Assembly: GCF_003044185.1 (NCBI RefSeq)
Contig: NZ_PYYB01000001.1
Coordinates: 744,001-808,000 of the forward strand
DNA length: 64,000 nt
Reading direction: 5' to 3'
Source of the DNA: Paraconexibacter algicola
Lineage (GTDB): Bacteria; Actinomycetota; Thermoleophilia; Solirubrobacterales; Solirubrobacteraceae
Shown here: positions 1 through 64,000 of the stretch, in pieces
Layout of the letters: every line of letters begins with the position of its first letter
Numbering within the stretch: the first letter of the stretch is position 1
Translations under genes and position numbers: made by a program
Notes under the pieces: generated by a model
Told to the model about the DNA's origin: nothing
What the model saw: only the letters and a program-made list of their open reading frames with translations
The model's database searches: none

Positions 1-1452
1 CAGCCGGATCAGCGCCAGGGCGGTCTGCACGCGGACCAGCGGCTCGCGCAGCTCCTCGAGCGCGGCGGAGAGGTGCTCGACCGCCGCGAACCCGTCGCTG
101 AGCGCCTCGGTGCGACCGAGGTCGAAGAGCAGCCGGCCACGACGGTCCGCGGCGGGCGGCTCGGCGAGGGCGCGGCGCAGGTGGGCGACCGCGCTCTCCG
201 GCGCCCCGCGGGTCGCGGCGTCGAGGCCGGCCGCGTGCAGCTCGTCGGCCACCCAGTCGACCGCCCGCGGCGGGCTGAGCAGCAGCTGACCGGCGGTCTG
301 GCGCGGGTCGGCGCCGTGGTCGCGCAGGATCTCCGCCGCGCGCGCGTGGCCGTCGGCGCGTTCTCCGGCGGGCAGCTCGAGGTACACGGCGTCGCGCACG
401 AGCGGATGGACGAACCCCAGCGGCAGCTCGGGGCGCAGGATCTCGGCGCGGGCGAGCGGACCGGTCGCGGCGGCGGCCCGCGCGCGGTCCAGGCCGGCCA
501 GCTCGGCCGCGACCCCGAGGTCCGCCTCGTCCCCCAGCAGGGCGACGGCGCGGGCGAGCGCGAGGGCGTCCGCGTCCAGTCGCGCCAGCCGCAGCAGGAC
601 CGTGCGGCTCACCGCGCGCGGCCCGACCTCCAGCACCGCGCCGACGCGCTCGGCGGTCGGGGCGACCCGGTCGCTCTCCAGGGCGCGCAGGAGCTGGCGC
701 AGCAGCAGCGGATTGCCGCCGCTGGCGTCGTGGCAGGCGACGCAGAACGCGTCGTCGGCGTCGGCGCCCAGACGCTCGCGCACCAGCCCGGCGGTGGCGG
801 TCGGCGTCAGCGGTGCGAGCGTCAGCGTCTCGGTCTGCGGGGCGGCGAGCAGCTCGGCGAGCAGGTGCGCATCGGTGCCCGTCTCCCCCGTGCGCAGCGT
901 CCCGACGAGCAGCACCGGCAGGCCGTCCAGGCGGCGCGCGAGGTACACGAGGAACCGCAGCGACGCGGGGTCGCACCAGTGCAGGTCGTCGACGAGCAGG
1001 ACGACCGGTCCGTCGGAGGCGAGGTCGGCGGTCAGCCAGTAGAGGCCGTGCAGCGCGGCGAACGCCCCGGCCTCCTCGGTCGCCGCCGCCCCGGGGGCGA
1101 GGAACACGGGGGCGGCGGTCGCCGCGGCGCCGTCGAGGCGGCGCTCCCGCACGGCCGGATCCGCCAGCAGGCCCTCGAACAGCTGCCGTACGACGCCGAA
1201 CGGGAAGTCCTGCTCGAGGTCCCCGGCGCGGGCGCGCAACGTCGTGACCGACGCGTCGAGCTGGTCGCGCAGGGTCGCGAGCAGGGCGCTCTTGCCGATC
1301 CCCGCCGGCCCCTCCAGGACCACGAGGGCGCCGTCCCCGGTCCGCGCCCGCGCGCTGGCGGCCTCCAGCACGGCCAGATCGCGCTCACGGTCGACCAGCC
1401 CGTCGGGACGACGGACCTCGGGATCTGCAGCGCTGGTCGTGGGCTCGGTCAC
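1..1452 (-). CDS. LuxR-type AAA ATPase transcriptional regulator, 3' part cut off by the window edge
   Basis: The 484 visible codons form the N-terminal signalling ATPase of a large MalT/LuxR-like regulator. A Walker A motif GPAGIGKS lies at residues 48-55 and a Walker B-like LLVDDLHWCD near residue 150. They are followed by the helical repeat region typical of this group. The C-terminal LuxR helix-turn-helix expected for the family would lie beyond position 1 and cannot be seen. I chose the GTG at 1452 because it leads directly into the conserved DREREL-like entry to the ATPase domain. No ligand or target can be inferred. The family assignment is firm; the presence of the DNA-binding domain is assumed. 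Confidence 0.85.
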   Translation of the reverse strand, partial: MTEPTTSAADPEVRRPDGLVDRERDLAVLEAASARARTGDGALVVLEGPAGIGKSALLATLRDQLDASVTTLRARAGDLEQDFPFGVVRQLFEGLLADPAVRERRLDGAAATAAPVFLAPGAAATEEAGAFAALHGLYWLTADLASDGPVVLLVDDLHWCDPASLRFLVYLARRLDGLPVLLVGTLRTGETGTDAHLLAELLAAPQTETLTLAPLTPTATAGLVRERLGADADDAFCVACHDASGGNPLLLRQLLRALESDRVAPTAERVGAVLEVGPRAVSRTVLLRLARLDADALALARAVALLGDEADLGVAAELAGLDRARAAAATGPLARAEILRPELPLGFVHPLVRDAVYLELPAGERADGHARAAEILRDHGADPRQTAGQLLLSPPRAVDWVADELHAAGLDAATRGAPESAVAHLRRALAEPPAADRRGRLLFDLGRTEALSDGFAAVEHLSAALEELREPLVRVQTALALIRL

Positions 1453-1538
1453 GCGGGAGTGGTTCGGGGGACCCGGAGCGCGAGGACGATACCCCGGCGC
1501 GCGGGCGCCGTCGATCCGCGGGACGGCCGGGCGCGCGC

Positions 1539-2234
1539 TCAGCCGTCGAGCCCGAGTGCGCGCAGCGCGCCGGGCAGCGCGGCCGCCCCGTCGACCACGA
1601 CGTCCGCGGCCGCCAGGGCCTCCGCGTCGTACGCCCCGGTGGTGACGGCGACGACGTGCACGCCGTCGGCGCGGGCACAGGCGATGTCGCGCGGGGTGTC
1701 ACCGATCACGACCGTCTCGCCGGCCGGGTAGGCGCGGCCGCACGCGCGCCGGCCGGCCCGCAGGCGCGCGATGCCGGGCAGCCGGTCGCGGTCGTCGTGG
1801 TCGGACCCGAAGCCGCCCTGCCCGGCGGGGAACCGGTGGCCGATCCCGGCGGCGGCGAGCTTGCGGCGCGCGATCGGCTCGTGGTTGCCGGTGACGAGCG
1901 TGCAGAGCACGTCGTCGCGCTCGGCGAGCCCCGCGAGCAGCTCCGGCACCCCGGCGGCGACGTGGGCGGAGAGGTCGTCGGGGCACAGGCGCTCGTAGTG
2001 GCGGCAGGCGGCCTCGCGGACCGCGGCGGCGCCCGCCCGCGCCGCAGCGTCCGGCACGCCGGCGAGGCGCACGATGTCTGCGGCGATCGCCCCGTCGGTG
2101 CGACCGGCGGCGTCGACCCCGGCACGCGGGATCGCCACCCCGTGCACCTCGCGGATGGCCGCGTGGAGCGCGTCGCGGTGCGCGGCGGACGCGTCGATCA
2201 GCAGCGTGCCGTCGATGTCGAAGAGCAGGAGCAT
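1539..2234 (-). CDS. HAD-superfamily phosphatase
   Basis: A 231-residue cytosolic HAD hydrolase. Motif I is at the very N-terminus (FDIDGT, with nucleophile D6 and D8). A TGN motif II follows mid-protein and GDTPRD near residue 178 supplies the acidic motif IV. The cap insertion between motifs I and II has the helical C1 form of phosphoglycolate phosphatase and beta-phosphoglucomutase relatives. Substrate cannot be decided from sequence. The frame stays open upstream, but the ATG at 2234 sits immediately before the invariant motif I, so the longer frame is not used. The gene lies divergent to the membrane gene pair starting at 2317. Confidence 0.88.
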   Translation of the reverse strand: MLLLFDIDGTLLIDASAAHRDALHAAIREVHGVAIPRAGVDAAGRTDGAIAADIVRLAGVPDAAARAGAAAVREAACRHYERLCPDDLSAHVAAGVPELLAGLAERDDVLCTLVTGNHEPIARRKLAAAGIGHRFPAGQGGFGSDHDDRDRLPGIARLRAGRRACGRAYPAGETVVIGDTPRDIACARADGVHVVAVTTGAYDAEALAAADVVVDGAAALPGALRALGLDG

Positions 2235-2302
2235 CGTCCGGGAGCCTGCCCGATCGCGTCTCGAACCGGTCCCACGCGCTTCGGTCCTGGCGCGCGGACG
2301 GG

Positions 2303-2308
2303 TACGGT
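2303..2308 (+). promoter_or_regulatory. -10 box TACGGT, probably leaderless promoter
   Basis: TACGGT lies 8 nt before the ATG at 2317 and no Shine-Dalgarno sequence is present. This spacing puts the transcription start at or within a base or two of the start codon, and it supports the chosen ATG. Confidence 0.5.
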
Positions 2309-2316
2309 GCGCCGCG

Positions 2317-3237
2317 ATGGGGACCGACGCGTTCGGACGCAGCAGCGACGAGCGGGACGCGGGCGCGAGCGCGCGCCCCGTCGACGGGCCGTCCGCCGGC
2401 CCGGACCGGACCGTGACCGTCGGGCCGTGGCTGATCGTCCTGCTGCTCGGCGCGATCAGCCTCGGCGGCAGCTCGCTCTTCCTCGTGCGGGCCGAGCGCG
2501 AGAACCGCGACGACCCGGTCCAGCAGGCGCAGCGGGGGGAGATCACCGACCGGTCCGCGCGGTCGCTGCTGCGGGCGCGCCCGCTGCGCGCCGCGTACGC
2601 CGCCGCCCTGGGGCGGGTGCGCGAGGGCGAGCTCGTGACCGGGCTGACCGTGACGCCCGTCGGGCTCGCGCTCCAGGTGCGGGACGGGCGCGCGTTCCTG
2701 CGCCGCCTCGAGGTCGACGTCGTCGGGGGCGTCGAGGCCCGGGACGCGGGCCGCAGCGAGGCGGACGGCCTCCTCCCCTCCCGGGTCGACCTCCGCGGCG
2801 TGCCGGCCGCCGTCGCGCGCGTCCGCGCGCGGATCCCGGAGGCCGCCGCGCGCGTGACCGGCGTGGACCTCGGCCTCACGGCCATCGACGGGCGCGTCGC
2901 GCAGAGCGAGTGGCGGCTGGCGGTCGCCGACGTCCGCCCGCGCGACGAGACGTGGTTCGCGCGGCGCGACGGGCGGGTCGTGCGGCGCAGCGACGAGGAC
3001 GCCGCGCTGACGCGACCGGAGCTGCGACCGCCGCCCGCCCCCACGCCGAGCCCGGCCACGGCACCGGCCGCGCGCCCCGGCAGTTCGTCCGCGGGCTCGG
3101 TGACCGTGTTCAGCAACGGCCGGCGGGTCCGGCTCACGGGCGCGCGGGCGCGCCGGCTGCAGGTCTGCATCGAGGAGGCCCGCGCCCGCGGGACGGACGA
3201 CGCGGTCGGCCGCTGCCTGGAGGCGGCGGGCCGGTGA
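2317..3237 (+). CDS. Single-pass membrane protein of unknown function
   Basis: A 306-residue protein with a polar N-terminus, one transmembrane helix at about residues 36-58 and a long extracytoplasmic part. The outer part is rich in Arg, Val and Asp, and a Pro/Ala-rich stretch precedes the last 50 residues. I do not recognise a family. Its stop overlaps the GTG of the next gene (GTGA), so the two are almost certainly co-translated. The ATG at 2317 is preferred over the open frame upstream because of the TACGGT box 8 nt before it. It may be an accessory or anchoring partner of the SHOCT membrane protein that follows. Confidence 0.7.
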   Translation: MGTDAFGRSSDERDAGASARPVDGPSAGPDRTVTVGPWLIVLLLGAISLGGSSLFLVRAERENRDDPVQQAQRGEITDRSARSLLRARPLRAAYAAALGRVREGELVTGLTVTPVGLALQVRDGRAFLRRLEVDVVGGVEARDAGRSEADGLLPSRVDLRGVPAAVARVRARIPEAAARVTGVDLGLTAIDGRVAQSEWRLAVADVRPRDETWFARRDGRVVRRSDEDAALTRPELRPPPAPTPSPATAPAARPGSSSAGSVTVFSNGRRVRLTGARARRLQVCIEEARARGTDDAVGRCLEAAGR

Positions 3238-3905
3238 GCCGGCTGCTGCGCCTGCTCGGCGCCGTCGCGATCGTCGGCCTGTCGATCGTGCTCGCGACCG
3301 CGGCGATCTACGGGCTGATCCGCACGGGCACCTGCGGCGCGCCGCCCGGGGCGGTCGCGGTCCGCCCCTGTCCGAAGGGGACGGGCGGGCAGGTCCTGCA
3401 GCTGATCGGCTCGATCTTCGTGCTGCCCGCGGTCGGGATCGCGCTCGCACCGGTCGCGCGACAGCTGCTCGCCGGGCTGTGGTGGTGCTACCTGTGGCTG
3501 GCGATGGGCGCGGCCGCGATGGTGGTCGCCTACGGTCCGGCGTCACCGCCCGGGTCCTCGGGGGACGCGCTCGGCGTCGGGATCACCTTCCTGGCGATCG
3601 GCGGGTTCTCGCTGCTGCTGATCCTCGGCCTGATGACGATCGCGCGGCGCGGGAGCGCCGACGCGGAGGAGGTGCTCGCGCGTGCCCGCGCCGAAGGGCG
3701 CCTCGGGCCGACGCGGTCCCCGGCCGACGGCGACGCCATGGCGACGCTCGCCGGGCAGCTCGGCGCGATCGCCCGGGCCCGCGAGGCGATCGACGACGAC
3801 CCGGTCGCCGGCCGGCTGCGCAAGCTCGACGAGCTGCGCACCGCGGGCGTGATCACCGACGCCGAGCACGCGGCCCGGCGCCGGGCGATCCTCGACGAGC
3901 TCTGA
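3234..3905 (+). CDS. Four-helix membrane protein with C-terminal SHOCT domain
   Basis: A 223-residue protein with about four hydrophobic segments in the first 130 residues, a charged linker, and a C-terminal segment at about 195-222. That segment (RKLDELRTAGVITDAEHAAR, then RAILDEL) is a clear SHOCT motif (short C-terminal domain, usually an oligomerisation or interaction tail on membrane proteins). The GTG start overlaps the stop of the preceding gene by 4 nt. Specific function is unknown. Its end meets the end of the convergent aminopeptidase gene with a gap of only 3 nt. Confidence 0.75.
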   Translation: MSRLLRLLGAVAIVGLSIVLATAAIYGLIRTGTCGAPPGAVAVRPCPKGTGGQVLQLIGSIFVLPAVGIALAPVARQLLAGLWWCYLWLAMGAAAMVVAYGPASPPGSSGDALGVGITFLAIGGFSLLLILGLMTIARRGSADAEEVLARARAEGRLGPTRSPADGDAMATLAGQLGAIARAREAIDDDPVAGRLRKLDELRTAGVITDAEHAARRRAILDEL

Positions 3906-3908
3906 GGC

Positions 3909-4964
3909 CTACCGCGCGAACGACGCGTCGGGCGCGAGGCCCAGCGCGTAGGCGGCGATGATCTCGGCGGCCGCCTGCACGTCGGAGATCTGCACCATCT
4001 CCACCGGGGAGTGCATGTAGCGCAGCGGCAGCCCGATCAGTCCGGTCGGCACGCCCGCGCGCGAGAGGTGCACGGCGTCCGCGTCGGTGCCGGTGCGCCC
4101 GGCGGACGAGCTGACGGTGAACGGCAGCTCCTTGGCGAGCGCCGCGGCGTGGAGGCCCTCGAAGATCGCGGGGTTCAGGACCGACCCCCGTTCGAGCACC
4201 GGGCCGGAGCCGAGCTCGTGCTTGCCGAGCTCCTTGACGTCGATGCCCGGCTGGTCGGTGGCGAACGTCACGTCGACGACGATCGCCGCGTCGGGCTCGA
4301 GCGCGTAGGCGGTCGTGCGGGAGCCGCCGAAGGTGATCTCCTCCTGGACGGCCGCGACCGCGACGACGTCCCCGGGGGCGCCGCCGGCCTCCGCGACGAG
4401 CCGCGCGGCCTCGTAGGCGACATAGCAGCCCAGGCGGTTGTCCATCGAGCGGGAGATCGCGCGGTCGTTGGGCAGCTCGACCGGCTCGCCGGTGATGACT
4501 GCGACGTCGCCGATGCGGACGCGGCCGCGGGCCTCCTCGCCGTCCTTCGCCGCGATGTCGATGTGGAGGTCCTCGAGCTTGACGCCCTTGTCGCGCTGGT
4601 CGGGCTTGATCAGGTGGATCGGCTTCTTGCCGATGACGCCGGGCACGACCCCGTCCTTGGTGAGGACGTCGACGCGCTGACCGACCAGGTTCGGCGGGTC
4701 CCAGCCGCCGACGCCGATGACGTAGAGGAAGCCGTCGTCGTCGATGTGGGTGACGATCAGCCCGATCTCGTCGATGTGGCCGATGATCGCGAGCGACCGG
4801 CCGCCGGCCGTGCCGGGGACCTTCGCCCACACGGACCCCATGACGTCCGTGGTCACCTCCGCGAACTCGGCGGCGGCGTCGCGGAAGGCGGCGGCGGGCG
4901 CGGTCTCGTAGCCGGAGGGGCCGGCGGCGGTCAGCAGGCGGTGCAGGACGGGAGGGATGGCCAT
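3909..4964 (-). CDS. M42-family metallo-aminopeptidase
   Basis: A 351-residue cytosolic peptidase of the M42 (glutamyl aminopeptidase, PepA/FrvX/TET) family, which removes N-terminal residues from short peptides with two metal ions. Family residues are visible: H63 and D65 (GHIDEIG), bridging D175 (SMDNRLG), catalytic pair E208-E209 (VQEEITFG), D231 (VVDVTF) and H318 (YMHSP). Length matches the family. The ATG at 4964 has a TAGATT box 6 nt upstream and no Shine-Dalgarno. It is transcribed alone. TET-like assembly into a large particle is usual for the family but cannot be read from the sequence. Confidence 0.93.
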   Translation of the reverse strand: MAIPPVLHRLLTAAGPSGYETAPAAAFRDAAAEFAEVTTDVMGSVWAKVPGTAGGRSLAIIGHIDEIGLIVTHIDDDGFLYVIGVGGWDPPNLVGQRVDVLTKDGVVPGVIGKKPIHLIKPDQRDKGVKLEDLHIDIAAKDGEEARGRVRIGDVAVITGEPVELPNDRAISRSMDNRLGCYVAYEAARLVAEAGGAPGDVVAVAAVQEEITFGGSRTTAYALEPDAAIVVDVTFATDQPGIDVKELGKHELGSGPVLERGSVLNPAIFEGLHAAALAKELPFTVSSSAGRTGTDADAVHLSRAGVPTGLIGLPLRYMHSPVEMVQISDVQAAAEIIAAYALGLAPDASFAR

Positions 4965-4970
4965 CGCCGC

Positions 4971-4976
4971 AATCTA
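4971..4976 (-). promoter_or_regulatory. -10 box TAGATT, probably leaderless promoter
   Basis: TAGATT read on the minus strand lies 6 nt before the ATG at 4964 of the M42 peptidase; no ribosome binding site is present. Confidence 0.5.
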
Positions 4977-4997
4977 CTGGCGCGCCGTGGCGGGCCG

Positions 4998-5651
4998 TCA
5001 GTGCAGGCGTGCGCGCAGCCGGCTGACCTCGAGCTCGAGCACCCGGCGCGACTCGGCGTCGCAGGGCAGGTCGAGCCGCAGCTCGGCGGCGCGGATCGCG
5101 AGCGCCAGGTCGCCGCGCTCCATCGCCCCGGAGGCGAGCGCGGTGAGCATGCCGTAGGCGATCTGGTGCGGGCAGCGCCAGCGGGCCTCGTCGGGCAGCT
5201 CGTGCAGCGGGACGCGGCGGCCGCCCGCGGCGGGGTCGACGACGAGGCCGGCGCCGGGCCGGGCGTCGGCGACGAGCGGGCGCCCCTCCGCACTGAGGGC
5301 CCCGAGGGGGACACCGGTGCGGCGCCCGACGAGCAGCCACAGGGCGGCGATCGCGGTGGGGTGCCCCTGCCGGAAGGCGAGCACGCGGTCGAGCGCGACG
5401 GCGTCGACGTGGTCGGCGGCGATCGGCTCGAGGTCGCCCAGGACGGTGCGCAGGGCGTCGAGCTGCTCCTGCGGCGGGAGCCCTTCGAGCAGGCCCGCGT
5501 CGAGCGCGAGCCGGTCGAGCGCGAAGAGGACGGCGTCGCGGTCGATGCGGCGGAACTCGGCGACCATCGCGACGAGGAACTCGTCGAGGGCCGGGCAGGA
5601 GCCGCAGGCGAGCTGGGCGTAGGGCGAGGAGGAGCGATCCGGATCGAGCAT
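4998..5651 (-). CDS. SirB1/transglutaminase-like family protein
   Basis: A 217-residue cytosolic protein. Its layout resembles the SirB1-type transglutaminase-like family: an N-terminal helical part, a middle region with a small basic strand segment (GRRVPLHELPDEARW), and a C-terminal helical part of TPR-like character (LALAIRAAELRLDLP, then AESRRVLELEVSRL). The catalytic Cys-His-Asp triad of true transglutaminases is not evident, as is usual in this family. The function of SirB1-like proteins is poorly defined. The start lies next to a near-palindrome with a TAGGGT box. Similarity is judged by eye, so the family call is tentative. Confidence 0.5.
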   Translation of the reverse strand: MLDPDRSSSPYAQLACGSCPALDEFLVAMVAEFRRIDRDAVLFALDRLALDAGLLEGLPPQEQLDALRTVLGDLEPIAADHVDAVALDRVLAFRQGHPTAIAALWLLVGRRTGVPLGALSAEGRPLVADARPGAGLVVDPAAGGRRVPLHELPDEARWRCPHQIAYGMLTALASGAMERGDLALAIRAAELRLDLPCDAESRRVLELEVSRLRARLH

Positions 5652-5653
5652 CG

Positions 5654-5667
5654 TAAGGTCACCCTAA
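5654..5667 (-). promoter_or_regulatory. Imperfect palindrome containing -10 box TAGGGT
   Basis: On the minus strand TTAGGGTGACCTTA lies 2 nt before the ATG at 5651. TAGGGT can serve as a -10 box with a 9-nt gap to the start codon. The 14-bp near-dyad is a possible operator, and it loosely recalls DtxR-family half sites. Confidence 0.3.
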
Positions 5668-5718
5668 CAAATGCCGACGGATCTGATCGGATTTCTCGAT
5701 CGACCGCGGCGTCGGCGC

Positions 5719-6687
5719 TCAGCCCGCCGGCCGCCGCGGTGCCCGCGCGGCCGCGCGACGGCGGCGCTCCGCCGCGGCCTGCCGTCGCCGCGCCGCCGCG
5801 CGCTGCGCCGCCGCCTGCCGCCGCGCCTGCGCGGCGACGGCCGCACGCCGCTGCGCGGGGCTCGTGCAGTCCGCCTCGAGGCGCCGCGCCGCCGTCAGCA
5901 CCCCGCCGAGCACGTGGCGGCGGAACCACGGCAGCGCGTACAGCTGCACCTCGTGGCCGAGCGCGGTGTAGAACGAGCGGCCCCGGCCGAGGTCCTGGCA
6001 CCAGGCCATCGGGTGGTCGCCCATCCGGCCGCTGGCCGGCACCACGCCCGGACCGGGGATGTCCGTCGTGTTGGGATCCGGCAGGTAGGTGCGCTCGTCG
6101 ATCGACAGCAGCACGCGGACGCGGTCCCGCGGGTTCAGGCGGAACGAGTAGAACTCGTCGAAGACCGCGAAGCGGGCGGGCAGGTGGCTGGTGGCGGGCT
6201 CCAGCGGCGCCTCGTTGACGTAGATCCCGAGCTGCTCGAGCGGATGGGCGAGGAACTCCCCGCCCACGAGCTCCCGGTACCACGGCCAGCCGTGCTCGGT
6301 GTCCGCCGCCGCGTGCAGGCCGAAGAACGCGCCGCCGCGCTCGACGAACCGCCGCAGCGCGTCCTGCGCGAGGTCGTCCAGGACGTCCCCGACCGTGTTG
6401 ACGAACGCGACGACCTCCACGTCCGCGAGCCCCGCGTCGCTGATGTCCCGGTACTCCTCGGTGGTGCGCACGCGGAACCCGTGGCGGGCCCCGAGGTCGC
6501 GCAGCAGCGCGACGCCGAGCGGGATCGAGGCGTGGCGGTAGCCGTTGGTGCGCGTGAAGACGAGCACGTCGAACGGCTCGGCGGCCGCCCGCGCGCCCGC
6601 CGGCGGGGCGGGGGCCGCGGACGCGGCGGGCGCGCCGGCGAGCAGGACGGTGGCGGCGAGCAGGGCCGCCCGGAGCAGCGGGCGCAT
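5719..6687 (-). CDS. Secreted ThuA-like domain protein
   Basis: A 322-residue exported protein. A signal peptide covers about residues 1-24. The ThuA fold (class I glutamine amidotransferase-like) follows, with the family signatures TRTNGYRHASI, GGAFFGLHAA and MGDHPMAWCQDLGRGRSFYTALGH. The last 55 residues are an Ala/Arg/Gln-rich tail of low complexity. ThuA proteins act on 3-keto-sugars or related sugar derivatives in utilisation pathways; the substrate here is unknown. Its ATG overlaps the stop of the GMC oxidoreductase gene, so it is the third gene of that operon. The partnership supports a role in oxidised sugar or polyol metabolism outside the cytoplasm. Confidence 0.82.
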   Translation of the reverse strand: MRPLLRAALLAATVLLAGAPAASAAPAPPAGARAAAEPFDVLVFTRTNGYRHASIPLGVALLRDLGARHGFRVRTTEEYRDISDAGLADVEVVAFVNTVGDVLDDLAQDALRRFVERGGAFFGLHAAADTEHGWPWYRELVGGEFLAHPLEQLGIYVNEAPLEPATSHLPARFAVFDEFYSFRLNPRDRVRVLLSIDERTYLPDPNTTDIPGPGVVPASGRMGDHPMAWCQDLGRGRSFYTALGHEVQLYALPWFRRHVLGGVLTAARRLEADCTSPAQRRAAVAAQARRQAAAQRAAARRRQAAAERRRRAAARAPRRPAG

Positions 6688-8405
6688 CAGGAGGCCTTCG
6701 CGGTCGTGGCCCCGGCGATCGCGAACGCGACGCGCCGGGCGTTGGACATGATCGTGTTGGTCGGGTTGAAGCCCGGGAACGTCGGGAACGTCGACGCGTC
6801 GGCGACCCAGACGCCGTCGACCTCGTGCAGCCGGCCGGACGGGTCGCAGACGCTCGTGCGCGGATCGGTCCCCATCCGGGCGGTGCCCGCGAGGTGCGCG
6901 GTGGCGTACGGGCCGGACTGGACGAGCGGGAACGGGATGACCGCGGCCCCCAGCGATCCCGGCGCGGCGAGGTGCATCCGCTCCAGCCGCGCGCCGAGCA
7001 GCACCGCGGCGACCTTCTCGTGCGGGTGGGCGGAGTACGTGATCCGCGCCGCCGGGAAGCCGTGGTGGTCGCGCACGTCCGGGTCGAGGTCGATGCGGTT
7101 GTCGGCGAGCGGCAGGTCCTCCCCGACGAGCTGGGAGCCCGCGACGCGCTGGTGCAGCAGGCCGGCCCGCATGGCCTGCCGGTGCGCGGTCCCGAAGCCG
7201 AGGATCGGGGCGAGCAGCTTCGCCTCCGCGAACGCCGGGACGCCGCTGCCGACCTGGGCGAGGCCGCCCTTGATCCACGGCACCCCGAGCGCGCGCACCT
7301 CCGGCCCGGTGAACGGGCCCATCAGGTCGTCCATCTGCAGCGGGTTGCTCTGCCCGCGCAGCGGGTGCAGGTCGTCCGGGTAGAGCGCGGCGGCGAGCGT
7401 GAACGCGTGGAACATCATGTTGCGGCCGACCTGGTCGCTGCCGTTGCCCAGCCCGCGCTCGTGCGCGCCCGACGCGCTCATCAGCAGCAGCCGCGCGGTG
7501 TTGATCGGGCTGCCCGCGAGCACGACGGTGTCGGCGGCGATGCGGCGGCGCCGGCCGCGGGCGTCGACGTAGCGCACGCCGGTCACCCGGCGCCCGTCGC
7601 GCGTGGTGTCGACGCGGTGCACGAACGCGCGTGCGAGCACCCGGACCCGGCCGGCGCGGACCGCCGGGTTCAGCCACGCGGTGATCGCGTCGCCGCGGGC
7701 GTCGATCGGGCAGCCGAAGCCGGAGCACAGCCCGCACGACGTGCAGGCGGGACGGCCGCGGAACGGCGCCGAGTTCACGGCGGCGGGCTGCGGATAGGCC
7801 TCGTAGCCGGAGAGCCGCGCAGCGGTCCGCAGCAGCTGCCCGGTGTGGGAGATCGGCAGCGGCGCCATCGCGAACTCGCTGCGCCGCGGCGCCTGCTCGC
7901 GCGTCCGGGCGGGCATCGCGGCGCGGCTGCCGCTGACCCCGACGCGGCGCTCGACGGCGTCGTAGTGCGGCTCCAGGTCCGCGTAGGTGATCGGCCAGTC
8001 GGCGACCTGCGCCCCGGGCTGCGGGCCGAGGTCGCTGAGGGTCGAGAAGTCCTGCTTCCAGAACCGCGGGAACTTCGCGTTGTAGTGGAGCGTCGTCCCG
8101 CCGACGGCGGCGCCGAGCTGGCCGAACGCCCCGACCGCGGTCCGCGCCCGGCCGGCCGCGGCGTCCTCCCGGGTGCGCTGCGTGTACGGCTCCAGCAGCG
8201 GGTCGGGGAACCCGAAGTGCCGCGCGGACTTGATCTCGTCGCTGCCGTAGCGCGTGCCGAGATCGCCGTCGGTGGCCCGGCCGAGCCCCGACCGCATGTG
8301 ACGCCCGCGCTCCAGCACGGTGACCTCCCAGCCCCGCCTGGCGAGCTCGTACGCGACGACGCTGCCCGCCGCGCCGGAGCCGACGACGACCGCCTCACGC
8401 CCCAC
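6687..8405 (-). CDS. GMC-family FAD-dependent oxidoreductase
   Basis: A 572-residue flavoenzyme of the glucose-methanol-choline family. An N-terminal Rossmann motif GSGAAG (residues 9-14) is followed by VTVLERGRH. A cysteine cluster CTSCGLCSGFGC lies near residues 220-232. The C-terminal GMC signature shows HLAGTARMGTDP and the terminal FAD-contacting PTNTIMSNARR. The Cys cluster and a separate small subunit match membrane-linked gluconate/sorbitol/sugar dehydrogenases rather than oxygen-dependent oxidases. A GTG start at 8405 is preceded by AGGAGGT and overlaps the end of the subunit-3 gene by 11 nt. No signal peptide is seen, so export probably depends on the Tat-type partner. Confidence 0.9.
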   Translation of the reverse strand: MGREAVVVGSGAAGSVVAYELARRGWEVTVLERGRHMRSGLGRATDGDLGTRYGSDEIKSARHFGFPDPLLEPYTQRTREDAAAGRARTAVGAFGQLGAAVGGTTLHYNAKFPRFWKQDFSTLSDLGPQPGAQVADWPITYADLEPHYDAVERRVGVSGSRAAMPARTREQAPRRSEFAMAPLPISHTGQLLRTAARLSGYEAYPQPAAVNSAPFRGRPACTSCGLCSGFGCPIDARGDAITAWLNPAVRAGRVRVLARAFVHRVDTTRDGRRVTGVRYVDARGRRRRIAADTVVLAGSPINTARLLLMSASGAHERGLGNGSDQVGRNMMFHAFTLAAALYPDDLHPLRGQSNPLQMDDLMGPFTGPEVRALGVPWIKGGLAQVGSGVPAFAEAKLLAPILGFGTAHRQAMRAGLLHQRVAGSQLVGEDLPLADNRIDLDPDVRDHHGFPAARITYSAHPHEKVAAVLLGARLERMHLAAPGSLGAAVIPFPLVQSGPYATAHLAGTARMGTDPRTSVCDPSGRLHEVDGVWVADASTFPTFPGFNPTNTIMSNARRVAFAIAGATTAKAS

Positions 8406-9360
8406 GACGGACCTCCTCCTGCAGCGCGGCGAGGCGGGCGCCGAGGCCGTCGAGATCGCCGAGGGCCCCGAGGTCGGCGCGCAGGTCGCTGAGCCGCTCA
8501 CCGGAGCGGGAGGTCAGGCCGTGCACGAGCTCGGAGGAGCCGCCGAGCGGGGCGAGGTCGAGCAGGCCGAGCAGGATCTCGGCGGGGACGGCGGCGAGGC
8601 CCGGCTCGGGTGGCGCCGCGATCTGCTCGGGCGTGTAGCCGCGCGGGAGGGTGTCGCCGTCGTAGCCGATCGCCCGCCAGCCGGCGAGGTCGCGGTTGCC
8701 GCCGTACTCGGGCGCCCCGTAGAGGAACTCGATCGCGTGCGGGAAGGCGACGTCGAGCAGCTCCTGCACGTCGGGGTCGCGGCTCGTGCGCAGCAGCGTG
8801 TCGGCCGCCGGGACGGGCAGCGCCGCGAAGTCGCCGCGGGCGGCGCGGTCCAGGGCGGCGAGCCCCTCGCGGTACACGGCCTGCCAGCCGCGCACCGGAC
8901 CGGCCCACTCCAGCCGCTGCAGTCCGCGCGTGCCCTCGATGCGGATGCGCCAGGCGCGGCGCTCGTAGCGGTCGAGCTCGAGGAAGCGGACGAAGTCGTT
9001 GCGGGGCGCGCCGCCGCGGTCGGAGAAGCCGCCGCCCGCCCAGATCCGCGGCGGGGACACGGCGAACGCGCCGAGCAGCGCGTCGATCGCCTCGGGGCAG
9101 CCGGCGTCGGCGGCGCCCGGGAGGTCGTCGGTCGGGATCAGCACGGCGCACAGCGCGCGCAGCGTCCGCAGCTCCGCCGCGGTGAGGAACGCGGCGCGTC
9201 CGTCGGCGCGCAGGCCGACCGCGATCGCGTCCCCGGTCGTCGCCGTCGCCGATCCGGCGAGCAGCACGGCGACCGTCGCCGCGGTCCCGTCACGCAGCAG
9301 CACGCGGCGCGTCACGCCGCCCGTCAGCGGGGCCTGGGCCCCGGTCCCCTCGTCGTCCAC
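8395..9360 (-). CDS. Gluconate 2-dehydrogenase subunit 3-like protein with Tat-type leader
   Basis: A 321-residue partner subunit. The N-terminus contains TRRVLLRDG followed by a hydrophobic stretch and ATA, resembling a twin-arginine signal. The mature part starts with the subunit-3 motif FLTAAELRTLRALCAVLIPTDD and later shows YGAPEYGGNRDLAGWR, both typical of the family. Such subunits pair with GMC flavoproteins and carry them through the Tat system. It is the first gene of the three-gene unit with the GMC enzyme and ThuA. The GTG start at 9360 has a strong GGAGG/AGGA ribosome binding site. Confidence 0.87.
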   Translation of the reverse strand: MDDEGTGAQAPLTGGVTRRVLLRDGTAATVAVLLAGSATATTGDAIAVGLRADGRAAFLTAAELRTLRALCAVLIPTDDLPGAADAGCPEAIDALLGAFAVSPPRIWAGGGFSDRGGAPRNDFVRFLELDRYERRAWRIRIEGTRGLQRLEWAGPVRGWQAVYREGLAALDRAARGDFAALPVPAADTLLRTSRDPDVQELLDVAFPHAIEFLYGAPEYGGNRDLAGWRAIGYDGDTLPRGYTPEQIAAPPEPGLAAVPAEILLGLLDLAPLGGSSELVHGLTSRSGERLSDLRADLGALGDLDGLGARLAALQEEVRRGA

Positions 9361-9431
9361 GGTCCTCCCTCCGTTTTCCGGACGGTGGGGACGCTACCCG
9401 CCGCGGCGGGTCGCGCGCCACCCCGGGCGCG

Positions 9432-10142
9432 TCAGGAGAGCGCGCGCTGCGCGGATGAGCGCAGCACCGAGCGCGAGGAGTGCGCGGGGTTGCCGTCGTC
9501 CGGCTCGACCGACACGTCGATGAACGCGTAGCGACTGGCGTCGACCCCGAGCGGGAAGTCGGCGTCCACGCGGCCCTTGTCGTCGACCTTGAAGGTGCCG
9601 ACGCTGACGAGGTCGTCGGCGGAGTTCAGGAGCCAGAGCTCGTAGTGCTCGCCGGCGCGGCTCGGGGCGAGGCCCGCGACGTCGAGGTGCATGCCGCCGC
9701 CGCGCATCGCGACGGTCGCGCGCTGCGGCCGGGCGGTGCCGTCGAGCGCCGCGAGGGTGACGGGCGCGCCCTCGGTCGCGGGCGCGTCGTCGCCGCCCCC
9801 GGCGACGAGCGTGCCGCCGAGCGCCCCGACCGCGACGAGCGCGACCGAGGAGGCGAGCGCCATCGCCGGGCGCAGCACGATGCCCCCGCCGGCGCGGCGG
9901 GCACGACGGCGTCGCGCGGGCGCGGCGGGCCGGGCGGCGCGCGCCGCCTCGAGGTCCAGCGGCGGCGGGTCGAGGTCCCCGGTGGAGCCGGTGACCGCGA
10001 GCGCGGCGCCGACGCGCCGCAGCCGCTCGAGCTCGGCCCGGAACGCCGGGTCCTCGCGGACCAGGCGCTCGGCCTCGGCGCGCTCCTGCGGGTCGAGGCC
10101 TCCGAGCAGCACGGCGGCGGGATCGACGGGCCAGCGCGTCAT
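9432..10142 (-). CDS. RskA-like anti-sigma factor
   Basis: A 236-residue single-pass membrane protein. The cytoplasmic N-terminus (DPQERAEAERLVREDPAFRAELERLR) has the helical zinc-free anti-sigma form. An Arg-rich patch precedes a transmembrane helix at about residues 95-118. The external part is an anti-sigma-K factor domain, with the recognisable AGEHYELWLLNSADDLVSVGTF segment. It is coupled to the sigma gene (4-nt overlap) and would hold that sigma factor at the membrane until a signal triggers release or proteolysis. The nature of the signal is unknown. Confidence 0.87.
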   Translation of the reverse strand: MTRWPVDPAAVLLGGLDPQERAEAERLVREDPAFRAELERLRRVGAALAVTGSTGDLDPPPLDLEAARAARPAAPARRRRARRAGGGIVLRPAMALASSVALVAVGALGGTLVAGGGDDAPATEGAPVTLAALDGTARPQRATVAMRGGGMHLDVAGLAPSRAGEHYELWLLNSADDLVSVGTFKVDDKGRVDADFPLGVDASRYAFIDVSVEPDDGNPAHSSRSVLRSSAQRALS

Positions 10143-10801
10143 GCGGGGGCCTCGGATCCGGCGGCCTGCGCGGTCGCGGCGACGACCGGCACGGGCGCGA
10201 GCTCGATCGAGGCGTGCGCGGCCGCGGCGGCCGGCGCCGGGGCGAGCGCGTCGTCGGCGAGGTCGGCCAAGCGGCGCAGGCCGCGGACCATGCGCGTCTT
10301 GACGGTGCCCAGGGGCAGGCCGGTGCGCTCGGCGATCTCGCTCTGGCTGAGGTCGGCGTGGAAGCGCAGGCGCAGCAGCTCCGCCTCCTCCTGGGGCAGG
10401 CGCGCGAGGAGGTCGGCGACGGTCCAGCGCTCGACGAGGACGTCGGGATCGGTCCCGCGGTCGACGACGGTCTCGACCGGCATCTCCTGCGGGTCGGTGG
10501 GCTCGGGCACGCGGCGGCGCAGCTCGTCGATCGCCCGTGAGCGCGTGATCGTCATGACCCAGGCCAGCAGCGATCCGCGCTGCGCGTCGAACTGGTCGCC
10601 GCGGCGCCAGACCTCGGTGAGCACCTGCTGGAAGACGTCCTCGGCCCGTCCACGGTCCCCGAGCGTCTGCACGAGGTAGCCGAAGACGGTGCGGCCCACC
10701 GCCTCGTGCAGGGCCTCGAGCGCCTGCTCGTCTCCGCGACGCAGACCTTCTGCGATGCGGCGCTCACGGCGCTGGGGTGAGGACGTGGGGAGCCATCTCA
10801 C
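10139..10801 (-). CDS. ECF RNA polymerase sigma factor
   Basis: About 220 residues from the GTG at 10801. Region 2 (EDVFQQVLTEVWRRGDQFD, then SLLAWVMTITRSRAIDELRRR) and region 4 (LPQEEAELLRLRFHADLSQSEIAERTGLPLGTVKTRM) are both clear. It belongs with the SigK-like ECF group that pairs with RskA anti-sigmas. A longer reading from TTG 10873 or ATG 10870 is open, but the extra residues look non-coding. The C-terminal 40 residues are Ala/Pro-rich and not conserved. The divergent secreted protein gene at 10942 shares the promoter region and is an attractive target. Confidence 0.9.
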   Translation of the reverse strand: MRWLPTSSPQRRERRIAEGLRRGDEQALEALHEAVGRTVFGYLVQTLGDRGRAEDVFQQVLTEVWRRGDQFDAQRGSLLAWVMTITRSRAIDELRRRVPEPTDPQEMPVETVVDRGTDPDVLVERWTVADLLARLPQEEAELLRLRFHADLSQSEIAERTGLPLGTVKTRMVRGLRRLADLADDALAPAPAAAAAHASIELAPVPVVAATAQAAGSEAPA

Positions 10802-10941
10802 TTCCGGGGTACGAGCCGGGACACGGAATTGGTCGTGGCGCGATGACGTTCCCCAGCACTTCTGGCGCATCAACGCTCAACCAATCCTGCGTCGACTGTC
10901 GGACCTCCCCCCAGATCCCACCCCGACTCAGGAGATCGAAC

Positions 10942-11997
10942 ATGTCTGTCACCCGTACGTCCACCCTCATCGCCGGCGCCCTCGCCGCCGGCCTGGCCCT
11001 CGCCCCCGCGGCCTCCGCGCAGTCGACGTCGAGCAAGCTCGACATCAGCGGCGGCGGCACCACCCTGAAGCTCGACTCCGGCACCGCCAAGGCGCTGAAG
11101 TCGCTCGGCGTCTCGGTCGCCCCGACCGGCCGCGCGACCGCCGGCAGCGCGGGCGTCCGCTTCCCGATCACGGGCGGCGAGCTCGACCCGGCCTCCGCGG
11201 CCGGCGTCATCCGTCACACCGGTGGTCTGCGCCTCTCGGCCGGCCGCACCCGCGTGACGCTCTCCGACTTCACCGTCGCGGTGAACAAGGCCCCGACGAT
11301 GAGCGCCCGCGTCAACGGCGGCAAGCGCCTCGGCGCGCTCGTCCCGGTCGTCGGCAAGGCGCGCATCACGCGCTCCGGCCTCGGCGTCACCGTGTCGCGC
11401 ATCGACATCCACCTCTCCACCAAGGGCGCCGCGGCGCTGAACAAGACCTTCGGCGTGAAGGCGTTCAAGCCGCGCCTGAAGCTCGGCACGGCGACGGTCG
11501 CCACCTCCCTCGCCGAGGTCCGCTTCACCGGCGGCCAGACCGCCCTCGCGCTCGATCCCGGCGCCGTCTCGGCGCTGACGAGCCTCGGCGTCGCGCCCGG
11601 CATCGTCGGCCCCGCGGTCGCCAACCCGGACGGCTCGCTCGGCTTCCCGATCACCGGCGGTGGCGTCAACGCCAAGACGCTGGCCGGCCAGATCCCGCAC
11701 TCGGGCGGCATCTCGCTGACGAAGGGCGGCACGGTCGTGCGGCTGACCGACTTCAACATCGACACCCGCAAGGCGGAGCTGACGGCCGCGATCAACGGCG
11801 GCACGCGCGCCGCGATCCTGTCGCTGGACCTCAGCGCTCCGAAGGTCGACGTCTCCGGCCGCACCGTGTCGGTCGGCAACGTGACCGGCAAGCTCACCCA
11901 GGGCGCCGCCGACGCGCTGAACGCGGCGTTCGGCACCGCGGCGTTCACGGCCGGCCTGACGCTCGGCGTCGCGACGGTCAAGGGCGAGATCGCGTAG
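10942..11997 (+). CDS. Secreted two-repeat protein, HtaA-like
   Basis: A 351-residue exported protein with signal peptide 1-27 (LAPAASA cut). The mature protein is two copies of a domain of about 160 residues. Each copy has a LDSGTAKALKSLGV / LDPGAVSALTSLGV motif, then a FPITGG segment, then HTGGLRLS / HSGGISLT, then a LSDFTV / LTDFNI strand, then SARVNGG / TAAINGG. The FPITGG and HxGG pattern resembles HtaA-type heme-binding repeats seen in actinobacterial surface proteins, but I cannot confirm heme ligands. The start has AGGAGA upstream. The gene is divergent from the sigma/anti-sigma pair and followed by a strong hairpin. Confidence 0.72.
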   Translation: MSVTRTSTLIAGALAAGLALAPAASAQSTSSKLDISGGGTTLKLDSGTAKALKSLGVSVAPTGRATAGSAGVRFPITGGELDPASAAGVIRHTGGLRLSAGRTRVTLSDFTVAVNKAPTMSARVNGGKRLGALVPVVGKARITRSGLGVTVSRIDIHLSTKGAAALNKTFGVKAFKPRLKLGTATVATSLAEVRFTGGQTALALDPGAVSALTSLGVAPGIVGPAVANPDGSLGFPITGGGVNAKTLAGQIPHSGGISLTKGGTVVRLTDFNIDTRKAELTAAINGGTRAAILSLDLSAPKVDVSGRTVSVGNVTGKLTQGAADALNAAFGTAAFTAGLTLGVATVKGEIA

Positions 11998-12019
11998 GGC
12001 GACAGACCCCTCCGATCCG

Positions 12020-12049
12020 CGAGCGGCGGGCCTCCGGGCCCGCCGCTCG
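12020..12049 (+). terminator. Hairpin terminator
   Basis: A perfect 12-bp GC-rich stem (arms 12020-12031 and 12038-12049) with loop ctccgg lies 22 nt after the stop codon of the secreted repeat protein. There is no U-tract, as is common in high-GC actinobacteria. It may also terminate transcription arriving from the convergent PepSY gene. Confidence 0.65.
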
Positions 12050-12067
12050 TCGTTCCGGGGACCGGTG

Positions 12068-12451
12068 TCAGCGGTCCCCGTCGTCCAGCTCGGTCCCGAC
12101 CACGCGGCGCCCGCCGTCGAGGAGGACCTCGACGAGCGCGCCGTCGGCGCGCTGGACCTCGACCTCGTAGCGGCCGTCGTCACGGTCGACGCTGACGGCG
12201 CGCCCGCCGCCCAGGTGCGCGGTCGCGAGGCGGGCGACGGCCCGCGCCTCCCCGACCGGCACCCCGTCATCGACCGTGAGGGTCGTGGCCGCGGGCGCGG
12301 CGGTCCCGGCCGCCGGGGCGGCGATCGTCACGACGCGGTCCGGGCGGTCACGGTCGTCGTCCCCGTCGAGCAGGTCGGCGCCGGCGACCCCCGCACCGAC
12401 ACCGCCGACGACCAGGGCGGCACCCGCCGCGAGCAGGCTCAGTCGTCCCAT
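12068..12451 (-). CDS. Small exported PepSY-like protein
   Basis: A 127-residue protein with an N-terminal hydrophobic segment (signal peptide or anchor, residues 4-26), an Asp/Pro/Ala linker, and a C-terminal PepSY-like domain. That domain shows EARAVARLATAHLGGGRAVSV followed by YEVEVQRADGALVEVLLD. PepSY modules often inhibit proteases or act next to two-component systems. The start overlaps the end of the preceding secreted-protein gene by 13 nt, which lies downstream of the kinase gene. A role in sensing or tuning that two-component system is inferred from position only. Confidence 0.65.
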   Translation of the reverse strand: MGRLSLLAAGAALVVGGVGAGVAGADLLDGDDDRDRPDRVVTIAAPAAGTAAPAATTLTVDDGVPVGEARAVARLATAHLGGGRAVSVDRDDGRYEVEVQRADGALVEVLLDGGRRVVGTELDDGDR

Positions 12452-12825
12452 TCGACGCGCTCCGTGATCGTGCGGGTCGTGCAGCCGTCCGCGCCGCAGG
12501 CGCGCACGCGGAAGGTCACGCGGGCGCCGTCGCGGCGGTCCGCGGTCCGGGCGGTGACGGTGCGACGCCACTCGCGTGAGCCGTCGTCGTCGACCTCGAC
12601 GAGCCGGGCGGCGAACGAGCGTCCGCCGTAGAGGAACGTCACGCGGGTGGCCCCGCGCGTCTCGGCCTCCAGGCGCAGCCCGGTGCGGTTCTGGGTCAGG
12701 TCGGCGTCGCCGTCGACGACGCGGCCGGGCGCGGCCGAGGCGGCGGAGCTGAAGCCGACGGCCGCGATCGTGGCGGCGAGCGCGGCGCCGGCGGTGAGGG
12801 TGAGGGGGCGAGGGGTGGTGGTCAT
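12439..12825 (-). CDS. Small secreted protein of unknown function
   Basis: A 128-residue protein with a clear signal peptide (about 1-32, ending SSAASAA). The mature region of about 95 residues is beta-rich and charged, with a Cys pair in CGADGC near the C-terminus likely to form a disulfide. I recognise no family. It lies between the histidine kinase gene and the PepSY gene, on the same strand as both, so it may be transcribed with the two-component system or belong to its regulon. Confidence 0.65.
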   Translation of the reverse strand: MTTTPRPLTLTAGAALAATIAAVGFSSAASAAPGRVVDGDADLTQNRTGLRLEAETRGATRVTFLYGGRSFAARLVEVDDDGSREWRRTVTARTADRRDGARVTFRVRACGADGCTTRTITERVEWDD

Positions 12826-12871
12826 GGGACCACGGTGCCGCAGGCCGGATGAAAGCTCCGTGAAAACTGCG

Positions 12872-14302
12872 TCAGGTGGCGCGCAGGCGCAGGCGCACCT
12901 CGCCGCCGCCCTGCGGGGCGTCGTGCACGGTCGCGGTGCCGCCGTGCGCCTCGGCGATCAGCGCGACGATCGCGAGCCCCAGCCCGGCGCCGCGGCCGCT
13001 GCGGCCCTCGTGGGCCCGCGAGAAGCGGTCGAACGCCCGCTCGCGGAACGCCGCCGGGAAGCCGTCGCCCGCGTCGCGGACGGCGAGCACGACCGCGTCC
13101 CCGTCGGCCCAGGCGTGCAGCGTCACCGGCGCGCGACCGTGACGCAGCGCGTTGTCCACGAGGTTGCCGAGCGCCTGGGCGAGCCGCAGCCGGTCGCCGT
13201 CCAGCCGCAGGCCGTCCGGCGCCTGCACCGCGACGGTCGCGCGCGCGGCGAACCGCCGCGCCTGCTCGCGCAGGAGCTCCCCGGCGGCCAGCGGTTCGCG
13301 CTGCAGCTCCAAGCGCTGTTCGTCGGCGCGCGCGAGCAGCAGCAGGTCCTCGGCGATCCGGCCGAGCCGCCGTGTCTCGTCGGCGGCGACGGTGAGCGAC
13401 GCGCGCAGCTCGGGGTCCGCGTCGCCGAGGGTCTGCAGCGCGAGCTCGAGCTCGCCGCCGATCACCGCCAGCGGGGTCCGCAGCTCGTGGCTGACGTCCG
13501 ACACGAGCGCCCGCTCGTGCTCGGCGGCCCGCTGCAGGCGGTCGAGCATCTCGTTGAGCGAGCGGCCGAGCCGCGCCAGCTCGTCCCCGCCGGGCGGCAC
13601 GGGCAGCCGCTCCCCCGACCCCGGGTCGGCGATCGCGGCGGCCCGCTGCCGCATCCGCTCGACCGGGCGCAGCGACGCGACGATCGCCCCGCCGCCCGCC
13701 AGCGCGACGAGCACGAGCGCGACCGGCAGGACGAGCAGCAGCGCGCCGCGGACCTCGCGCAGCGCCTCGTCGTGGTCCTCGTAGGTGGAGCCGACGATCA
13801 GCGCGTAGCGCACACCGCCCGCCCGGACCTGCCGGGCCAGGACGCGGGCGCGGTCGGTCTCGTAGGCCTCGACGCCGGTCTCCTCGAGCGCCTCGAGGTC
13901 GATCTCGTCGGCGCCGTCGTCGTCCCCGGCCACCACGACGTCGCGCAGGCGGATGTCGCGCCCCTCGACCGCCGCGCGTCGGCCGGCGGCGTCGAGCAGC
14001 GGTCGCAGCGGCAGGCCGGGCGAGGACGAGACGAGCCGCTCGCCGGGGCCGACGACCTGCGTGAAGGTCTCCCCCGGGTCGTCGAGCCCGACGGTCAGGC
14101 CGGGCGCCGGGCCGCCACGGTCCACGAGCAGCCGGCCGACCGCGGCGGTGCGGGTCTCGAGCGTCTCGTCGAGCGCGTCGGTGAGCCGCGCCTCGAGCGC
14201 CGCGTTCACCAGCACGCCGCCGATCGCGATCGCCGCGACGATCGCGGCGAGGTAGGCGAGCGTCACCCGGGTCCGCAGCCCGGCCCGGCGGATCAGTCGC
14301 AC
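12872..14302 (-). CDS. Membrane sensor histidine kinase
   Basis: A 476-residue class I histidine kinase. Transmembrane helices flank an extracytoplasmic sensor of about 150 residues. A HAMP domain, a HisKA domain with SDVSHELRTPLAVI and an HATPase domain follow (N box NLVDNALRH, G1 DAGDGF, G2 GAGLGLAIV). It resembles MprB and related kinases. The GTG start at 14302 overlaps the end of the response-regulator gene, giving an OmpR-type pair transcribed together. The sensor ligand is unknown. The two small exported proteins downstream are candidate accessory factors. Confidence 0.93.
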   Translation of the reverse strand: MRLIRRAGLRTRVTLAYLAAIVAAIAIGGVLVNAALEARLTDALDETLETRTAAVGRLLVDRGGPAPGLTVGLDDPGETFTQVVGPGERLVSSSPGLPLRPLLDAAGRRAAVEGRDIRLRDVVVAGDDDGADEIDLEALEETGVEAYETDRARVLARQVRAGGVRYALIVGSTYEDHDEALREVRGALLLVLPVALVLVALAGGGAIVASLRPVERMRQRAAAIADPGSGERLPVPPGGDELARLGRSLNEMLDRLQRAAEHERALVSDVSHELRTPLAVIGGELELALQTLGDADPELRASLTVAADETRRLGRIAEDLLLLARADEQRLELQREPLAAGELLREQARRFAARATVAVQAPDGLRLDGDRLRLAQALGNLVDNALRHGRAPVTLHAWADGDAVVLAVRDAGDGFPAAFRERAFDRFSRAHEGRSGRGAGLGLAIVALIAEAHGGTATVHDAPQGGGEVRLRLRAT

Positions 14303-14961
14303 AGCCGGTACCCGTGCCCGCGCACGGTCTCCAGCGAGCGGGCGCCGAACGGCCGGTCGATCTTGTCGCGCAGCAGGCGCACGTACGCGTCGACGACGTT
14401 GGACCGGTTCTCGTAGGCCATGTCCCAGCCGGCCTCCAGCAGCTCCGCCCGCGTCAGCACCTCGCCGGGACGGCGCAGGAACGCCTCCAGCAGCGTGAAC
14501 TCCTTCGCCGAGAGCGCGAGCTCGGTGTCCCCGCGCCAGGCGCGCCGTGCCGCCGGGTCGAGCCGCAGCCCGGCGGCCTCGAGCACCGCGGGCCGCTCGC
14601 GGGCGCCGCGGCGCGCGAGGGCGCGCAGCCGCGCGGTCAGCTCCTCGAACGTGAACGGCTTCAGGACGTAGTCGTCGGCGCCGGTGTCGAGCCCGCGCAC
14701 GCGGTCGGCGGTCGCGTCGCGCGCGGTGAGCATGAGGACCGGCGACCACACGTCGGCGGCGCGCAGGCGCGCGCAGACCGCGAACCCGTCGGTGTCCGGC
14801 AAGCCGACGTCGAGGACGATCGCGTCGTAGGTGGCGGACCGCGCCATCCAGTCCGCGTCGGCCCCGGTCGCCGCGAGGTCGATCGTCATCCCCGCCCGCT
14901 CCAGGCCCCGGCGGAGCATGTCGGCCATCCGCGGATCGTCCTCGACCACCAGCACGCGCAT
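14293..14961 (-). CDS. OmpR/PhoB-family response regulator
   Basis: A 222-residue regulator. The receiver domain has an acidic pocket near the N-terminus (EDD), a phospho-acceptor Asp in IVLDVGLPD near residue 51, a Thr in MLTARD and a Lys in VLKPF. A winged-helix Trans_reg_C domain ends in the diagnostic VDAYVRLLRDKIDRPFG and LETVRGHGYRL. It overlaps the kinase gene and is the first gene of this unit. It resembles MprA-type regulators. Direct targets are unknown; the adjacent exported genes are candidates. Confidence 0.94.
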   Translation of the reverse strand: MRVLVVEDDPRMADMLRRGLERAGMTIDLAATGADADWMARSATYDAIVLDVGLPDTDGFAVCARLRAADVWSPVLMLTARDATADRVRGLDTGADDYVLKPFTFEELTARLRALARRGARERPAVLEAAGLRLDPAARRAWRGDTELALSAKEFTLLEAFLRRPGEVLTRAELLEAGWDMAYENRSNVVDAYVRLLRDKIDRPFGARSLETVRGHGYRLCD

Positions 14962-15039
14962 GACGGCAGTCTTCCCGGAGTGCGGATGAAGGGGACGTGA
15001 AAGCCGCGCGGGTGGCGGCTCCCACGTCCCGATCGGTCG

Positions 15040-17784
<2,745 letters not shown>

Positions 17785-17826
17785 GTCAGGTCCTCTGGTG
17801 GTCTTGGTGTGCGGTGTGCGGCGGGG

Positions 17827-18237
17827 TCATGCGTCGTCGGGCAGCAGGACGAGCTCGTCGCCCGACGTCGTCTTCACGGTGCGGAAGTCCGGGTTGAAGG
17901 TGGCGATGCGCGTCGTCCGCAGTCTCTCCGCGAGCGCGACGAGCGACGCATTGGTGAGGCCGAGCGCCGGGTGGGCGCGCGCGATGCGCAGGGACTCGGC
18001 GAGGGCGTCGGCCCACCAGCGGGTGGTGTAGGCGCCGACCTCGAGGTCGTGCCAGACCTTGGCCTGGGCGCGGGCGCCGCCGCCGTCGCGGACCGCGACC
18101 TCGAGCTCGGCGACCGCCAGCGGCGTGAGGACGAGCTCCTCGTCGGTGCGGGTGAGCCACGCGACGGCGCGCTCGTGCTGGGTGGCGCCCTTGTCGTAGG
18201 CGGCGAGGAGCAGGGAGCAGTCGGCGACGACGCTCAC
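17827..18237 (-). CDS. VapC-family PIN-domain toxin
   Basis: A 136-residue PIN-domain ribonuclease toxin. Acidic residues expected in the metal site are D6 (VVADCSLLL), E44 (AVAELEVAV) and D117 (FNPDF). The third conserved position, normally Asp in the GLTDASLVA motif, is N96 (GLTNASLVA). This Asn may weaken catalysis or be tolerated, as PIN domains vary at this site. The GTG start overlaps the stop of vapB (GTGA). The toxin is expected to be held inactive by the upstream antitoxin. Family is confident; activity is uncertain. Confidence 0.87.
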   Translation of the reverse strand: MSVVADCSLLLAAYDKGATQHERAVAWLTRTDEELVLTPLAVAELEVAVRDGGGARAQAKVWHDLEVGAYTTRWWADALAESLRIARAHPALGLTNASLVALAERLRTTRIATFNPDFRTVKTTSGDELVLLPDDA

Positions 18238-18428
18238 GCGCCCGCCCTGCGGCTGTCGAACACGCCGATCGACGGCTTGGGCCGGCGCGGACGCTCGACC
18301 GCGGCGGTGAGCGTGCGGCGGATGAACTCGGCCTTGGTGATGCCGTCCTCGCCGGCGCGCTCGGCGAGCCGCGCGTCGAGCTCGTCGCTGAGGTAGATCG
18401 AGGTCTTCTTCACCGGCTGGTCGGCCAT
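18234..18428 (-). CDS. Ribbon-helix-helix VapB-type antitoxin
   Basis: A 64-residue antitoxin. The N-terminal ribbon KKTSIYLSDELDARL and following helices (TKAEFIRRTLTAAV) form a CopG/RHH DNA-binding domain. The C-terminal tail (PKPSIGVFDSR) is the usual toxin-binding segment; SIGVFDS is a common motif in actinobacterial VapB proteins. It is the first gene of the pair and overlaps vapC by 4 nt. It should autoregulate through the palindrome just upstream at 18437-18453. Confidence 0.87.
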   Translation of the reverse strand: MADQPVKKTSIYLSDELDARLAERAGEDGITKAEFIRRTLTAAVERPRRPKPSIGVFDSRRAGA

Positions 18429-18436
18429 CCGGTGAC

Positions 18437-18453
18437 GTAGGGTATCACCCTAC
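18437..18453 (-). promoter_or_regulatory. Palindromic operator of the vapBC promoter
   Basis: GTAGGGT-ATC-ACCCTAC is a perfect 7-bp inverted repeat with a 3-bp centre. It lies 8 nt before the vapB ATG and contains possible -10 hexamers (TACCCT, TAGGGT). RHH antitoxins bind such sites, so an autoregulatory operator covering the promoter is likely. Confidence 0.65.
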
Positions 18454-18503
18454 ATTCGGACCGCGGGGGTCGGATTTGCCCCCGCGGCGCCCGATCGGCC
18501 AGG

Positions 18504-19544
18504 TCAGCTCGCGCAGCCGGTGCTGCGGCCGGTGAAGCCGCGGACGAGCGCGTCGGCGTTGGCCTGCTCGCTGCTCAGGTACGTCGCGCCGGCGGAGCCC
18601 TCGGGCCCGAGCGTGTCGGCGTAGAGCGTCCCGCCGACCTTCGCGCCGGTCCGCTGGCTGATCGCCTCGGCGAGCTTCGGGTTCAGCGAGCTCTCGGGGA
18701 AGATCGCGCGCACGCCCTCCGTCTCGATCGTGCGGGCGAGCGCGGTCAGCTCACCCGCGGAGGCCTGCGCCTGGGTGGTCGTCGCGGGGATGATGGCGCC
18801 GACGACCTCGATGTCGTAGCGGGCGGCGAGGTAGCCGAACGCGTCGTGGTCGGAGACGAGCTTGCGCTGCGCGGCGGGGACCGCGGAGAAGCAGCGCTGC
18901 AGCCGCTGGTCGAGCGCGCGGACCTTCGTCACGTAGGCGGCGGCGCGGGCGCGGTAGTCGGGGGCGCCCGCCGGGTCGACCTCGGCGAGCTTCGTGGCGA
19001 TGCGCTGCGCGGCGTACTCGACGTTGCGCGGGTCGTGCCACCAGTGCGGGTCGACGTCGCCGTGCTCGTCGCCCTCCTCCTCGCTGTGCTTCCCGCCCTC
19101 CTCCTCGGCGTGCTCCTCGTCCTCGTGCTCGTGGCCGCCCTCGCGCTCGACGGGGCGCCCCTGCCCGACGTCGAGCACGGCGCCCTCGATGCCCGCCTGC
19201 TTGGCGACGTCCCCCGACCAGGCGTCGAGGTCGTCACCGGAGACGAACATGACCTTCGCGCCCGTGGCCTCCCGCAGGTCCTGGGGTCGCGGCTCGTAGT
19301 CGTGCGGATCGGAGTTGGCCTGCAGCAGCTGCGTGACGTCGACGCGGTCGCCGCCGACCTCGCGCGCGAAGTCGCCGAGCTGGGTGGTCGTGGCGACGAC
19401 CTTGACGGCCGCGTCGCCGCCGCCCGAGCCGGCGGTGCCCGGGTCGTCGTCACCGCACGCGGTGACGGTCAGCGCGGCGGTCAGCAGGCCGGCCGCGAGC
19501 AGGGAGCGCGAGGGCGCGGAGCGGGAGGTGGTCGGGCGCGTCAT
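18504..19544 (-). CDS. Zinc-type substrate-binding lipoprotein (ZnuA-like)
   Basis: A 346-residue cluster A-I metal-binding protein. The signal peptide ends in a lipobox (LTVTAC). Metal ligand regions are visible: [17 protein letters not shown] and [10 protein letters not shown], plus a late acidic residue region. A His/Glu-rich loop at about residues 134-163 ([12 protein letters not shown] and following) is typical of zinc rather than manganese proteins. No ATPase or permease gene is next to it; the only metal ABC genes here are 37 kb away. A TAGCCT box lies 7 nt before the ATG, and a probable Zur site lies upstream. It is divergent from the zinc-free S18 gene. Confidence 0.9.
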
Positions 19545-19551
19545 GGACCAC

Positions 19552-19557
19552 AGGCTA
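19552..19557 (-). promoter_or_regulatory. -10 box TAGCCT of the zinc-binding lipoprotein gene
   Basis: TAGCCT on the minus strand lies 7 nt before the ATG at 19544. There is no ribosome binding site, so a leaderless transcript is likely. The Zur-type motif begins 7 bp further upstream. Confidence 0.5.
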
Positions 19558-19563
19558 GCGCAA

Positions 19564-19586
19564 ATAAGAATGATTCTCTTTCTCTA
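19564..19586 (+). promoter_or_regulatory. Probable Zur operator, copy 1
   Basis: The motif reads ATAAGA, then TTCTC after 4 nt, then TTCTC after one more nt, and contains the perfect dyad AGAATGATTCT at 19567-19577. It lies between the divergent zinc lipoprotein and S18 genes and overlaps a TACGGT -10 box of the S18 gene. The same 23-bp pattern (16 of 23 positions) precedes the L33 gene at 26429, in the same orientation. AT-rich and dyadic, it fits a Fur-family site. Confidence 0.6.
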
Positions 19587-19601
19587 CGGTACGCTCCCGC
19601 C

Positions 19602-19871
19602 ATGGCCCGACCCACCACCGACCGACCGCGCCGCGGCAAGCCGCGCAAGCGCATCCTGCTCCCCGAGCCGATCAGCTACCTGGACATCCAGACGCTGTCG
19701 CAGTTCCTCACCGAGCGGGGCAAGATCAAGGCCCGCACCCAGACCGGCCTCTCGCGCCGCCAGCAGCGCGAGGTCGCCCAGGCGATCAAGCGCGCCCGCG
19801 AGCTCGCGCTGCTGCCCTACGTGCGCCGCGACGCGCCCGAGCCGCGCCGCCGCGGGCGGGGCCCCGCGTGA
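19602..19871 (+). CDS. rpsR: Zinc-independent paralogue of ribosomal protein bS18
   Basis: An 89-residue bS18. The core [18 protein letters not shown], then [22 protein letters not shown] and LLPY, is diagnostic. The protein has no cysteine, so it is the C-minus form that does not bind zinc. Actinobacterial Zur typically represses such paralogues and releases them in zinc shortage, so that zinc-containing ribosomal proteins can be replaced and their zinc reused. The Zur-type motif 15 nt upstream and the neighbouring DUF1826 and zur genes support this. The stop overlaps the next gene's start. Confidence 0.93.
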
Positions 19872-20554
19872 TCACCGCGACGGCGACCCGCACCGGCCTC
19901 GGCCAGGTCGTGCGCGCGACCGTCCCCAGCGACGCCGACGCGATCCTCGACCCCGCCGCCGCGCTCTGGCGCTGGGAGCGGCACCTGCCCGACGCGACCG
20001 CGCGCCAGGCGGCCACGCTCGCGCGCACGACGCGCCACGCCGTCCGCGGGGAGGTCCCGGTCGCCGACCGCGTCCCCGCGATCGAGGCGCTGCTCGACGA
20101 GCTCGCCCCGGGCCGCGCCGCGGACCGCCGCGCGCTCACCCACGACATCGCCGCGCTCGCCTTCCTGCTCGCCCGCGTCGGCGGCGCCACCCGCGTCGCG
20201 GTCCGCATCGAGACCGACCCCTCGGCGGGCTGCCCGCTGCTGCACGTCGACTCGGTCGCGCTGCGGCTGCTGTGCACCTACGTCGGCCCGGGCACCGCGT
20301 GGCTCGCGGAGGCCGACGCCGTCCGCGAGGAGCTCGGTCTCCGCGGCCGCACCCCGGAGCAGGCGAACGCCGCGATCGCCCCCGACGCGAGCGCGATCCG
20401 GCACCTCGCTCCTGGCGAGGTCGGGATCCTCAAGGGCTCGAGCTTCCCCGGCTGCCGACACGGCCTCGTGCACCGCTCCCCCGTCGGCGACGACGACCGC
20501 CTCCTGGTCGCCGTCGACCTCCTCGACCCACCCGCCCTGCAGCTGCGGCGATGA
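19868..20554 (+). CDS. DUF1826-family protein of the zinc-starvation cluster
   Basis: A 228-residue cytosolic protein. The DUF1826 signature [27 protein letters not shown] is clear, followed by [11 protein letters not shown] and GLVHRSP. This family is repeatedly found beside CobW GTPases, C-minus ribosomal proteins and Zur, and is thought to take part in the response to zinc limitation; its biochemistry is not established. The Cys and His residues of GCPLLHVD could bind metal. It overlaps both neighbours by 4 nt, so rpsR, this gene and zur form one operon. Confidence 0.87.
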
Positions 20555-21018
20555 GCACGGACGTCGCGCGGGACAACGGCGACTGGATCGAGGAGGCGCA
20601 CCGCGCGCTGGCCGCCGGCGGCCACCGCACCGGCGGCGCGCGGACCGTCGTCGTCGAGCTGCTCGGCCGCGTCGGCGGTGGCGTCACGGCGCAGGAGCTC
20701 GCGATGCTCGCGCAGCAGGGCCCGCGGCCCGCGAGCCTCGCCAGCGTCTACCGGACGCTCGGCATCCTCGTCGACCTCGGTCGCCTGCACCCCGTCGACG
20801 TCGGCAACGGCATCGCCCGCTACGAGCTCGTGCTGCCCGACGGCCAGCACCGCCACCACGTCGTCTGCCGGCGCTGCGCCCGCACCGACGTGTTCGAGGA
20901 CGAACCGCTCGAGGAGGCGATCCACGCCGTGGAGCGGCGCACCCCGTTCGTCGTCGAGACGCACGACGTCGTCCTGCGCGGCCTGTGCCCGGACTGCGCG
21001 CAGGACGACGGCGACTGA
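20551..21018 (+). CDS. zur: Zur, Fur-family zinc uptake regulator
   Basis: A 155-residue Fur-family repressor. The winged helix contains RPASLASVYRTLGILVDLGRL. The metal sites show HRHHVVCRRCARTD (the HHxxCxxC pattern, with the structural Cys pair) and a C-terminal CPDC pair for the structural zinc. Length and the HRHH motif fit Zur. It follows rpsR and DUF1826 in one operon, so it is probably autoregulated through the motif at 19564. Likely targets within this window also include the L33/CobW intergenic region and the zinc lipoprotein. Confidence 0.9.
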   Translation: MSTDVARDNGDWIEEAHRALAAGGHRTGGARTVVVELLGRVGGGVTAQELAMLAQQGPRPASLASVYRTLGILVDLGRLHPVDVGNGIARYELVLPDGQHRHHVVCRRCARTDVFEDEPLEEAIHAVERRTPFVVETHDVVLRGLCPDCAQDDGD

Positions 21019-21101
21019 CGCGAACGAGTCTCGTCAGCAGCTGCTGGACCGGGTCGCCGCGTCGGCCTACGGTGGGATCTCCCCTCGACCCAGGAGATCC
21101 C

Positions 21102-21290
21102 ATGTCCGAGAGCACCTGCACCGACGCGCACGACTGCGGCGCCCACGCCGACGACCACGTCCACGGCGACGGCTGCGGCCACGAGGCCGTCCAGCACGGC
21201 GACCACGTCGACTACGTCGTCGACGGGCACCTGCACCACCCGCACGGCGACCACTGCGACGATCACGGCCCCGCCACCGCGGCCGCCTGA
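21102..21290 (+). CDS. Histidine-rich small metal-binding protein
   Basis: A 62-residue peptide with 13 His and 4 Cys plus many Asp. The pattern HVHGDGCGHEAVQHGDHVDY followed by DGHLHHPHGDHCDDH is seen in small proteins encoded in actinobacterial zinc loci. It probably binds or buffers zinc in the cytosol; no signal peptide or membrane helix is present. AGGAGA precedes the ATG at 21102, which I prefer over the longer frame. It lies 83 nt after zur on the same strand. Specific partner unknown. Confidence 0.72.
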   Translation: MSESTCTDAHDCGAHADDHVHGDGCGHEAVQHGDHVDYVVDGHLHHPHGDHCDDHGPATAAA

Positions 21291-21291
21291 G

Positions 21292-22677
21292 TCAGACGCC
21301 CTGCGCGGCGGGGACCGGCGCCGCCGGCTCCGCCGCCAGCACCTCCCGCGCCGCTCGCTCCCCCGAGAGGACCGCGCCCTCCATGTAGCCGCCGAACGCC
21401 TCGGCCGTCTCGGTCCCGGCCCAGTGGATCCGGCCGCACGGTCGGCGCAGGTGCGGCCCGAGCGACGCCAGCGCCCCGGGCACGCAGAACCCCGCGTACC
21501 CACCGCGCGAGAACTCCTCCTCGGCCCAGACGCGCTCGACGTAGTCGAGCGGACGGCCGGCGCGAGCCCCGAACAGGCGCACGAACGCCTCGAGCACCAG
21601 TGCACGCCGCTCGTCCGGCGCCAGCGCGCCCAGGCGCCGCGCAGCGTCCCCCTCCAGGAACCCGAGCAGCACACCGGCCGCACCGTCACGCGGCGAGTTG
21701 TCGAACACGATCCGCACCGGGCCGGTCGTGCACGTCGCCTGCCCGGAGAGCCCGTCCGCCCGCCAGAACGGCGTCTCGTAGACCGCCATGCACTTCGCGA
21801 CCGCCCCCATCACCGAGCGCTGCGCGAGCTGGTCACGGCCACCCGGGAGCGCCGGGGCGTAGGCGAGGCGGGCCGCCAGCGTCGGGGGGAGCGCGACGAT
21901 CACCCGCCGCGCCCGGGCCTCCACGCCGTCGGCGCGGACGAGCACCCGGTCCCCGGAGACGGCGACCGCCCGCACCGGCGCGCCGAGCCGCACCCGGTCC
22001 GCGATCGTGTCCGCCGCGCGGATCGCCAGGAGCTGCGAGCCGCCGACCACGCGGTCCTGCTGGGCGCCGCCCTCGGTCTCCAGCATCGCTTCCAGACCAC
22101 CGCTGGCGCGCACCGCGGCGAGGAACTGCAGCAGCGAGATCTCCTGCGGCTGCGCGCAGAACAGGCCCTCGCAGACCAGCTCGAAGAACGCCCGTCCCAG
22201 GCGCGTCCGGACGTTGCGGCGCAGCCACGACGCGAGCGTCGTGCCGTCCCACACGGAGGCGTGCGGCGCCTCCCACGGCGTCGCGGCCGGGACGCGCCGG
22301 GCCATCCGCTCGAGCCGCAGCTGCGCGACGGCCACCTCCGCCAGGGCCACGGGACTCAGGCGCGGCAGCGCGCCGCCGTAGCGGCGCAGGACGCCGCGGT
22401 CCTCGAACAGCGCATCCCCGGTGTCGTGGGTCGGGAACGTGGCGAGCCCGAGCTCGCGGATCCACGCGTGGACGCGCGTATGCGTGGGCCCGACCCACTG
22501 GCCGCCCAGCTCGACCACGCCGACGCCGTCGAGATCGTGGTTCAGCAGGCGACCGCCGACCCGGTCGCGCGCCTCGAGCACGACCACCTCCCGCCCCGCG
22601 GCGGTCAGCTCCCGTGCGGCGGCGAGGCCCGCGAGCCCGGCTCCGACGACGACGATCTGGGTGTCGATCCGCTCCAT
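21292..22677 (-). CDS. Flavin-containing amine oxidase
   Basis: A 461-residue FAD enzyme of the monoamine oxidase family. The N-terminal GAGLAGLAAARELTAAG Rossmann motif is followed by [12 protein letters not shown] and [12 protein letters not shown]. The C-terminal FAD-binding end shows GRIHWAGTETAEAFGGYMEGAV. Cytosolic, with no leader. A GTG at 22716 is an alternative start, but the ATG at 22677 is closer to the dinucleotide fold. It is paralogous to the Tat-exported enzyme at 47343. Substrate unknown. It sits inside the zinc island without an evident zinc role and is divergent from a PucR-type regulator that may control it. Confidence 0.88.
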   Translation of the reverse strand: MERIDTQIVVVGAGLAGLAAARELTAAGREVVVLEARDRVGGRLLNHDLDGVGVVELGGQWVGPTHTRVHAWIRELGLATFPTHDTGDALFEDRGVLRRYGGALPRLSPVALAEVAVAQLRLERMARRVPAATPWEAPHASVWDGTTLASWLRRNVRTRLGRAFFELVCEGLFCAQPQEISLLQFLAAVRASGGLEAMLETEGGAQQDRVVGGSQLLAIRAADTIADRVRLGAPVRAVAVSGDRVLVRADGVEARARRVIVALPPTLAARLAYAPALPGGRDQLAQRSVMGAVAKCMAVYETPFWRADGLSGQATCTTGPVRIVFDNSPRDGAAGVLLGFLEGDAARRLGALAPDERRALVLEAFVRLFGARAGRPLDYVERVWAEEEFSRGGYAGFCVPGALASLGPHLRRPCGRIHWAGTETAEAFGGYMEGAVLSGERAAREVLAAEPAAPVPAAQGV

Positions 22678-22771
22678 GCGGGGAGGATCGCCGGACCGGT
22701 CCCGCACCCACCGCACGAGTTCCGCGTATCCGGTGGTCGTCGATGCGCGAATGTCGCGGAGGACGTGCCGG

Positions 22772-22777
22772 TACCGT
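22772..22777 (+). promoter_or_regulatory. -10 box TACCGT, probably leaderless promoter
   Basis: TACCGT lies 7 nt before the GTG at 22785 and no Shine-Dalgarno is present. This spacing decides between several possible starts in an open frame. Confidence 0.5.
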
Positions 22778-22784
22778 TCCTCGC

Positions 22785-23966
22785 GTGGATCCGGGGGCGG
22801 TTCAGCGGGCGGTGGAGTGCGTGGCCGGAGCGCTCGTCGCTCGCGAAGGCGAGCTCGAGGCCACGATGCTCGCGCGGTTCGGGGCGCAGGCGCCCGAGGC
22901 GGGAACCACGACCGACCCCGACGTCGCCGTGGCGATGCGCGCGAGCAGCCGCGCCAACCTCCGCGCGGCGATCCGCCACGTCGTCGACGGCGGACCGCCG
23001 CTCCCGCACGGCGCGCCGGTCGAAGCGCTCGAGGAGGCCCGCACCTGCGCGGGTGCGGGGATTCCCGTCGCCCCCGGGCTGCAGACGTACCGGATCGGCC
23101 AGGCGGTCGTGCTCGATGCCGTCCTCGACGTGCTCGAGACGCTGGACGATCTCGACGCCGCCACGCGGAGTGCGGCGCTGCGCCGGTGCACCCGCCGCTC
23201 GTTCGCCTACGTCGACGCGATCGTCCCGCTCGTCATCGACGAGTACACGCGGGAGCGCGACCGCCTGCTGCGCGGACGCGAGCAGCGGCGGGCCGCGCTC
23301 GTGCGCGACGTGCTCGACGGCGAGCCGGTCGACGCGGGCGAGCTCGGCTACGACCTCGCCGCCACGCACCGCGCCGTGATCGCGTGGGGCCCGCGCGCCG
23401 AGGCCGTCCTGCTCGCCCTCGCCGCGGGGCTCGAGCTGCGCGCGCTGACCGTCACGGCGACCGCCACGACCGTCTGGGGCTGGTTCGCGGGACGGGCCGT
23501 CGCGGACGACCGGTCCCTGCGCGCGATGGCGATCCCGGACGGGGTCGGCCTCGCCGTCGGGCGCCCGAGGGCGGGAGCCGACGGCTTCCGCGCGAGCCAC
23601 CGCGAGGCGCGCGCCGCCCAGCGGATCGCGGCGGCGACCGGCGCCGACGTGACCTTTCACGACGACGTCGCGCTGGAGGCGGTGCTGCTCGCCGACGAGT
23701 CCGCCGCCCGGGCGTTCGTGGAGGCGGAGCTCGGAGCGCTGGACGGGGACCGCGGCGGCGCGAAGCTCCGCGAGACGCTGGCGGCGTACGCGGCGGCGGG
23801 CTTCAACGCCTCCGCGGCCGCGGCGACGCTGGGCGTGAACGACCGGACGGTCGCCTACCGGCTGCGCACGGTCGAGGAGCGCCTGGGCCGCCCCGTGCGC
23901 TCCCGTCTGCCGGAGCTGCTCGCGGCCATCCGCGTCGAACGGGTGCTCGGACCGCCGTCGGGGTGA
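22785..23966 (+). CDS. PucR/CdaR-type transcriptional regulator
   Basis: A 393-residue regulator. The N-terminal half is the helical RsbT-co-antagonist-like/PucR region, a GGDEF-like middle part follows, and the C-terminus carries the PucR helix-turn-helix (KLRETLAAYAAAGFNASAAA, then TLGVNDRTVAYRLRTVEERLG). The GTG start at 22785 follows the TACCGT box by 7 nt. It is divergent from the amine oxidase gene at 21292-22677, which suggests control of amine catabolism. The inducer is unknown. Confidence 0.85.
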   Translation: MDPGAVQRAVECVAGALVAREGELEATMLARFGAQAPEAGTTTDPDVAVAMRASSRANLRAAIRHVVDGGPPLPHGAPVEALEEARTCAGAGIPVAPGLQTYRIGQAVVLDAVLDVLETLDDLDAATRSAALRRCTRRSFAYVDAIVPLVIDEYTRERDRLLRGREQRRAALVRDVLDGEPVDAGELGYDLAATHRAVIAWGPRAEAVLLALAAGLELRALTVTATATTVWGWFAGRAVADDRSLRAMAIPDGVGLAVGRPRAGADGFRASHREARAAQRIAAATGADVTFHDDVALEAVLLADESAARAFVEAELGALDGDRGGAKLRETLAAYAAAGFNASAAAATLGVNDRTVAYRLRTVEERLGRPVRSRLPELLAAIRVERVLGPPSG

Positions 23967-23981
23967 CGCCCCATGCGCCGC

Positions 23982-25184
23982 TCAGGCCGCGGCGTGCTCC
24001 GCGGTCCAGCGGGGCAGCGGGTCGGGCAGGTCGCCCCACGCGCGCGGGCCGGCCGCGAACGTCGCGTCGTCGACGAGGGCGCCGTCGAGCGCCGCCCGGA
24101 TCGCCGCCTCGTCCATCTCGCGGCCGATGAACACGAGCTCCTGCCGGCGGTCGCCGTGGGGCTCCTGCCAGTAGCGCTCGTGGATGCGGCGCATCTGCTC
24201 GGAGACCGGCCAGCGCGACTGCGGCACCGACGCCCACCAGACGCCGACCGGACGGCTGCTCACGACCCCGCCCGCCTGCGACAGCTCGCCGACGTGGTCG
24301 TTGCGCGTCGCGAGCCAGAAGTACCCCTTCGCGCGCAGCACGCCGGGGAAGCGGGTCGCGAGCAGCGGCGCGAGGCGCCGCGGGTCGAACGGGCGACGGG
24401 CCTCGTAGACGAACGACCGGATCCCGTACTCCTCGGTCTCGGGCTGCTCCTCGCCGCGCATGACCTGCAGCCAGCCGGGCGCCTGCGCCGCGTGGGCGAA
24501 GTCGAAGAGCCCGGTGCCGAGCACCTGTCCCGGGTCGACGCGGCCGTGCGTCGCGCGGACGCGGCGGGCGCGCGGGTTCAGCGCGACGATCTCCTGCTCG
24601 AGCAGCTCGAGCTCGCGCGCGTCGGCGAGGTCGGTCTTGTTCAGGACGATCACGTCGGCGAACTCCACCTGGTCGACGAGCAGGTCGGCGACCGTGCGGT
24701 CGTCGCCGTCACCCGTGACCTCGCCGCGCTGGGCGAGGTGCTCGTGCTCGGCCATGTCGCGCCGGAAGGCGCCGGCGTCGACGACGGTGACCATCGTGTC
24801 GAGCTGCGCGACGTCGGCCAGCGAGGTGCCGTCCTCGAAGCGGAACGTGAACGTCTCGGCGACCGGGAGCGGCTCGCTGATGCCGGTGGACTCGATGATC
24901 AGGTGGTCGAAGCGGTCCTCGCGGGCCAGCCGCCCGACCTCCTGCAGCAGGTCCTCCCGCAGCGTGCAGCAGATGCAGCCGTTGCTGAGCTCGACGAGCT
25001 GCTCCTGCGCGTGGTCGATCTCGACCTTCCCCTCGATCAGCGAGGCGTCGACGTTCACCTCGCTCATGTCGTTGACGATCACCGCGACGCGCAGCCCGTC
25101 GCGGTTGTGGAGCAGGTGCTCCAGCAGCGTGGTCTTGCCGGCGCCGAGGAAGCCGGAGAGGACGGTGACGGGCAGGCGGCTCAT
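23982..25184 (-). CDS. CobW-family GTPase, zinc-responsive type (second of tandem pair)
   Basis: A 400-residue COG0523 G3E GTPase. The P-loop SGFLGAGKT covers residues 10-18, followed by the Cys metal motif GCICC (C70, C72, C73) and the base-recognition NKTD. The C-terminal CobW_C domain includes [12 protein letters not shown] and [10 protein letters not shown]. Zur-linked members of this family are zinc metallochaperones that load client proteins when zinc is scarce. The start overlaps the stop of the first CobW gene (ATGA), so both come from one transcript. It is a close paralogue of its neighbour, but its C-terminal domain has diverged. Confidence 0.92.
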
Positions 25185-26416
25185 CGCAGCGCCTCCCGGG
25201 CGTCGTCGGCCTCGTCGAGCTCGTCGGCGAACAGCCACGGCTCGAACGGGTCGGGCAGCGACTCCCAGCCGCCCTCGCCGAGCTCCATCTCGGCGTCGGT
25301 GAGGAGGCAGTCGTCGAGGTCGGCGCGGATGGCGTCCTCGTCCATGTCGGCGCCGATGAAGACGATCTCCTGGCGGCGGTCGCCCCAGGGCTCCTCCCAG
25401 AACGGGTCGATCATCACGGCCTTCAGCTCGTCCTCGGGCCACTCGTGGCGCGGGACGGTGGCCCACCAGCCGCCGGCGGGCTGGAGCGTCAGGACGCGGC
25501 CCGCCTGCGCCCAGCCGCCCGCGATCACCGGGCGGCTCGCGAGCCAGAAGAAGCCCTTGGCGCGCAGGACGCCCGGCCACTCGCCGTTGGCGCGCTCCCA
25601 GATGCGGGTCGGGTCGAACGGGCGGCGGGCGCGGTAGACGAACGAGCTGATGCCGTACTCCTCGGTCTCGGGCTGCTCCTCGCCGCGGAGGGTCGCGAGC
25701 CAGCCGGGCGCCTCGGCGGCGCGGTCGAAGTCGAACAGCGCGGTGTCGAGGACGAGGCCGAGGTCGACCTCGCCGCGGACGGCGCGGACGATCCGGGCGG
25801 CCGGGTTGAGCGTCCGGACGATCGCCTCGGTGCGGTCGAGGGTCTCGGCGTCGACGAGGTCGGCCTTGTTGAGCACGACGACGTTGGCGAACTCGACCTG
25901 CTCGACGAGGAGGTCGACGATCGCGCGGTCGTCCTCGTCGCTGAGCCCCAGGCCGCGCGAGGCGAGGTCGTCGACGCCGTCGCACTGGTCCAGGAAGGTG
26001 GAGCTGTCGACGACGGTGACCATCGTGTCGAGCCGCGCGATGTCGGAGAGCGTGCGGCCGGTCTCGTCGGCGAACGTGAAGGTCTCGGCGACCGGGAGCG
26101 GCTCGCTGATGCCGGTCGACTCGATCAGCAGCTGGTCGAAGCGGCCCTCGCGGGCGAGGCGCGCGACCTCGACGAGGAGATCCTCGCGCAGCGTGCAGCA
26201 GATGCAGCCGTTGCTCATCTCCACGAGCTGCTCCTGGACATGGTCGATGCGGGCGTCGCCATCGCGGACGAGCTGGGCGTCGACGTTCACCTCGCTCATG
26301 TCGTTGACGATGACCGCGACGCGGCGGCCCTCGCGGTTGCGGAGCACGTGCTCGAGCAGCGTGGTCTTGCCGGCGCCGAGGAAGCCGGACAGGACGGTGA
26401 CGGGGAGCCTGGTCAT
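25181..26416 (-). CDS. CobW-family GTPase, zinc-responsive type (first of tandem pair)
   Basis: A 411-residue COG0523 GTPase. It shows P-loop SGFLGAGKT, metal motif GCICC (C71, C73, C74), NKAD, and a C-terminal CobW_C domain with [19 protein letters not shown] and an acidic tail (ELDEADDA). The start at 26416 is set by the TATAGT box 7 nt upstream; the frame is open further but lacks family sequence. It is divergent from the zinc-free L33 gene and shares the putative Zur site at 26429-26451. Tandem CobW genes suggest two clients or hetero-oligomers. Confidence 0.92.
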
Positions 26417-26423
26417 GCCCACC

Positions 26424-26429
26424 ACTATA
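26424..26429 (-). promoter_or_regulatory. -10 box TATAGT of the cobW pair
   Basis: TATAGT on the minus strand lies 7 nt before the ATG at 26416 with no ribosome binding site. It touches the Zur-type motif, so bound repressor would block it. Confidence 0.55.
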
Positions 26430-26451
26430 TAAGATTCGTTCTCATTCTCAT
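26429..26451 (+). promoter_or_regulatory. Probable Zur operator, copy 2
   Basis: Same pattern as at 19564: ATAAGA, then TTCTC after 4 nt, then TTCTC after one nt, with 16 of 23 positions identical and the same orientation toward the ribosomal protein gene. It lies between the divergent CobW and L33 genes and can control both. Confidence 0.6.
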
Positions 26452-26477
26452 GAAGACCACGTTCTGAGGAGCGACCG

Positions 26478-26645
26478 ATGGCGAAGAAGGGCGACACCCG
26501 CGTCACCATCCGGCTGGAGTCGACGGCCGGCACCGGCACGACGTACTGGACGACGAAGTCGAAGCGGAACACCCCCGGCCGGCTCGAGCTGCGCAAGTAC
26601 GACAAGCGGATCCGCCAGACCGTCCTGTTCCGCGAGTCGCGGTAG
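26478..26645 (+). CDS. rpmG: Zinc-independent paralogue of ribosomal protein bL33
   Basis: A 55-residue bL33, recognised from the N-terminal [16 protein letters not shown], the central [20 protein letters not shown] and the terminal VLFRESR. The zinc-binding L33 form has two CxxC pairs; this one has no cysteine at all, so it is the C-minus form expressed in zinc shortage. GAGGAG lies 6 nt before the ATG. It stands divergent to the CobW pair and shares a Zur-type motif, 26 nt upstream of its start. Confidence 0.93.
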
Positions 26646-26709
26646 CGCTTACGCGCCAAAGTGCGGCGGCTGTACGTCCGCCCCGTGAGGGCGGTCGTAG
26701 TTGCGGTCA

Positions 26710-27033
26710 ATGGCCGAGCAGTCCACACGACGCGCGCCGCGCCCGGGAGCCCTGCTCTTCGCGGCCCTCGGCGCGCTCGTCGTGCTCGCGGCGCTCGCCG
26801 CCGGCGGGCTGCTGTTCCTCGTCCCGCTCGCAGTGCTGCTCGCGCCGCTGCTGCTCGGCCGCTACGTCGGCGAGGAGCGCCTCGCGCGGCTGCTCACGCG
26901 CCTGCGGCCCCGCCGCACCCCGCGCGCCCGCCCCGCCACGCCCGCCACGCACGGCGTGGACCTCGGCTTCCGCGCCCACGGCCTGCTCGCCGCCTTCCGG
27001 CTGGCCGAGCGCGGGCCGCCCACGTTCGCCTGA
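26710..27033 (+). CDS. Small membrane protein, copy 1 of a four-member family
   Basis: A 107-residue protein. A hydrophobic double segment (about residues 15-50) is followed by LLLGRYVGEERLARLLTRLRP, a basic linker and a C-terminal RLAERGPPTFA. The same plan occurs at 54822-55142 (closest), 46402-46731 and, more diverged, 40547-40888. No family name is known to me. It lies 247 nt before the first ferritin-like gene pair on the same strand. The basic tail would lie in the cytosol if the hydrophobic part forms a hairpin. Function unknown; the link with exported ferritin-like and copper proteins is positional. Confidence 0.68.
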   Translation: MAEQSTRRAPRPGALLFAALGALVVLAALAAGGLLFLVPLAVLLAPLLLGRYVGEERLARLLTRLRPRRTPRARPATPATHGVDLGFRAHGLLAAFRLAERGPPTFA

Positions 27034-27280
27034 CCGCGACCCAGCTGCACGCCCTCCGCGCGTGCCGGCCTATGTGGTGTGGGCCTGCACGCGAGCCTGG
27101 GCGTGTCGGTGGCGACGGTCCGCCGAACCCGGTCGTGGCGTCTCCCGCGCTGCACCCGACATCCGCTTCGGCGGCGCCCGCCGCCCCGATCGGCCGGGGC
27201 GTCCCTCCCCCATCCAGGGCGGGACGCCCCGCGCCACCCCCATGTCGTTCCAACCCAGCAGGACACCTGAGGAGGTACCG

Positions 27281-28039
27281 ATGGACCCGGACCAGCCGGT
27301 GATGGACCAGCAGGACACGAGCACCCGCATCGTGCGCGGGAGCGCCCTGGACGAGCTCCAGCGCGACCCCTCGTCGCGGGCCACCTTCCTGCGGATGATG
27401 GGTGGCGGCGGCGCCGCGCTCGCGCTCGGCACCCTGCTCGCCGCGTGCGGTGACGACGACGAGGACTCCGGCTCGACCGCGAGCACCCCCGCCGAGACCA
27501 CGACCGCGGGCGCCGACACCGGCGACGCCGCGGGCGACATCGAGATCGTCAACTACGCGCTGACGCTCGAGTACCTGGAGACCGACTTCTACAACCAGGT
27601 GATCGCGGCGGACATCATCAAGGACAAGGCCGTGCTCGAGATCGCCAAGAAGTTCGGCGAGAGCGAGCAGGCGCACGTCGACGCGCTGAAGACCGCCGTC
27701 GAGGGCCTGGGCGGCACCGCCGTCGAGGCGCCGAAGACGAACTTCGACGACGTCCTCGGTGGCGGCCTCGAGAAGGTCCTGCAGGCTGCGGCCGACGTCG
27801 AGAACCTCGGCGCCGCCGCGTACCTCGGTCAGGCCGGGGCGATCAAGAACAAGGACATCCTCGCCGCCGCGCTGTCGATCCACAGCGTCGAGGCCCGCCA
27901 CGCGGCGGCCCTCAACCAGCTGATCGGCCGCGGCTTCACCGCCGACGGCGGGCAGGGATCGATCCCCAACGGCGCGTTCGCCAAGCCGATGGACAAGGCC
28001 GCCGTCCTCGACGCCGTCAAGCCCTTCCTCGCCGCGTAA
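27281..28039 (+). CDS. Exported ferritin-like protein A (locus 1)
   Basis: A 252-residue protein. The N-terminus has RATFLRMMGGGG, a hydrophobic stretch and a lipobox-like LLAAC, then an acidic/Thr-rich linker. The ferritin-like four-helix domain has carboxylate/His pairs in ALTLEYLETDFY, GESEQAHVDAL and SIHSVEARHAA, consistent with a di-iron or related metal site. It is probably a lipoprotein or Tat-type exported protein. GAGGAGG lies just before the ATG. It is followed at once by a second ferritin-like gene. A near-identical paralogue is at 53314-54075. The cellular role (iron storage, oxidative defence or desiccation) is unknown. Confidence 0.85.
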   Translation: MDPDQPVMDQQDTSTRIVRGSALDELQRDPSSRATFLRMMGGGGAALALGTLLAACGDDDEDSGSTASTPAETTTAGADTGDAAGDIEIVNYALTLEYLETDFYNQVIAADIIKDKAVLEIAKKFGESEQAHVDALKTAVEGLGGTAVEAPKTNFDDVLGGGLEKVLQAAADVENLGAAAYLGQAGAIKNKDILAAALSIHSVEARHAAALNQLIGRGFTADGGQGSIPNGAFAKPMDKAAVLDAVKPFLAA

Positions 28040-28052
28040 GGAGACCGTGAAC

Positions 28053-28688
28053 ATGAGCCAGAACATCCAGGTCCCCGAGCTCGCGCAGATCAAGGTCCAC
28101 GGTCACACCCGTGCCGCCTTCCTGACGCGTGCCTCCCTCTCCGCCGGTGCCGTCTTCGGCCTCGCGGCGGTCTCGCCGATCACGCGGGCGGCCATCGCGC
28201 AGTCCGGCGGCGGCGACCTCGACATCGCCAACTACGCGCTCACCCTCGAGTACCTCGAGGCCGCGTTCTACGCCCAGGCGCTGAAGGAGGTCTCCGGCCT
28301 CAGCGGCGACACGAAGAAGCTCGCGACCGAGCTGCGCGACAACGAGGACGAGCACGTCGGCGCCCTGAAGTCGATGATCGAGGACGCCGGCGGCACGCCC
28401 GTCGACGTGCCGACCGTCGACTTCGGCGACTCGTTCAAGGACGAGGCGACGTTCCTGAAGACCGCCAACGTCTTCGAGGACCTCGGCGTCAGCGCCTACA
28501 ACGGCGCCGGCCCGCTCATCGAGAGCACCGACATCCTCGGGGCCGCCGGCACGATCGTGCAGGTCGAGGCGCGGCACGCGGCGCTCGTGCGCCTCGCCCG
28601 CAGCAAGCCGCCGGCGCCGCAGGCGTTCGACAAGGCCTCGACGATGGACGAGGTCCTCGCCGCGGCCAAGCCGTTCATCAAGAGCTAG
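28053..28688 (+). CDS. Exported ferritin-like protein B (locus 1)
   Basis: A 211-residue protein. The leader contains HTRAAFLTRASLSAGAVFGL and an AIAQSGG cut region, resembling a Tat signal. The ferritin-like domain shows ALTLEYLEAAFY, DNEDEHVGAL and QVEARHAALV. The ATG at 28053 is favoured over the GTG at 28047 because AAGGAGA then has an 8-nt spacing. It is coupled to gene A and a hairpin follows. A 303-bp block (28212-28514) is identical in DNA to the paralogue at 54093. Confidence 0.85.
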   Translation: MSQNIQVPELAQIKVHGHTRAAFLTRASLSAGAVFGLAAVSPITRAAIAQSGGGDLDIANYALTLEYLEAAFYAQALKEVSGLSGDTKKLATELRDNEDEHVGALKSMIEDAGGTPVDVPTVDFGDSFKDEATFLKTANVFEDLGVSAYNGAGPLIESTDILGAAGTIVQVEARHAALVRLARSKPPAPQAFDKASTMDEVLAAAKPFIKS

Positions 28689-28706
28689 ATCGCAGCACCC
28701 CGGACC

Positions 28707-28734
28707 GCTGCGCCCCGCTCAGGTGGGGCGCAGC
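28707..28734 (+). terminator. Bidirectional hairpin terminator
   Basis: A perfect 10-bp stem (28707-28716 and 28725-28734) with loop gctcaggt lies 18 nt after the ferritin-like gene B. It overlaps the stop codon of the convergent ANTAR regulator gene, so it can act for both strands. Confidence 0.6.
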
Positions 28735-29300
28735 AGGTCCTCCCGCGCGACGACGTCGCGGGCGACGTCGACGAGCTTGGCGTTGCGCTTGCGCGCGGTC
28801 TGCTGCAGCCGGCGGAACGCGTCGGGCTCGGGCAGGCCGAGCGCCTCCATCAGGATCGCCTTCGCGTGCTCCACGACCTTGCGGTCCTCCAGCGCGTGCC
28901 GGGCGGTGCTCACCTCCTCCTCGAGCGCGACGAGCTCGGCGTGCCGGCTCGCCGCCAGCAGGATGCTCGCCTCGAGCTGACGGTCGTCGACCGGCTTGAC
29001 GAGGTACGCGTTGACGCCGTGGGCGACGCACCGCTCCAGCAGGTCCGGGGCCGGGACCCCGGTGATGATCACCACGGGCCGGCGCAGCCCCATCTCGGTC
29101 AGCCGCTGCGCGGCGCCCAGCCCGTCCAGGTGCGGCATGTGGACGTCGAAGAGGTAGAGGTCGGGCTCCTGCTCCTGCGCGAGCTCGACCGCCTGCACGC
29201 CGTCGGCCGCCGGGCCGATCACCTCGTGCCCGAGCGCAGCGAGCCGCGCACCCAGGCCGAGCGCGATGACGGGATCGTCCTCGGCGACGAGGATCCGCAC
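28719..29300 (-). CDS. ANTAR-domain response regulator
   Basis: A 193-residue regulator. The receiver domain begins RILVAEDDPVIALGL, with phospho-acceptor Asp in LYLFDVHMPHLDG and Lys in YLVKPVDDRQL. A coiled linker joins it to a C-terminal ANTAR RNA-binding domain (ALEDRKVVEHAKAILMEALGLPEPDAFRRLQ, split here by a conserved hydrophobic core). ANTAR regulators act as antiterminators by stabilising dual-hairpin RNA. The GTG at 29300 starts directly at the receiver. It lies downstream of cydA-cydB-cydDC on the same strand. A HisKA_2 kinase, the usual partner class, is divergent from cydA. Confidence 0.9.
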   Translation of the reverse strand: MRILVAEDDPVIALGLGARLAALGHEVIGPAADGVQAVELAQEQEPDLYLFDVHMPHLDGLGAAQRLTEMGLRRPVVIITGVPAPDLLERCVAHGVNAYLVKPVDDRQLEASILLAASRHAELVALEEEVSTARHALEDRKVVEHAKAILMEALGLPEPDAFRRLQQTARKRNAKLVDVARDVVAREDLLRPT

Positions 29301-29301
29301 G

Positions 29302-29565
29302 TCAGCCGCCCCGGTCGGGGGTCGCGGTGCGGGCCCGGACGACCGAGCCCGGGACGAGCGTCGGCGCCGGCAGCCCCTCCTGCGCGAGCGCCGCGGCCCA
29401 GCGGTCCAGCCGCACCGGCCCGTCGAAGACGACGTGCAGCGTGTCGGGCCGGGAGGTCGGCAGGACGTCCCGGACCTCACGGCAGAGGAACAGCTGCCAG
29501 CGGATCTCGCCGCGGCGGGCGCGGGCGGGGAAGGCGTCGGGAAAGCGGAGCAGGCAGAGGGTCAT
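29302..29565 (-). CDS. Small protein of unknown function between cydDC and the ANTAR gene
   Basis: An 87-residue soluble protein with MTLCLLRFPDAFPARARRGE, REVRDVLPTSRPDTLHVVFDG and a Pro/Val C-terminus. No signal peptide or membrane segment. I recognise no family. It starts 40 nt after the cydDC stop, and its own stop lies 1 nt before the ANTAR gene start, so it is probably co-transcribed with both. Coding is supported by its tight packing and codon pattern, not by homology. Confidence 0.5.
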   Translation of the reverse strand: MTLCLLRFPDAFPARARRGEIRWQLFLCREVRDVLPTSRPDTLHVVFDGPVRLDRWAAALAQEGLPAPTLVPGSVVRARTATPDRGG

Positions 29566-29605
29566 GACCGGTCCTCGGGCAGGGGTCAGCGGCGACGGGA
29601 GGCGG

Positions 29606-32600
29606 TCATGGCCTCGGGGCGGTACCGGCCGTGGGCACCAGCTCGATTCTAGCCGTCCCGTCGCGCGGGGCCCGGGCGTCGGCGAGGACGCCCCCGCGCA
29701 GCTCCAGCACCCGGTCGAAGCCGTCGAGGCCGGTCGGGTCGTGGGTGACGACCACCAGCGTGCGCCCGCGCGCCGCCCGCCGCGCGTCGGCGAGCACGGT
29801 CGCCGCGGTGGGGTGGTCGAGCATCGCGGTCGGCTCGTCGAGCACGAGGACGTCCGCGCCGCTGAGCAGCGTGCGGGCCAGCGCGATGCGGCGCCGCTGA
29901 CCGCCGGAGACGGCCGATCCGTCCTCCCCGACGAGCGTGTCGAGGCCGTCGGGCAGCGTGGTGAGCCACGCGGCCAGGCCCGCGTCGGCGAGCGCGGCGC
30001 GGACCTCGTCGTCGGTGGCCTGCGGGCGGCCGATCCGGATGTTCGCGGCGATCGTCCCGGCCAGCAGGTGCGCGTCCTGCCCGCCGAGACGCACCCGGTC
30101 GCGCAGCGCCGTGGGGTCGGCGTCGCGCAGGTCGACGCCGCCGAGGCGGACCGTCCCGGCGTCCGGGTCGAGCTGGCGGGTGAGGAGCGCGGCGAGCGTC
30201 GACTTGCCGGTGCCGCTCGGGCCGACGATCGCGACGTGCTCGCCCGGGTCGACGGTGAGGTCGACGCCCCGCAGGACGGCGGGCGTGCCCGGGCCACCCG
30301 GCCGGTGGGTGACCGACCGCAGGCGCAGCGCGGCGGGCCGCGCCGGCAGCGGCCGCGGACGGGCGGGAGCGGGGGTCGCCTGCGGCCCGTCGGTCGCCGC
30401 GGCCAGCCGGCGCTCCGCCGCGCGGACGGCGGCGAGCCGCTCCTCGGCCTCGGGCAGCGCCCGTGTCTCCTCCATCGTCGCGAGCCCGAGCAGGACCAGG
30501 GCGCCGAGCCAGACGGGGTCCAGGCCCGCCGACGACGCGACCGCCAGGACGGCCAGCGTGCCGAGCCCGGCCACCGCTGAGGCGAGCCCCGCGCCCGTGG
30601 CGATCGCGGCGGCGACCTGCCGCTCGGCCCGCGCCACCCGGCCCGCGGCGTCGGCGAGCTCGGCGCGGACGCGCGGCCCGGCGCCCGCGACGGCGAGCTG
30701 CGGGCCGTGCTCGAGCGCCTCGTCGAGCGCGGTCGCGTAGCCGTCGCGCGACCGGCCGGCGCGGTCCAGCGCTGCGCGGACGAGACGCCGCACGAGACCC
30801 GGGACCGCCACCAGCGCCAGCGCGCACGCGGCCAGCAGGACCGCGCCGGCGGTCGGCAGCAGCACCGTCGCGCCCGCGACGCCGAGGACGACCGCGACGG
30901 CCGTCGCCACGCGCGGCACGAGGACGCGCAGGTCGCGGTCCGGCAGGCGGTCGACGTCGGCGGTGAAGCGCGTCAGCGCGTCGCTGGCCCCGGGCCTCCC
31001 GGGCAGGCCGACGCGGTGGGCCAGGCGCTCGAACAAGGTCGCGCGCTCGCGGGAGGCGCGGTGCAGCGCGAGGTCGTGGGAGGCGAGCCGCTCGAAGTAG
31101 CGGGCCAGCGCCCGGGTCGTGCCGAGGGCCCGGACCACGACGATCGCGGTCAGCAGCGCGAGCACCGGCGGGCGCTCCGCCGCCCGGACGATCAGCCAGC
31201 CGGACGTCGCCAGCAGCCCGAGGCCCGCGGCGCTGCCGAGCAGCACGAGCGCGAGCGCCCGGCGGCGGGACGCGGGGCGCGGGACGGCGGGCCCGGGCGA
31301 TGCGGCCGTGGCCTCGGGGACGGGATTGCCGCCGCCCGGGGTGGCCGGCGGCGACGCCGCGTGCCCCGAGGGCACGGCCGGTGTCGCGGGTCGGTCCGGG
31401 GCCGCGGGTGGCGCGACGGCGAGCCGCTGCGCGCAGGCGTCGGCGAGGAGCGGGTCGTGGGTGGCGACCACGAGCGTGCGGCCCTCCGCGGCGGCGACGA
31501 TGCCGCCGACGACGCGGCGGGCCGTGGCCCGGTCCAGGTGCGCGGTCGGCTCGTCCAGCAGCAGCACCGGCGCGCGCGACACGAGCACCGCGGCGAGCGC
31601 GAGCCGCTGCTGCTCGCCGAGGCTCAGCGGTCGGCCGCCACGCCCGACGCGCGTGTCGAGCCCGTCGGGCAGCGTCCGGACGAGGCCGTCCGCCGCCGCG
31701 CGCTCCAGGGCGGTCCAGAGCTCCGCCTCGGGCGCTTCGGGGGCGCGCGTGCGCAGCAGCTCGCGGACGGTGCCCGCGGGCAGGCCGGGCAGCTGGTCGA
31801 GCCAGGCGACGTGCGCCCACCACGCGTCGCGGTCGAGCTCCCGCAGGTCGATCCCCGCGGCACGCACGGTCCCCGCGGCCGGCGCCACCACCCCGGCGAG
31901 CAGCGCCAGCGCCGTCGACTTGCCCGCCCCGGACGGCCCGACGATCGCCAGCGAGCCGCCCGCCGGGACGCGGACGTCGAGCGCCGCGAGACCCTCGCCC
32001 TCGCGGGCGCCGCCGCGGACGGTCGCGCGCTCGAGCGCGAGCGCGGACGGTCCCGCCGGGACGGGCCGGGTGCCGGCGGGGGGCAGCGGGCCGTCGTCGT
32101 CCAGCACCGCGAGCAGCCGCCTGGCCGCCTCCACCCCGTCCTCGGCGGCGTGGAAGCGCGCCCCGGCCGCGCGCAGCGGCGCGTACACCTCGGGGGCCAG
32201 CAGCAGCACGAACAGCCCGATCGCGAGATCCAGCGAGCCGGACGCCAGCAGCACGCCGGTCGTGGCGGCCGCCACGGCGGTACCGAGCATCGCCAGCAGC
32301 TCGAGCACCAGCGCGGACAGCATCGCGACGCGCAGCGCGCCGAGCGACTCGACCCGCAGGCGCTCCCCGACCTGCTCGAGCACCGCGGCCTGCGCGTCGG
32401 CGCGGCCGTGCGCGCGCAACGTCGGCAGGCCGCGCACGACCTCGAAGAAGTGGGCCGACAGCGTCGCGAGCGCGTCCTGCCGCTCGCGCGCGTGGTCGGC
32501 CGAGCGCCGCCCGACGAGGATCAGCAGCAGCACCGCGGCGGGCAGCGTCAGCAGCAGCAGGACGCCGACGACCGGGACGCGGACCGCGATCGCCACGGCC

Positions 32601-33046
32601 ATCGCCAGCGGCACGATGCCCGCCAGCACGGCCTGCGGCAGCGCGCGGGCGAACAGCTCGGCGAGCGCGTCGACCCCCTGCACCGCACCGCCGACGAGCT
32701 CGCCGCGCCGCGCCGACGTCAGTCCGCGACCACTGCCCGCCAGGGCGCGCTCGGCCAGGCCGGCGCGCAGGTCCGCCTGCACACGGGCCGCGGCCGCCCG
32801 GCCCAGCAGCTCACCGGCGGCGACCGACGCGGCCCGCAGCAGCACGAGCCCGGCGAGCACGAGCGCGGCGGACAGGCCGAGCGCCCGGTCGGAGAACGCC
32901 GCCGCGTCGACCGCGTCGGCGACCCCCCAGGCGAGGCCGATCGTCGCCGCGGCGCCCAGGCAGCCCGCCAGCACCGCCCCGACGAGCAGCCGTCGCGCCG
33001 CCGGGGTGCGGCCGAGGAGCAGGCGGCCGATCTCGCGCCCGGTCAT
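29606..33046 (-). CDS. cydDC: Fused CydDC ABC transporter for cytochrome bd assembly
   Basis: A 1146-residue fusion of the two half transporters CydD and CydC, the arrangement known from actinobacteria. Each half has a six-helix membrane domain and an ATPase. First Walker A GPSGAGKST is near residue 370 with signature LSLGEQQRLALA; second GPSGTGKST is near residue 938 with SGGQRRRIALARTLL. A Pro/Ala/Gly-rich linker of about 60 residues joins the halves. CydDC exports thiols such as glutathione or cysteine and is needed to mature cytochrome bd. The start overlaps the end of cydB by 4 nt. Confidence 0.93.
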   Translation of the reverse strand: MTGREIGRLLLGRTPAARRLLVGAVLAGCLGAAATIGLAWGVADAVDAAAFSDRALGLSAALVLAGLVLLRAASVAAGELLGRAAAARVQADLRAGLAERALAGSGRGLTSARRGELVGGAVQGVDALAELFARALPQAVLAGIVPLAMAVAIAVRVPVVGVLLLLTLPAAVLLLILVGRRSADHARERQDALATLSAHFFEVVRGLPTLRAHGRADAQAAVLEQVGERLRVESLGALRVAMLSALVLELLAMLGTAVAAATTGVLLASGSLDLAIGLFVLLLAPEVYAPLRAAGARFHAAEDGVEAARRLLAVLDDDGPLPPAGTRPVPAGPSALALERATVRGGAREGEGLAALDVRVPAGGSLAIVGPSGAGKSTALALLAGVVAPAAGTVRAAGIDLRELDRDAWWAHVAWLDQLPGLPAGTVRELLRTRAPEAPEAELWTALERAAADGLVRTLPDGLDTRVGRGGRPLSLGEQQRLALAAVLVSRAPVLLLDEPTAHLDRATARRVVGGIVAAAEGRTLVVATHDPLLADACAQRLAVAPPAAPDRPATPAVPSGHAASPPATPGGGNPVPEATAASPGPAVPRPASRRRALALVLLGSAAGLGLLATSGWLIVRAAERPPVLALLTAIVVVRALGTTRALARYFERLASHDLALHRASRERATLFERLAHRVGLPGRPGASDALTRFTADVDRLPDRDLRVLVPRVATAVAVVLGVAGATVLLPTAGAVLLAACALALVAVPGLVRRLVRAALDRAGRSRDGYATALDEALEHGPQLAVAGAGPRVRAELADAAGRVARAERQVAAAIATGAGLASAVAGLGTLAVLAVASSAGLDPVWLGALVLLGLATMEETRALPEAEERLAAVRAAERRLAAATDGPQATPAPARPRPLPARPAALRLRSVTHRPGGPGTPAVLRGVDLTVDPGEHVAIVGPSGTGKSTLAALLTRQLDPDAGTVRLGGVDLRDADPTALRDRVRLGGQDAHLLAGTIAANIRIGRPQATDDEVRAALADAGLAAWLTTLPDGLDTLVGEDGSAVSGGQRRRIALARTLLSGADVLVLDEPTAMLDHPTAATVLADARRAARGRTLVVVTHDPTGLDGFDRVLELRGGVLADARAPRDGTARIELVPTAGTAPRP

Positions 33047-34044
33047 CGCAGCCCCTCGAAGAGGCCCTCGCCCAGCCCGCGACGCGGCCCGGTGCTGCGC
33101 CGTCGCCCGGCGAGGTGCAGGACCCAGAGCAGGACGGGCAGCAGCGCGACCGTGATCGCCGTCATCCACGCCAGCGTGTAGCCGCCCGACGCGCTGGTGG
33201 CGAGGTCGACGCCGCCCGCACCGGCGATCACGCGCGAGCCGAGCGCGGCGACGAGCGCGCCGAGCAGCCCGCCGACCGCAACGCCCGCCGCGTGGTGCGC
33301 GACACGGGCCCGGCCCTGCCCGCCCGCGACCGTCAGGGTCGCCAGGGCGGCCCCCGCGACGACGAGCAGGGCGACCGCGAGCGGCCCGGCGGTCACGCCG
33401 TCCGCCGCCCCCTGCGCGACGCCGACCGTCGCGGCGACGCCGAGGACCGCGGCGAGCGGTGCGGCCCAGCGCAGGCGACGGGTCGCGGCGACCGCCAGCG
33501 CCCCGCTGGTGCGGTGCGCCAGCAGCGCGGCGCCCATCGCGTGGCAGAGCGCCAGCAGCGCGAGCCCGGCGAGGACCGCGCTCCACGACAGCACGTCCAC
33601 GCCGCCCCGCGCGAGCGACCCGTCGGCCGCCGCCGCCCACGCCACGCCCCACCCGACCGGCAGGACGGCGGAGCAGGCGATCACCGCGCGCGTCCACCGC
33701 TCCCGGCCGATCGGCGAGTGGTGGTCGGCGAACTCGATCCCCGCGTGCCGCACGATCAGGGCGAGGATCAGCACCACGAGCGGCAGGTACAGGCCTTCGG
33801 TGAAGCCCGCGTACCAGGCCGGGAAGGCGCCGAACATCGCGCCGATCGCGCAGATCAGCCAGACGTCGTTGGCCTGCCAGGTCGGGCCGATCGCCCGCAG
33901 CGCCGCCTGGCGGTTCACCGTGCGGGCGGCGCCGCTGCCCAGGCGCAGCAGCATCGTCACGCCGAGCTCCGCGCCGCCGAGCACGAGGTACAGGGTCCAG
34001 ATGCCCGTCACGAGGACGAGCCAGATGGTCTCCAGGGAGGTCAT
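33043..34044 (-). CDS. cydB: Cytochrome bd ubiquinol oxidase subunit II
   Basis: A 333-residue integral membrane protein with about eight or nine helices. The N-terminal LETIWLVLVTGIWTLYLVLGGAELGVTMLL, the conserved PTWQANDVWLI segment and AMFGAFPAWYA are diagnostic of CydB. It forms the heterodimer with CydA that reduces oxygen to water from quinol without pumping protons. It sits between cydA and cydDC, overlapping cydDC by 4 nt. Confidence 0.95.
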   Translation of the reverse strand: MTSLETIWLVLVTGIWTLYLVLGGAELGVTMLLRLGSGAARTVNRQAALRAIGPTWQANDVWLICAIGAMFGAFPAWYAGFTEGLYLPLVVLILALIVRHAGIEFADHHSPIGRERWTRAVIACSAVLPVGWGVAWAAAADGSLARGGVDVLSWSAVLAGLALLALCHAMGAALLAHRTSGALAVAATRRLRWAAPLAAVLGVAATVGVAQGAADGVTAGPLAVALLVVAGAALATLTVAGGQGRARVAHHAAGVAVGGLLGALVAALGSRVIAGAGGVDLATSASGGYTLAWMTAITVALLPVLLWVLHLAGRRRSTGPRRGLGEGLFEGLR

Positions 34045-34057
34045 CGTCGTGCTCCTC

Positions 34058-35476
34058 TCAGTAGCTCAGGGCCAGCGCCTGGGTCGGCGCGGTCCTCGGG
34101 GTGTCCGGTCCGTCGTGGTCGTCGTCGGCGGCCGGCGGCAGGCCGTGCCCGAGCTCGCGCCGCAGCACGGTCGCGGCGCACGCGAACACGACGCCGTAGA
34201 TCGTCAGGAAGGCGACGAGCGAGATCCCGACCGTCGTCGCCGAGACGGTCGAGAGCGCGTCCTCGGTGCGCAGCAGGCCCTGCACCGCCCAGGGCTGTCG
34301 GCCGCCCTCGCGCAGGATCCAGCCGCCCGCCTGCGCCACCACGGGGATCGCGATCGCCAGCGGCGCCAGCCGCAGGAACAGCGGGGTCGTCGTGAGCTTG
34401 CGGCGGCGCGACAGCAGCGTCGCCCAGGCGAACAGCCCGATCAGCAGCATGCCGCTGCCGACCATCGCGCGGAAGCTCCAGTACATGAGCCCCACGACCG
34501 GTGTGTAGTCCCCGGGCCCGTAGCGGGCCTCCGCCTCCGCCTGCGCCTGGTCGATGCCCTTGACCTCGGCGAGCGGGTCGAACTTCTCCAGGAACGAGAG
34601 CAGGTACGGGATGCGGATGTCGATCACCGGCGGGCCGGGATCGGTGGACAGGCCGCCGATCGCGAAGATCGACAGGCCGGCCCCCTTCTCCGTGGAGTAG
34701 AGCGCCTCGGCGGCCGCCATCTTCAGCGGCTGGCGCTCCATCGCGACGACCGCCTGGAAGTGCCCGGCGCCGGCGGAGCCGAGCGCGAGCAGCAGGCCGA
34801 GGATCGCCGCCGGCCGGGTGACCAGCGCGAACACGTCCGCGTCCCGGCCGCGGGCGATGTGCCAGACCGCGATGCCCAGTACCACGACCGCGCCGGTCAC
34901 CAGCGCGGACAGCAGGACGTGCGACGTGGTGAGGATCGTGTCGACGTTCACGAGCACCGACCACAGGTCGGTGAGCTCGGCGCGCCCGTCCACGATCCGG
35001 TACCCGGTCGGCGCCTGCATCCACGAGTTCGCGACGAGGATCGCGTACGCGGACAGCATCGCCGCGGCGGCCACCACGCCCAGGCAGGCGGCGTGGACCT
35101 TCGGGTTGAGGCGGCCCCAGCCGAAGATCCAGAAGCCGAGGAACAGCGACTCGACGAAGAACGCGGCGAGACCCTCGAGCGCCAGCGGCGCGCCGAACAC
35201 GTCACCGACGTAGCGCGAGAACCCCGCCCAGTTCATGCCGAACTGGAACGTCTGGACGATGCCGGTGACGACGCCGACCGCGAACGCGATGAGCATCGCG
35301 CGCCCGTAGAACTTCGTCAGGCGCAGCCACCGCTCATCACCGGTGCGCAGCCACTGCAGCTGCATGCCGAGCACCGCGCAGACGAGGCCGATCGACACGC
35401 CGACGACGGCGAAGTGCATGAGGGTCGTGAGGCCGAACTGCCAGCGGGCGAGGTCCAGCGAGGTGACGTCGGGCAT
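34058..35476 (-). CDS. cydA: Cytochrome bd ubiquinol oxidase subunit I
   Basis: A 472-residue subunit binding hemes b558, b595 and d. Visible family features are LARWQFGLTTLMHF with the heme ligand His, GVVTGIVQTFQFGMNW, the GRLNPKVHAACL loop, a Q-loop region around LKMAAAEALYSTEKG, and GGWILREGGRQPW. The Q-loop looks short, as in most non-proteobacterial enzymes. The ATG at 35476 begins the family sequence; the longer open frame is antisense to the divergent kinase. A hairpin (35496-35509) lies in its leader. Confidence 0.95.
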   Translation of the reverse strand: MPDVTSLDLARWQFGLTTLMHFAVVGVSIGLVCAVLGMQLQWLRTGDERWLRLTKFYGRAMLIAFAVGVVTGIVQTFQFGMNWAGFSRYVGDVFGAPLALEGLAAFFVESLFLGFWIFGWGRLNPKVHAACLGVVAAAAMLSAYAILVANSWMQAPTGYRIVDGRAELTDLWSVLVNVDTILTTSHVLLSALVTGAVVVLGIAVWHIARGRDADVFALVTRPAAILGLLLALGSAGAGHFQAVVAMERQPLKMAAAEALYSTEKGAGLSIFAIGGLSTDPGPPVIDIRIPYLLSFLEKFDPLAEVKGIDQAQAEAEARYGPGDYTPVVGLMYWSFRAMVGSGMLLIGLFAWATLLSRRRKLTTTPLFLRLAPLAIAIPVVAQAGGWILREGGRQPWAVQGLLRTEDALSTVSATTVGISLVAFLTIYGVVFACAATVLRRELGHGLPPAADDDHDGPDTPRTAPTQALALSY

Positions 35477-35495
35477 GGTGATCTCCGGTGTCCGT

Positions 35496-35509
35496 GCCCC
35501 GGGAGGGGC
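35496..35509 (-). other. Small hairpin in the cydA leader
   Basis: GCCCC-tccc-GGGGC on the minus strand forms a 5-bp stem and 4-nt loop, about 20 nt before the cydA ATG. It could be part of an attenuator or an ANTAR target, but only one clear stem is seen. Confidence 0.3.
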
Positions 35510-35562
35510 GAGGTCAGGAGGGCGATCACGGCCCGGTGCCGCCGACAGGGGCGACGTCTCCC

Positions 35563-35568
35563 TACTGT
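35563..35568 (+). promoter_or_regulatory. -10 box TACTGT of the HisKA_2 kinase, within a 9-bp dyad
   Basis: TACTGT lies 7 nt before the GTG at 35576, a leaderless spacing. It is part of CTACTGTAG (35562-35570). Read on the other strand the dyad gives TACAGT, a possible -10 box for cydA, so the divergent promoters may be face to face. Confidence 0.45.
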
Positions 35569-35575
35569 AGCGCGC

Positions 35576-36721
35576 GTGGCCTCCGTCCCCAGCCCCGATC
35601 CGGCCGTCGCGGACCGCGAGGCGCTCCGTGCCGCGCTCCGCGCCGGACTGCTGCTCGGGTGGACGTCGGTGGTCGGGATCGCGGTCGTGCTCGTGTTCGG
35701 TCCGGAGGTCCGCTCGCCCACCGCGGTCGCGGTCCTGACCGGGGTCGGGGCGCTCGCCCACACGTTCCTGGCGACGCTCGACTGGCCGCAGCTGCTGCGC
35801 ACGCGACGCGGCCGGCTGCTGCTCGACGCGTGGGGCGCCGGGGTGCTCGTCGCGGTCTGCGCGCTCGCGATCTTCGCGGGCGGCCAGTCGCGCCTGGACC
35901 TGCTGCTGCTGCTCGTCGTGCCGTTCCTGGCGATCACCCACCAGGAGCGGCCGGGGCAGCTCGCCGGCTGGCTCGTCGCCGCGGGGGCGGCGTTCCTCGC
36001 CGCGGTGCTCGCGCCCGAAGACCGGCTGGAGACCGGCGAGGTGCTGCTGCACCTCGTGCTGCTCGTCGGCGCGACGCTGCTGGGGCTCAGCCTGACCCGG
36101 GCGCTCGAGCGGCAGGCGCTCGCGCGCGCGGAGGCGGCGCGGCGGGCGGCGCTCGAGGGCGCGCTGCTCGCCGAGGCGCACCACCGCGTCAAGAACTCGC
36201 TGCAGGTCGTGTCCGACCTGCTGCTGCTCGGCCGTCCGGCCGACCCGACCGCCGCCGCGGTGCTCGACCGGGCCGCGGGGCGGATCCGCTCGATCGCCGC
36301 GGTCCACCGGGCGCTCGAGAGCCGGGCGGGCGCCCCGGTCGCCGCCCCGGAGCTCGTCACGGCGCTCGTCGAGGCGATCGCCCCCGACGTCCCGGTCCGC
36401 GTCCACGTCGCCGAGCAGCTCACGCTCAGCGCCGACCGCGCCCAGTCCCTGGGGGTCGTGGTCAACGAGCTGCTGACCAACGCGCTGGAGCACGGCCGCC
36501 CGCCCTACGCCCTGGAGCTCGTGCCGCACGGCGACGAGATCGCGCTGCTCGTGCAGGACGCCGGGGACGGCCCCGACGTCGCCCGGGCCGACGCGGACCC
36601 CGCCGACGGGCTCGGCCTCGTGCTCGTGCGCCAGATCGTCGGGGCCGGGCTGAACGGGCGGATCGAGACGCGGGGCGGCGCGGTGCGCGTGACGTTCCCG
36701 GCGGCCGCCCCCGGCGCCTGA
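35576..36721 (+). CDS. HisKA_2-type sensor histidine kinase
   Basis: A 381-residue membrane kinase. About five or six hydrophobic helices fill the first 180 residues. A HisKA_2 dimerisation box EAHHRVKNSLQVVSDLLLL has probable phospho-acceptor H203, and an HATPase domain follows (VVNELLTNALEHG, DAGDGP, GLGLVLVRQIV). Kinases of this class commonly pair with ANTAR response regulators, as in EutW-EutV. The ANTAR regulator at 28719 lies at the far end of the divergent cyd unit and is the only such partner in the window. Sensing of membrane redox state is an inference. Confidence 0.87.
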   Translation: MASVPSPDPAVADREALRAALRAGLLLGWTSVVGIAVVLVFGPEVRSPTAVAVLTGVGALAHTFLATLDWPQLLRTRRGRLLLDAWGAGVLVAVCALAIFAGGQSRLDLLLLLVVPFLAITHQERPGQLAGWLVAAGAAFLAAVLAPEDRLETGEVLLHLVLLVGATLLGLSLTRALERQALARAEAARRAALEGALLAEAHHRVKNSLQVVSDLLLLGRPADPTAAAVLDRAAGRIRSIAAVHRALESRAGAPVAAPELVTALVEAIAPDVPVRVHVAEQLTLSADRAQSLGVVVNELLTNALEHGRPPYALELVPHGDEIALLVQDAGDGPDVARADADPADGLGLVLVRQIVGAGLNGRIETRGGAVRVTFPAAAPGA

Positions 36722-36831
36722 GCCACCGCGCGCCGCGCGCGTCGTGCGCCGCGACGGGTCGCCCGACGGCCCCGCCGAGCACGACGCACCGACACCGTCG
36801 AGGGCCCGATCCGTCGCGCACACCCCCGCGC

Positions 36832-36879
36832 GTTCTGGGTGATCCGGCGCCCAGATATGGGCCGCAGATCACCCAGAAC
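36832..36879. repeat. 48-bp palindromic element, copy 1
   Basis: The outer arms GTTCTGGGTGAT and ATCACCCAGAAC are perfect 12-bp inverted repeats round a 24-nt centre, which itself holds GCCCAGATATGGGC. The transcript would fold into a long hairpin on either strand. Copy 3 differs from it by one base. Confidence 0.85.
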
Positions 36880-36904
36880 CGCCGTGTCCGCCGCGCTCGA
36901 GCGC

Positions 36905-36952
36905 GTACTGGGTGATCGCGAGGCCATATCCGGGCCGCAGATCACCCAGAAC
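36905..36952. repeat. 48-bp palindromic element, copy 2 (diverged centre)
   Basis: Arms GTACTGGGTGAT and ATCACCCAGAAC, with one mismatch in the stem. The centre carries CCATATCCGGGC, which resembles the centre of copies 1 and 3 read in the opposite direction. Confidence 0.8.
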
Positions 36953-37101
36953 CGCCGTGGTCGCCGACCGCGCGCGATCGACCGACCCCGCCCGCGGGAC
37001 GGGCCGCGCCCGCGAACTCGCGGGCGCTGGTCCTGGCGCTGGCGAAGAGCGGGCGCGGGCGGAGCGGGCATCTTCCGTGCTCGGCCGCGCACGCCCACGC
37101 C

Positions 37102-37149
37102 GTTCTGGGTGATCCGGCACCCAGATATGGGCCGCAGATCACCCAGAAC
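37102..37149. repeat. 48-bp palindromic element, copy 3
   Basis: Identical to copy 1 except for a single base in the centre (GGCACC instead of GGCGCC). It lies 149 bp after copy 2 in a GCGC-rich stretch. Confidence 0.85.
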
Positions 37150-37250
37150 GCACCTGCGGGCGCGGCGCGCGCGCAAGCGCGGGCGCGCGCGGCTGGCGCC
37201 GCACGCGCCGCGCGCGCCCGGGCAACGCGCCGCCCCGGGTGCGCCCGCGC

Positions 37251-37745
37251 TCAGGCGCGCACGCCGCGCGCGCCGCGCGGCGGGGTGGATCCGGCGCACG
37301 CGCCGGCGTCGAGGCGCCGGCCGGCATCCTGGCCGCGGGCGCTGTTGTCGTTCAGGAGCACGTGGACGCCGAGGATCGCGCGCGCGTCCTCGCGGCGGGC
37401 AGCGCGGAGCATGCGGCCGAGGAGGCGCTCCTGGCGCTCGAGGAACGCGACGTAGGCGCGGCGGGCAGGCAGCCGCGCGTCCGGGGTCGGGAGGACGGTG
37501 AGGCGTCGCGCCGCGTCGTGGGTCGCGGCGATCGCGATCGGTGCGGCGGCGCGGATGTCCTGCGGATCGCGCAGCGGCGGCAGGGCAGCGAGGCGGTCGT
37601 GGGTACGCGCGCAGATCGCGGAGGCGCCCTCGACGAAGCGGTCGACGGCGTCCGGGGCGGAGCGGTCCACAGCGACCGGGACGGCGATCGCGACGAGCGC
37701 GGAGCCGGTGAGCGTGAGAAGGCGCAGTTCGGGAAAGCGGGCCAC
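37251..37745 (-). CDS. Exported helical protein of unknown function
   Basis: About 164 residues from the GTG at 37745. A hydrophobic N-terminal segment (LTLTGSALVAIAVPVAV) acts as signal or anchor. The rest is predicted helical with ASAICARTHDRLAALPPL, RRAYVAFLERQERLLGRMLRAA and a late Cys (AGACAGS). The spaced Cys pair and helical layout resemble short secreted proteins common in Solirubrobacterales, but I can name no family. AGGA lies about 10 nt before this GTG; another GTG at 37778 is possible. The C-terminal tail is low-complexity. Confidence 0.5.
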   Translation of the reverse strand: MARFPELRLLTLTGSALVAIAVPVAVDRSAPDAVDRFVEGASAICARTHDRLAALPPLRDPQDIRAAAPIAIAATHDAARRLTVLPTPDARLPARRAYVAFLERQERLLGRMLRAARREDARAILGVHVLLNDNSARGQDAGRRLDAGACAGSTPPRGARGVRA

Positions 37746-37942
37746 GAAGTTCGGTCCTGGGACGGAGGTCGTGAGCACGATCGACGCCGGCGGCCCGGCC
37801 GCGACGGTGTCGCGGTCCGGGGCCGCCGGGTCGAACGGCCGGTCGGAGACGGGAGGCCACGTCGGGCGCGACGTCCCCCCGGCGGGATCCGTCGCCGACC
37901 GCCACACCACGAGGCGGCCGGCGCGGAGGTCTGCGGTGGGGC

Positions 37943-39184
37943 CTAGAGCGTCGCCTCCTGCTGCGCGACGCGGTCGCCGCTCAGGGCCTGCACGGTGACG
38001 CCGAGCTTGCCCTTCGCCGCGCGCAGCGCCTTGGCGCCGGCGGTCGTGGCCTTCACCGTCACGCGACCGGTCGCGTCCGAGCCGATCGTGCCCGTGCCGC
38101 TGGCGATGACGCGGCTCTTGAGCTTCAGCGCGCGGGCGCGCGTCTCGGTGACGAGCACGCGGACCGTGACGGGCTCGCCGGCGGGGCCGTTGACCGTGGC
38201 GGTCATGCCGTCGTTCGCCATCTCGCTCGCGGTCGGCAGCGACGCGACGGCGACCTGCAGGCGCGTGAGCTTCAGGCGCAGCGCCGTGGCGTCCGCCTTC
38301 GCGCTCGTGGCCGCGGCGTCGCTGGCCGCCGCGCCCTTCTCGGCGGTGACGCGCGCGGCGTCGGCCGCCTTGACCGCCGCCTCGGCGGTGGCGATGCGGC
38401 TTTCCGCCGCCGACTTCGCGGCGATCGCGTCGGCGAGGTCCGCCTCGGCCTTGGCCTTCGCGGCGTCCGCCGCGGTCTTCGCGCCGTTGGCGGTGTCGAG
38501 CGCGCCCTGGAGCGTCAGCTTGTCCGCGTTGAGCTGCCCGATCTGCGTGTTCAGCGGCGCGACGATGTCCGCGGCGTAGCCGGCGTTCAGGCTGGCGGTG
38601 GTCGTCTGGATGGTGTCGGCGGGGTAGAACGTGCCGCCGATCCCCACGCAGGCGGCGCTCAGCTGATCGGTGGTCATGTCCGCGGTCAGCGTCTTGCCGG
38701 TGATCGTGTTGATGCGCGGCAGCCACAGGGCCGGGTCGTCCTCGAGGCCGGCGCTGGTCGCCTGCCACGGGATGTAGCCGTAGAACGGGTCGTTGCCCTG
38801 CCACGAGAGGACGGCGGAGAGCGCGTTGAGCTCCGGCGTGCTGCAGGTGGCGTGCGGCTGCGCGGCGGTGCCGCCCTCCGACAGCCAGCGGGCCTTGTCC
38901 GACGCGAAGCTCGTCCGGTAGGCGGACGGCAGCTTCTTGAAGTCGAGCATGCCGGCGACGCCCGGCCGGTTGTTCGTCTCGCGCAGGACGTACGTGTAGC
39001 CGTGGTTGGTCACGGCGTACCGGGTCTGCGTCAGCAGGTCGTTCTGCGTCGCGTTCGCGGGCAGCGGCGTCGGGGCGACCTTGGCCGTATCGGTGTACAC
39101 GCTGCCGTGCGCGCCGGCGGTGGCCGGGACGGCGAGGGCGGCGGCCGCCACGGCGGCGGACGCGAGGTGCTTCTTGGACTTCAT
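37943..39184 (-). CDS. Secreted coiled-coil protein with predicted N-terminal His
   Basis: A 413-residue exported protein. The signal peptide ends PATAGA, so the mature chain is predicted to begin HGSVYTD (H26). About 170 residues of a Trp/Tyr-rich domain follow with a Cys pair (HATCSTPEL, SAACVGIGG). Then comes a heptad-like Ala/Lys/Ala coiled coil of about 100 residues, and a beta-rich C-terminal domain with TVNGPAGEPVTVRVLV and RVTVKATTAGAKALR. I recognise no family. Its start overlaps the preceding secreted-protein gene (ATGA). The N-terminal His matches the pattern of the copper proteins upstream. Confidence 0.65.
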   Translation of the reverse strand: MKSKKHLASAAVAAAALAVPATAGAHGSVYTDTAKVAPTPLPANATQNDLLTQTRYAVTNHGYTYVLRETNNRPGVAGMLDFKKLPSAYRTSFASDKARWLSEGGTAAQPHATCSTPELNALSAVLSWQGNDPFYGYIPWQATSAGLEDDPALWLPRINTITGKTLTADMTTDQLSAACVGIGGTFYPADTIQTTTASLNAGYAADIVAPLNTQIGQLNADKLTLQGALDTANGAKTAADAAKAKAEADLADAIAAKSAAESRIATAEAAVKAADAARVTAEKGAAASDAAATSAKADATALRLKLTRLQVAVASLPTASEMANDGMTATVNGPAGEPVTVRVLVTETRARALKLKSRVIASGTGTIGSDATGRVTVKATTAGAKALRAAKGKLGVTVQALSGDRVAQQEATL

Positions 39185-40476
39185 CGGATGACTCCCGTGT
39201 TCGATGTGGCCCGCTCGGCGCGGTCGCCGGCGGGGGTGAAGATGGCCTGGTAGCGGCCACGCTTGGGGTTGGCGAGACGGATGCGGAAGCGGCCGCTGGT
39301 CGAGACGGTCGCCCTGCCCGACGGCGTGATCGCCGTCGTCCGCAGCAGCTGGATCCGGCCGGGGAGGCCGGGCTTGACGACACCGGTGACGAGCACCGCG
39401 CCGGAGCGCAGGCGCGTCGTGGTGATGCGCACGAGCGGACGGACGAGCACGCTGCGCGTCTGCGACCCGAACCCGTCGACCACGGCCCGCAGGCCGGTGG
39501 ACTCGGGGATCCGGACCAGGCCGCTGAACGAGCCGTCCGCCGTCGTCACGAGGTTGGGGACCTTCACCCGGGAGACCGTCGACCGGATGGTCACGATCAT
39601 CCCGGCGCGGGCGGGGACCACCCGGCCGCTGATCCGCACGCGCCCGTCGCCGGTGACCCGGGCGGGGGCGGTGAGCTGCACGGCGGTGAGCCCGGCGGTC
39701 CCGGTCCCGAGGCCGCCGGCCGGGCCGGCGGTGCCGCCCGTCCCGTCCGCCCCGGTGCCGGTGCCCGAGCCGGCGCCCGAGCCTGTCCCGGTCCCCGGGG
39801 AGGTCCCACCCCCGGTCCCGGTGCCGGTCCCCGTCCCGCTGCCGCCACCGGTGCCGGCGCCGCCGCCGTTCCCGCCGAAGCAGGACGCGACGACGAGGTC
39901 GGCGCCGTAGGCGGGCTCGGTCGGCGTGATGCCGCCCGGTGCCCGGTCGACGTAGTGGGTGACGCCGGGGGCGTCCTCCCCGTCGGCCGTCAGCACGAAC
40001 GGCTCGGCGATCACGGCACCGCTGACGGCCCCGGTCGCGGCGGGCACGTCGATCGTCATGCTGCCGCCCGGGCCCTGGGTCACCGACCCGGTCGTCGGGC
40101 CGGCCGACACGAACCGCCCGCCGGACCACGTCCCGTGGTCGTAGACGGGCGGCGCGTTGCGCGGGGCGACGCCCCGCACGTAGCGGACGGTCCCGCCGAC
40201 GCGGAAGAGCATCGCGAAGGTCGCCGAGGACGAGTCCTCGTGCGCGGGCTCCCACGCGGCGCTCTTGACCTGGATGACGGCCTGGAGCTGCCCCGCGGTC
40301 TGGCCGAACCAGGCCGCGGTGACGTCGGTGTTGATGTGGTGGCCGTCGCCGGTGGCGTCGGTGATCTGGGCGCTGCCGCCGCACGGGGCGGGCGCCGCCG
40401 CCCCCGCGGAGGCGGGTGCGGCGAGGCCGGCCGCGAGCAGCAGGACAGCCGCAGCGGACGAGCGAGGGATGCTCAC
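39181..40476 (-). CDS. Secreted modular protein with Gly/Thr linker
   Basis: A 431-residue exported protein. Signal peptide about 1-27. An N-terminal domain of about 170 residues begins GGSAQITDATGDGHHINTDV, with a DOMON/CBM9-like look. A Gly/Thr/Ser-rich linker of about 60 residues (GTGTGTGTGGG type) leads to two beta-sandwich modules with ARVTGDGRVRISGRVVPARAG and GAVLVTGVVKPGLPGRIQL. The end shows the RFRIRLANPKRGRY motif of bacterial surface Ig-like repeats. A strong GGAGGGAG precedes the GTG at 40476. It overlaps the next gene. It may bind heme, metal or sugar on the surface; not determined. Confidence 0.65.
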   Translation of the reverse strand: MSIPRSSAAAVLLLAAGLAAPASAGAAAPAPCGGSAQITDATGDGHHINTDVTAAWFGQTAGQLQAVIQVKSAAWEPAHEDSSSATFAMLFRVGGTVRYVRGVAPRNAPPVYDHGTWSGGRFVSAGPTTGSVTQGPGGSMTIDVPAATGAVSGAVIAEPFVLTADGEDAPGVTHYVDRAPGGITPTEPAYGADLVVASCFGGNGGGAGTGGGSGTGTGTGTGGGTSPGTGTGSGAGSGTGTGADGTGGTAGPAGGLGTGTAGLTAVQLTAPARVTGDGRVRISGRVVPARAGMIVTIRSTVSRVKVPNLVTTADGSFSGLVRIPESTGLRAVVDGFGSQTRSVLVRPLVRITTTRLRSGAVLVTGVVKPGLPGRIQLLRTTAITPSGRATVSTSGRFRIRLANPKRGRYQAIFTPAGDRAERATSNTGVIR

Positions 40477-40546
40477 GGGGAGCTCCCTCCTTTCGGATGA
40501 GGATGGACGGATCGGGCGCGGCACCCGGCCGGGCGCCGCGGACGGT

Positions 40547-40888
40547 CTAGGAGGCGACGACGGTCGCGGGCGCCGCGGGAGGCGGACGCACGGCGAGCGC
40601 GGCGGCGATGAGCCGGCCGACACGTCGGAGGTGGACGGCGCGGTACGTCCGCGGGCGGGCGGGGCGCCGTCGGCGCGCGCGCGGCGCGAACCGCGCGCGC
40701 AGGCGGTGCAGCAGCTCCTCCCCGGGCATCGCGCCCGCGAGGAGGGTGCCGAACAGCAGCAGGGTGGGAGCGAGCGCGAGCAGCGCGCCCGGCGCGACCA
40801 CGACCGCGAACGCCGCGAGGGCGGCGAGCAGCACGAGCAGGCCCGTGAGGGCGCGCGTGCGACAGGTCGTGGTCGGGCGGACGCGCAT
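40547..40888 (-). CDS. Small membrane protein, diverged copy of the four-member family
   Basis: A 113-residue protein with two adjoining hydrophobic segments (about residues 13-48), then MPGEELLHRLRARFAPRARRRR and a C-terminal LIAAALAVRPPPAAP. The order (hydrophobic pair, GEE-L-RLR-R, basic run, LA-RPP end) matches the genes at 26710, 46402 and 54822, although the GRYVGEE core has changed to GAMPGEE. It follows the second YcnI gene with a gap of 4 nt, so it is the last gene of the copper operon. Confidence 0.6.
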   Translation of the reverse strand: MRVRPTTTCRTRALTGLLVLLAALAAFAVVVAPGALLALAPTLLLFGTLLAGAMPGEELLHRLRARFAPRARRRRPARPRTYRAVHLRRVGRLIAAALAVRPPPAAPATVVAS

Positions 40889-40892
40889 CGGG

Positions 40893-41579
40893 CTAGGCGG
40901 TGGCGCGGCCCCGGGTGACGGTCACGCCGAGCGCGGCGAGGCCGGCGACGAGTCCGGCGATCGCGAGGCCGAGCGTGAGGCCGTCGCGGCCGCCGTCGTC
41001 CCCGGCGTCGGGCGACGCGGCACCGGCCGCGTCCTGGGTCGTGTCGGCCTCCGGCGCGGCGGCGCCGCCGGTCCCGGCGTCCTGCGAGGCGGCCTGCGCG
41101 CCCTCGCCGCCGGCGTTCTGGCGCGGCGCGTCGGCGGACACCGTGGTCGTGCTGGCGGGCGACTCGCTGCCCTCCGCCCCGATCCAGCGGACGACGTCGC
41201 CGTCGTCGTAGGTCTGGATCGACTTCCACTCGATCGTGCCGGGCGCGTCCGGCGTGGAGGCGAGGAAGCGCAGCGCGACGAGCCCGTCGGCGGCGGCCTC
41301 GCCCTTCCAGGTGACGGTCTCCAGCGCCCCGTTGGAGGCGCGTTGCACGGTGCGCTTCCAGCCGGGCTGGTCCTCGAAGGAGAACGGCAGGACGCCCTCG
41401 GGGATCTGCAGCTTGACCTCGGTGGTGCCGGTGTCGTCGCGCTCGCCGGGGACGAGCACGGTGAACAGGACCGGGTCGGCGGGCGCGACGGTCTTCGGGA
41501 GGACCTCCACGTGCGCGGCGGCCGGCGCCGCGGTGGCGCCGAGCGCGAGCGCGGTCAGGAGCAGCGTGCGTCGGAGCAT
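40893..41579 (-). CDS. YcnI-like copper-binding protein, copy B
   Basis: A 228-residue exported DUF1775/YcnI protein. The signal peptide ends APAAA, leaving H23 as the mature N-terminus (HVEVLP). Family elements are VPGERDDTGTTEVKLQIPEG, QPGWKRTV and the Trp-containing DVVRWIG. YcnI domains bind Cu(II) through the N-terminal His, a Glu and a Trp. An Ala/Gly/Asp-rich linker leads to a C-terminal membrane helix (LTLGLAIAGLVAGLAALGV). It overlaps copC by 1 nt. Confidence 0.9.
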   Translation of the reverse strand: MLRRTLLLTALALGATAAPAAAHVEVLPKTVAPADPVLFTVLVPGERDDTGTTEVKLQIPEGVLPFSFEDQPGWKRTVQRASNGALETVTWKGEAAADGLVALRFLASTPDAPGTIEWKSIQTYDDGDVVRWIGAEGSESPASTTTVSADAPRQNAGGEGAQAASQDAGTGGAAAPEADTTQDAAGAASPDAGDDGGRDGLTLGLAIAGLVAGLAALGVTVTRGRATA

Positions 41580-41941
41580 CAGCGGACGCGGAAGGTCCAG
41601 CTGCCGGTCTCGCGGTGACCGTCGATGTAGGTGGCACGCCAGGTCACCTTGTAGGTGCCCTTCGCGAGGCGCTTGGAGGACTTGCCGATGATGCGCTTGA
41701 CGTTGCGCGGATCGTTCTTGCCGCGCAGCACGGTGCGCGAGCCGCGCGTGACGGTGAAGCTGCCGCCGCTCTTGATCTGCTGCGTGAAGCTGACGTAGAC
41801 CGTCTTCGGGCCGCTGGAGAGGCTCGCGCCCGGCTTGGGCAGGCGCTGGTCGACCTCGGCGTGGCCGAGCGCGGTGGTGGAGAACGTCAGGGCGCCGAGC
41901 GTGCCGAGGACGGCGGCGCGACGGAGGGTCGTGCGGGTCAT
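41579..41941 (-). CDS. copC: CopC-domain periplasmic copper-binding protein
   Basis: A 120-residue exported CopC protein. The signal peptide ends TTALG, leaving H27 as the first mature residue (HAEVDQRLPKPGASL). The fold motifs VYVSFTQQIKSGGSFTV and YKVTWRATYIDGHRETGSWTF are typical, with the DGH histidine completing the Cu(II) site. Compared with classical CopC it lacks a methionine-rich Cu(I) site. The ATG overlaps the end of the VKOR gene. Confidence 0.9.
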   Translation of the reverse strand: MTRTTLRRAAVLGTLGALTFSTTALGHAEVDQRLPKPGASLSSGPKTVYVSFTQQIKSGGSFTVTRGSRTVLRGKNDPRNVKRIIGKSSKRLAKGTYKVTWRATYIDGHRETGSWTFRVR

Positions 41942-42363
41942 GCGGTGGTCTCCTGGGACGGTGCGCGCAGGAAGCGCGTCGTGGTCAGTGCGGCGAGCAG
42001 CGTCATGCAGACGGCGCTCGCGACGCACCACTGGCAGATGGCGTCGATCTCGGCGATCTCGACGTAGGTGAGGTACATGCTGAAGCCGAAGCCGACCCAG
42101 GCGAGGCCGACCGCGGCGAGCAGGCCGGCGTCGCCCGGGACGAGCAGCAGCACCGCGAGGATGCTCACGTAGCCGATCAGGCCGAGCACCGCCACGGGGA
42201 TCCCGGCGAAGGTCGCCCAGTCGGACGCCTGGACCTTCGAGCAGCCGTGCGAGATCCCGCAGGCGGGGTCGATCCCGGCGTAGTGCGCGTACGTGAGGTA
42301 CACGGCGACGCCGAGACCGAGGACCGTGACGGCGAGGGTGGCTGTCCGCAGCCGGTCGCTCAC
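41938..42363 (-). CDS. VKOR-family disulfide-forming membrane protein
   Basis: A 141-residue vitamin K epoxide reductase homologue with four helices. The loop pair C35/C41 (DPACGISHGCSKV) and the active-site CxxC C110/C113 (AICQWCVAS) are both present. Bacterial VKOR reoxidises DsbA-like partners and passes electrons to quinone. The DsbA-like gene directly precedes it and overlaps it (GTGA), which gives the classic oxidative-folding pair. Here it lies within a copper-protein operon. Confidence 0.93.
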   Translation of the reverse strand: MSDRLRTATLAVTVLGLGVAVYLTYAHYAGIDPACGISHGCSKVQASDWATFAGIPVAVLGLIGYVSILAVLLLVPGDAGLLAAVGLAWVGFGFSMYLTYVEIAEIDAICQWCVASAVCMTLLAALTTTRFLRAPSQETTA

Positions 42364-43163
42364 GTGCCCGCGAGCTCCTGGACCTTGTCGCGGATCTGGC
42401 TGCCGTCGAGCGAGCTGAGCTCGAGCTTCTCGAGCTTGCCGCCGGTCTTCCCGATGAGGAAGGACGGGGTGCTGGAGATGCCGTTCTGGTCGGCGAGCTG
42501 CTGGGCCTGGTTGATCGCCTCGGTGCCCGCGGAGCCCTCGCCGTCGGCGATCGCCTTGTCGACGTCGAGGCCGGGGATCCCGCTGAGGGTCGTGCGGACG
42601 AACGCGTCGTCGGCGTAGCCGGAGTTCTCGCGGCCCTGGTTGATGAAGAACAGGTCGAGCGCCTGCCAGAGCTTGCCCTGGGCGCCGGCGCCGGCGACGG
42701 CGCGCGCGAGGGTCTGGCTGTCGTCGCCGATGAACGCCATCGAGCGGAACTCGACGCGCAGCGTGCCGGCGCGGACCTCGCGCTCGACGAGCGTCGGGAG
42801 GCCGTCGCGCGCGAACTCGGCGCAGAACGGGCACTGCATGTCGGCGAACTCGACGAGCGTGACGGGCGCGTCGGCCTGTCCGAGGACGATGCCGGCCTGC
42901 GGGATGCCGGCGAACCGCTGGGTGACCTCGGTCTGCCCGGCGACGGTCTCGCCCGCCTTCTTGGTGGGGCCGTCCTCGGTGCCGCCGGCGCTGATCGCGA
43001 TGAACACGGCGACGATCGCGGCGGCGACGGCGAGCACGCCGCCGAGCTGGGCGAGGCGCCGCTTGCGGGCGGCGGCAGCCTCCGCGGCGGCGGCGGCCGC
43101 GTCCCGCTCGGCGCGACGGGCGGCCTTCTGCTCCGCGCGGGTGACCTTCGGCTCGGTGCTCAT
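42360..43163 (-). CDS. Membrane-anchored DsbA-like thiol oxidase
   Basis: A 267-residue protein. A charged cytosolic N-terminus and one transmembrane helix (residues 37-58) are followed by a DsbA/thioredoxin-like domain with CPFC at 111-114 (FADMQCPFCAEFA) and a cis-Pro loop SSTPSFLIG. It inserts disulfides in exported proteins and should be recycled by the adjacent VKOR. It overlaps both neighbours. Since the copper proteins around it contain few cysteines, the pair may instead control copper redox state or help a partner not seen here. Confidence 0.92.
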   Translation of the reverse strand: MSTEPKVTRAEQKAARRAERDAAAAAAEAAAARKRRLAQLGGVLAVAAAIVAVFIAISAGGTEDGPTKKAGETVAGQTEVTQRFAGIPQAGIVLGQADAPVTLVEFADMQCPFCAEFARDGLPTLVEREVRAGTLRVEFRSMAFIGDDSQTLARAVAGAGAQGKLWQALDLFFINQGRENSGYADDAFVRTTLSGIPGLDVDKAIADGEGSAGTEAINQAQQLADQNGISSTPSFLIGKTGGKLEKLELSSLDGSQIRDKVQELAGT

Positions 43164-43843
43164 GCGCCGCTCCCGGCCCGGCGCGCGGTCGCGAGGCCCG
43201 CGGCACCGACGAGCAGGCCGAGGCCGCCGACGATCAGCGCGGCGATCGCAAGGCCGTCGCCGCCGTCGTCCCCACCACCGGTGGTGGCGGAGGCGAGCGC
43301 GGGCTCGGCCGTGGCGGACTCGGAGGTCTCGGTGCTCTTCGCCTCGCCGTCGTCGTGGTGGCCGCTCGCCCCGTGCTCGTCACCGGTGGCGGCGCCGACC
43401 ATGACGGTCGGGGCCGGCTTGTCGGACGACTCGTCGCCGATCCAGCGGACGGTCTCGCCGTCCTCGTAGGTCTGCAGCGCCTTGAAGGTCAGCGGCCCCT
43501 CGGTGTCGGGAAGCTTGATGCTGATCGGGAAGTCCTGGAACTCGCCCGGGCCGATCCGGGTGTCGCCGGAGGCGGTCCAGGTGATCGTCCTGACCGCGCC
43601 GCCGCTGGTGGCGACCTCCGCCTTCCAGCCGGGCACGGGCTGGGTGCTGGCGGACTCGAAGCCGGCGGGGAACTGGACGACGACCTTCGTGGTGCCCGAG
43701 TCCTCCCTCTCGTTGGGGACGCGGACGTTCTCGACGACGTAGGCGCCGGCGGCGCCCTCGGCGGGCTGGAGGGTGACGTGCGCGGCGGCGACGCCGGGGA
43801 GCGCCAGGACCGCCGCGGCGGTGAGGGTGGTGAGCAGCTTCAT
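43160..43843 (-). CDS. YcnI-like copper-binding protein, copy A
   Basis: A 227-residue exported YcnI protein. The signal peptide ends PGVAAA, leaving H22 first (HVTLQPAEG). The conserved RVPNEREDSGTTKVVVQFP, PGWKAEV and ETVRWIGDESS segments match the family. A His/Glu/Ser-rich linker (DEHGASGHHDDGEA) precedes the C-terminal helix, which is unlike copy B and adds possible metal ligands. It overlaps the CopC-CopD gene by 4 nt. Two YcnI copies in one operon are unusual. Confidence 0.9.
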   Translation of the reverse strand: MKLLTTLTAAAVLALPGVAAAHVTLQPAEGAAGAYVVENVRVPNEREDSGTTKVVVQFPAGFESASTQPVPGWKAEVATSGGAVRTITWTASGDTRIGPGEFQDFPISIKLPDTEGPLTFKALQTYEDGETVRWIGDESSDKPAPTVMVGAATGDEHGASGHHDDGEAKSTETSESATAEPALASATTGGGDDGGDGLAIAALIVGGLGLLVGAAGLATARRAGSGA

Positions 43844-45639
43844 CGGATGGGGACCTTGATCGTGGTGGCGTACTCGTCGAACTCGCTGACGCGGTCGACG
43901 ATCCGGATCTCCCACTCCCCCGCGAGCGTCAGCTGGAACGCGTCGGCGGTGAAGTGGCCGGGACCCGACTTGCGCAGGGCGATGTCGAGCGGGCCGACGT
44001 TCGCGGACTTCAGGGTGGCCTGCGCGGTGATGGACTTGGTGTCGTCGAACGGCTCGCCGGTCTTGGCGTCGAACAGGTAGATGTGCATCGTGTTCGAGCC
44101 GACGGTGGCGGGCTCGACGGTCGTGTTGAGGTCGAGCGGCCCGACGCGCTGCTCGATGTTCACGGCCTTGGGGGTCGTGTACGAGGCGGGCGGCGAGTAG
44201 CCGACGAGCGCGCCGGTGGTGGCGAGCACGGCGACGATGAGGCCGACCTCGGCACGCAGCGTGTTCTTCAGCGTCGTGCCGGCCTGCCCGGGGGTGCCGC
44301 CGGTGGCGGCGATCTCGCGCAGCTTGGGGAGCGTGCGCTGCCGGTTCAGGGCGCCGAGGCCGATCAGCACGAGCAGCAGCAGCGCCTTGACGAGGACGGC
44401 GCGGCCGAAGCCGGTGTCGAGCAGCTGGGAGAAGCTCGTGAGGTGGAGGACCGCCTGCACGGTGCCGGTGACGGCGAGCACGGCGACGGCGGCGAGCGCG
44501 ACCGGGGAGAAGCGCAGCAGCACGGCGGAGAGGAGCCGGGCGCGGTCCCCGCCGTCGAGCTTGCCGGTGGCGGCGGGGACGAGCGCGACGAGCGCGATCA
44601 GGCCGCCGAGCCAGAGGCTCATCGCGGCCACGTGCGCGACGTCGGTCGGGAGCAGCACCGCGACCGGGTCGCTCGTCCCGGCGTGGCCGGAGAGCGCGGG
44701 GGCGAAGGCGAGCGCGGTGACGGGCGCGACGAGCAGCGCGAGCCGCAGCCCGCCGGGACGGTCGAGCACGCGACCGTCGGCACCGAGCGACACGGGGCGC
44801 AGGACGGGCACGGTCCGCGGGGTGACGAGCAGGACGCCGCCGAGGATCAGCCAGACGACGAGCTTCAGGCCCCAGACGGTGCCGAAGCGCGTGTCGAGGA
44901 CCTCGCGGACGGTGGAGGCCTGCAGCGCGTCGAAGAACCCCTGACCGGAGACGATCGACCCCTGGATGAGGATGCCGAGCAGCGCGGTGGCGAGCCCGAG
45001 GTTCACGGCGCCGAGCAGCATCGTGCTGCCGCGCTTGGCGTACGCCTCGCTGGCCGCGGCCCAGCGCTCGTCCCCGCCCGCGACGCCGCGCAGCCCCGGG
45101 AGCCAGCAGAGCAGCAGGAAGCCGACGCCGCCGAGCGCGAGCGCGATCGCGAGGTAGTCGAGCGCCTTCACCGCGGCGAAGACGGTGGTCGTGGTCGCTC
45201 CCGCGGAGGTGCCCTCGACGAGGTCGGCGACCGCGAGGGCCCCGGACTTCGACGGCTCGCCGAGGTGGAAGACGAAGCCGCCGTTGATCACGTGGCCGTC
45301 GGCGGACACGAGCCGGTAGGTGGCCGTGTAGGAGCCCTTCGCGAGGCCGGGCTTGAGCTTGACCCCGATCTTCTTGGTGTCACCGCCGGGCCGCAGGATC
45401 TCCTGCTCGTCGACGCGCTTGGCGCTGGTGTCGAAGACGCGGACCGCGCCGAAGGACGCCTCGACGGGCTCGTTGAAGCGGAAGACGACCTCGGACGGCT
45501 GCCCGTCCTTGAAGACCTCGTCGCGGAACGGCTGGTTGCCGACGAGGAAGGCGTGGGCGGACGCCCCGGCGGGCGCGAGCGCGAGGAACGCGACGAGCGC
45601 GACGCCCGCGAGGGCGAGGATGCGGCGCAGATGGCTCAC
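43840..45639 (-). CDS. CopC-CopD fusion copper transport protein
   Basis: A 599-residue membrane protein. The signal peptide ends GASA, leaving H29 first (HAFLVGNQPF). A CopC domain (EVVFRFNEPVEASFGAVRVFD, SADGHVINGGFVFHLG) leads into about eight membrane helices of the CopD domain. A C-terminal external domain of about 120 residues resembles the FixG/YtkA-like module. The fusion, as in YcnJ, imports copper across the membrane. The GTG start overlaps the previous gene's stop. Confidence 0.92.
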   Translation of the reverse strand: MSHLRRILALAGVALVAFLALAPAGASAHAFLVGNQPFRDEVFKDGQPSEVVFRFNEPVEASFGAVRVFDTSAKRVDEQEILRPGGDTKKIGVKLKPGLAKGSYTATYRLVSADGHVINGGFVFHLGEPSKSGALAVADLVEGTSAGATTTTVFAAVKALDYLAIALALGGVGFLLLCWLPGLRGVAGGDERWAAASEAYAKRGSTMLLGAVNLGLATALLGILIQGSIVSGQGFFDALQASTVREVLDTRFGTVWGLKLVVWLILGGVLLVTPRTVPVLRPVSLGADGRVLDRPGGLRLALLVAPVTALAFAPALSGHAGTSDPVAVLLPTDVAHVAAMSLWLGGLIALVALVPAATGKLDGGDRARLLSAVLLRFSPVALAAVAVLAVTGTVQAVLHLTSFSQLLDTGFGRAVLVKALLLLVLIGLGALNRQRTLPKLREIAATGGTPGQAGTTLKNTLRAEVGLIVAVLATTGALVGYSPPASYTTPKAVNIEQRVGPLDLNTTVEPATVGSNTMHIYLFDAKTGEPFDDTKSITAQATLKSANVGPLDIALRKSGPGHFTADAFQLTLAGEWEIRIVDRVSEFDEYATTIKVPIR

Positions 45640-46316
45640 CAGGACTCCTTCGCGGGCGCGGCGGCGCCGTCCTGCTCCTCGGCGGCGCGCCGGCGCCGGA
45701 CCGTGACGACGAAGACGCCGCTGAGCGCCAGCAGCACGACGAACGCGGCGATCGCGGCGGTCGGCGCGCCCCCGTCGTCAGTGGGGGTCCAGTTGAGGAC
45801 GCCCGCGATGGTGGCGGGCTGCCCGGCGACCTGGAGGTCGACGGTCCAGTCGAAGACCTTCGTCTTGACGGCCGTGTCCTTCACCTGCGGCGGGGTGCCA
45901 CCGCCCATCCAGTGGATGCGGTGGTCGTGCCAGGCGAAGCGGCCGGTCTTGTCGAGGACCTTCCAGCGCGGCTCGGCCTTCGGGTCGACGCCCGCGGGGA
46001 CGGGCACGTTGCCGTCGCGCTCCTCGTTGATGTACGTCGACTTGGAGTTCTCGTTCACCGCCACGGTCCCGTCGGCGTCGATGCGCGCGTACGGCTCGTC
46101 CTCGTAGCCGAGCACGACGATGTCGCGGTCGCTGCGGTTCGTCAGCTCGAGGCTGTCCTCGCGGTTGAGGATCTGCGTCGTGACGCCCGTGGGCAGACCG
46201 GTCGAGCCGGTGATGAGGGACTGGTAGTTGGGGTCGCCCTTGTGGGCGGCGGCGGTGGACACGCAGGCCGCGAGGGCGGCGAGCGCGACCACGACGATGG
46301 TGCGGACGCGGTTCAT
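45636..46316 (-). CDS. Exported membrane-anchored protein of the copper operon, N-terminal His
   Basis: A 226-residue protein, first gene of the operon. The signal peptide ends STAAA, leaving H25 first (HKGDPNYQS). A beta-rich external domain holds FAWHDHRIHWMGGGTPP, a His cluster likely to bind metal, and a C-terminal helix (AAIAAFVVLLALSGVFVV) anchors it. Such proteins are found near CopCD in actinobacteria without an established function. Its mature N-terminus suits a copper role shared with the four copper-binding proteins downstream. Confidence 0.72.
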   Translation of the reverse strand: MNRVRTIVVVALAALAACVSTAAAHKGDPNYQSLITGSTGLPTGVTTQILNREDSLELTNRSDRDIVVLGYEDEPYARIDADGTVAVNENSKSTYINEERDGNVPVPAGVDPKAEPRWKVLDKTGRFAWHDHRIHWMGGGTPPQVKDTAVKTKVFDWTVDLQVAGQPATIAGVLNWTPTDDGGAPTAAIAAFVVLLALSGVFVVTVRRRRAAEEQDGAAAPAKESW

Positions 46317-46401
46317 GGAACCGGGACCTCCAGGGTCGGGGCGTTCAGCGGGACACGGCGGACGGTGCGCGACGGGCACACGTCCGGGAGCACTGGGGCT
46401 C

Positions 46402-46731
46402 CTAGCGGGCGGGCGCGAGCGCGGGCGGTCCGCGCTCGGCGAGCGCGGACGCGACGAGCCGCCCGCGGCGGGCGAACGCCCGCGGGGCGCGCGGCAGGCG
46501 CGCGGTGAGCCGGAGTGCGGCGCGGCGACGAGCCGGCGCGAACGCGGCGACGACGGCCGCGAGGCGCTTCTCCCCGAGGTAACGACCCGCCAGCAGCGGG
46601 AGCAGCAGCACGAGGACGGGCGCCAGCTCCAGGAGCCAGCTGTCGATTCCCCCGACGGTGGTGAGCAGCGCTGCGAGCACGCCGACGGCGGCCACGAGGG
46701 CGACCGGCAGGAGGTCTCGGCGCTGCGTCAT
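46402..46731 (-). CDS. Small membrane protein, copy 3 of the four-member family
   Basis: A 109-residue protein. A hydrophobic double segment (about residues 7-48, LLPVALVAAV and LAPVLVLLLPLLAG) leads into GRYLGEKRLAAVVAAFAPARRR and a C-terminal SALAERGPPALA. It is clearly related to the genes at 26710 and 54822. The ATG at 46731 has TACCCT 7 nt upstream. It lies 85 nt upstream of the copper operon's first gene on the same strand and may be transcribed into it. Confidence 0.66.
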   Translation of the reverse strand: MTQRRDLLPVALVAAVGVLAALLTTVGGIDSWLLELAPVLVLLLPLLAGRYLGEKRLAAVVAAFAPARRRAALRLTARLPRAPRAFARRGRLVASALAERGPPALAPAR

Positions 46732-46738
46732 CACGGTC

Positions 46739-46744
46739 AGGGTA
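46739..46744 (-). promoter_or_regulatory. -10 box TACCCT, probably leaderless promoter
   Basis: TACCCT on the minus strand lies 7 nt before the ATG at 46731. It may also drive the copper operon downstream. Confidence 0.5.
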
Positions 46745-46846
46745 GCGCCCGACCTCGCAGGGCGCGAGAGCGGACGTCGCTCAGGGATACGGCCCGACGG
46801 CCCGATCGGATGCGTCCCGGTTCGGGCGCTGCTCCGTATCCCGGTC

Positions 46847-48827
<1,981 letters not shown>

Positions 48828-48886
48828 CCGCCCGGCGGTCGACGACACGGCCCGGGCGCACTGGCGTCCTGTGGGACACTGGACCC

Positions 48887-50782
48887 ATGCCCGCGTACCG
48901 CTCCCGCACCGTCACCCACGGACGCAACATGGCCGGCGCCCGCGCCCTGTACCGCGCCACCGGCGTCGCCAAGGGCGACCTCGGCCGCAAGCCGATCATC
49001 GCGGTCGCCAACTCCTACACGCAGTTCGTCCCCGGGCACACGCACCTCGCCCCGGTCGGGCAGATCGTCGCGGAGGCGATCAGCGAGGCGGGCGGCATCC
49101 CGCGCGAGTTCAACACGATCGCGGTCGACGACGGCATCGCGATGGGCCACGGCGGCATGCTCTACTCGCTCCCCTCCCGCGACCTGATCGCCGACAGCGT
49201 CGAGTACATGGTCAACGCGCACTGCGCGGACGCCCTGATCTGCATCTCCAACTGCGACAAGATCACGCCCGGGATGCTCAACGCCGCGCTGCGGCTGAAC
49301 ATCCCGACCGTGTTCGTGTCCGGCGGCCCGATGGAGGGCGGCACCGCGGTCCTCGTCGACGGCACGGTGCGCAAGCGCGTGAACCTCATCACCGCGATCG
49401 CGGACGCCGTCGCGGGCGACGTCTCCGACGAGGACATCGAGATCATCGAGGAGGCCGCGTGCCCGACCTGCGGGTCGTGCTCGGGCATGTTCACGGCGAA
49501 CTCGATGAACTGCCTGACCGAGGCGCTCGGCCTCGCGCTGCCGGGCAACGGGTCGATCCTCGCGACGCACACGGCCCGCAAGGAGCTCTACCAGCGCGCC
49601 GCGCGTTGCGTCGTGGAGATCACGCGCCGCTACTACGAGGAGGACGACGAGTCCGTCCTGCCCCGCGCGGTCGCCACCCGCGAGGCGTTCGAGAACGCGA
49701 TGGCGCTCGACGTCGCGATGGGCGGCTCGACGAACACCGTCCTGCACATCCTCGCCGCCGCCCAGGAGGCGGAGCTCGACTTCACGATGAAGGACATCGA
49801 CGCGGTGTCGCGGCGCGTGCCGTGCCTGTGCAAGCCCGCGCCGAACGGCCCGTGGCTGATGGAGGACGTGCACCGCGCCGGCGGCATCGCCGCGATCCTC
49901 GGCGAGCTGTGGCGCGGCGGGCTGCTCAACGAGAACGTGCACACGGTGCACGCCGGGACGATCGGCGAGTGGCTGCTGCCGTGGGACATCCGCTCGGGCG
50001 AGGCGACACCGGAGGCGATCGAGATGTTCCACGCCGCGCCCGGCTGCGTGCGGTCGGCGACCGCGTTCTCGCAGAGCGAGCGGTGGGAGTCGCTGGACAC
50101 CGACGCCGCGGAGGGCTGCATCCACGACGTGGAGCACGCGCTCTCCCAGGACGGCGGCCTGGCGATCCTCTACGGCAACCTCGCGGTCCGCGGCTGCGTC
50201 GTGAAGACCGCGGGCGTCGACGAGTCGATCCTGACGTTCAGCGGTCCGGCGGTCGTGGTCGAGTCGCAGGACGACGCGGTCGACGCGATCCTCGGCGGCA
50301 AGGTCAAGGAGGGCGACGTGGTCGTCATCCGCTACGAGGGTCCGCGCGGCGGCCCGGGCATGCAGGAGATGCTCTACCCGACCTCCTACCTGAAGGGCCT
50401 CGGGCTCGGCGCGAAGTGCGCGCTGATCACCGATGGGCGCTTCTCGGGCGGCACGTCGGGCCTGTCGATCGGGCACGTCTCGCCGGAGGCGGCGGCCGGG
50501 GGCACGATCGCGCTCGTGCAGGACGGCGACACGATCGCCATCGACATCCACACGCGGTCGATCGAGCTGCAGGTGTCCGACGCGGAGCTCGCGGAGCGCC
50601 GCGAGGCGCTCGAGTCCGGCGCCGGGTACGTCCCGGCGGCGCGCGACCGGGTGGTCTCGCCCGCGCTGCGCGCGTACGCGGCGATGGCGACCTCCGCGGA
50701 CACCGGCGCGATCCGCGACGTCAACGCGGTCGAGCGGGCGGTCGCGGCGGCCGCGGATTCGCGCACGCACTCCCAGGCCTGA
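48887..50782 (+). CDS. ilvD: Dihydroxy-acid dehydratase
   Basis: A 631-residue enzyme of branched-chain amino acid synthesis, converting 2,3-dihydroxyisovalerate to 2-oxoisovalerate. Fe-S cysteines appear in [11 protein letters not shown] (C123) and [23 protein letters not shown] (the conserved CPTCGSC region). Also present are [25 protein letters not shown] and [21 protein letters not shown]. Length matches the long E. coli-type form. The start at 48887 begins the family sequence. A hairpin follows the stop. Confidence 0.96.
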
Positions 50783-50793
50783 TCCGTGGCGGC

Positions 50794-50816
50794 GGGACCG
50801 GCCTCGCGCCGGTCCC
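50794..50816 (+). terminator. Hairpin terminator after ilvD
   Basis: A perfect 9-bp stem (GGGACCGGC and GCCGGTCCC) with loop ctcgc begins 12 nt after the ilvD stop. It separates ilvD from the riboswitch-controlled terC gene. Confidence 0.6.
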
Positions 50817-50840
50817 CTGCTACGCTTTCCGGAACGTCGA

Positions 50841-50949
50841 AGGGCAGTACCCCTACGGCGCGCATCGTCAGCACGGTGACCTCATGTCACCCGGTGCGCG
50901 CGGTCTCCGGAGCCACGCTCGGAGGCGGGGAGACCTTCGCGGAAGGACC
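50841..50949 (+). ncRNA. Probable yybP-ykoY manganese riboswitch
   Basis: The leader of the TerC gene contains AGGGCAGTACCCC, CGTCAGCACGGTGA with a GTGAC/GTCAC stem, then GGAGGCGGGGAGACCTTC and the closing hairpin CCTTC-GCG-GAAGG. These match the order of the conserved elements of the yybP-ykoY class (5' GGGGAGUA-like strand, GUCA internal segment, 3' GAGACC hairpin). TerC-family exporters are classic targets of this Mn2+-sensing RNA. Boundaries are approximate. Confidence 0.6.
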
Positions 50950-50975
50950 AACCGTCTACCGCGAAGGAGCACACC

Positions 50976-51908
50976 GTGCCTGATCTGCTGTCCTCGTCCA
51001 CCGGCCCCTGGGTCGGCCTCGTCCTCGCCATCGCCGTGCTGCTCGCGATCGACCTGTTCGTCGCCCGCGGCCGCAACGGCGAGATGACCCTGCGCTTCGC
51101 GACCGTCGCGAGCATCGTGTGGGTCGGCGTGTCGTTCGCGTTCTTCGGCGTGCTGCTCGCGTTCGGCGACAGCGAGGACGCGGGCGCGTACCTCGCCGGC
51201 TACCTCGTCGAGAAGTCGCTGTCGCTGGACAACGTCTTCGTCTTCCTGCTCGTCTTCACCGCGTTCCAGGTGCCGATGGCCGAGCGCCACCGGCTGCTGA
51301 CCTACGGCATCGTCGGCGCGCTCGTCCTGCGGCTCGTGTTCATCCTCGTCGGCGCGGCCGCGCTGTCGACGTTCAGCTGGCTGAACTACGTGTTCGCGGC
51401 GTTCCTCGTCTACACGGGCTACAAGATGTTCAAGCACCGCAACGACCACGAGGGCGAGCAGCAGCTGGTCGACAAGCTCTCCGCGCGCCTGCCGATCACC
51501 GAGGACGCCCCGGACGGCAAGCTCGTCGTGCGGCGGGACGGCAAGACCCTGCTGACCGTCGGCGGTGCGGCCCTCGCGGCGATCGCGGTCGTGGACCTGA
51601 TCTTCGCGATCGACTCGGTGCCCGCGATCCTCGCGATCACCACGGACTCGTTCATCGTGTTCGCGGCCAACGCGTTCGCGCTGCTCGGCCTGCGCCCGCT
51701 GTTCTTCCTCGTCGCCGACCTCGTCGAGCGCCTCTACTACCTGAAGACCGCGCTCGCCGCCCTGCTCGTGTTCATCGGCGCGAAGATGGCGATCGCCCAG
51801 ATCGCCGGCAAGATCGGGCCCGAGATCAGCCTGCCGATCATCGCCGCCATCCTCGGCATCGGCGTCATCGCCTCGCTCGTGCGCGACCGGCGCATGGTCG
51901 CCGCCTGA
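50976..51908 (+). CDS. TerC/Alx-family manganese or tellurite-resistance membrane protein
   Basis: A 310-residue membrane protein with about eight or nine helices. The family motifs EKSLSLDNVFVFLLVFTAFQ and VDLIFAIDSVPAILAITTDSFIVFAANAFALLGLR contain the paired Asp/Asn residues within helices. Alx/MeeF-type members export manganese, often to supply extracytoplasmic enzymes. The GTG start is preceded by GAAGGAG. The riboswitch-like leader supports manganese control. Confidence 0.92.
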   Translation: MPDLLSSSTGPWVGLVLAIAVLLAIDLFVARGRNGEMTLRFATVASIVWVGVSFAFFGVLLAFGDSEDAGAYLAGYLVEKSLSLDNVFVFLLVFTAFQVPMAERHRLLTYGIVGALVLRLVFILVGAAALSTFSWLNYVFAAFLVYTGYKMFKHRNDHEGEQQLVDKLSARLPITEDAPDGKLVVRRDGKTLLTVGGAALAAIAVVDLIFAIDSVPAILAITTDSFIVFAANAFALLGLRPLFFLVADLVERLYYLKTALAALLVFIGAKMAIAQIAGKIGPEISLPIIAAILGIGVIASLVRDRRMVAA

Positions 51909-51967
51909 GCGACGGACGGACCGGGCGCGGCCCCCGCCGCGCCCGGGCTGCGGGTCGCGTGGACCGG

Positions 51968-51988
51968 AGATCCTTCCCGGAAGGATCT
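51968..51988 (+). terminator. Hairpin terminator after terC
   Basis: AGATCCTTCC and GGAAGGATCT are perfect inverted repeats around a single C, 59 nt after the terC stop. It lies 25 nt from the end of the convergent ACT-GNAT gene and could serve both. Confidence 0.6.
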
Positions 51989-52013
51989 GGTGTCCACTCG
52001 ACGACCCGCGCGG

Positions 52014-52883
52014 CTACAGGGCCCGGCGCAGGCGGACGACCGGCAGGCCGCCGGGACCGGGGCGGCCGTCGTCGGCCGGGTCCGGGGCGAAGCCGCGTCG
52101 CGCGTAGAAGGCGCGGGCCTGCGTGGCGTCGCGCGCCACGTACAGCTGCAGCGCGCGGCGACCGTCGGCGCGGGTCGTCTCGACGACGGCGTCCAGGAGG
52201 GCGTCGGCGAGGCCGGTGCCGTGCAGGCCCGGGTCGACGAAGAGCTGCCAGACGTGGCCGAGCTGCTCGTCCTCGGTGGCGATCGCCCCCGCGCTGCCGC
52301 GCACGTGCCCGTCCTCGTCCTCGGCCAGCAGCCAGCGCGTGCCCGGACGGTCCAGCCGGTCGGCTTGGGGCTCGGGGACCGCCGGGTCCCAGCCGTCGGG
52401 GGCGACGGGCAGGTAGCCGAGGAAGCCCTCCCACACGAGCCGGGCGACGGCGTCCGCGTCGGCGGCCGCCACCGGCCGGATCCGCGTCGCCGGGACGCGC
52501 ACCTCGTGCCCCGCCGCGGTGAGCGCGGCGCGGACGCGACCGGCCTGCCCGGCGGGCACGAGCACGTAGTCGGTGTCGAACGTCGCCATCGCGAAGACGC
52601 TGATCCGCGCCTGCGCGATCGGGCGGGCGACCGACGCGATCACCCCGGTCTCGCCCGTCAGGTCGAACGGCCCCTCGAGCTTCAGCGCTGTCCAGGGACG
52701 GTCGACCCGCTCGGCGTCCGCCGGGATCGCGTGCGCGCGGGCGACGAGCGAGACCTCGTCCATCGTCCGCGTGACAGACCACAGCCCTGCCGGGGTCGCG
52801 GAGGGGCCCGCGGGCAGGGCGGCATCGACGGGAAACCGGGCGATCGCGTACGCGCCGGGGAGCGGGGTGAGCGTCTGCGCCAT
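52014..52883 (-). CDS. ACT-domain and GNAT acetyltransferase fusion protein
   Basis: A 289-residue cytosolic protein. Residues 1-125 form an ACT/CASTOR-type regulatory domain (LWSVTRTMDEVSLVA, RPWTALKLEGPFDLTGETGVIASVARPIAQARISVFAM), a fold that binds amino acids. Residues 130-289 form a GNAT acetyltransferase, with the acetyl-CoA loop HVWQLFVDPGLHGTGLADALLD and LYVARDATQARAFYARRGF. The fusion suggests acetylation controlled by an amino acid. A TAGGGT box lies 7 nt before the ATG at 52883. It is divergent from the DUF3817 gene with overlapping -10 boxes. Confidence 0.85.
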   Translation of the reverse strand: MAQTLTPLPGAYAIARFPVDAALPAGPSATPAGLWSVTRTMDEVSLVARAHAIPADAERVDRPWTALKLEGPFDLTGETGVIASVARPIAQARISVFAMATFDTDYVLVPAGQAGRVRAALTAAGHEVRVPATRIRPVAAADADAVARLVWEGFLGYLPVAPDGWDPAVPEPQADRLDRPGTRWLLAEDEDGHVRGSAGAIATEDEQLGHVWQLFVDPGLHGTGLADALLDAVVETTRADGRRALQLYVARDATQARAFYARRGFAPDPADDGRPGPGGLPVVRLRRAL

Positions 52884-52890
52884 CGCCTCC

Positions 52891-52900
52891 ACCCTACGAT
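52891..52900. promoter_or_regulatory. Overlapping divergent -10 boxes of two leaderless genes
   Basis: On the minus strand TAGGGT (52891-52896) lies 7 nt before the ATG at 52883. On the plus strand TACGAT (52895-52900) lies 7 nt before the ATG at 52908. The boxes share two base pairs, so RNA polymerase can occupy only one at a time. The whole control region between start codons is 24 bp. Confidence 0.6.
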
Positions 52901-52907
52901 GGAGGCC

Positions 52908-53207
52908 ATGCCCGATCGCGCCGTGGTCCTCAAGAAGCTCGACGTCGTCCGCTGGGTCGCCCTCGCGGACTTCCTGCTCCTCCTCGTGCTGCTCTACGCG
53001 AGCGTCATCGCCGACAGCGACTCGGCCGTCTCGATCCTCGGCCCGATCCACGGCATCGGCTTCCTCGTGCAGCTCTACCTCGTCGCCGTCGGGGCGGGCG
53101 AGAAGCTCTGGGGCTGGTGGTTCCTCGGCGCGGTCGTCATCACCGGCGGGCCGCTCGGCGCCCTGCTCGGCGACCTGAAGATCCGCCGGGACCTCGCCGC
53201 CGCCTGA
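52908..53207 (+). CDS. DUF3817-family small membrane protein
   Basis: A 99-residue protein with three helices. The signature LGPIHGIGFLVQLYLVAVG is followed by GWWFLGAVVITGGPLGALLGDLKI. Function of this actinobacterial family is unknown. An in-frame ATG at 52899 also exists, but the TACGAT box fixes 52908 as the start if the transcript is leaderless. It is divergent from the ACT-GNAT gene. Confidence 0.82.
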   Translation: MPDRAVVLKKLDVVRWVALADFLLLLVLLYASVIADSDSAVSILGPIHGIGFLVQLYLVAVGAGEKLWGWWFLGAVVITGGPLGALLGDLKIRRDLAAA

Positions 53208-53313
53208 CCCCCACCGGGGAGCGGCCCGGTGCCAGAAGCTCATCCGACCTGCGCAGCTCGTCGCAGACCCGGGTAGCGGGGACCTCGGAGACACCCGACC
53301 CGAGGAGGCACCG

Positions 53314-54075
53314 ATGGACCCGGACCGACCGGCCACGCCGCGCATCGAACGCGGAAGCGCCCTGGACGAGCTGCAGCGCGACCCGTCGTCGCGCGCGACG
53401 TTCCTGCGGATGATGGGTGGTGGTGGCGCCGCGCTGGCGCTCGGCACCCTCCTCGCCGCCTGCGGCGACGACGACGACGACGGGGGCGACGGCGCTTCCA
53501 CCAGCACCACCGGCACCACCGCGGACGGCAGCGCCACGCCCGACGCCGCCGCCGGCAACGACGCGTCGAGCGACATCGAGATCGTCAACTACGCGCTCAC
53601 GCTCGAGTACCTCGAGGCGGACTTCTATCGCCAGGTCATCGACGCGGACATCATCAAGGACAAGGCGGTCCTCGACATCGCCAAGAAGTTCGGCGAGAGC
53701 GAGCAGGCGCACGTCGACGCGCTGAAGACCGCCGTCGAGGGCCTGGGGGGCACCGCCGTCGAGGCGCCGAAGACGAACTTCGACGACGTCCTCGGTGGCG
53801 GCCTCGAGAAGGTCCTGCAGTCTGCGGCCGACGTCGAGAACCTCGGCGCCGCCGCGTACCTCGGCCAGGCCGGGGCGATCAAGAACAAGGACATCCTTGC
53901 CGCCGCGCTGTCGATCCACAGCGTCGAGGCCCGCCACGCTGCGGCCCTCAACCAGCTGATCGGCCGCGGCTTCACCGCCGACGGCGGGCAGGGATCGATC
54001 CCCGACGGCGCGTTCGCCAAGCCCCTGGACATGGCCTCGGTCCTCGAGGCCGTCAAGCCCTTCATCGCCGCGTGA
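53314..54075 (+). CDS. Exported ferritin-like protein A (locus 2)
   Basis: A 253-residue paralogue of the gene at 27281. The same leader (RATFLRMMGGGG with LLAAC) and the same helices appear (ALTLEYLEADFY, GESEQAHVDAL, SIHSVEARHAA), with an independent Ser/Thr/Gly linker. The DNA is nearly identical to locus 1 from about 53677 to 54013 but diverged before that. GAGGAGG precedes the ATG. It is coupled to protein B with a 17-nt gap. Confidence 0.85.
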   Translation: MDPDRPATPRIERGSALDELQRDPSSRATFLRMMGGGGAALALGTLLAACGDDDDDGGDGASTSTTGTTADGSATPDAAAGNDASSDIEIVNYALTLEYLEADFYRQVIDADIIKDKAVLDIAKKFGESEQAHVDALKTAVEGLGGTAVEAPKTNFDDVLGGGLEKVLQSAADVENLGAAAYLGQAGAIKNKDILAAALSIHSVEARHAAALNQLIGRGFTADGGQGSIPDGAFAKPLDMASVLEAVKPFIAA

Positions 54076-54092
54076 GCAGAGGAGACGACCAG

Positions 54093-54728
54093 ATGAGCAC
54101 CCAGATCCAGATCCCAGAGCTCGCCCGTATCGAGGTCCGCGGCCACACCCGCGCGGCCTTCCTGACCCGCGCGTCGCTGACCGCGGGCGCGGTCTTCGGC
54201 ATGGCGGCCGTGACCCCGTTCACGCGGGCCGCGATCGCGCAGTCCGGCGGTGGCGACCTCGACATCGCCAACTACGCGCTCACCCTCGAGTACCTCGAGG
54301 CCGCGTTCTACGCCCAGGCGCTGAAGGAGGTCTCCGGCCTCAGCGGCGACACGAAGAAGCTCGCGACCGAGCTGCGCGACAACGAGGACGAGCACGTCGG
54401 CGCCCTGAAGTCGATGATCGAGGACGCCGGCGGCACGCCCGTCGACGTGCCGACCGTCGACTTCGGCGACTCGTTCAAGGACGAGGCGACGTTCCTGAAG
54501 ACCGCCAACGTCTTCGAGGACCTCGGCGTCAGCGCCTACAACGGCGCCGGCCCGATGATCGAGAGCACCGACATCCTCGGGGCCGCCGGCAGCATCGTGC
54601 AGGTCGAGGCGCGACACGCCGCGCTGATCCGCCTGGCGCGCGACCGGCCGCCGGCGCCGCAGGCATTCGACAAGGCCTCGACGATGGACGAGGTCCTCGC
54701 CGCCGCCAAGCCGTTCATCAAGGGCTAG
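54093..54728 (+). CDS. Exported ferritin-like protein B (locus 2)
   Basis: A 211-residue paralogue of the gene at 28053, with leader HTRAAFLTRASLTAGAVFGM and the same metal-site helices. The segment 54252-54554 is identical in DNA to 28212-28514, while the first 150 bp and the end differ at many third positions. AGAGGAGA precedes the ATG at 54093. A hairpin follows the stop. Confidence 0.85.
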   Translation: MSTQIQIPELARIEVRGHTRAAFLTRASLTAGAVFGMAAVTPFTRAAIAQSGGGDLDIANYALTLEYLEAAFYAQALKEVSGLSGDTKKLATELRDNEDEHVGALKSMIEDAGGTPVDVPTVDFGDSFKDEATFLKTANVFEDLGVSAYNGAGPMIESTDILGAAGSIVQVEARHAALIRLARDRPPAPQAFDKASTMDEVLAAAKPFIKG

Positions 54729-54745
54729 GGACCGCGCCGTTCCTG

Positions 54746-54770
54746 CGGGTCCGGGTCGACCGGGCCCGCG
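54746..54770 (+). terminator. Hairpin terminator after ferritin locus 2
   Basis: A 10-bp stem (54746-54755 and 54761-54770, one G-U pair) with loop GTCGA begins 18 nt after the stop of ferritin-like gene B. Confidence 0.5.
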
Positions 54771-54821
54771 GGTGCAGCGTCGACGCTTGTCGCCGCACGG
54801 CGCCTCCCCTACAGGTTCGCG

Positions 54822-55142
54822 ATGACGCCCGTCGGCCACCCCGATCGCTCGTCCGCGCTGCTGCGCGGGGCGCTCGTGGTGCTCGCGTGCCTCGCCGTCG
54901 TCCTCGCGGGCGGCGGCCTGTTCCTGCTCCCGCTGGCGCTGCTCGTGGCGCCGCTGCTCCTCGGCCGCTACGTCGGCGAGGAGCGGATCGAGCGGCTCGC
55001 CGCCGCCATGCGACCGGCCCCGGCCCGTCGGATCCGCGGCGCCGTCGCCGCTCCCGTGCTGCCGCGGGTGCGCGGCTTCCGCTGGCGCGACGCGCTCCTC
55101 GCGAGCCGCCTCGCCGAGCGCGGCCCGCCCGCGCTCGCCTAG
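54822..55142 (+). CDS. Small membrane protein, copy 2 of the four-member family
   Basis: A 106-residue protein. The hydrophobic double segment (about 15-50) leads into LLLGRYVGEERIERLAAAMRP, a basic linker and a C-terminal RLAERGPPALA. It is the closest relative of the gene at 26710, differing mainly in the linker. Here it follows the ferritin pair, whereas at locus 1 it precedes it. No family name known. Confidence 0.67.
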   Translation: MTPVGHPDRSSALLRGALVVLACLAVVLAGGGLFLLPLALLVAPLLLGRYVGEERIERLAAAMRPAPARRIRGAVAAPVLPRVRGFRWRDALLASRLAERGPPALA

Positions 55143-55436
55143 CAGCACCCGACGCGCGGTGGCCCGAGACCACCGCGCGCGCTCCCGGTGCTGCTTCCAG
55201 TCGTGCCGGCCCCGTCGCGGAGGGCTATGTGGTGTGGACCACCGCGAGCGGCAACCGGCACCGACGTCGTCCGACCGATTCGTCGCCCGAACGCACGGTG
55301 AAGCGTCAGGGCACCATCCATAGGCGATCGGCCGACCGGCGTCAACCGCCCCTCGGGCCGCCGTGCGCGTTCTCCGGATCGCGCACGGCCCCGAGGCGTG
55401 CGTCCTTCCCCCTCCCCTGCCCGCCGGAGTCCCGCC

Positions 55437-55811
55437 ATGTCGCGCCGTCCCCTCGCCCTCGCGCTCTGCGCCGCCGCCCTCGCCGTGACCGCCGCCGGAT
55501 GCGGCGACGACGAGGAGCCGAGCGCCGGGACCGCCGGCACGACCAGCACCGCCTCCGGCGCGTCCGGTCCGGCCGCCGCCGACGGGGCGAAGCTCTTCGC
55601 CCAGGCCAACTGCGGGTCCTGCCACACGCTCGCGCGCGCCGGAACGGACGGCGGCTTCGGCCCGAACCTCGACGAGACGCGCCTGGACGTCGCGGCGATC
55701 GAGCGGCAGATCCGCGTCGGGGGTGGCGGCATGCCGCCGTTCCGGGGCACCCTCAGCCCGACGGACATCGCGGCGATCGCCCGGTACGTGGCCGGAGGCG
55801 GCGACGGCTGA
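55437..55811 (+). CDS. Cytochrome c lipoprotein, class I
   Basis: A 124-residue exported monoheme cytochrome c. The signal peptide ends in a lipobox (AVTAAGC). A short Thr/Ser/Gly linker leads to a cytochrome c domain with CGSCH (AQANCGSCHTL), and the axial Met is probably in GGGMPPF. The C-terminal helix is TDIAAIARYVAGG. CCGGAG precedes the ATG at 55437. It lies between a ferritin locus and the metal ABC operon. Electron partner unknown. Confidence 0.88.
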   Translation: MSRRPLALALCAAALAVTAAGCGDDEEPSAGTAGTTSTASGASGPAAADGAKLFAQANCGSCHTLARAGTDGGFGPNLDETRLDVAAIERQIRVGGGGMPPFRGTLSPTDIAAIARYVAGGGDG

Positions 55812-55827
55812 CACGTCGCGAAGTCCT

Positions 55828-55847
55828 GAGTTTGGCATGCCAAACTC
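55828..55847. promoter_or_regulatory. 20-bp perfect palindromic operator of the metal ABC operon
   Basis: GAGTTTGGCATGCCAAACTC is a perfect dyad ending 5 bp before the TATGGT -10 box, so it covers the -35 position. DtxR/MntR-family repressors bind AT-flanked dyads of this kind before manganese transporters. The regulator is not in the window unless the winged-helix domain fused to the permease plays that part. Confidence 0.65.
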
Positions 55848-55852
55848 TCTGA

Positions 55853-55858
55853 TATGGT
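55853..55858 (+). promoter_or_regulatory. -10 box TATGGT, probably leaderless promoter
   Basis: TATGGT lies 6 nt before the ATG at 55865 of the metal-binding lipoprotein, next to the operator palindrome. Confidence 0.5.
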
Positions 55859-55864
55859 CGAGGC

Positions 55865-56794
55865 ATGACGCCTCGACGCCTGCTGCTGCTCGCCCTCGTC
55901 GCGCTCGCCCTGCCCGGCTGCTCCTCCAGCGCGCAGAGCGGTGACATCGCCGACCGCAAGGTCCGCGTCACCACCACCACGAACTTCATCACCGACACGG
56001 TCCGCCAGATCGGCGGCGACCGGGTCGCGGTCACCGGCCTGATGGGCCCGGGCGTGGACCCGCACCTCTACAAGGCCAGCGCCGGCGACGTGCGGACGCT
56101 CCGCGACGCCGACGTGATCGCCTACGGCGGCCTCGAGCTCGAGGGCAAGATGGCCGACCTGCTCGACGAGCTCGCCGAGCGCCAGACCACGGTGGCGGTC
56201 ACGAAGGACATCCCGCGCGGCCGGCTGCTCGAGCCGCCGGGTGACGCCGCCGAGCAGGTCGACCCGCACGTGTGGTTCGACGCGACGAACTGGATGATCG
56301 TCGCGCGCACGATCGCCGCCACGCTGAAGGAGAAGGACCCCGGCAGCGCGGCGCTCTACGACCGCAACCTCGCCGCCTACGAGCGCGAGCTGCAGCAGAC
56401 CGACCGCTACGTGCAGCGGCGCATCGCGAGCATCCCCCGGGAGCGGCGGATCCTCGTCACCTCGCACGACGCGTTCGCGTACTTCGGCCGCCGCTACGGC
56501 CTCGAGGTCGCCGCGATCCAGGGCATCTCCACCGCCGCCGAGGCCACCACCGGGGACGTCCAGCGCGTCGCCCGGCTGATCGCCGACCGCGACGTCCCCG
56601 CCGTGTTCGTCGAGTCGAGCGTGCCGCGGCAGACCATCGACGCGGTCCTCGCCGCCGCCAGACGCCTCGGCGCCGACGCGCGGGTCGGCACCGAGCTGTT
56701 CACCGACGCCGCCGGCGACGACGGCACCCCCGAGGGCACCTACGTCGGGATGCTGCGCGCCAACGCCGACCGGATCGCGCAGGGCCTGCGATGA
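55865..56794 (+). CDS. Manganese/zinc-type substrate-binding lipoprotein
   Basis: A 309-residue cluster A-I binding protein. The lipobox is ALPGC (C19). Metal-site motifs are GVDPHLYKAS, QVDPHVWFD, TSHDAFAYFGRRYGL and VFVESSVP. It lacks the His/Glu-rich loop of the zinc protein at 18504, which favours manganese or iron. The stop overlaps the ATPase gene by 4 nt. First gene of a four-gene operon. Confidence 0.92.
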   Translation: MTPRRLLLLALVALALPGCSSSAQSGDIADRKVRVTTTTNFITDTVRQIGGDRVAVTGLMGPGVDPHLYKASAGDVRTLRDADVIAYGGLELEGKMADLLDELAERQTTVAVTKDIPRGRLLEPPGDAAEQVDPHVWFDATNWMIVARTIAATLKEKDPGSAALYDRNLAAYERELQQTDRYVQRRIASIPRERRILVTSHDAFAYFGRRYGLEVAAIQGISTAAEATTGDVQRVARLIADRDVPAVFVESSVPRQTIDAVLAAARRLGADARVGTELFTDAAGDDGTPEGTYVGMLRANADRIAQGLR

Positions 56795-57561
56795 GCGACA
56801 CGAGCGACCGCCGCGCCGCCGCGCTCGAGCTGCGCCGCCTGACCGTCTCCTACGCCTCGCGGCCCGTCCTGTGGGACGTCGACGTGGCGTTCCCCGCCGG
56901 GGCGCTCAGCGCGATCGTCGGCCCGAACGGCGCCGGCAAGTCGACGCTGCTGAAGGCGGCGCTCGGGCTGATCCCCGCCGACGCCGGGCAGACGCTCGTC
57001 GACGGGCTGCCGATCGCCCGGGCCCGTGACCGCGTCGCCTACGTCCCGCAGCGCGACGCCGTCGACTGGGACTTCCCGATCACCGTCCGCGAGGTGGTCG
57101 AGATGGGCCGCTACGCGTCGACCGGGTGGCTGCGCCGCGTGGCCCGGCGCGAGACGCCGCTGATCGACGACTGCCTCGACCGCGTCGGCATGCGCGCCTA
57201 CGCCGACCGCCAGATCGGCGCGCTCTCCGGCGGCCAGCGCCAGCGGGTGTTCATCGCCCGGGCACTCGCGCAGCAGACCCCGGTAATGCTGATGGACGAG
57301 CCCTTCGCCGGGGTCGACGCGCGGACCGAGGCGAGCATCCTGCGCCTGCTGCGGGAGCTGCGCGACGACGGCCGCTCGATCGTCGTCGTGCACCACGACC
57401 TCGGCACCGTGCGGGCGAGCTTCGACTTCGCGTTGCTCCTGAACGTGCGGGCGATCGCCGCCGGGCCGGTCGCGCAGGCGCTGACCGACGAGCAGCTCGC
57501 GCGCGCCTACGGCGCGGCCGCGGTCACCGACGGGGAGCAGGACGCGTCGTGGGTCCGCTGA
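56791..57561 (+). CDS. Metal ABC transporter ATPase
   Basis: A 256-residue ATPase with Walker A GPNGAGKST, Q-loop YVPQRDAVDWDFP (the latter typical of metal-ion transporters), signature LSGGQRQRVFIARALAQ, Walker B MLMDEPFAGVD and H-loop VVVHHDL. It energises import through the two permeases that follow. It overlaps the first permease gene by 13 nt. Confidence 0.94.
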   Translation: MSDTSDRRAAALELRRLTVSYASRPVLWDVDVAFPAGALSAIVGPNGAGKSTLLKAALGLIPADAGQTLVDGLPIARARDRVAYVPQRDAVDWDFPITVREVVEMGRYASTGWLRRVARRETPLIDDCLDRVGMRAYADRQIGALSGGQRQRVFIARALAQQTPVMLMDEPFAGVDARTEASILRLLRELRDDGRSIVVVHHDLGTVRASFDFALLLNVRAIAAGPVAQALTDEQLARAYGAAAVTDGEQDASWVR

Positions 57562-58799
57562 TCGACCTCCTGCCGCTCGACTACCCCGACGCGGTCGTCG
57601 CGATCGGCGCCGCGCTGCTGGGCATCACCGCCGGGGCGCTCGGCGTCTTCGCGGTCCTGCGCGAGCGCAGCCTCGTCGGGGACGCGCTCGCGCACGCCGC
57701 GCTGCCGGGGGTCTGCGTCGCGTTCCTCGTCACCGGCGCGAAGGACGCGGGGACGCTCGTGGTCGGTGCCGCGTTCGCCGGGCTCGTCGGGGCCCTGGCG
57801 ATGGTCGCGATCGAGCGGTCCGGCCGGATCCGGCCCGACGCGGCGATCGGCGTCGTGCTGTCGAGCTTCTTCTCGCTCGGGATCGTGCTCCTGACGTTCA
57901 TCGCCAGCTCCGAGAGCGCCAACCAGGCGGGCCTGGAGAAGTACCTCTTCGGGCAGGCCGCCGGGCTGCTGGAGCGCGACCTGTGGATCATGGCCGGCCT
58001 CGCCGCCGCCTCGCTGCTCGTCGTCGCGCTCGCGTTCCGGCCGCTGAAGACCACCCTGTTCGACCCCGCGTTCGCGGCCTCGACCGGGCTGCCCGCCCGC
58101 GCGCTCGAGACGCTGATGACGGGCCTGCTGGTCGTCGCGGTCGTCGTCGGCCTGCGGACCGTGGGCGCGATCCTCATGGTCGCGATGCTCACCGCGCCGG
58201 CGGTCGCCGCCCGGCAGCTCACGGGCCGCCTGGCCCTGATGATCCCGGTGGCGGCGCTGATCGGCGGCGCGGTCGGGGTGACCGGCGCGCTGCTGGCCTC
58301 GGGGACCGACCTGCCGACCGGGCCGGTCATCGTGCTCGTCGCGGTCGGGGTCGTCGTCGCCTGCGTGCTGCTCGCTCCCGGCCGCGGGGTGCTGTGGCGC
58401 GCGGGGCGGCTGCGCGCCGAGCGCCGACGGCGGCTCGCCGAGGGCGTCCTCGTCGACCTCGAGACCGCGCTGCACGCCGGGCCGCCGCCGACCGCGCAGG
58501 AGCTCGCCGACGTCTCCGGCCGGCGACCTGGGGCCGTGCGCCGCGGCCTGCGCGACCTCGAGCGCACCGGCATGCTCGCCGACGACGCCGGGCGCCTGCG
58601 GCTGACCGACGCGGGCGCCGCGGCCGCGCACGCGATGCTCGAGCGGCGCGCGCTGTTCGGCGCCTGGCTCGAGCACGGACACCGCCTCGACGTGCCCGAC
58701 GCGCGCGAGCCGGACCCGACCGACCTGCGCGCCAGCCTCGGTGACGACCTCGCCGACCGGCTCCACGCGCTCGTGCGGCAGCAGGAGGCCCGGTCGTGA
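57549..58799 (+). CDS. Metal ABC permease fused to a C-terminal winged-helix domain
   Basis: A 416-residue protein. Residues 1-285 are an ABC-3 family permease (ALLGITAGALGVFAVLRERSLVGDALAHAALPGVC, then RTVGAILMVAMLTAPAVAAR). Residues from about 290 form a cytosolic DtxR/MntR-like winged helix (TAQELADVSGRRPGAVRRGLRDLERTGMLADDAGRLRLTDAG), with an HGHRLDVPDA segment and a helical end. The fusion puts a possible metal sensor on the transporter itself. The GTG at 57549 overlaps the ATPase gene. The domain lacks the usual full set of DtxR metal residues, so it may bind DNA, metal or only partner proteins. Confidence 0.85.
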   Translation: MGPLIDLLPLDYPDAVVAIGAALLGITAGALGVFAVLRERSLVGDALAHAALPGVCVAFLVTGAKDAGTLVVGAAFAGLVGALAMVAIERSGRIRPDAAIGVVLSSFFSLGIVLLTFIASSESANQAGLEKYLFGQAAGLLERDLWIMAGLAAASLLVVALAFRPLKTTLFDPAFAASTGLPARALETLMTGLLVVAVVVGLRTVGAILMVAMLTAPAVAARQLTGRLALMIPVAALIGGAVGVTGALLASGTDLPTGPVIVLVAVGVVVACVLLAPGRGVLWRAGRLRAERRRRLAEGVLVDLETALHAGPPPTAQELADVSGRRPGAVRRGLRDLERTGMLADDAGRLRLTDAGAAAAHAMLERRALFGAWLEHGHRLDVPDAREPDPTDLRASLGDDLADRLHALVRQQEARS

Positions 58800-59704
58800 A
58801 CGACGATCTGACCATCGTGCTGACCGCGGGCCTCGTCGCAACCGCGGCCGGACTGCTCGGACCCTTCCTCGTGCTGCGCCGCGTCGCGCTGATGTCCGAC
58901 GCGGTCTCCCACGCCGTCCTGCCCGGGATCGTCGTGGCGTTCCTCGTCTTCCAGTCGCGCGCGCCACTGCCGGTGATCGCGGGCGCCGCGGTGTTCGCGA
59001 TCGTCTGCGTGCTCGCGGTCGACGCGCTGCGCGGCAGCGGCCTCGTGAAGAGCGACGCGGCGATCGCGCTGGTCTTCCCCGCCCTGTTCTCGCTCGGCGT
59101 CATCGGCATCACGCGGTGGGCCAGCGGCGCCCATCTCGACCTCGACTCGACGATCTACGGGGAGATCGCGTTCGCCCCGTTCGACGTCGTCGCGTTCGGC
59201 GGCGTCGAGGTCGCCCGGTCGATCGTGCTGCTCGGCGGCGTCGTGCTGTTCAACCTGCTGCTCGTCGCCGCGCTGTGGAAGGAGCTGAAGGTCACGACCT
59301 TCGACCCGGGCTTCGCGCGCACCATCGGCGTGTCCCCCACCGCGATCTCCCGGATCCTGCTGATCGCCGTCGCGATCACCGCGGTCACCGCGTTCGAGTC
59401 GGTCGGCGCGATCCTCGTCGTGTCGCTGCTGATCGTGCCCGCGGCGGCCGCGTCGCTGCTGACCCAGCGCCTGTGGGTGATGATCGCGGTGACCGTCACG
59501 ATCGGGTGGGTCAGCGCGATCGGCGGGTACTCGAGCGCGATCGCGCTCGACGCGTCGATCGCCGGCTGCATGGGCCTCGTCGCGTTCGCGTGCTTCCTGC
59601 TGGGGCTGCTGCTCTCCCCGCAGCACGGCGTGCTGGCGCGGCGGGTGCGGGCACGGCGGCGCGGCCGGCGGATCGCCGCCGAGCTCGCGCAGCGCCCGGC
59701 CTAG
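58796..59704 (+). CDS. Metal ABC permease, second subunit
   Basis: A 302-residue ABC-3 permease with about eight helices. Conserved parts are GPFLVLRRVALMSDAVSHAVLPGIVVAFLV and FESVGAILVVSLLIVPAAAASLL. It has no winged-helix extension and would form a heterodimeric channel with the fused subunit. The GTG start overlaps the previous stop by 4 nt. It ends immediately before the convergent NHL-protein gene. Confidence 0.93.
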   Translation: MNDDLTIVLTAGLVATAAGLLGPFLVLRRVALMSDAVSHAVLPGIVVAFLVFQSRAPLPVIAGAAVFAIVCVLAVDALRGSGLVKSDAAIALVFPALFSLGVIGITRWASGAHLDLDSTIYGEIAFAPFDVVAFGGVEVARSIVLLGGVVLFNLLLVAALWKELKVTTFDPGFARTIGVSPTAISRILLIAVAITAVTAFESVGAILVVSLLIVPAAAASLLTQRLWVMIAVTVTIGWVSAIGGYSSAIALDASIAGCMGLVAFACFLLGLLLSPQHGVLARRVRARRRGRRIAAELAQRPA

Positions 59705-61042
59705 CTACCGCGCGACGACCGTGGTGGTGGGCAGGCGCCGCGGGCCGACCGGGCCGCGGAACGTGCCGCTGACCGTGAACTCGGTGCGGTCGTTCGCGCG
59801 CACCGCGGCGCGCGCGTCGCCCGGGATCCGCACGTAGATCGTGCGCCGCCCGATGTAGTCCAGCTTCACCGAACGGGTCGCGATCACGCGGCCGGCGTAG
59901 CGGACGGTCAGCGAGCAGCGGCCCTTGTCGTTGCCGCCGCAGGTGACCGGGATGCCGCGGGCGAGCGCGCCGCTGCGCGTCGTGCCGACGGCGGGCGGTC
60001 GCGTGAGCGTCCGCTTGTCGATCCCGGTGATGACGCGGATCGCGTTGTTCGCGCGGTCGGACACGTAGACCGTCGAGCCGTCCCCGGGGACCGCGATGCC
60101 GCGCGGGTTGTCGAAGCGCGCCTGGCGGGCGGGACCGTCGTCGAAGCCCTGGTTGCCGCCGGCGACCGTCGCGACGACCCCCTCGGGCGACACGACGCGG
60201 ATGCGGTGCGTGCCGAGGTCGGCGATCCAGACGTAGCCGTCGCGGTCGACGTCGATGGCCGCGGGGCGACCGAACGTCGCGTAGCCCGGCGGGCCGTCGC
60301 GCACGCCGTAGTTGCCGTTCCCGGCGAAGGTGTGGTGGCGGCCGGAGCGCGTGACGCGCCGGATCCGCTGCTTGCCGTAGTCGGTGACGTAGAGCGACCC
60401 GTCGGGGCCGACGTCCACGCCCCACGGCTCGCTGAGGCCGCGGGTGACGACGGTGCGGCTGCGGGTCGTCGGGTCGACCTTGCGCACCCAGCCGGCGTTG
60501 GCCTCCGCGACGTAGACCTTGCCCTGCCGGTCGACCGCGGTGTCGCGCGGGAGCGCGTAGAACTGGCCCGGGGTGAGGTCGGTCGTCTCGCCGCCGTTTG
60601 ACCGGACCTTGCGCAGCCGCCCGTTCTGGGTGTCGGCGACGTACACATCGCCGTCCGGTCCGACGTCGAGGCCGCCGGGCCCGTTGAACGACGCGGCGGT
60701 GCCGACCCCGTTCTCGGCGTTGCCCTCGCCGGAGCCCGCGAGGGTCTGCACGTCCCCGGACGGCGACACGCGGCGGATACGGTGCGACTGCGAGTCGGCG
60801 ACGAGGATGTTGCCGCTGCCGTCGACGGCGAGGCCGCCGGGGGCGTTGAACTTCGCCGCGGTGCCGAAGCCGTCCTGCCAGCCGCCCGCGCGGTCCCCGG
60901 CGAGCAGCCGGACGACCGCGGGGTTCTCCTGCTGCGGTCCCTGCGCGGGCGCGCTCGCCGGCCCGGTCCCGGCCAGCAGGACGGCGGGTGCGGCCGCCAG
61001 CACGGCCGCGGTCCGGCGCAGGATCGGGGAGGACACGGGCAT
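59705..61042 (-). CDS. Secreted NHL-repeat beta-propeller protein
   Basis: A 445-residue exported protein. A signal peptide (about 1-35) is followed by successive NHL repeats of the form FNAPGGLAVDGSGNILVADSQSHRIRRVS, FNGPGGLDVGPDGDVYVADTQNGRLRKV and FGRPAAIDVDRDGYVWIADLGTHRIRVVS, forming one propeller of about six blades. A C-terminal beta domain has the Cys pair TCGGNDKGRCSLTVRY. The start ATG at 61042 is set by the signal peptide. Ligand unknown. Confidence 0.85.
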   Translation of the reverse strand: MPVSSPILRRTAAVLAAAPAVLLAGTGPASAPAQGPQQENPAVVRLLAGDRAGGWQDGFGTAAKFNAPGGLAVDGSGNILVADSQSHRIRRVSPSGDVQTLAGSGEGNAENGVGTAASFNGPGGLDVGPDGDVYVADTQNGRLRKVRSNGGETTDLTPGQFYALPRDTAVDRQGKVYVAEANAGWVRKVDPTTRSRTVVTRGLSEPWGVDVGPDGSLYVTDYGKQRIRRVTRSGRHHTFAGNGNYGVRDGPPGYATFGRPAAIDVDRDGYVWIADLGTHRIRVVSPEGVVATVAGGNQGFDDGPARQARFDNPRGIAVPGDGSTVYVSDRANNAIRVITGIDKRTLTRPPAVGTTRSGALARGIPVTCGGNDKGRCSLTVRYAGRVIATRSVKLDYIGRRTIYVRIPGDARAAVRANDRTEFTVSGTFRGPVGPRRLPTTTVVAR

Positions 61043-61135
61043 CCACGACCATCGTCGCAGAGCGGCTCCGTCGATGGGCCCGCCACGTCCGGACGCGGTG
61101 CCCGCCCCGGTCGGCACGGGCACCGCGCACACCGG

Positions 61136-62143
61136 CTAGACCACCGCCTCCACGCGCCGGGCGGCGAGCCGCGCCAGCCGCGCGCGCATCGCGCCGCCCC
61201 CGCCGAGGTAGGCCGCCCCGAGCTGGGCGCGCTTGTAGAACCAGTGGACGTCGGCCTCCCAGGTGAAGCCGATGCCGCCGTGGGCCTGGATCGCGCTCGC
61301 GGTCGTCTCGCGCACCCCGTCGGAGGCGGCGGCCTTCGCCAGCGCCGCGCCCTCCGCGAGCCGCTCGGGGTCCGCGTCGGCCGCCCAGGCGGCGAAGTAC
61401 GTCGCGGCACGGGCGCTCTCGGTGTGCAGGAGCATCTGCGCGCAGCGGTGCTGGACCGCCTGGAACGAGCCGACCGGCACGCCGAACTGCTTGCGGTCCT
61501 GGACGTAGGCGACGGTCATCTCCAGCGCGCGGGCGCTGACCCCGACGAGCTCGGCGGCGACCGCGACGCGTGCGCGGTCGAGCGCCGCCTCGACGTCGCC
61601 CGGCAGCGGGCTGCCCGCGCCCGCCGGTGCGGAGACCCGCGCGTAGCGGCGGGTCGGGTCGATCGCGTCGACGGGCTCGACGGTCGCCTCGTAGCGCTCC
61701 AGCAGCCGGATGCCGTCGGCGTCGGCGAGCAGCAGGAGCGCGGCCCCGTCGGCGTCCGGCACGAGCGCGTCGGCGGTGCCGACCGTGCCGGTGACCTCGC
61801 CGCTCGCCAGGCGCGGCAGCCAGGCGGCGCGCTGCCCGTCGTCGCCCGCGGCCTGCAGGACGAGCCCGCACAGCGCGGTCGCCAGGAACGGGGAGCCGGC
61901 GAGCGCGTGGCCGCCCTCCTCGAGCAGGGTGCACAGCTCGACGACGCCGAGCCCGCCGCCCCCGTGCTGCTCGTCGATCGCGATGCCGGGCCAGCCGAGC
62001 TCGACGAGCTCGGTCCACAGGCCGTCGTCGTAGGTGCGCGACTCGGCGGCCGCGCGGACGCGCTCGAGCGGCGAGCGCTTGGCGAGGAGATCGTGCGCGG
62101 TGCGCTTGATCTCGTGCTGGTCCTCGGAGAAGTCGAAGTTCAT
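61136..62143 (-). CDS. Acyl-CoA dehydrogenase, shorter subunit
   Basis: A 335-residue acyl-CoA dehydrogenase family flavoprotein. The N-terminus NFDFSEDQHEIKRTAHDLLAKRSP and LGWPGIAIDEQHGGGGLG match the family, as do VQDRKQFGVPVGSFQAVQHR and AIQAHGGIGFTWEADVHWFYKRAQ. The short form suggests it works as a heterodimer with the neighbouring, longer enzyme, as in steroid and cholesterol side-chain degradation (FadE-type pairs). Located after the longer gene, with an 11-nt gap. Confidence 0.9.
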   Translation of the reverse strand: MNFDFSEDQHEIKRTAHDLLAKRSPLERVRAAAESRTYDDGLWTELVELGWPGIAIDEQHGGGGLGVVELCTLLEEGGHALAGSPFLATALCGLVLQAAGDDGQRAAWLPRLASGEVTGTVGTADALVPDADGAALLLLADADGIRLLERYEATVEPVDAIDPTRRYARVSAPAGAGSPLPGDVEAALDRARVAVAAELVGVSARALEMTVAYVQDRKQFGVPVGSFQAVQHRCAQMLLHTESARAATYFAAWAADADPERLAEGAALAKAAASDGVRETTASAIQAHGGIGFTWEADVHWFYKRAQLGAAYLGGGGAMRARLARLAARRVEAVV

Positions 62144-62154
62144 GGTGGTGGCTC

Positions 62155-63294
62155 CTAGGCGGCGCGCGGGAGGCGCAGGACGCGCTCGGCGACGATGTTC
62201 TTGAGGATCTCGGTGGTGCCGCCCTCGATCGAGTTGCCGCGCGAGCGCAGCAGCTCGTAGGCCCAGGGCGTGCCGGCGACGAGGGCGTCCGCGCCGACGA
62301 CGTCGGCGGCGGTCTGCGCGAGCAGCTGGTTGGTCTCCGACCACAGCCACTTGGTCAGCGACCCCTCCGGCCCGGGCTGGCCGTACCTCTCGATCGTGCT
62401 GAGCCCGCGGTAGGCGAGCAGCCGGAGGTTCTCGGTGCGCAGGTGCAGGTCGCCGAGGCGGTCGGCGACGACGGGGTCGTCGATCCGGCCGTTCTGCACC
62501 GCGGCGGTGACGAGGTCGTCGAGCACGTTGCGCATCCGGACCTGCAGGAAGAAGCCCAGGCCGGCGCGCTCGTTCATCAGCGTGGTCAGCGCGACCTTCC
62601 AGCCGTTGCCCTCACCGCCGAGGAGGTTCTCGTGCGGGATCCGGGCCTCCTCGATGAACAGCTCGTTGAACTCGGCCTCGCCGGTGATCTGGACGAGCGG
62701 CCGGACCTGGATCTCGGCCTGCTCCATGTCCATGAGGAAGTAGCTGAGCCCCTTGTGCTTGGGCACGTCCTGGTCGGTGCGCGCGACGAGCATGCACCAC
62801 TTCGAGTGCTGGGCACCGGAGGTCCAGACCTTCTGGCCGGTGACGACCCACTCGTCCCCGTCGCGGACGGCCTTCGTCTTGAGCGACGCGAGGTCGGACC
62901 CGGCCTCGGGCTCGGAGAAGCCCTGGCACCAGATCTCCTCGGCGCTGAGGATCGGGGTGAGGTAGCGGTCCTGCTGCTCCTCCGTGCCCCAGGCCATGAT
63001 CGTCGGACCGGCGAGCAGCAGCCCGAGGACGTTCGCGGCCAGTGGCGCACGCGCACGGCCGAGCTCCTCGAAGTAGATCGCGGACTGCGTGAGCGTCGCG
63101 TCGCGGCCCCCGTAGCGGGAGGGCCAGTGGACCGCGGCCCAGCCGCCGTCGTAGAGCGTGCGCTGCCAGTCGCGACGGAACGCGTACTGCTCGTCCTCGT
63201 CGCCGTGGGGCATCTCGCCCGGATGGTGGTCGGCCAGCCAGCTGCGCAGCTCGTCGCGGAACGCGAGCTCGGCCTCGGAGAAGGTCAGGTCCAT
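62155..63294 (-). CDS. Acyl-CoA dehydrogenase, longer subunit
   Basis: A 379-residue enzyme. Family signatures are WPSRYGGRDATLTQSAIYFEEL, WCQGFSEPEAGSDLASLKTKA, DEWVVTGQKVWTSGAQHSKWC and the terminal SRGNSIEGGTTEILKNIVAERVL. It resembles FadE subunits of heteromeric dehydrogenases that act on bulky CoA thioesters. AGGAGGG precedes the ATG. It lies just after the TetR gene on the same strand, which probably represses this unit. Confidence 0.92.
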   Translation of the reverse strand: MDLTFSEAELAFRDELRSWLADHHPGEMPHGDEDEQYAFRRDWQRTLYDGGWAAVHWPSRYGGRDATLTQSAIYFEELGRARAPLAANVLGLLLAGPTIMAWGTEEQQDRYLTPILSAEEIWCQGFSEPEAGSDLASLKTKAVRDGDEWVVTGQKVWTSGAQHSKWCMLVARTDQDVPKHKGLSYFLMDMEQAEIQVRPLVQITGEAEFNELFIEEARIPHENLLGGEGNGWKVALTTLMNERAGLGFFLQVRMRNVLDDLVTAAVQNGRIDDPVVADRLGDLHLRTENLRLLAYRGLSTIERYGQPGPEGSLTKWLWSETNQLLAQTAADVVGADALVAGTPWAYELLRSRGNSIEGGTTEILKNIVAERVLRLPRAA

Positions 63295-63297
63295 CGG

Positions 63298-63981
63298 TCA
63301 GGCCCTCCTGCTTGCGGGATCGGTGGAGGCCGCGCCCGTGAGGAGCGCGGCGGCGGTGCGGACGAAGCTCTCGGTGTGGCCCGGGAGGCGCTCGACGCCC
63401 TCGGCGTGCACCCGGGCGCAGATGAGCTGGTCGAGGCCGGCGCTGACGACGAACAGCTCGTCGGCGGTGAGCGCACGCAGCGACGGGTCGAGCTTGCGGG
63501 CCAGGCGGAACGCGCGCTGGTACTCGGTCGCGAACCGGCGCAGCACGCCGTCCCGCGCGATCTGCGCGGCCGGGCCGGCGGCGTGGATCTCCAGCAGGTA
63601 GGTGCGCGCGAACTGCGGCTCGTGGGCGAGCGTGCCGAGGTAGGCCGTCATGCCGCCGCGCAGGGCGCCCCGCCAGTCCGTGCTGTCGGCACCCGCTCGA
63701 GCGCCCTCGCGGACACGGGCGAGGAGGACGTCGGTGCCGTGGGCGTATGCCTCCAGGAAGCACTGCTCCTTCGCTGCGAACAGCCCGTAGAACGTGCCGC
63801 GGCTCACGCGCGCGGCGCGGACGACGTCGGCGACGGTCGCGGCGGCGTAGCCCTTCTCGGCGACGACGCGGCTGATCGCGTCGAGGATCCGTGCCCGCTG
63901 GGCGTCCTCGACGGTCGGGCCGGCGCCCCCGAGCAACGGCTCGAGGTCCGGGTGCGTCCCGACGAGACTCCCCTGCTCCAC
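63298..63981 (-). CDS. TetR-family transcriptional regulator
   Basis: A 227-residue repressor. The N-terminal helix-turn-helix AQRARILDAISRVVAEKGYAAATVADVVRAARVSRGTFYGLFAAKEQCF is typical, followed by a ligand-binding helical domain. The GTG at 63981 has TAGGGT 7 nt upstream. It probably controls the acyl-CoA dehydrogenase pair 3 nt downstream and senses an acyl-CoA or related compound. Confidence 0.9.
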   Translation of the reverse strand: MEQGSLVGTHPDLEPLLGGAGPTVEDAQRARILDAISRVVAEKGYAAATVADVVRAARVSRGTFYGLFAAKEQCFLEAYAHGTDVLLARVREGARAGADSTDWRGALRGGMTAYLGTLAHEPQFARTYLLEIHAAGPAAQIARDGVLRRFATEYQRAFRLARKLDPSLRALTADELFVVSAGLDQLICARVHAEGVERLPGHTESFVRTAAALLTGAASTDPASRRA

Positions 63982-63988
63982 GCCGCGT

Positions 63989-63994
63989 ACCCTA
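63989..63994 (-). promoter_or_regulatory. -10 box TAGGGT of the TetR/FadE unit
   Basis: TAGGGT on the minus strand lies 7 nt before the GTG at 63981, a leaderless spacing. Confidence 0.5.
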
Positions 63995-64000
63995 GGAGTA

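Follow-up and report, generated by a model that had tools for sequence, protein, structure and literature searches.

Organization of the operon

The window (the whole stretch of 64,000 nucleotides that we analyzed) carries a minus-strand run of tightly packed genes at about 46731–37943. The host is a high-GC actinobacterium of the soil type with a genome of 4.7 Mb, whose nearest named relatives in our scans were Solirubrobacterales. In the order of transcription, the run consists of g46402, g45636, CopCD, YcnI1, a DsbA-like protein, VKOR, CopC, YcnI2, g40547, g39181 and g37943. Neighbors mostly overlap by 4 bp, and the widest gaps measure 85 and 70 bases. Pfam matches within the run were to CopC (two), CopD, DUF1775 (two), VKOR and DSBA/thioredoxin. 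Five products of the operon are unnamed; the four of them that were scanned (g45636, g39181, g37943 and g40547) matched no family above cut-off in Pfam and NCBIfam. No sigma-70-like promoter was found for the operon, and terminator-like sites were no commoner than expected by chance. The host genome also contains COX2 and SCO1 genes, both of which would need copper.

All coordinates given here refer to the minus strand. The run opens with g46402 (46402–46731), a small membrane protein of no assigned function located 85 bp upstream of g45636, whose homologues occupy the same place before g45636 in several loci. The product of g45636 (45636–46316) is a predicted exported beta-sandwich protein with a C-terminal membrane anchor; its signal peptide (46245–46316) has 24 residues ending in STAAA, and the predicted mature protein starts HKGDPNYQS. 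Between the recognized copper genes lie the membrane-anchored DsbA-like thioredoxin (42360–43163, active-site motif CPFC) and the VKOR-family disulfide reoxidase (41938–42363), the latter identified by its Pfam match. At the distal end, g40547 (40547–40888) encodes another small membrane protein, whose homologues sit before g39181 in related loci. The exported product of g39181 (39181–40476) has a conserved GDGHHxNTDV motif and two Cys, and is paired with g37943 (37943–39184), an exported protein with the predicted mature start HGSVY, an invariant His86, Cys89 and Cys154, a coiled-coil and a C-terminal beta domain.

Copper ligands of the CopC, CopCD and YcnI proteins

The assignment of four products to CopC, CopCD and YcnI in the preliminary description proved correct by Pfam matching and by inspection of the ligands, and all four retain the full set of Cu(II) ligands. 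CopC (41579–41941) has His1 together with D81-x-H83. CopCD (43840–45639) joins an extracellular CopC head, bearing His1 and D86-x-H88, to a CopD membrane domain and a putative C-terminal YtkA/FixH-like domain; D-x-H is typical of the Cu(II) sites in CopC. Matches of the CopCD tail to YtkA (E = 4e-4) and to FixH (E = 2e-4) lie below the curated cut-off; with such a tail the protein would be laid out like B. subtilis YcnJ. The two DUF1775 proteins, YcnI1 (43160–43843, adjacent to CopCD) and YcnI2 (40893–41579), each possess His1, a Glu exactly 23 residues beyond it, a Trp at +112 or +109, respectively, and a C-terminal transmembrane (TM) anchor. CopC and YcnI carry His1 by family. For comparison, the copper site of BsYcnI includes His27 and Glu50 (His+23), and Trp137 of that protein is at +110 (PMC8424229).

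Histidine at the predicted signal peptide cut

It had been proposed that all the exported proteins of this run mature with an N-terminal His. After correction of the start positions, the six genes in question were found at their minus-strand places, and in all six products (6/6) a His directly follows a signal peptidase I consensus (A-x-A or A-x-G): AGA↓HGSV in g37943, AAA↓HVEV in YcnI2, ALG↓HAEV in CopC, AAA↓HVTL in YcnI1, ASA↓HAFL in CopCD and AAA↓HKGD in g45636. The word "all" was too strong, as the exported g39181 product has no His1; it is also absent from the DsbA-like protein and from the two small membrane proteins of the run. In a background sample of the same genome (40 stretches of 20 kb, 0.8 Mb), 189 proteins combined an N-terminus resembling a signal peptide with a consensus site, and His came directly after such a site in 3 of them; for His at +1, a base rate of 2.6% has been published (PMC12537917). 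The chance of finding His1 in 6/9 proteins was about 1e-9 to 2e-8, a post hoc figure, and the four known genes do not count as independent cases.

A home-made scorer of the single best cut, which ignores position +1 except for proline, placed the cut before His in no more than two of the six proteins; in the others it mostly cut a few residues upstream of the His, and it returned no cut for CopC. The scorer misses the His site because the Ala-rich tails offer several sites 2–3 residues upstream. It proved too coarse for such tails, and we replaced it by listing every consensus site and comparing homologues. Since the scorer preferred other sites, the case for a cut at His lies in the A-x-A↓H pattern shared by homologues. 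Among 76 g45636 relatives, Ala occupies −1 in 71 and −3 in 72, and 71 have no charge in the last 14 positions; these relatives were selected for a His right after a consensus site, and the figures therefore describe the set and do not test the cut. Judging from this sequence pattern, g45636 and g37943 would be cleaved directly before the His.

Near such loci, further His1 proteins numbered 8/75 against 9/247 (P = 0.03), partly reflecting one extra family. No strong excess was thus seen, and the idea that His1 extends to the remaining exported proteins of such loci, being weakly supported, was not adopted.

Predicted structure and conservation of g45636

The AlphaFold model of g45636 (pLDDT 93.5) shows a beta-sandwich and one C-terminal TM helix. 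PDB sequence and structure searches gave no recognizable solved relative from which a metal site could be read. The PDB sequence matches of its profile (designed beta-trefoils, ribosomal eL39) had the look of repeats or composition and were not taken as kin, and the Foldseek and VIA-align matches of the model, including subunit B of pMMO/AMO, were too weak to retain. Assignment to CopC or DUF1775 was likewise rejected; there was no Pfam match, and hhalign, run against local DUF1775 and CopC alignments, aligned the TM tail only or nothing.

We then considered the conservation of His1. About 40 of the 57 g45636 homologues that were found without use of the internal motif described below keep it, and it is retained across the family at 30–50% identity. 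At least two losses occurred; a tree built with the first ten residues omitted needs about four His1 changes, with one row (L219) mislabelled by the pattern used. The main loss falls in one clade that has ADPAGP instead of AH, with Asp replacing His. Five further relatives (L050, L057, L059, L175 and L180) also lack His1, some of them still adjoining CopCD. From the Asp clade and these five relatives it follows that not all members require His1.

The second conserved motif of the family, (W/F)HDHRxHWM, corresponds here to WHDHRIHWM (mature residues 105–113, codons at 45906–45932), and in most members it lies at a nearly constant spacing of 100–110 residues from His1. Besides His1, the best-conserved candidate ligands are Glu50, His106, Asp107, His108, His111 and Met113. 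The last five are conserved in 95–99% of set A3, part of which was selected by the motif; their conservation is thus partly a product of selection, because 80 of the loci were retrieved by searching with the motif itself. Copper proteins often contain His/Met-rich clusters, and g45636 may be a metal protein, probably for copper, whose working site is HDHRxHWM, with His1 an accessory that some lineages dropped. The motif is kept in the very clade where Asp replaced His1, as this explanation would have it, whereas in three members found without the motif (L060, L061 and L077) it has eroded to WFDRR or WFDKR and His1 stays. We give the explanation an appreciable but clearly minor probability.

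Distribution and gene neighborhood of g45636

Genome searches found g45636 in 36/199 genomes of the class and in 47/346 of the phylum, and one scan of the GTDB collection confirmed 442 motif-bearing places. Solirubrobacter, Conexibacter, Patulibacter, Geodermatophilus and Blastococcus are among the named hosts. Of 72 loci, 53 have a CopCD-like gene at a distance of up to three genes from g45636 and on its strand; the other 19 have no CopCD nearby, and some of their contigs end early. The usual order is g45636-CopCD-YcnI, sometimes followed by DsbA and VKOR. Geodermatophilaceae have the order CopCD-YcnI-SCO1-g45636, and the Conexibacter run includes CtaG. SCO1 and CtaG are oxidase copper-assembly proteins.

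The association was also seen at the level of whole genomes, in tests uncorrected for shared descent: DUF1775 occurred in 27/36 genomes with g45636 against 61/163 without (P = 4e-5), and CopD in 30/36 against 94/163 (P = 0.003). One genome (G035) has g45636 with neither CopD nor DUF1775 detected. The preliminary description had looked to homologues of g45636 to keep the His and to lie in CopCD/YcnI loci, which holds for most loci and most homologues, but not for the Asp clade and the few relatives without His. These results indicate that g45636 is an unnamed Actinomycetota family and a regular partner of CopCD and YcnI. The family is absent from Pfam and NCBIfam and from the open-access literature searched, and is new to them.

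The metal itself might be another. The same His1 reasoning led to DUF4198, which is a nickel protein (PMC12537917), and copper genes are lacking in the vicinity of some g45636 loci; g45636 and g37943 could accordingly hold nickel, zinc or cobalt, or bind metal weakly as structural partners of CopCD, their His terminus being due to descent or context. The strong linkage to CopCD and YcnI, and the occurrence of g45636 beside SCO1 and CtaG, make this decidedly improbable in our view.

The g37943 family and its partner

The g37943 family is rare, with any match at all, some of them partial, in 7/199 genomes. All nine relatives, this one included, start H[PG][SA][VI][YW] after the signal peptide, so that the His expected of its homologues was found throughout, and all share the invariant His86 and two Cys. 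Several adjoin CopC, YcnI or CopCD, and most adjoin g39181. The structure model has a pLDDT of 73 overall and of about 50 at the N-terminus. Its Foldseek matches (a fungal X325 copper protein, LPMO) had E values above 0.003, seemingly reflecting a generic beta domain, and were set aside. This small family is likewise new to Pfam, NCBIfam and the open-access literature searched, and g37943 is a weaker candidate than g45636.

That a His behind an Ala-rich signal peptide is meaningless in g45636 and g37943, as might be argued from the alternative A-x-A sites directly upstream and from the fact that two His1 proteins among the five outside CopC and YcnI give a P of only about 0.002–0.006, post hoc, is largely refuted and has a probability close to negligible, because this His, right after the consensus, persists in 9/9 g37943 homologues and, at identities as low as about 30%, in most of those of g45636.

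Proposed role in copper acquisition

The earlier proposal that g45636 and g37943 are candidate copper proteins was strengthened by the conserved His and by the linkage to CopCD and YcnI, and weakened for g45636 by the loss of His1 in some homologues and by the internal motif as a rival site. As far as sequence and gene context allow, both are credible candidate copper-binding proteins. We judge it somewhat better than an even chance that the operon is a copper acquisition module of the YcnJ/YcnI type with extra relay proteins for Cu(II) on the outer face, at least one of them of a new family.

The operon would then be an actinobacterial counterpart of the ycnJ-ycnI system of B. subtilis, enlarged by additional exported proteins. 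The B. subtilis proteins YcnI and YcnJ (the latter through its CopC head) bind one Cu(II) each and exchange it between them (PMC12362106); when copper is limiting, YcnJ gives support to heme-copper oxidases (PMC13344008). In CopCD, His1 and D-x-H of the CopC head would hold Cu(II), which may then pass to the CopD membrane domain. We infer that g45636 and g37943 bind a metal, possibly in a histidine brace, that this metal is copper and that both serve as relays. Anchored like YcnI through a C-terminal helix in the membrane, g45636 could be a further holder or relay of Cu(II) on the outer face, its free N-terminal His chelating the metal by amine and imidazole, probably aided by the His/Asp/Met cluster HDHRxHWM. 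A second, rarer carrier might be g37943, acting through His1 and perhaps His86, and DsbA-VKOR may form the disulfides expected in g37943 and g39181. A bolder version, which we rate as unlikely, would make g45636 a new, Actinomycetota-wide class of membrane-anchored copper proteins in which His1 and the HDHRxHWM loop form one composite site, possibly for both Cu(II) and Cu(I), that readies copper for the CopD channel.

The uptake of copper from outside the bacterial cell is poorly known, and the model of Cu(II) exchange between YcnI and YcnJ is recent. If g45636 acts as a copper carrier of the outer face, it would be an unrecognized component of this pathway in Actinomycetota, present in hundreds of genomes, and would support the finding of metalloproteins from sequence alone by an N-terminal His combined with gene neighborhood. 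Should g45636 prove to be something other than a copper protein, the operon would count as a typical representative of a familiar type.

Comparison with known systems

The operon type is already known, and the N-terminal His as a mark of metalloproteins was published in 2025 (PMC12537917). That work found by sequence N-terminal His residues that predicted real metal sites in four families, the metalloproteins DUF4198, DUF6702, Ang-1 and Ang-2, which were found by signal-strapping. They resemble the predicted form of our candidates in having His1 after cleavage and a beta-sandwich; they are often joined to a membrane part and are thought to capture metal outside the membrane. By contrast, g45636 and g37943 have no Pfam or NCBIfam matches at all. 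Furthermore, g45636 adjoins CopCD and has one TM helix (with an extra C-terminal region in some relatives) and no Pfam-named HupE permease. A literature search gave no match for the His1 membrane family of about 470 residues.

With CopC (PF04234), g45636 shares export, a beta-rich fold, the (here predicted) N-terminal His and a CopD partner, but neither profile similarity nor a Pfam match. Its beta-sandwich has a weak likeness to the C-terminal beta domain of pMMO/AMO subunit B (Z about 3.7–3.9, far below a meaningful level), with no sequence similarity found.

The closest likeness in gene content is to B. subtilis ycnKJI, in which YcnJ has the order CopC-CopD-YtkA and YcnI is a DUF1775 protein. 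Both systems have adjacent genes for a CopCD, with a YtkA-like tail that is putative in the present one, and for a membrane-anchored YcnI with His1 and a Glu at His+23. No regulator of the YcnK type was identified at the present operon, which differs further in adding a second YcnI, a separate CopC, DsbA, VKOR and five unnamed proteins.

A further membrane family with a predicted N-terminal histidine

In several genomes, a multi-pass membrane protein of approximately 470 residues adjoins or neighbours the CopCD, YcnI and g45636 genes (g45636 being an unnamed exported protein of the copper operon), as at L047:2100-3530, L048:5192-6604, L134:13573-14985, L157:6583-8010, L173:7463-8905 and L180:8380-9816, where L numbers denote homologous loci from other genomes. 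Its predicted N-terminus, HG[LI]VG[RK]xDLP[IL]PxWLF, makes it, as read from sequence, a further candidate for a protein with histidine as first mature residue (His1). Pfam returned no family among the members scanned, and no such HG[LI]VG protein was seen within the 64-kb window.

Neighbouring genes in the window

The gene g39181 (39181-40476) is co-transcribed with g37943, another unnamed exported protein of the operon, and the same pairing occurs in other loci. Its product has no His1, but contains two cysteines and a conserved GDGHHxNTDV close to the N-terminus. A single 774-residue open frame spans both genes at L143:6768-9092, probably owing to a frameshift around their junction.

Two small membrane proteins (40547-40888 and 46402-46731) each lie upstream of a His1 or partner gene set, and have a similar layout of a hydrophobic stretch followed by a GEE/GEK-type motif; pairwise BLASTP between the two products revealed no significant similarity.

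Near the copper operon, 29606-35476 encodes the cytochrome bd oxidase subunits CydA and CydB, together with a CydDC-type ABC transporter. Cytochrome bd works without copper, and its position next to genes for copper uptake may point to common control under copper limitation. Metal-handling genes are abundant in the region, since 23982-26425 and 55865-59704 hold two adjacent CobW-family GTPases plus a ZnuA-type metal ABC transporter.

Divergent homologues of g45636

In distant g45636 relatives (L065, L066, L067, L068, L172, L184, L189-L191 and L196-L203), an additional C-terminal region replaces the single transmembrane tail; it reads as multi-pass membrane sequence in L065-L068, and Pfam gave it no name where scanned. 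In another group of homologues (L218, L220, L222, L224-L228, L230 and L232), ADPAGP or a near variant (Asp) replaces AH (His), while the internal WHDHRxH motif is retained. This group represents a natural loss of the histidine terminus, of use for comparison.
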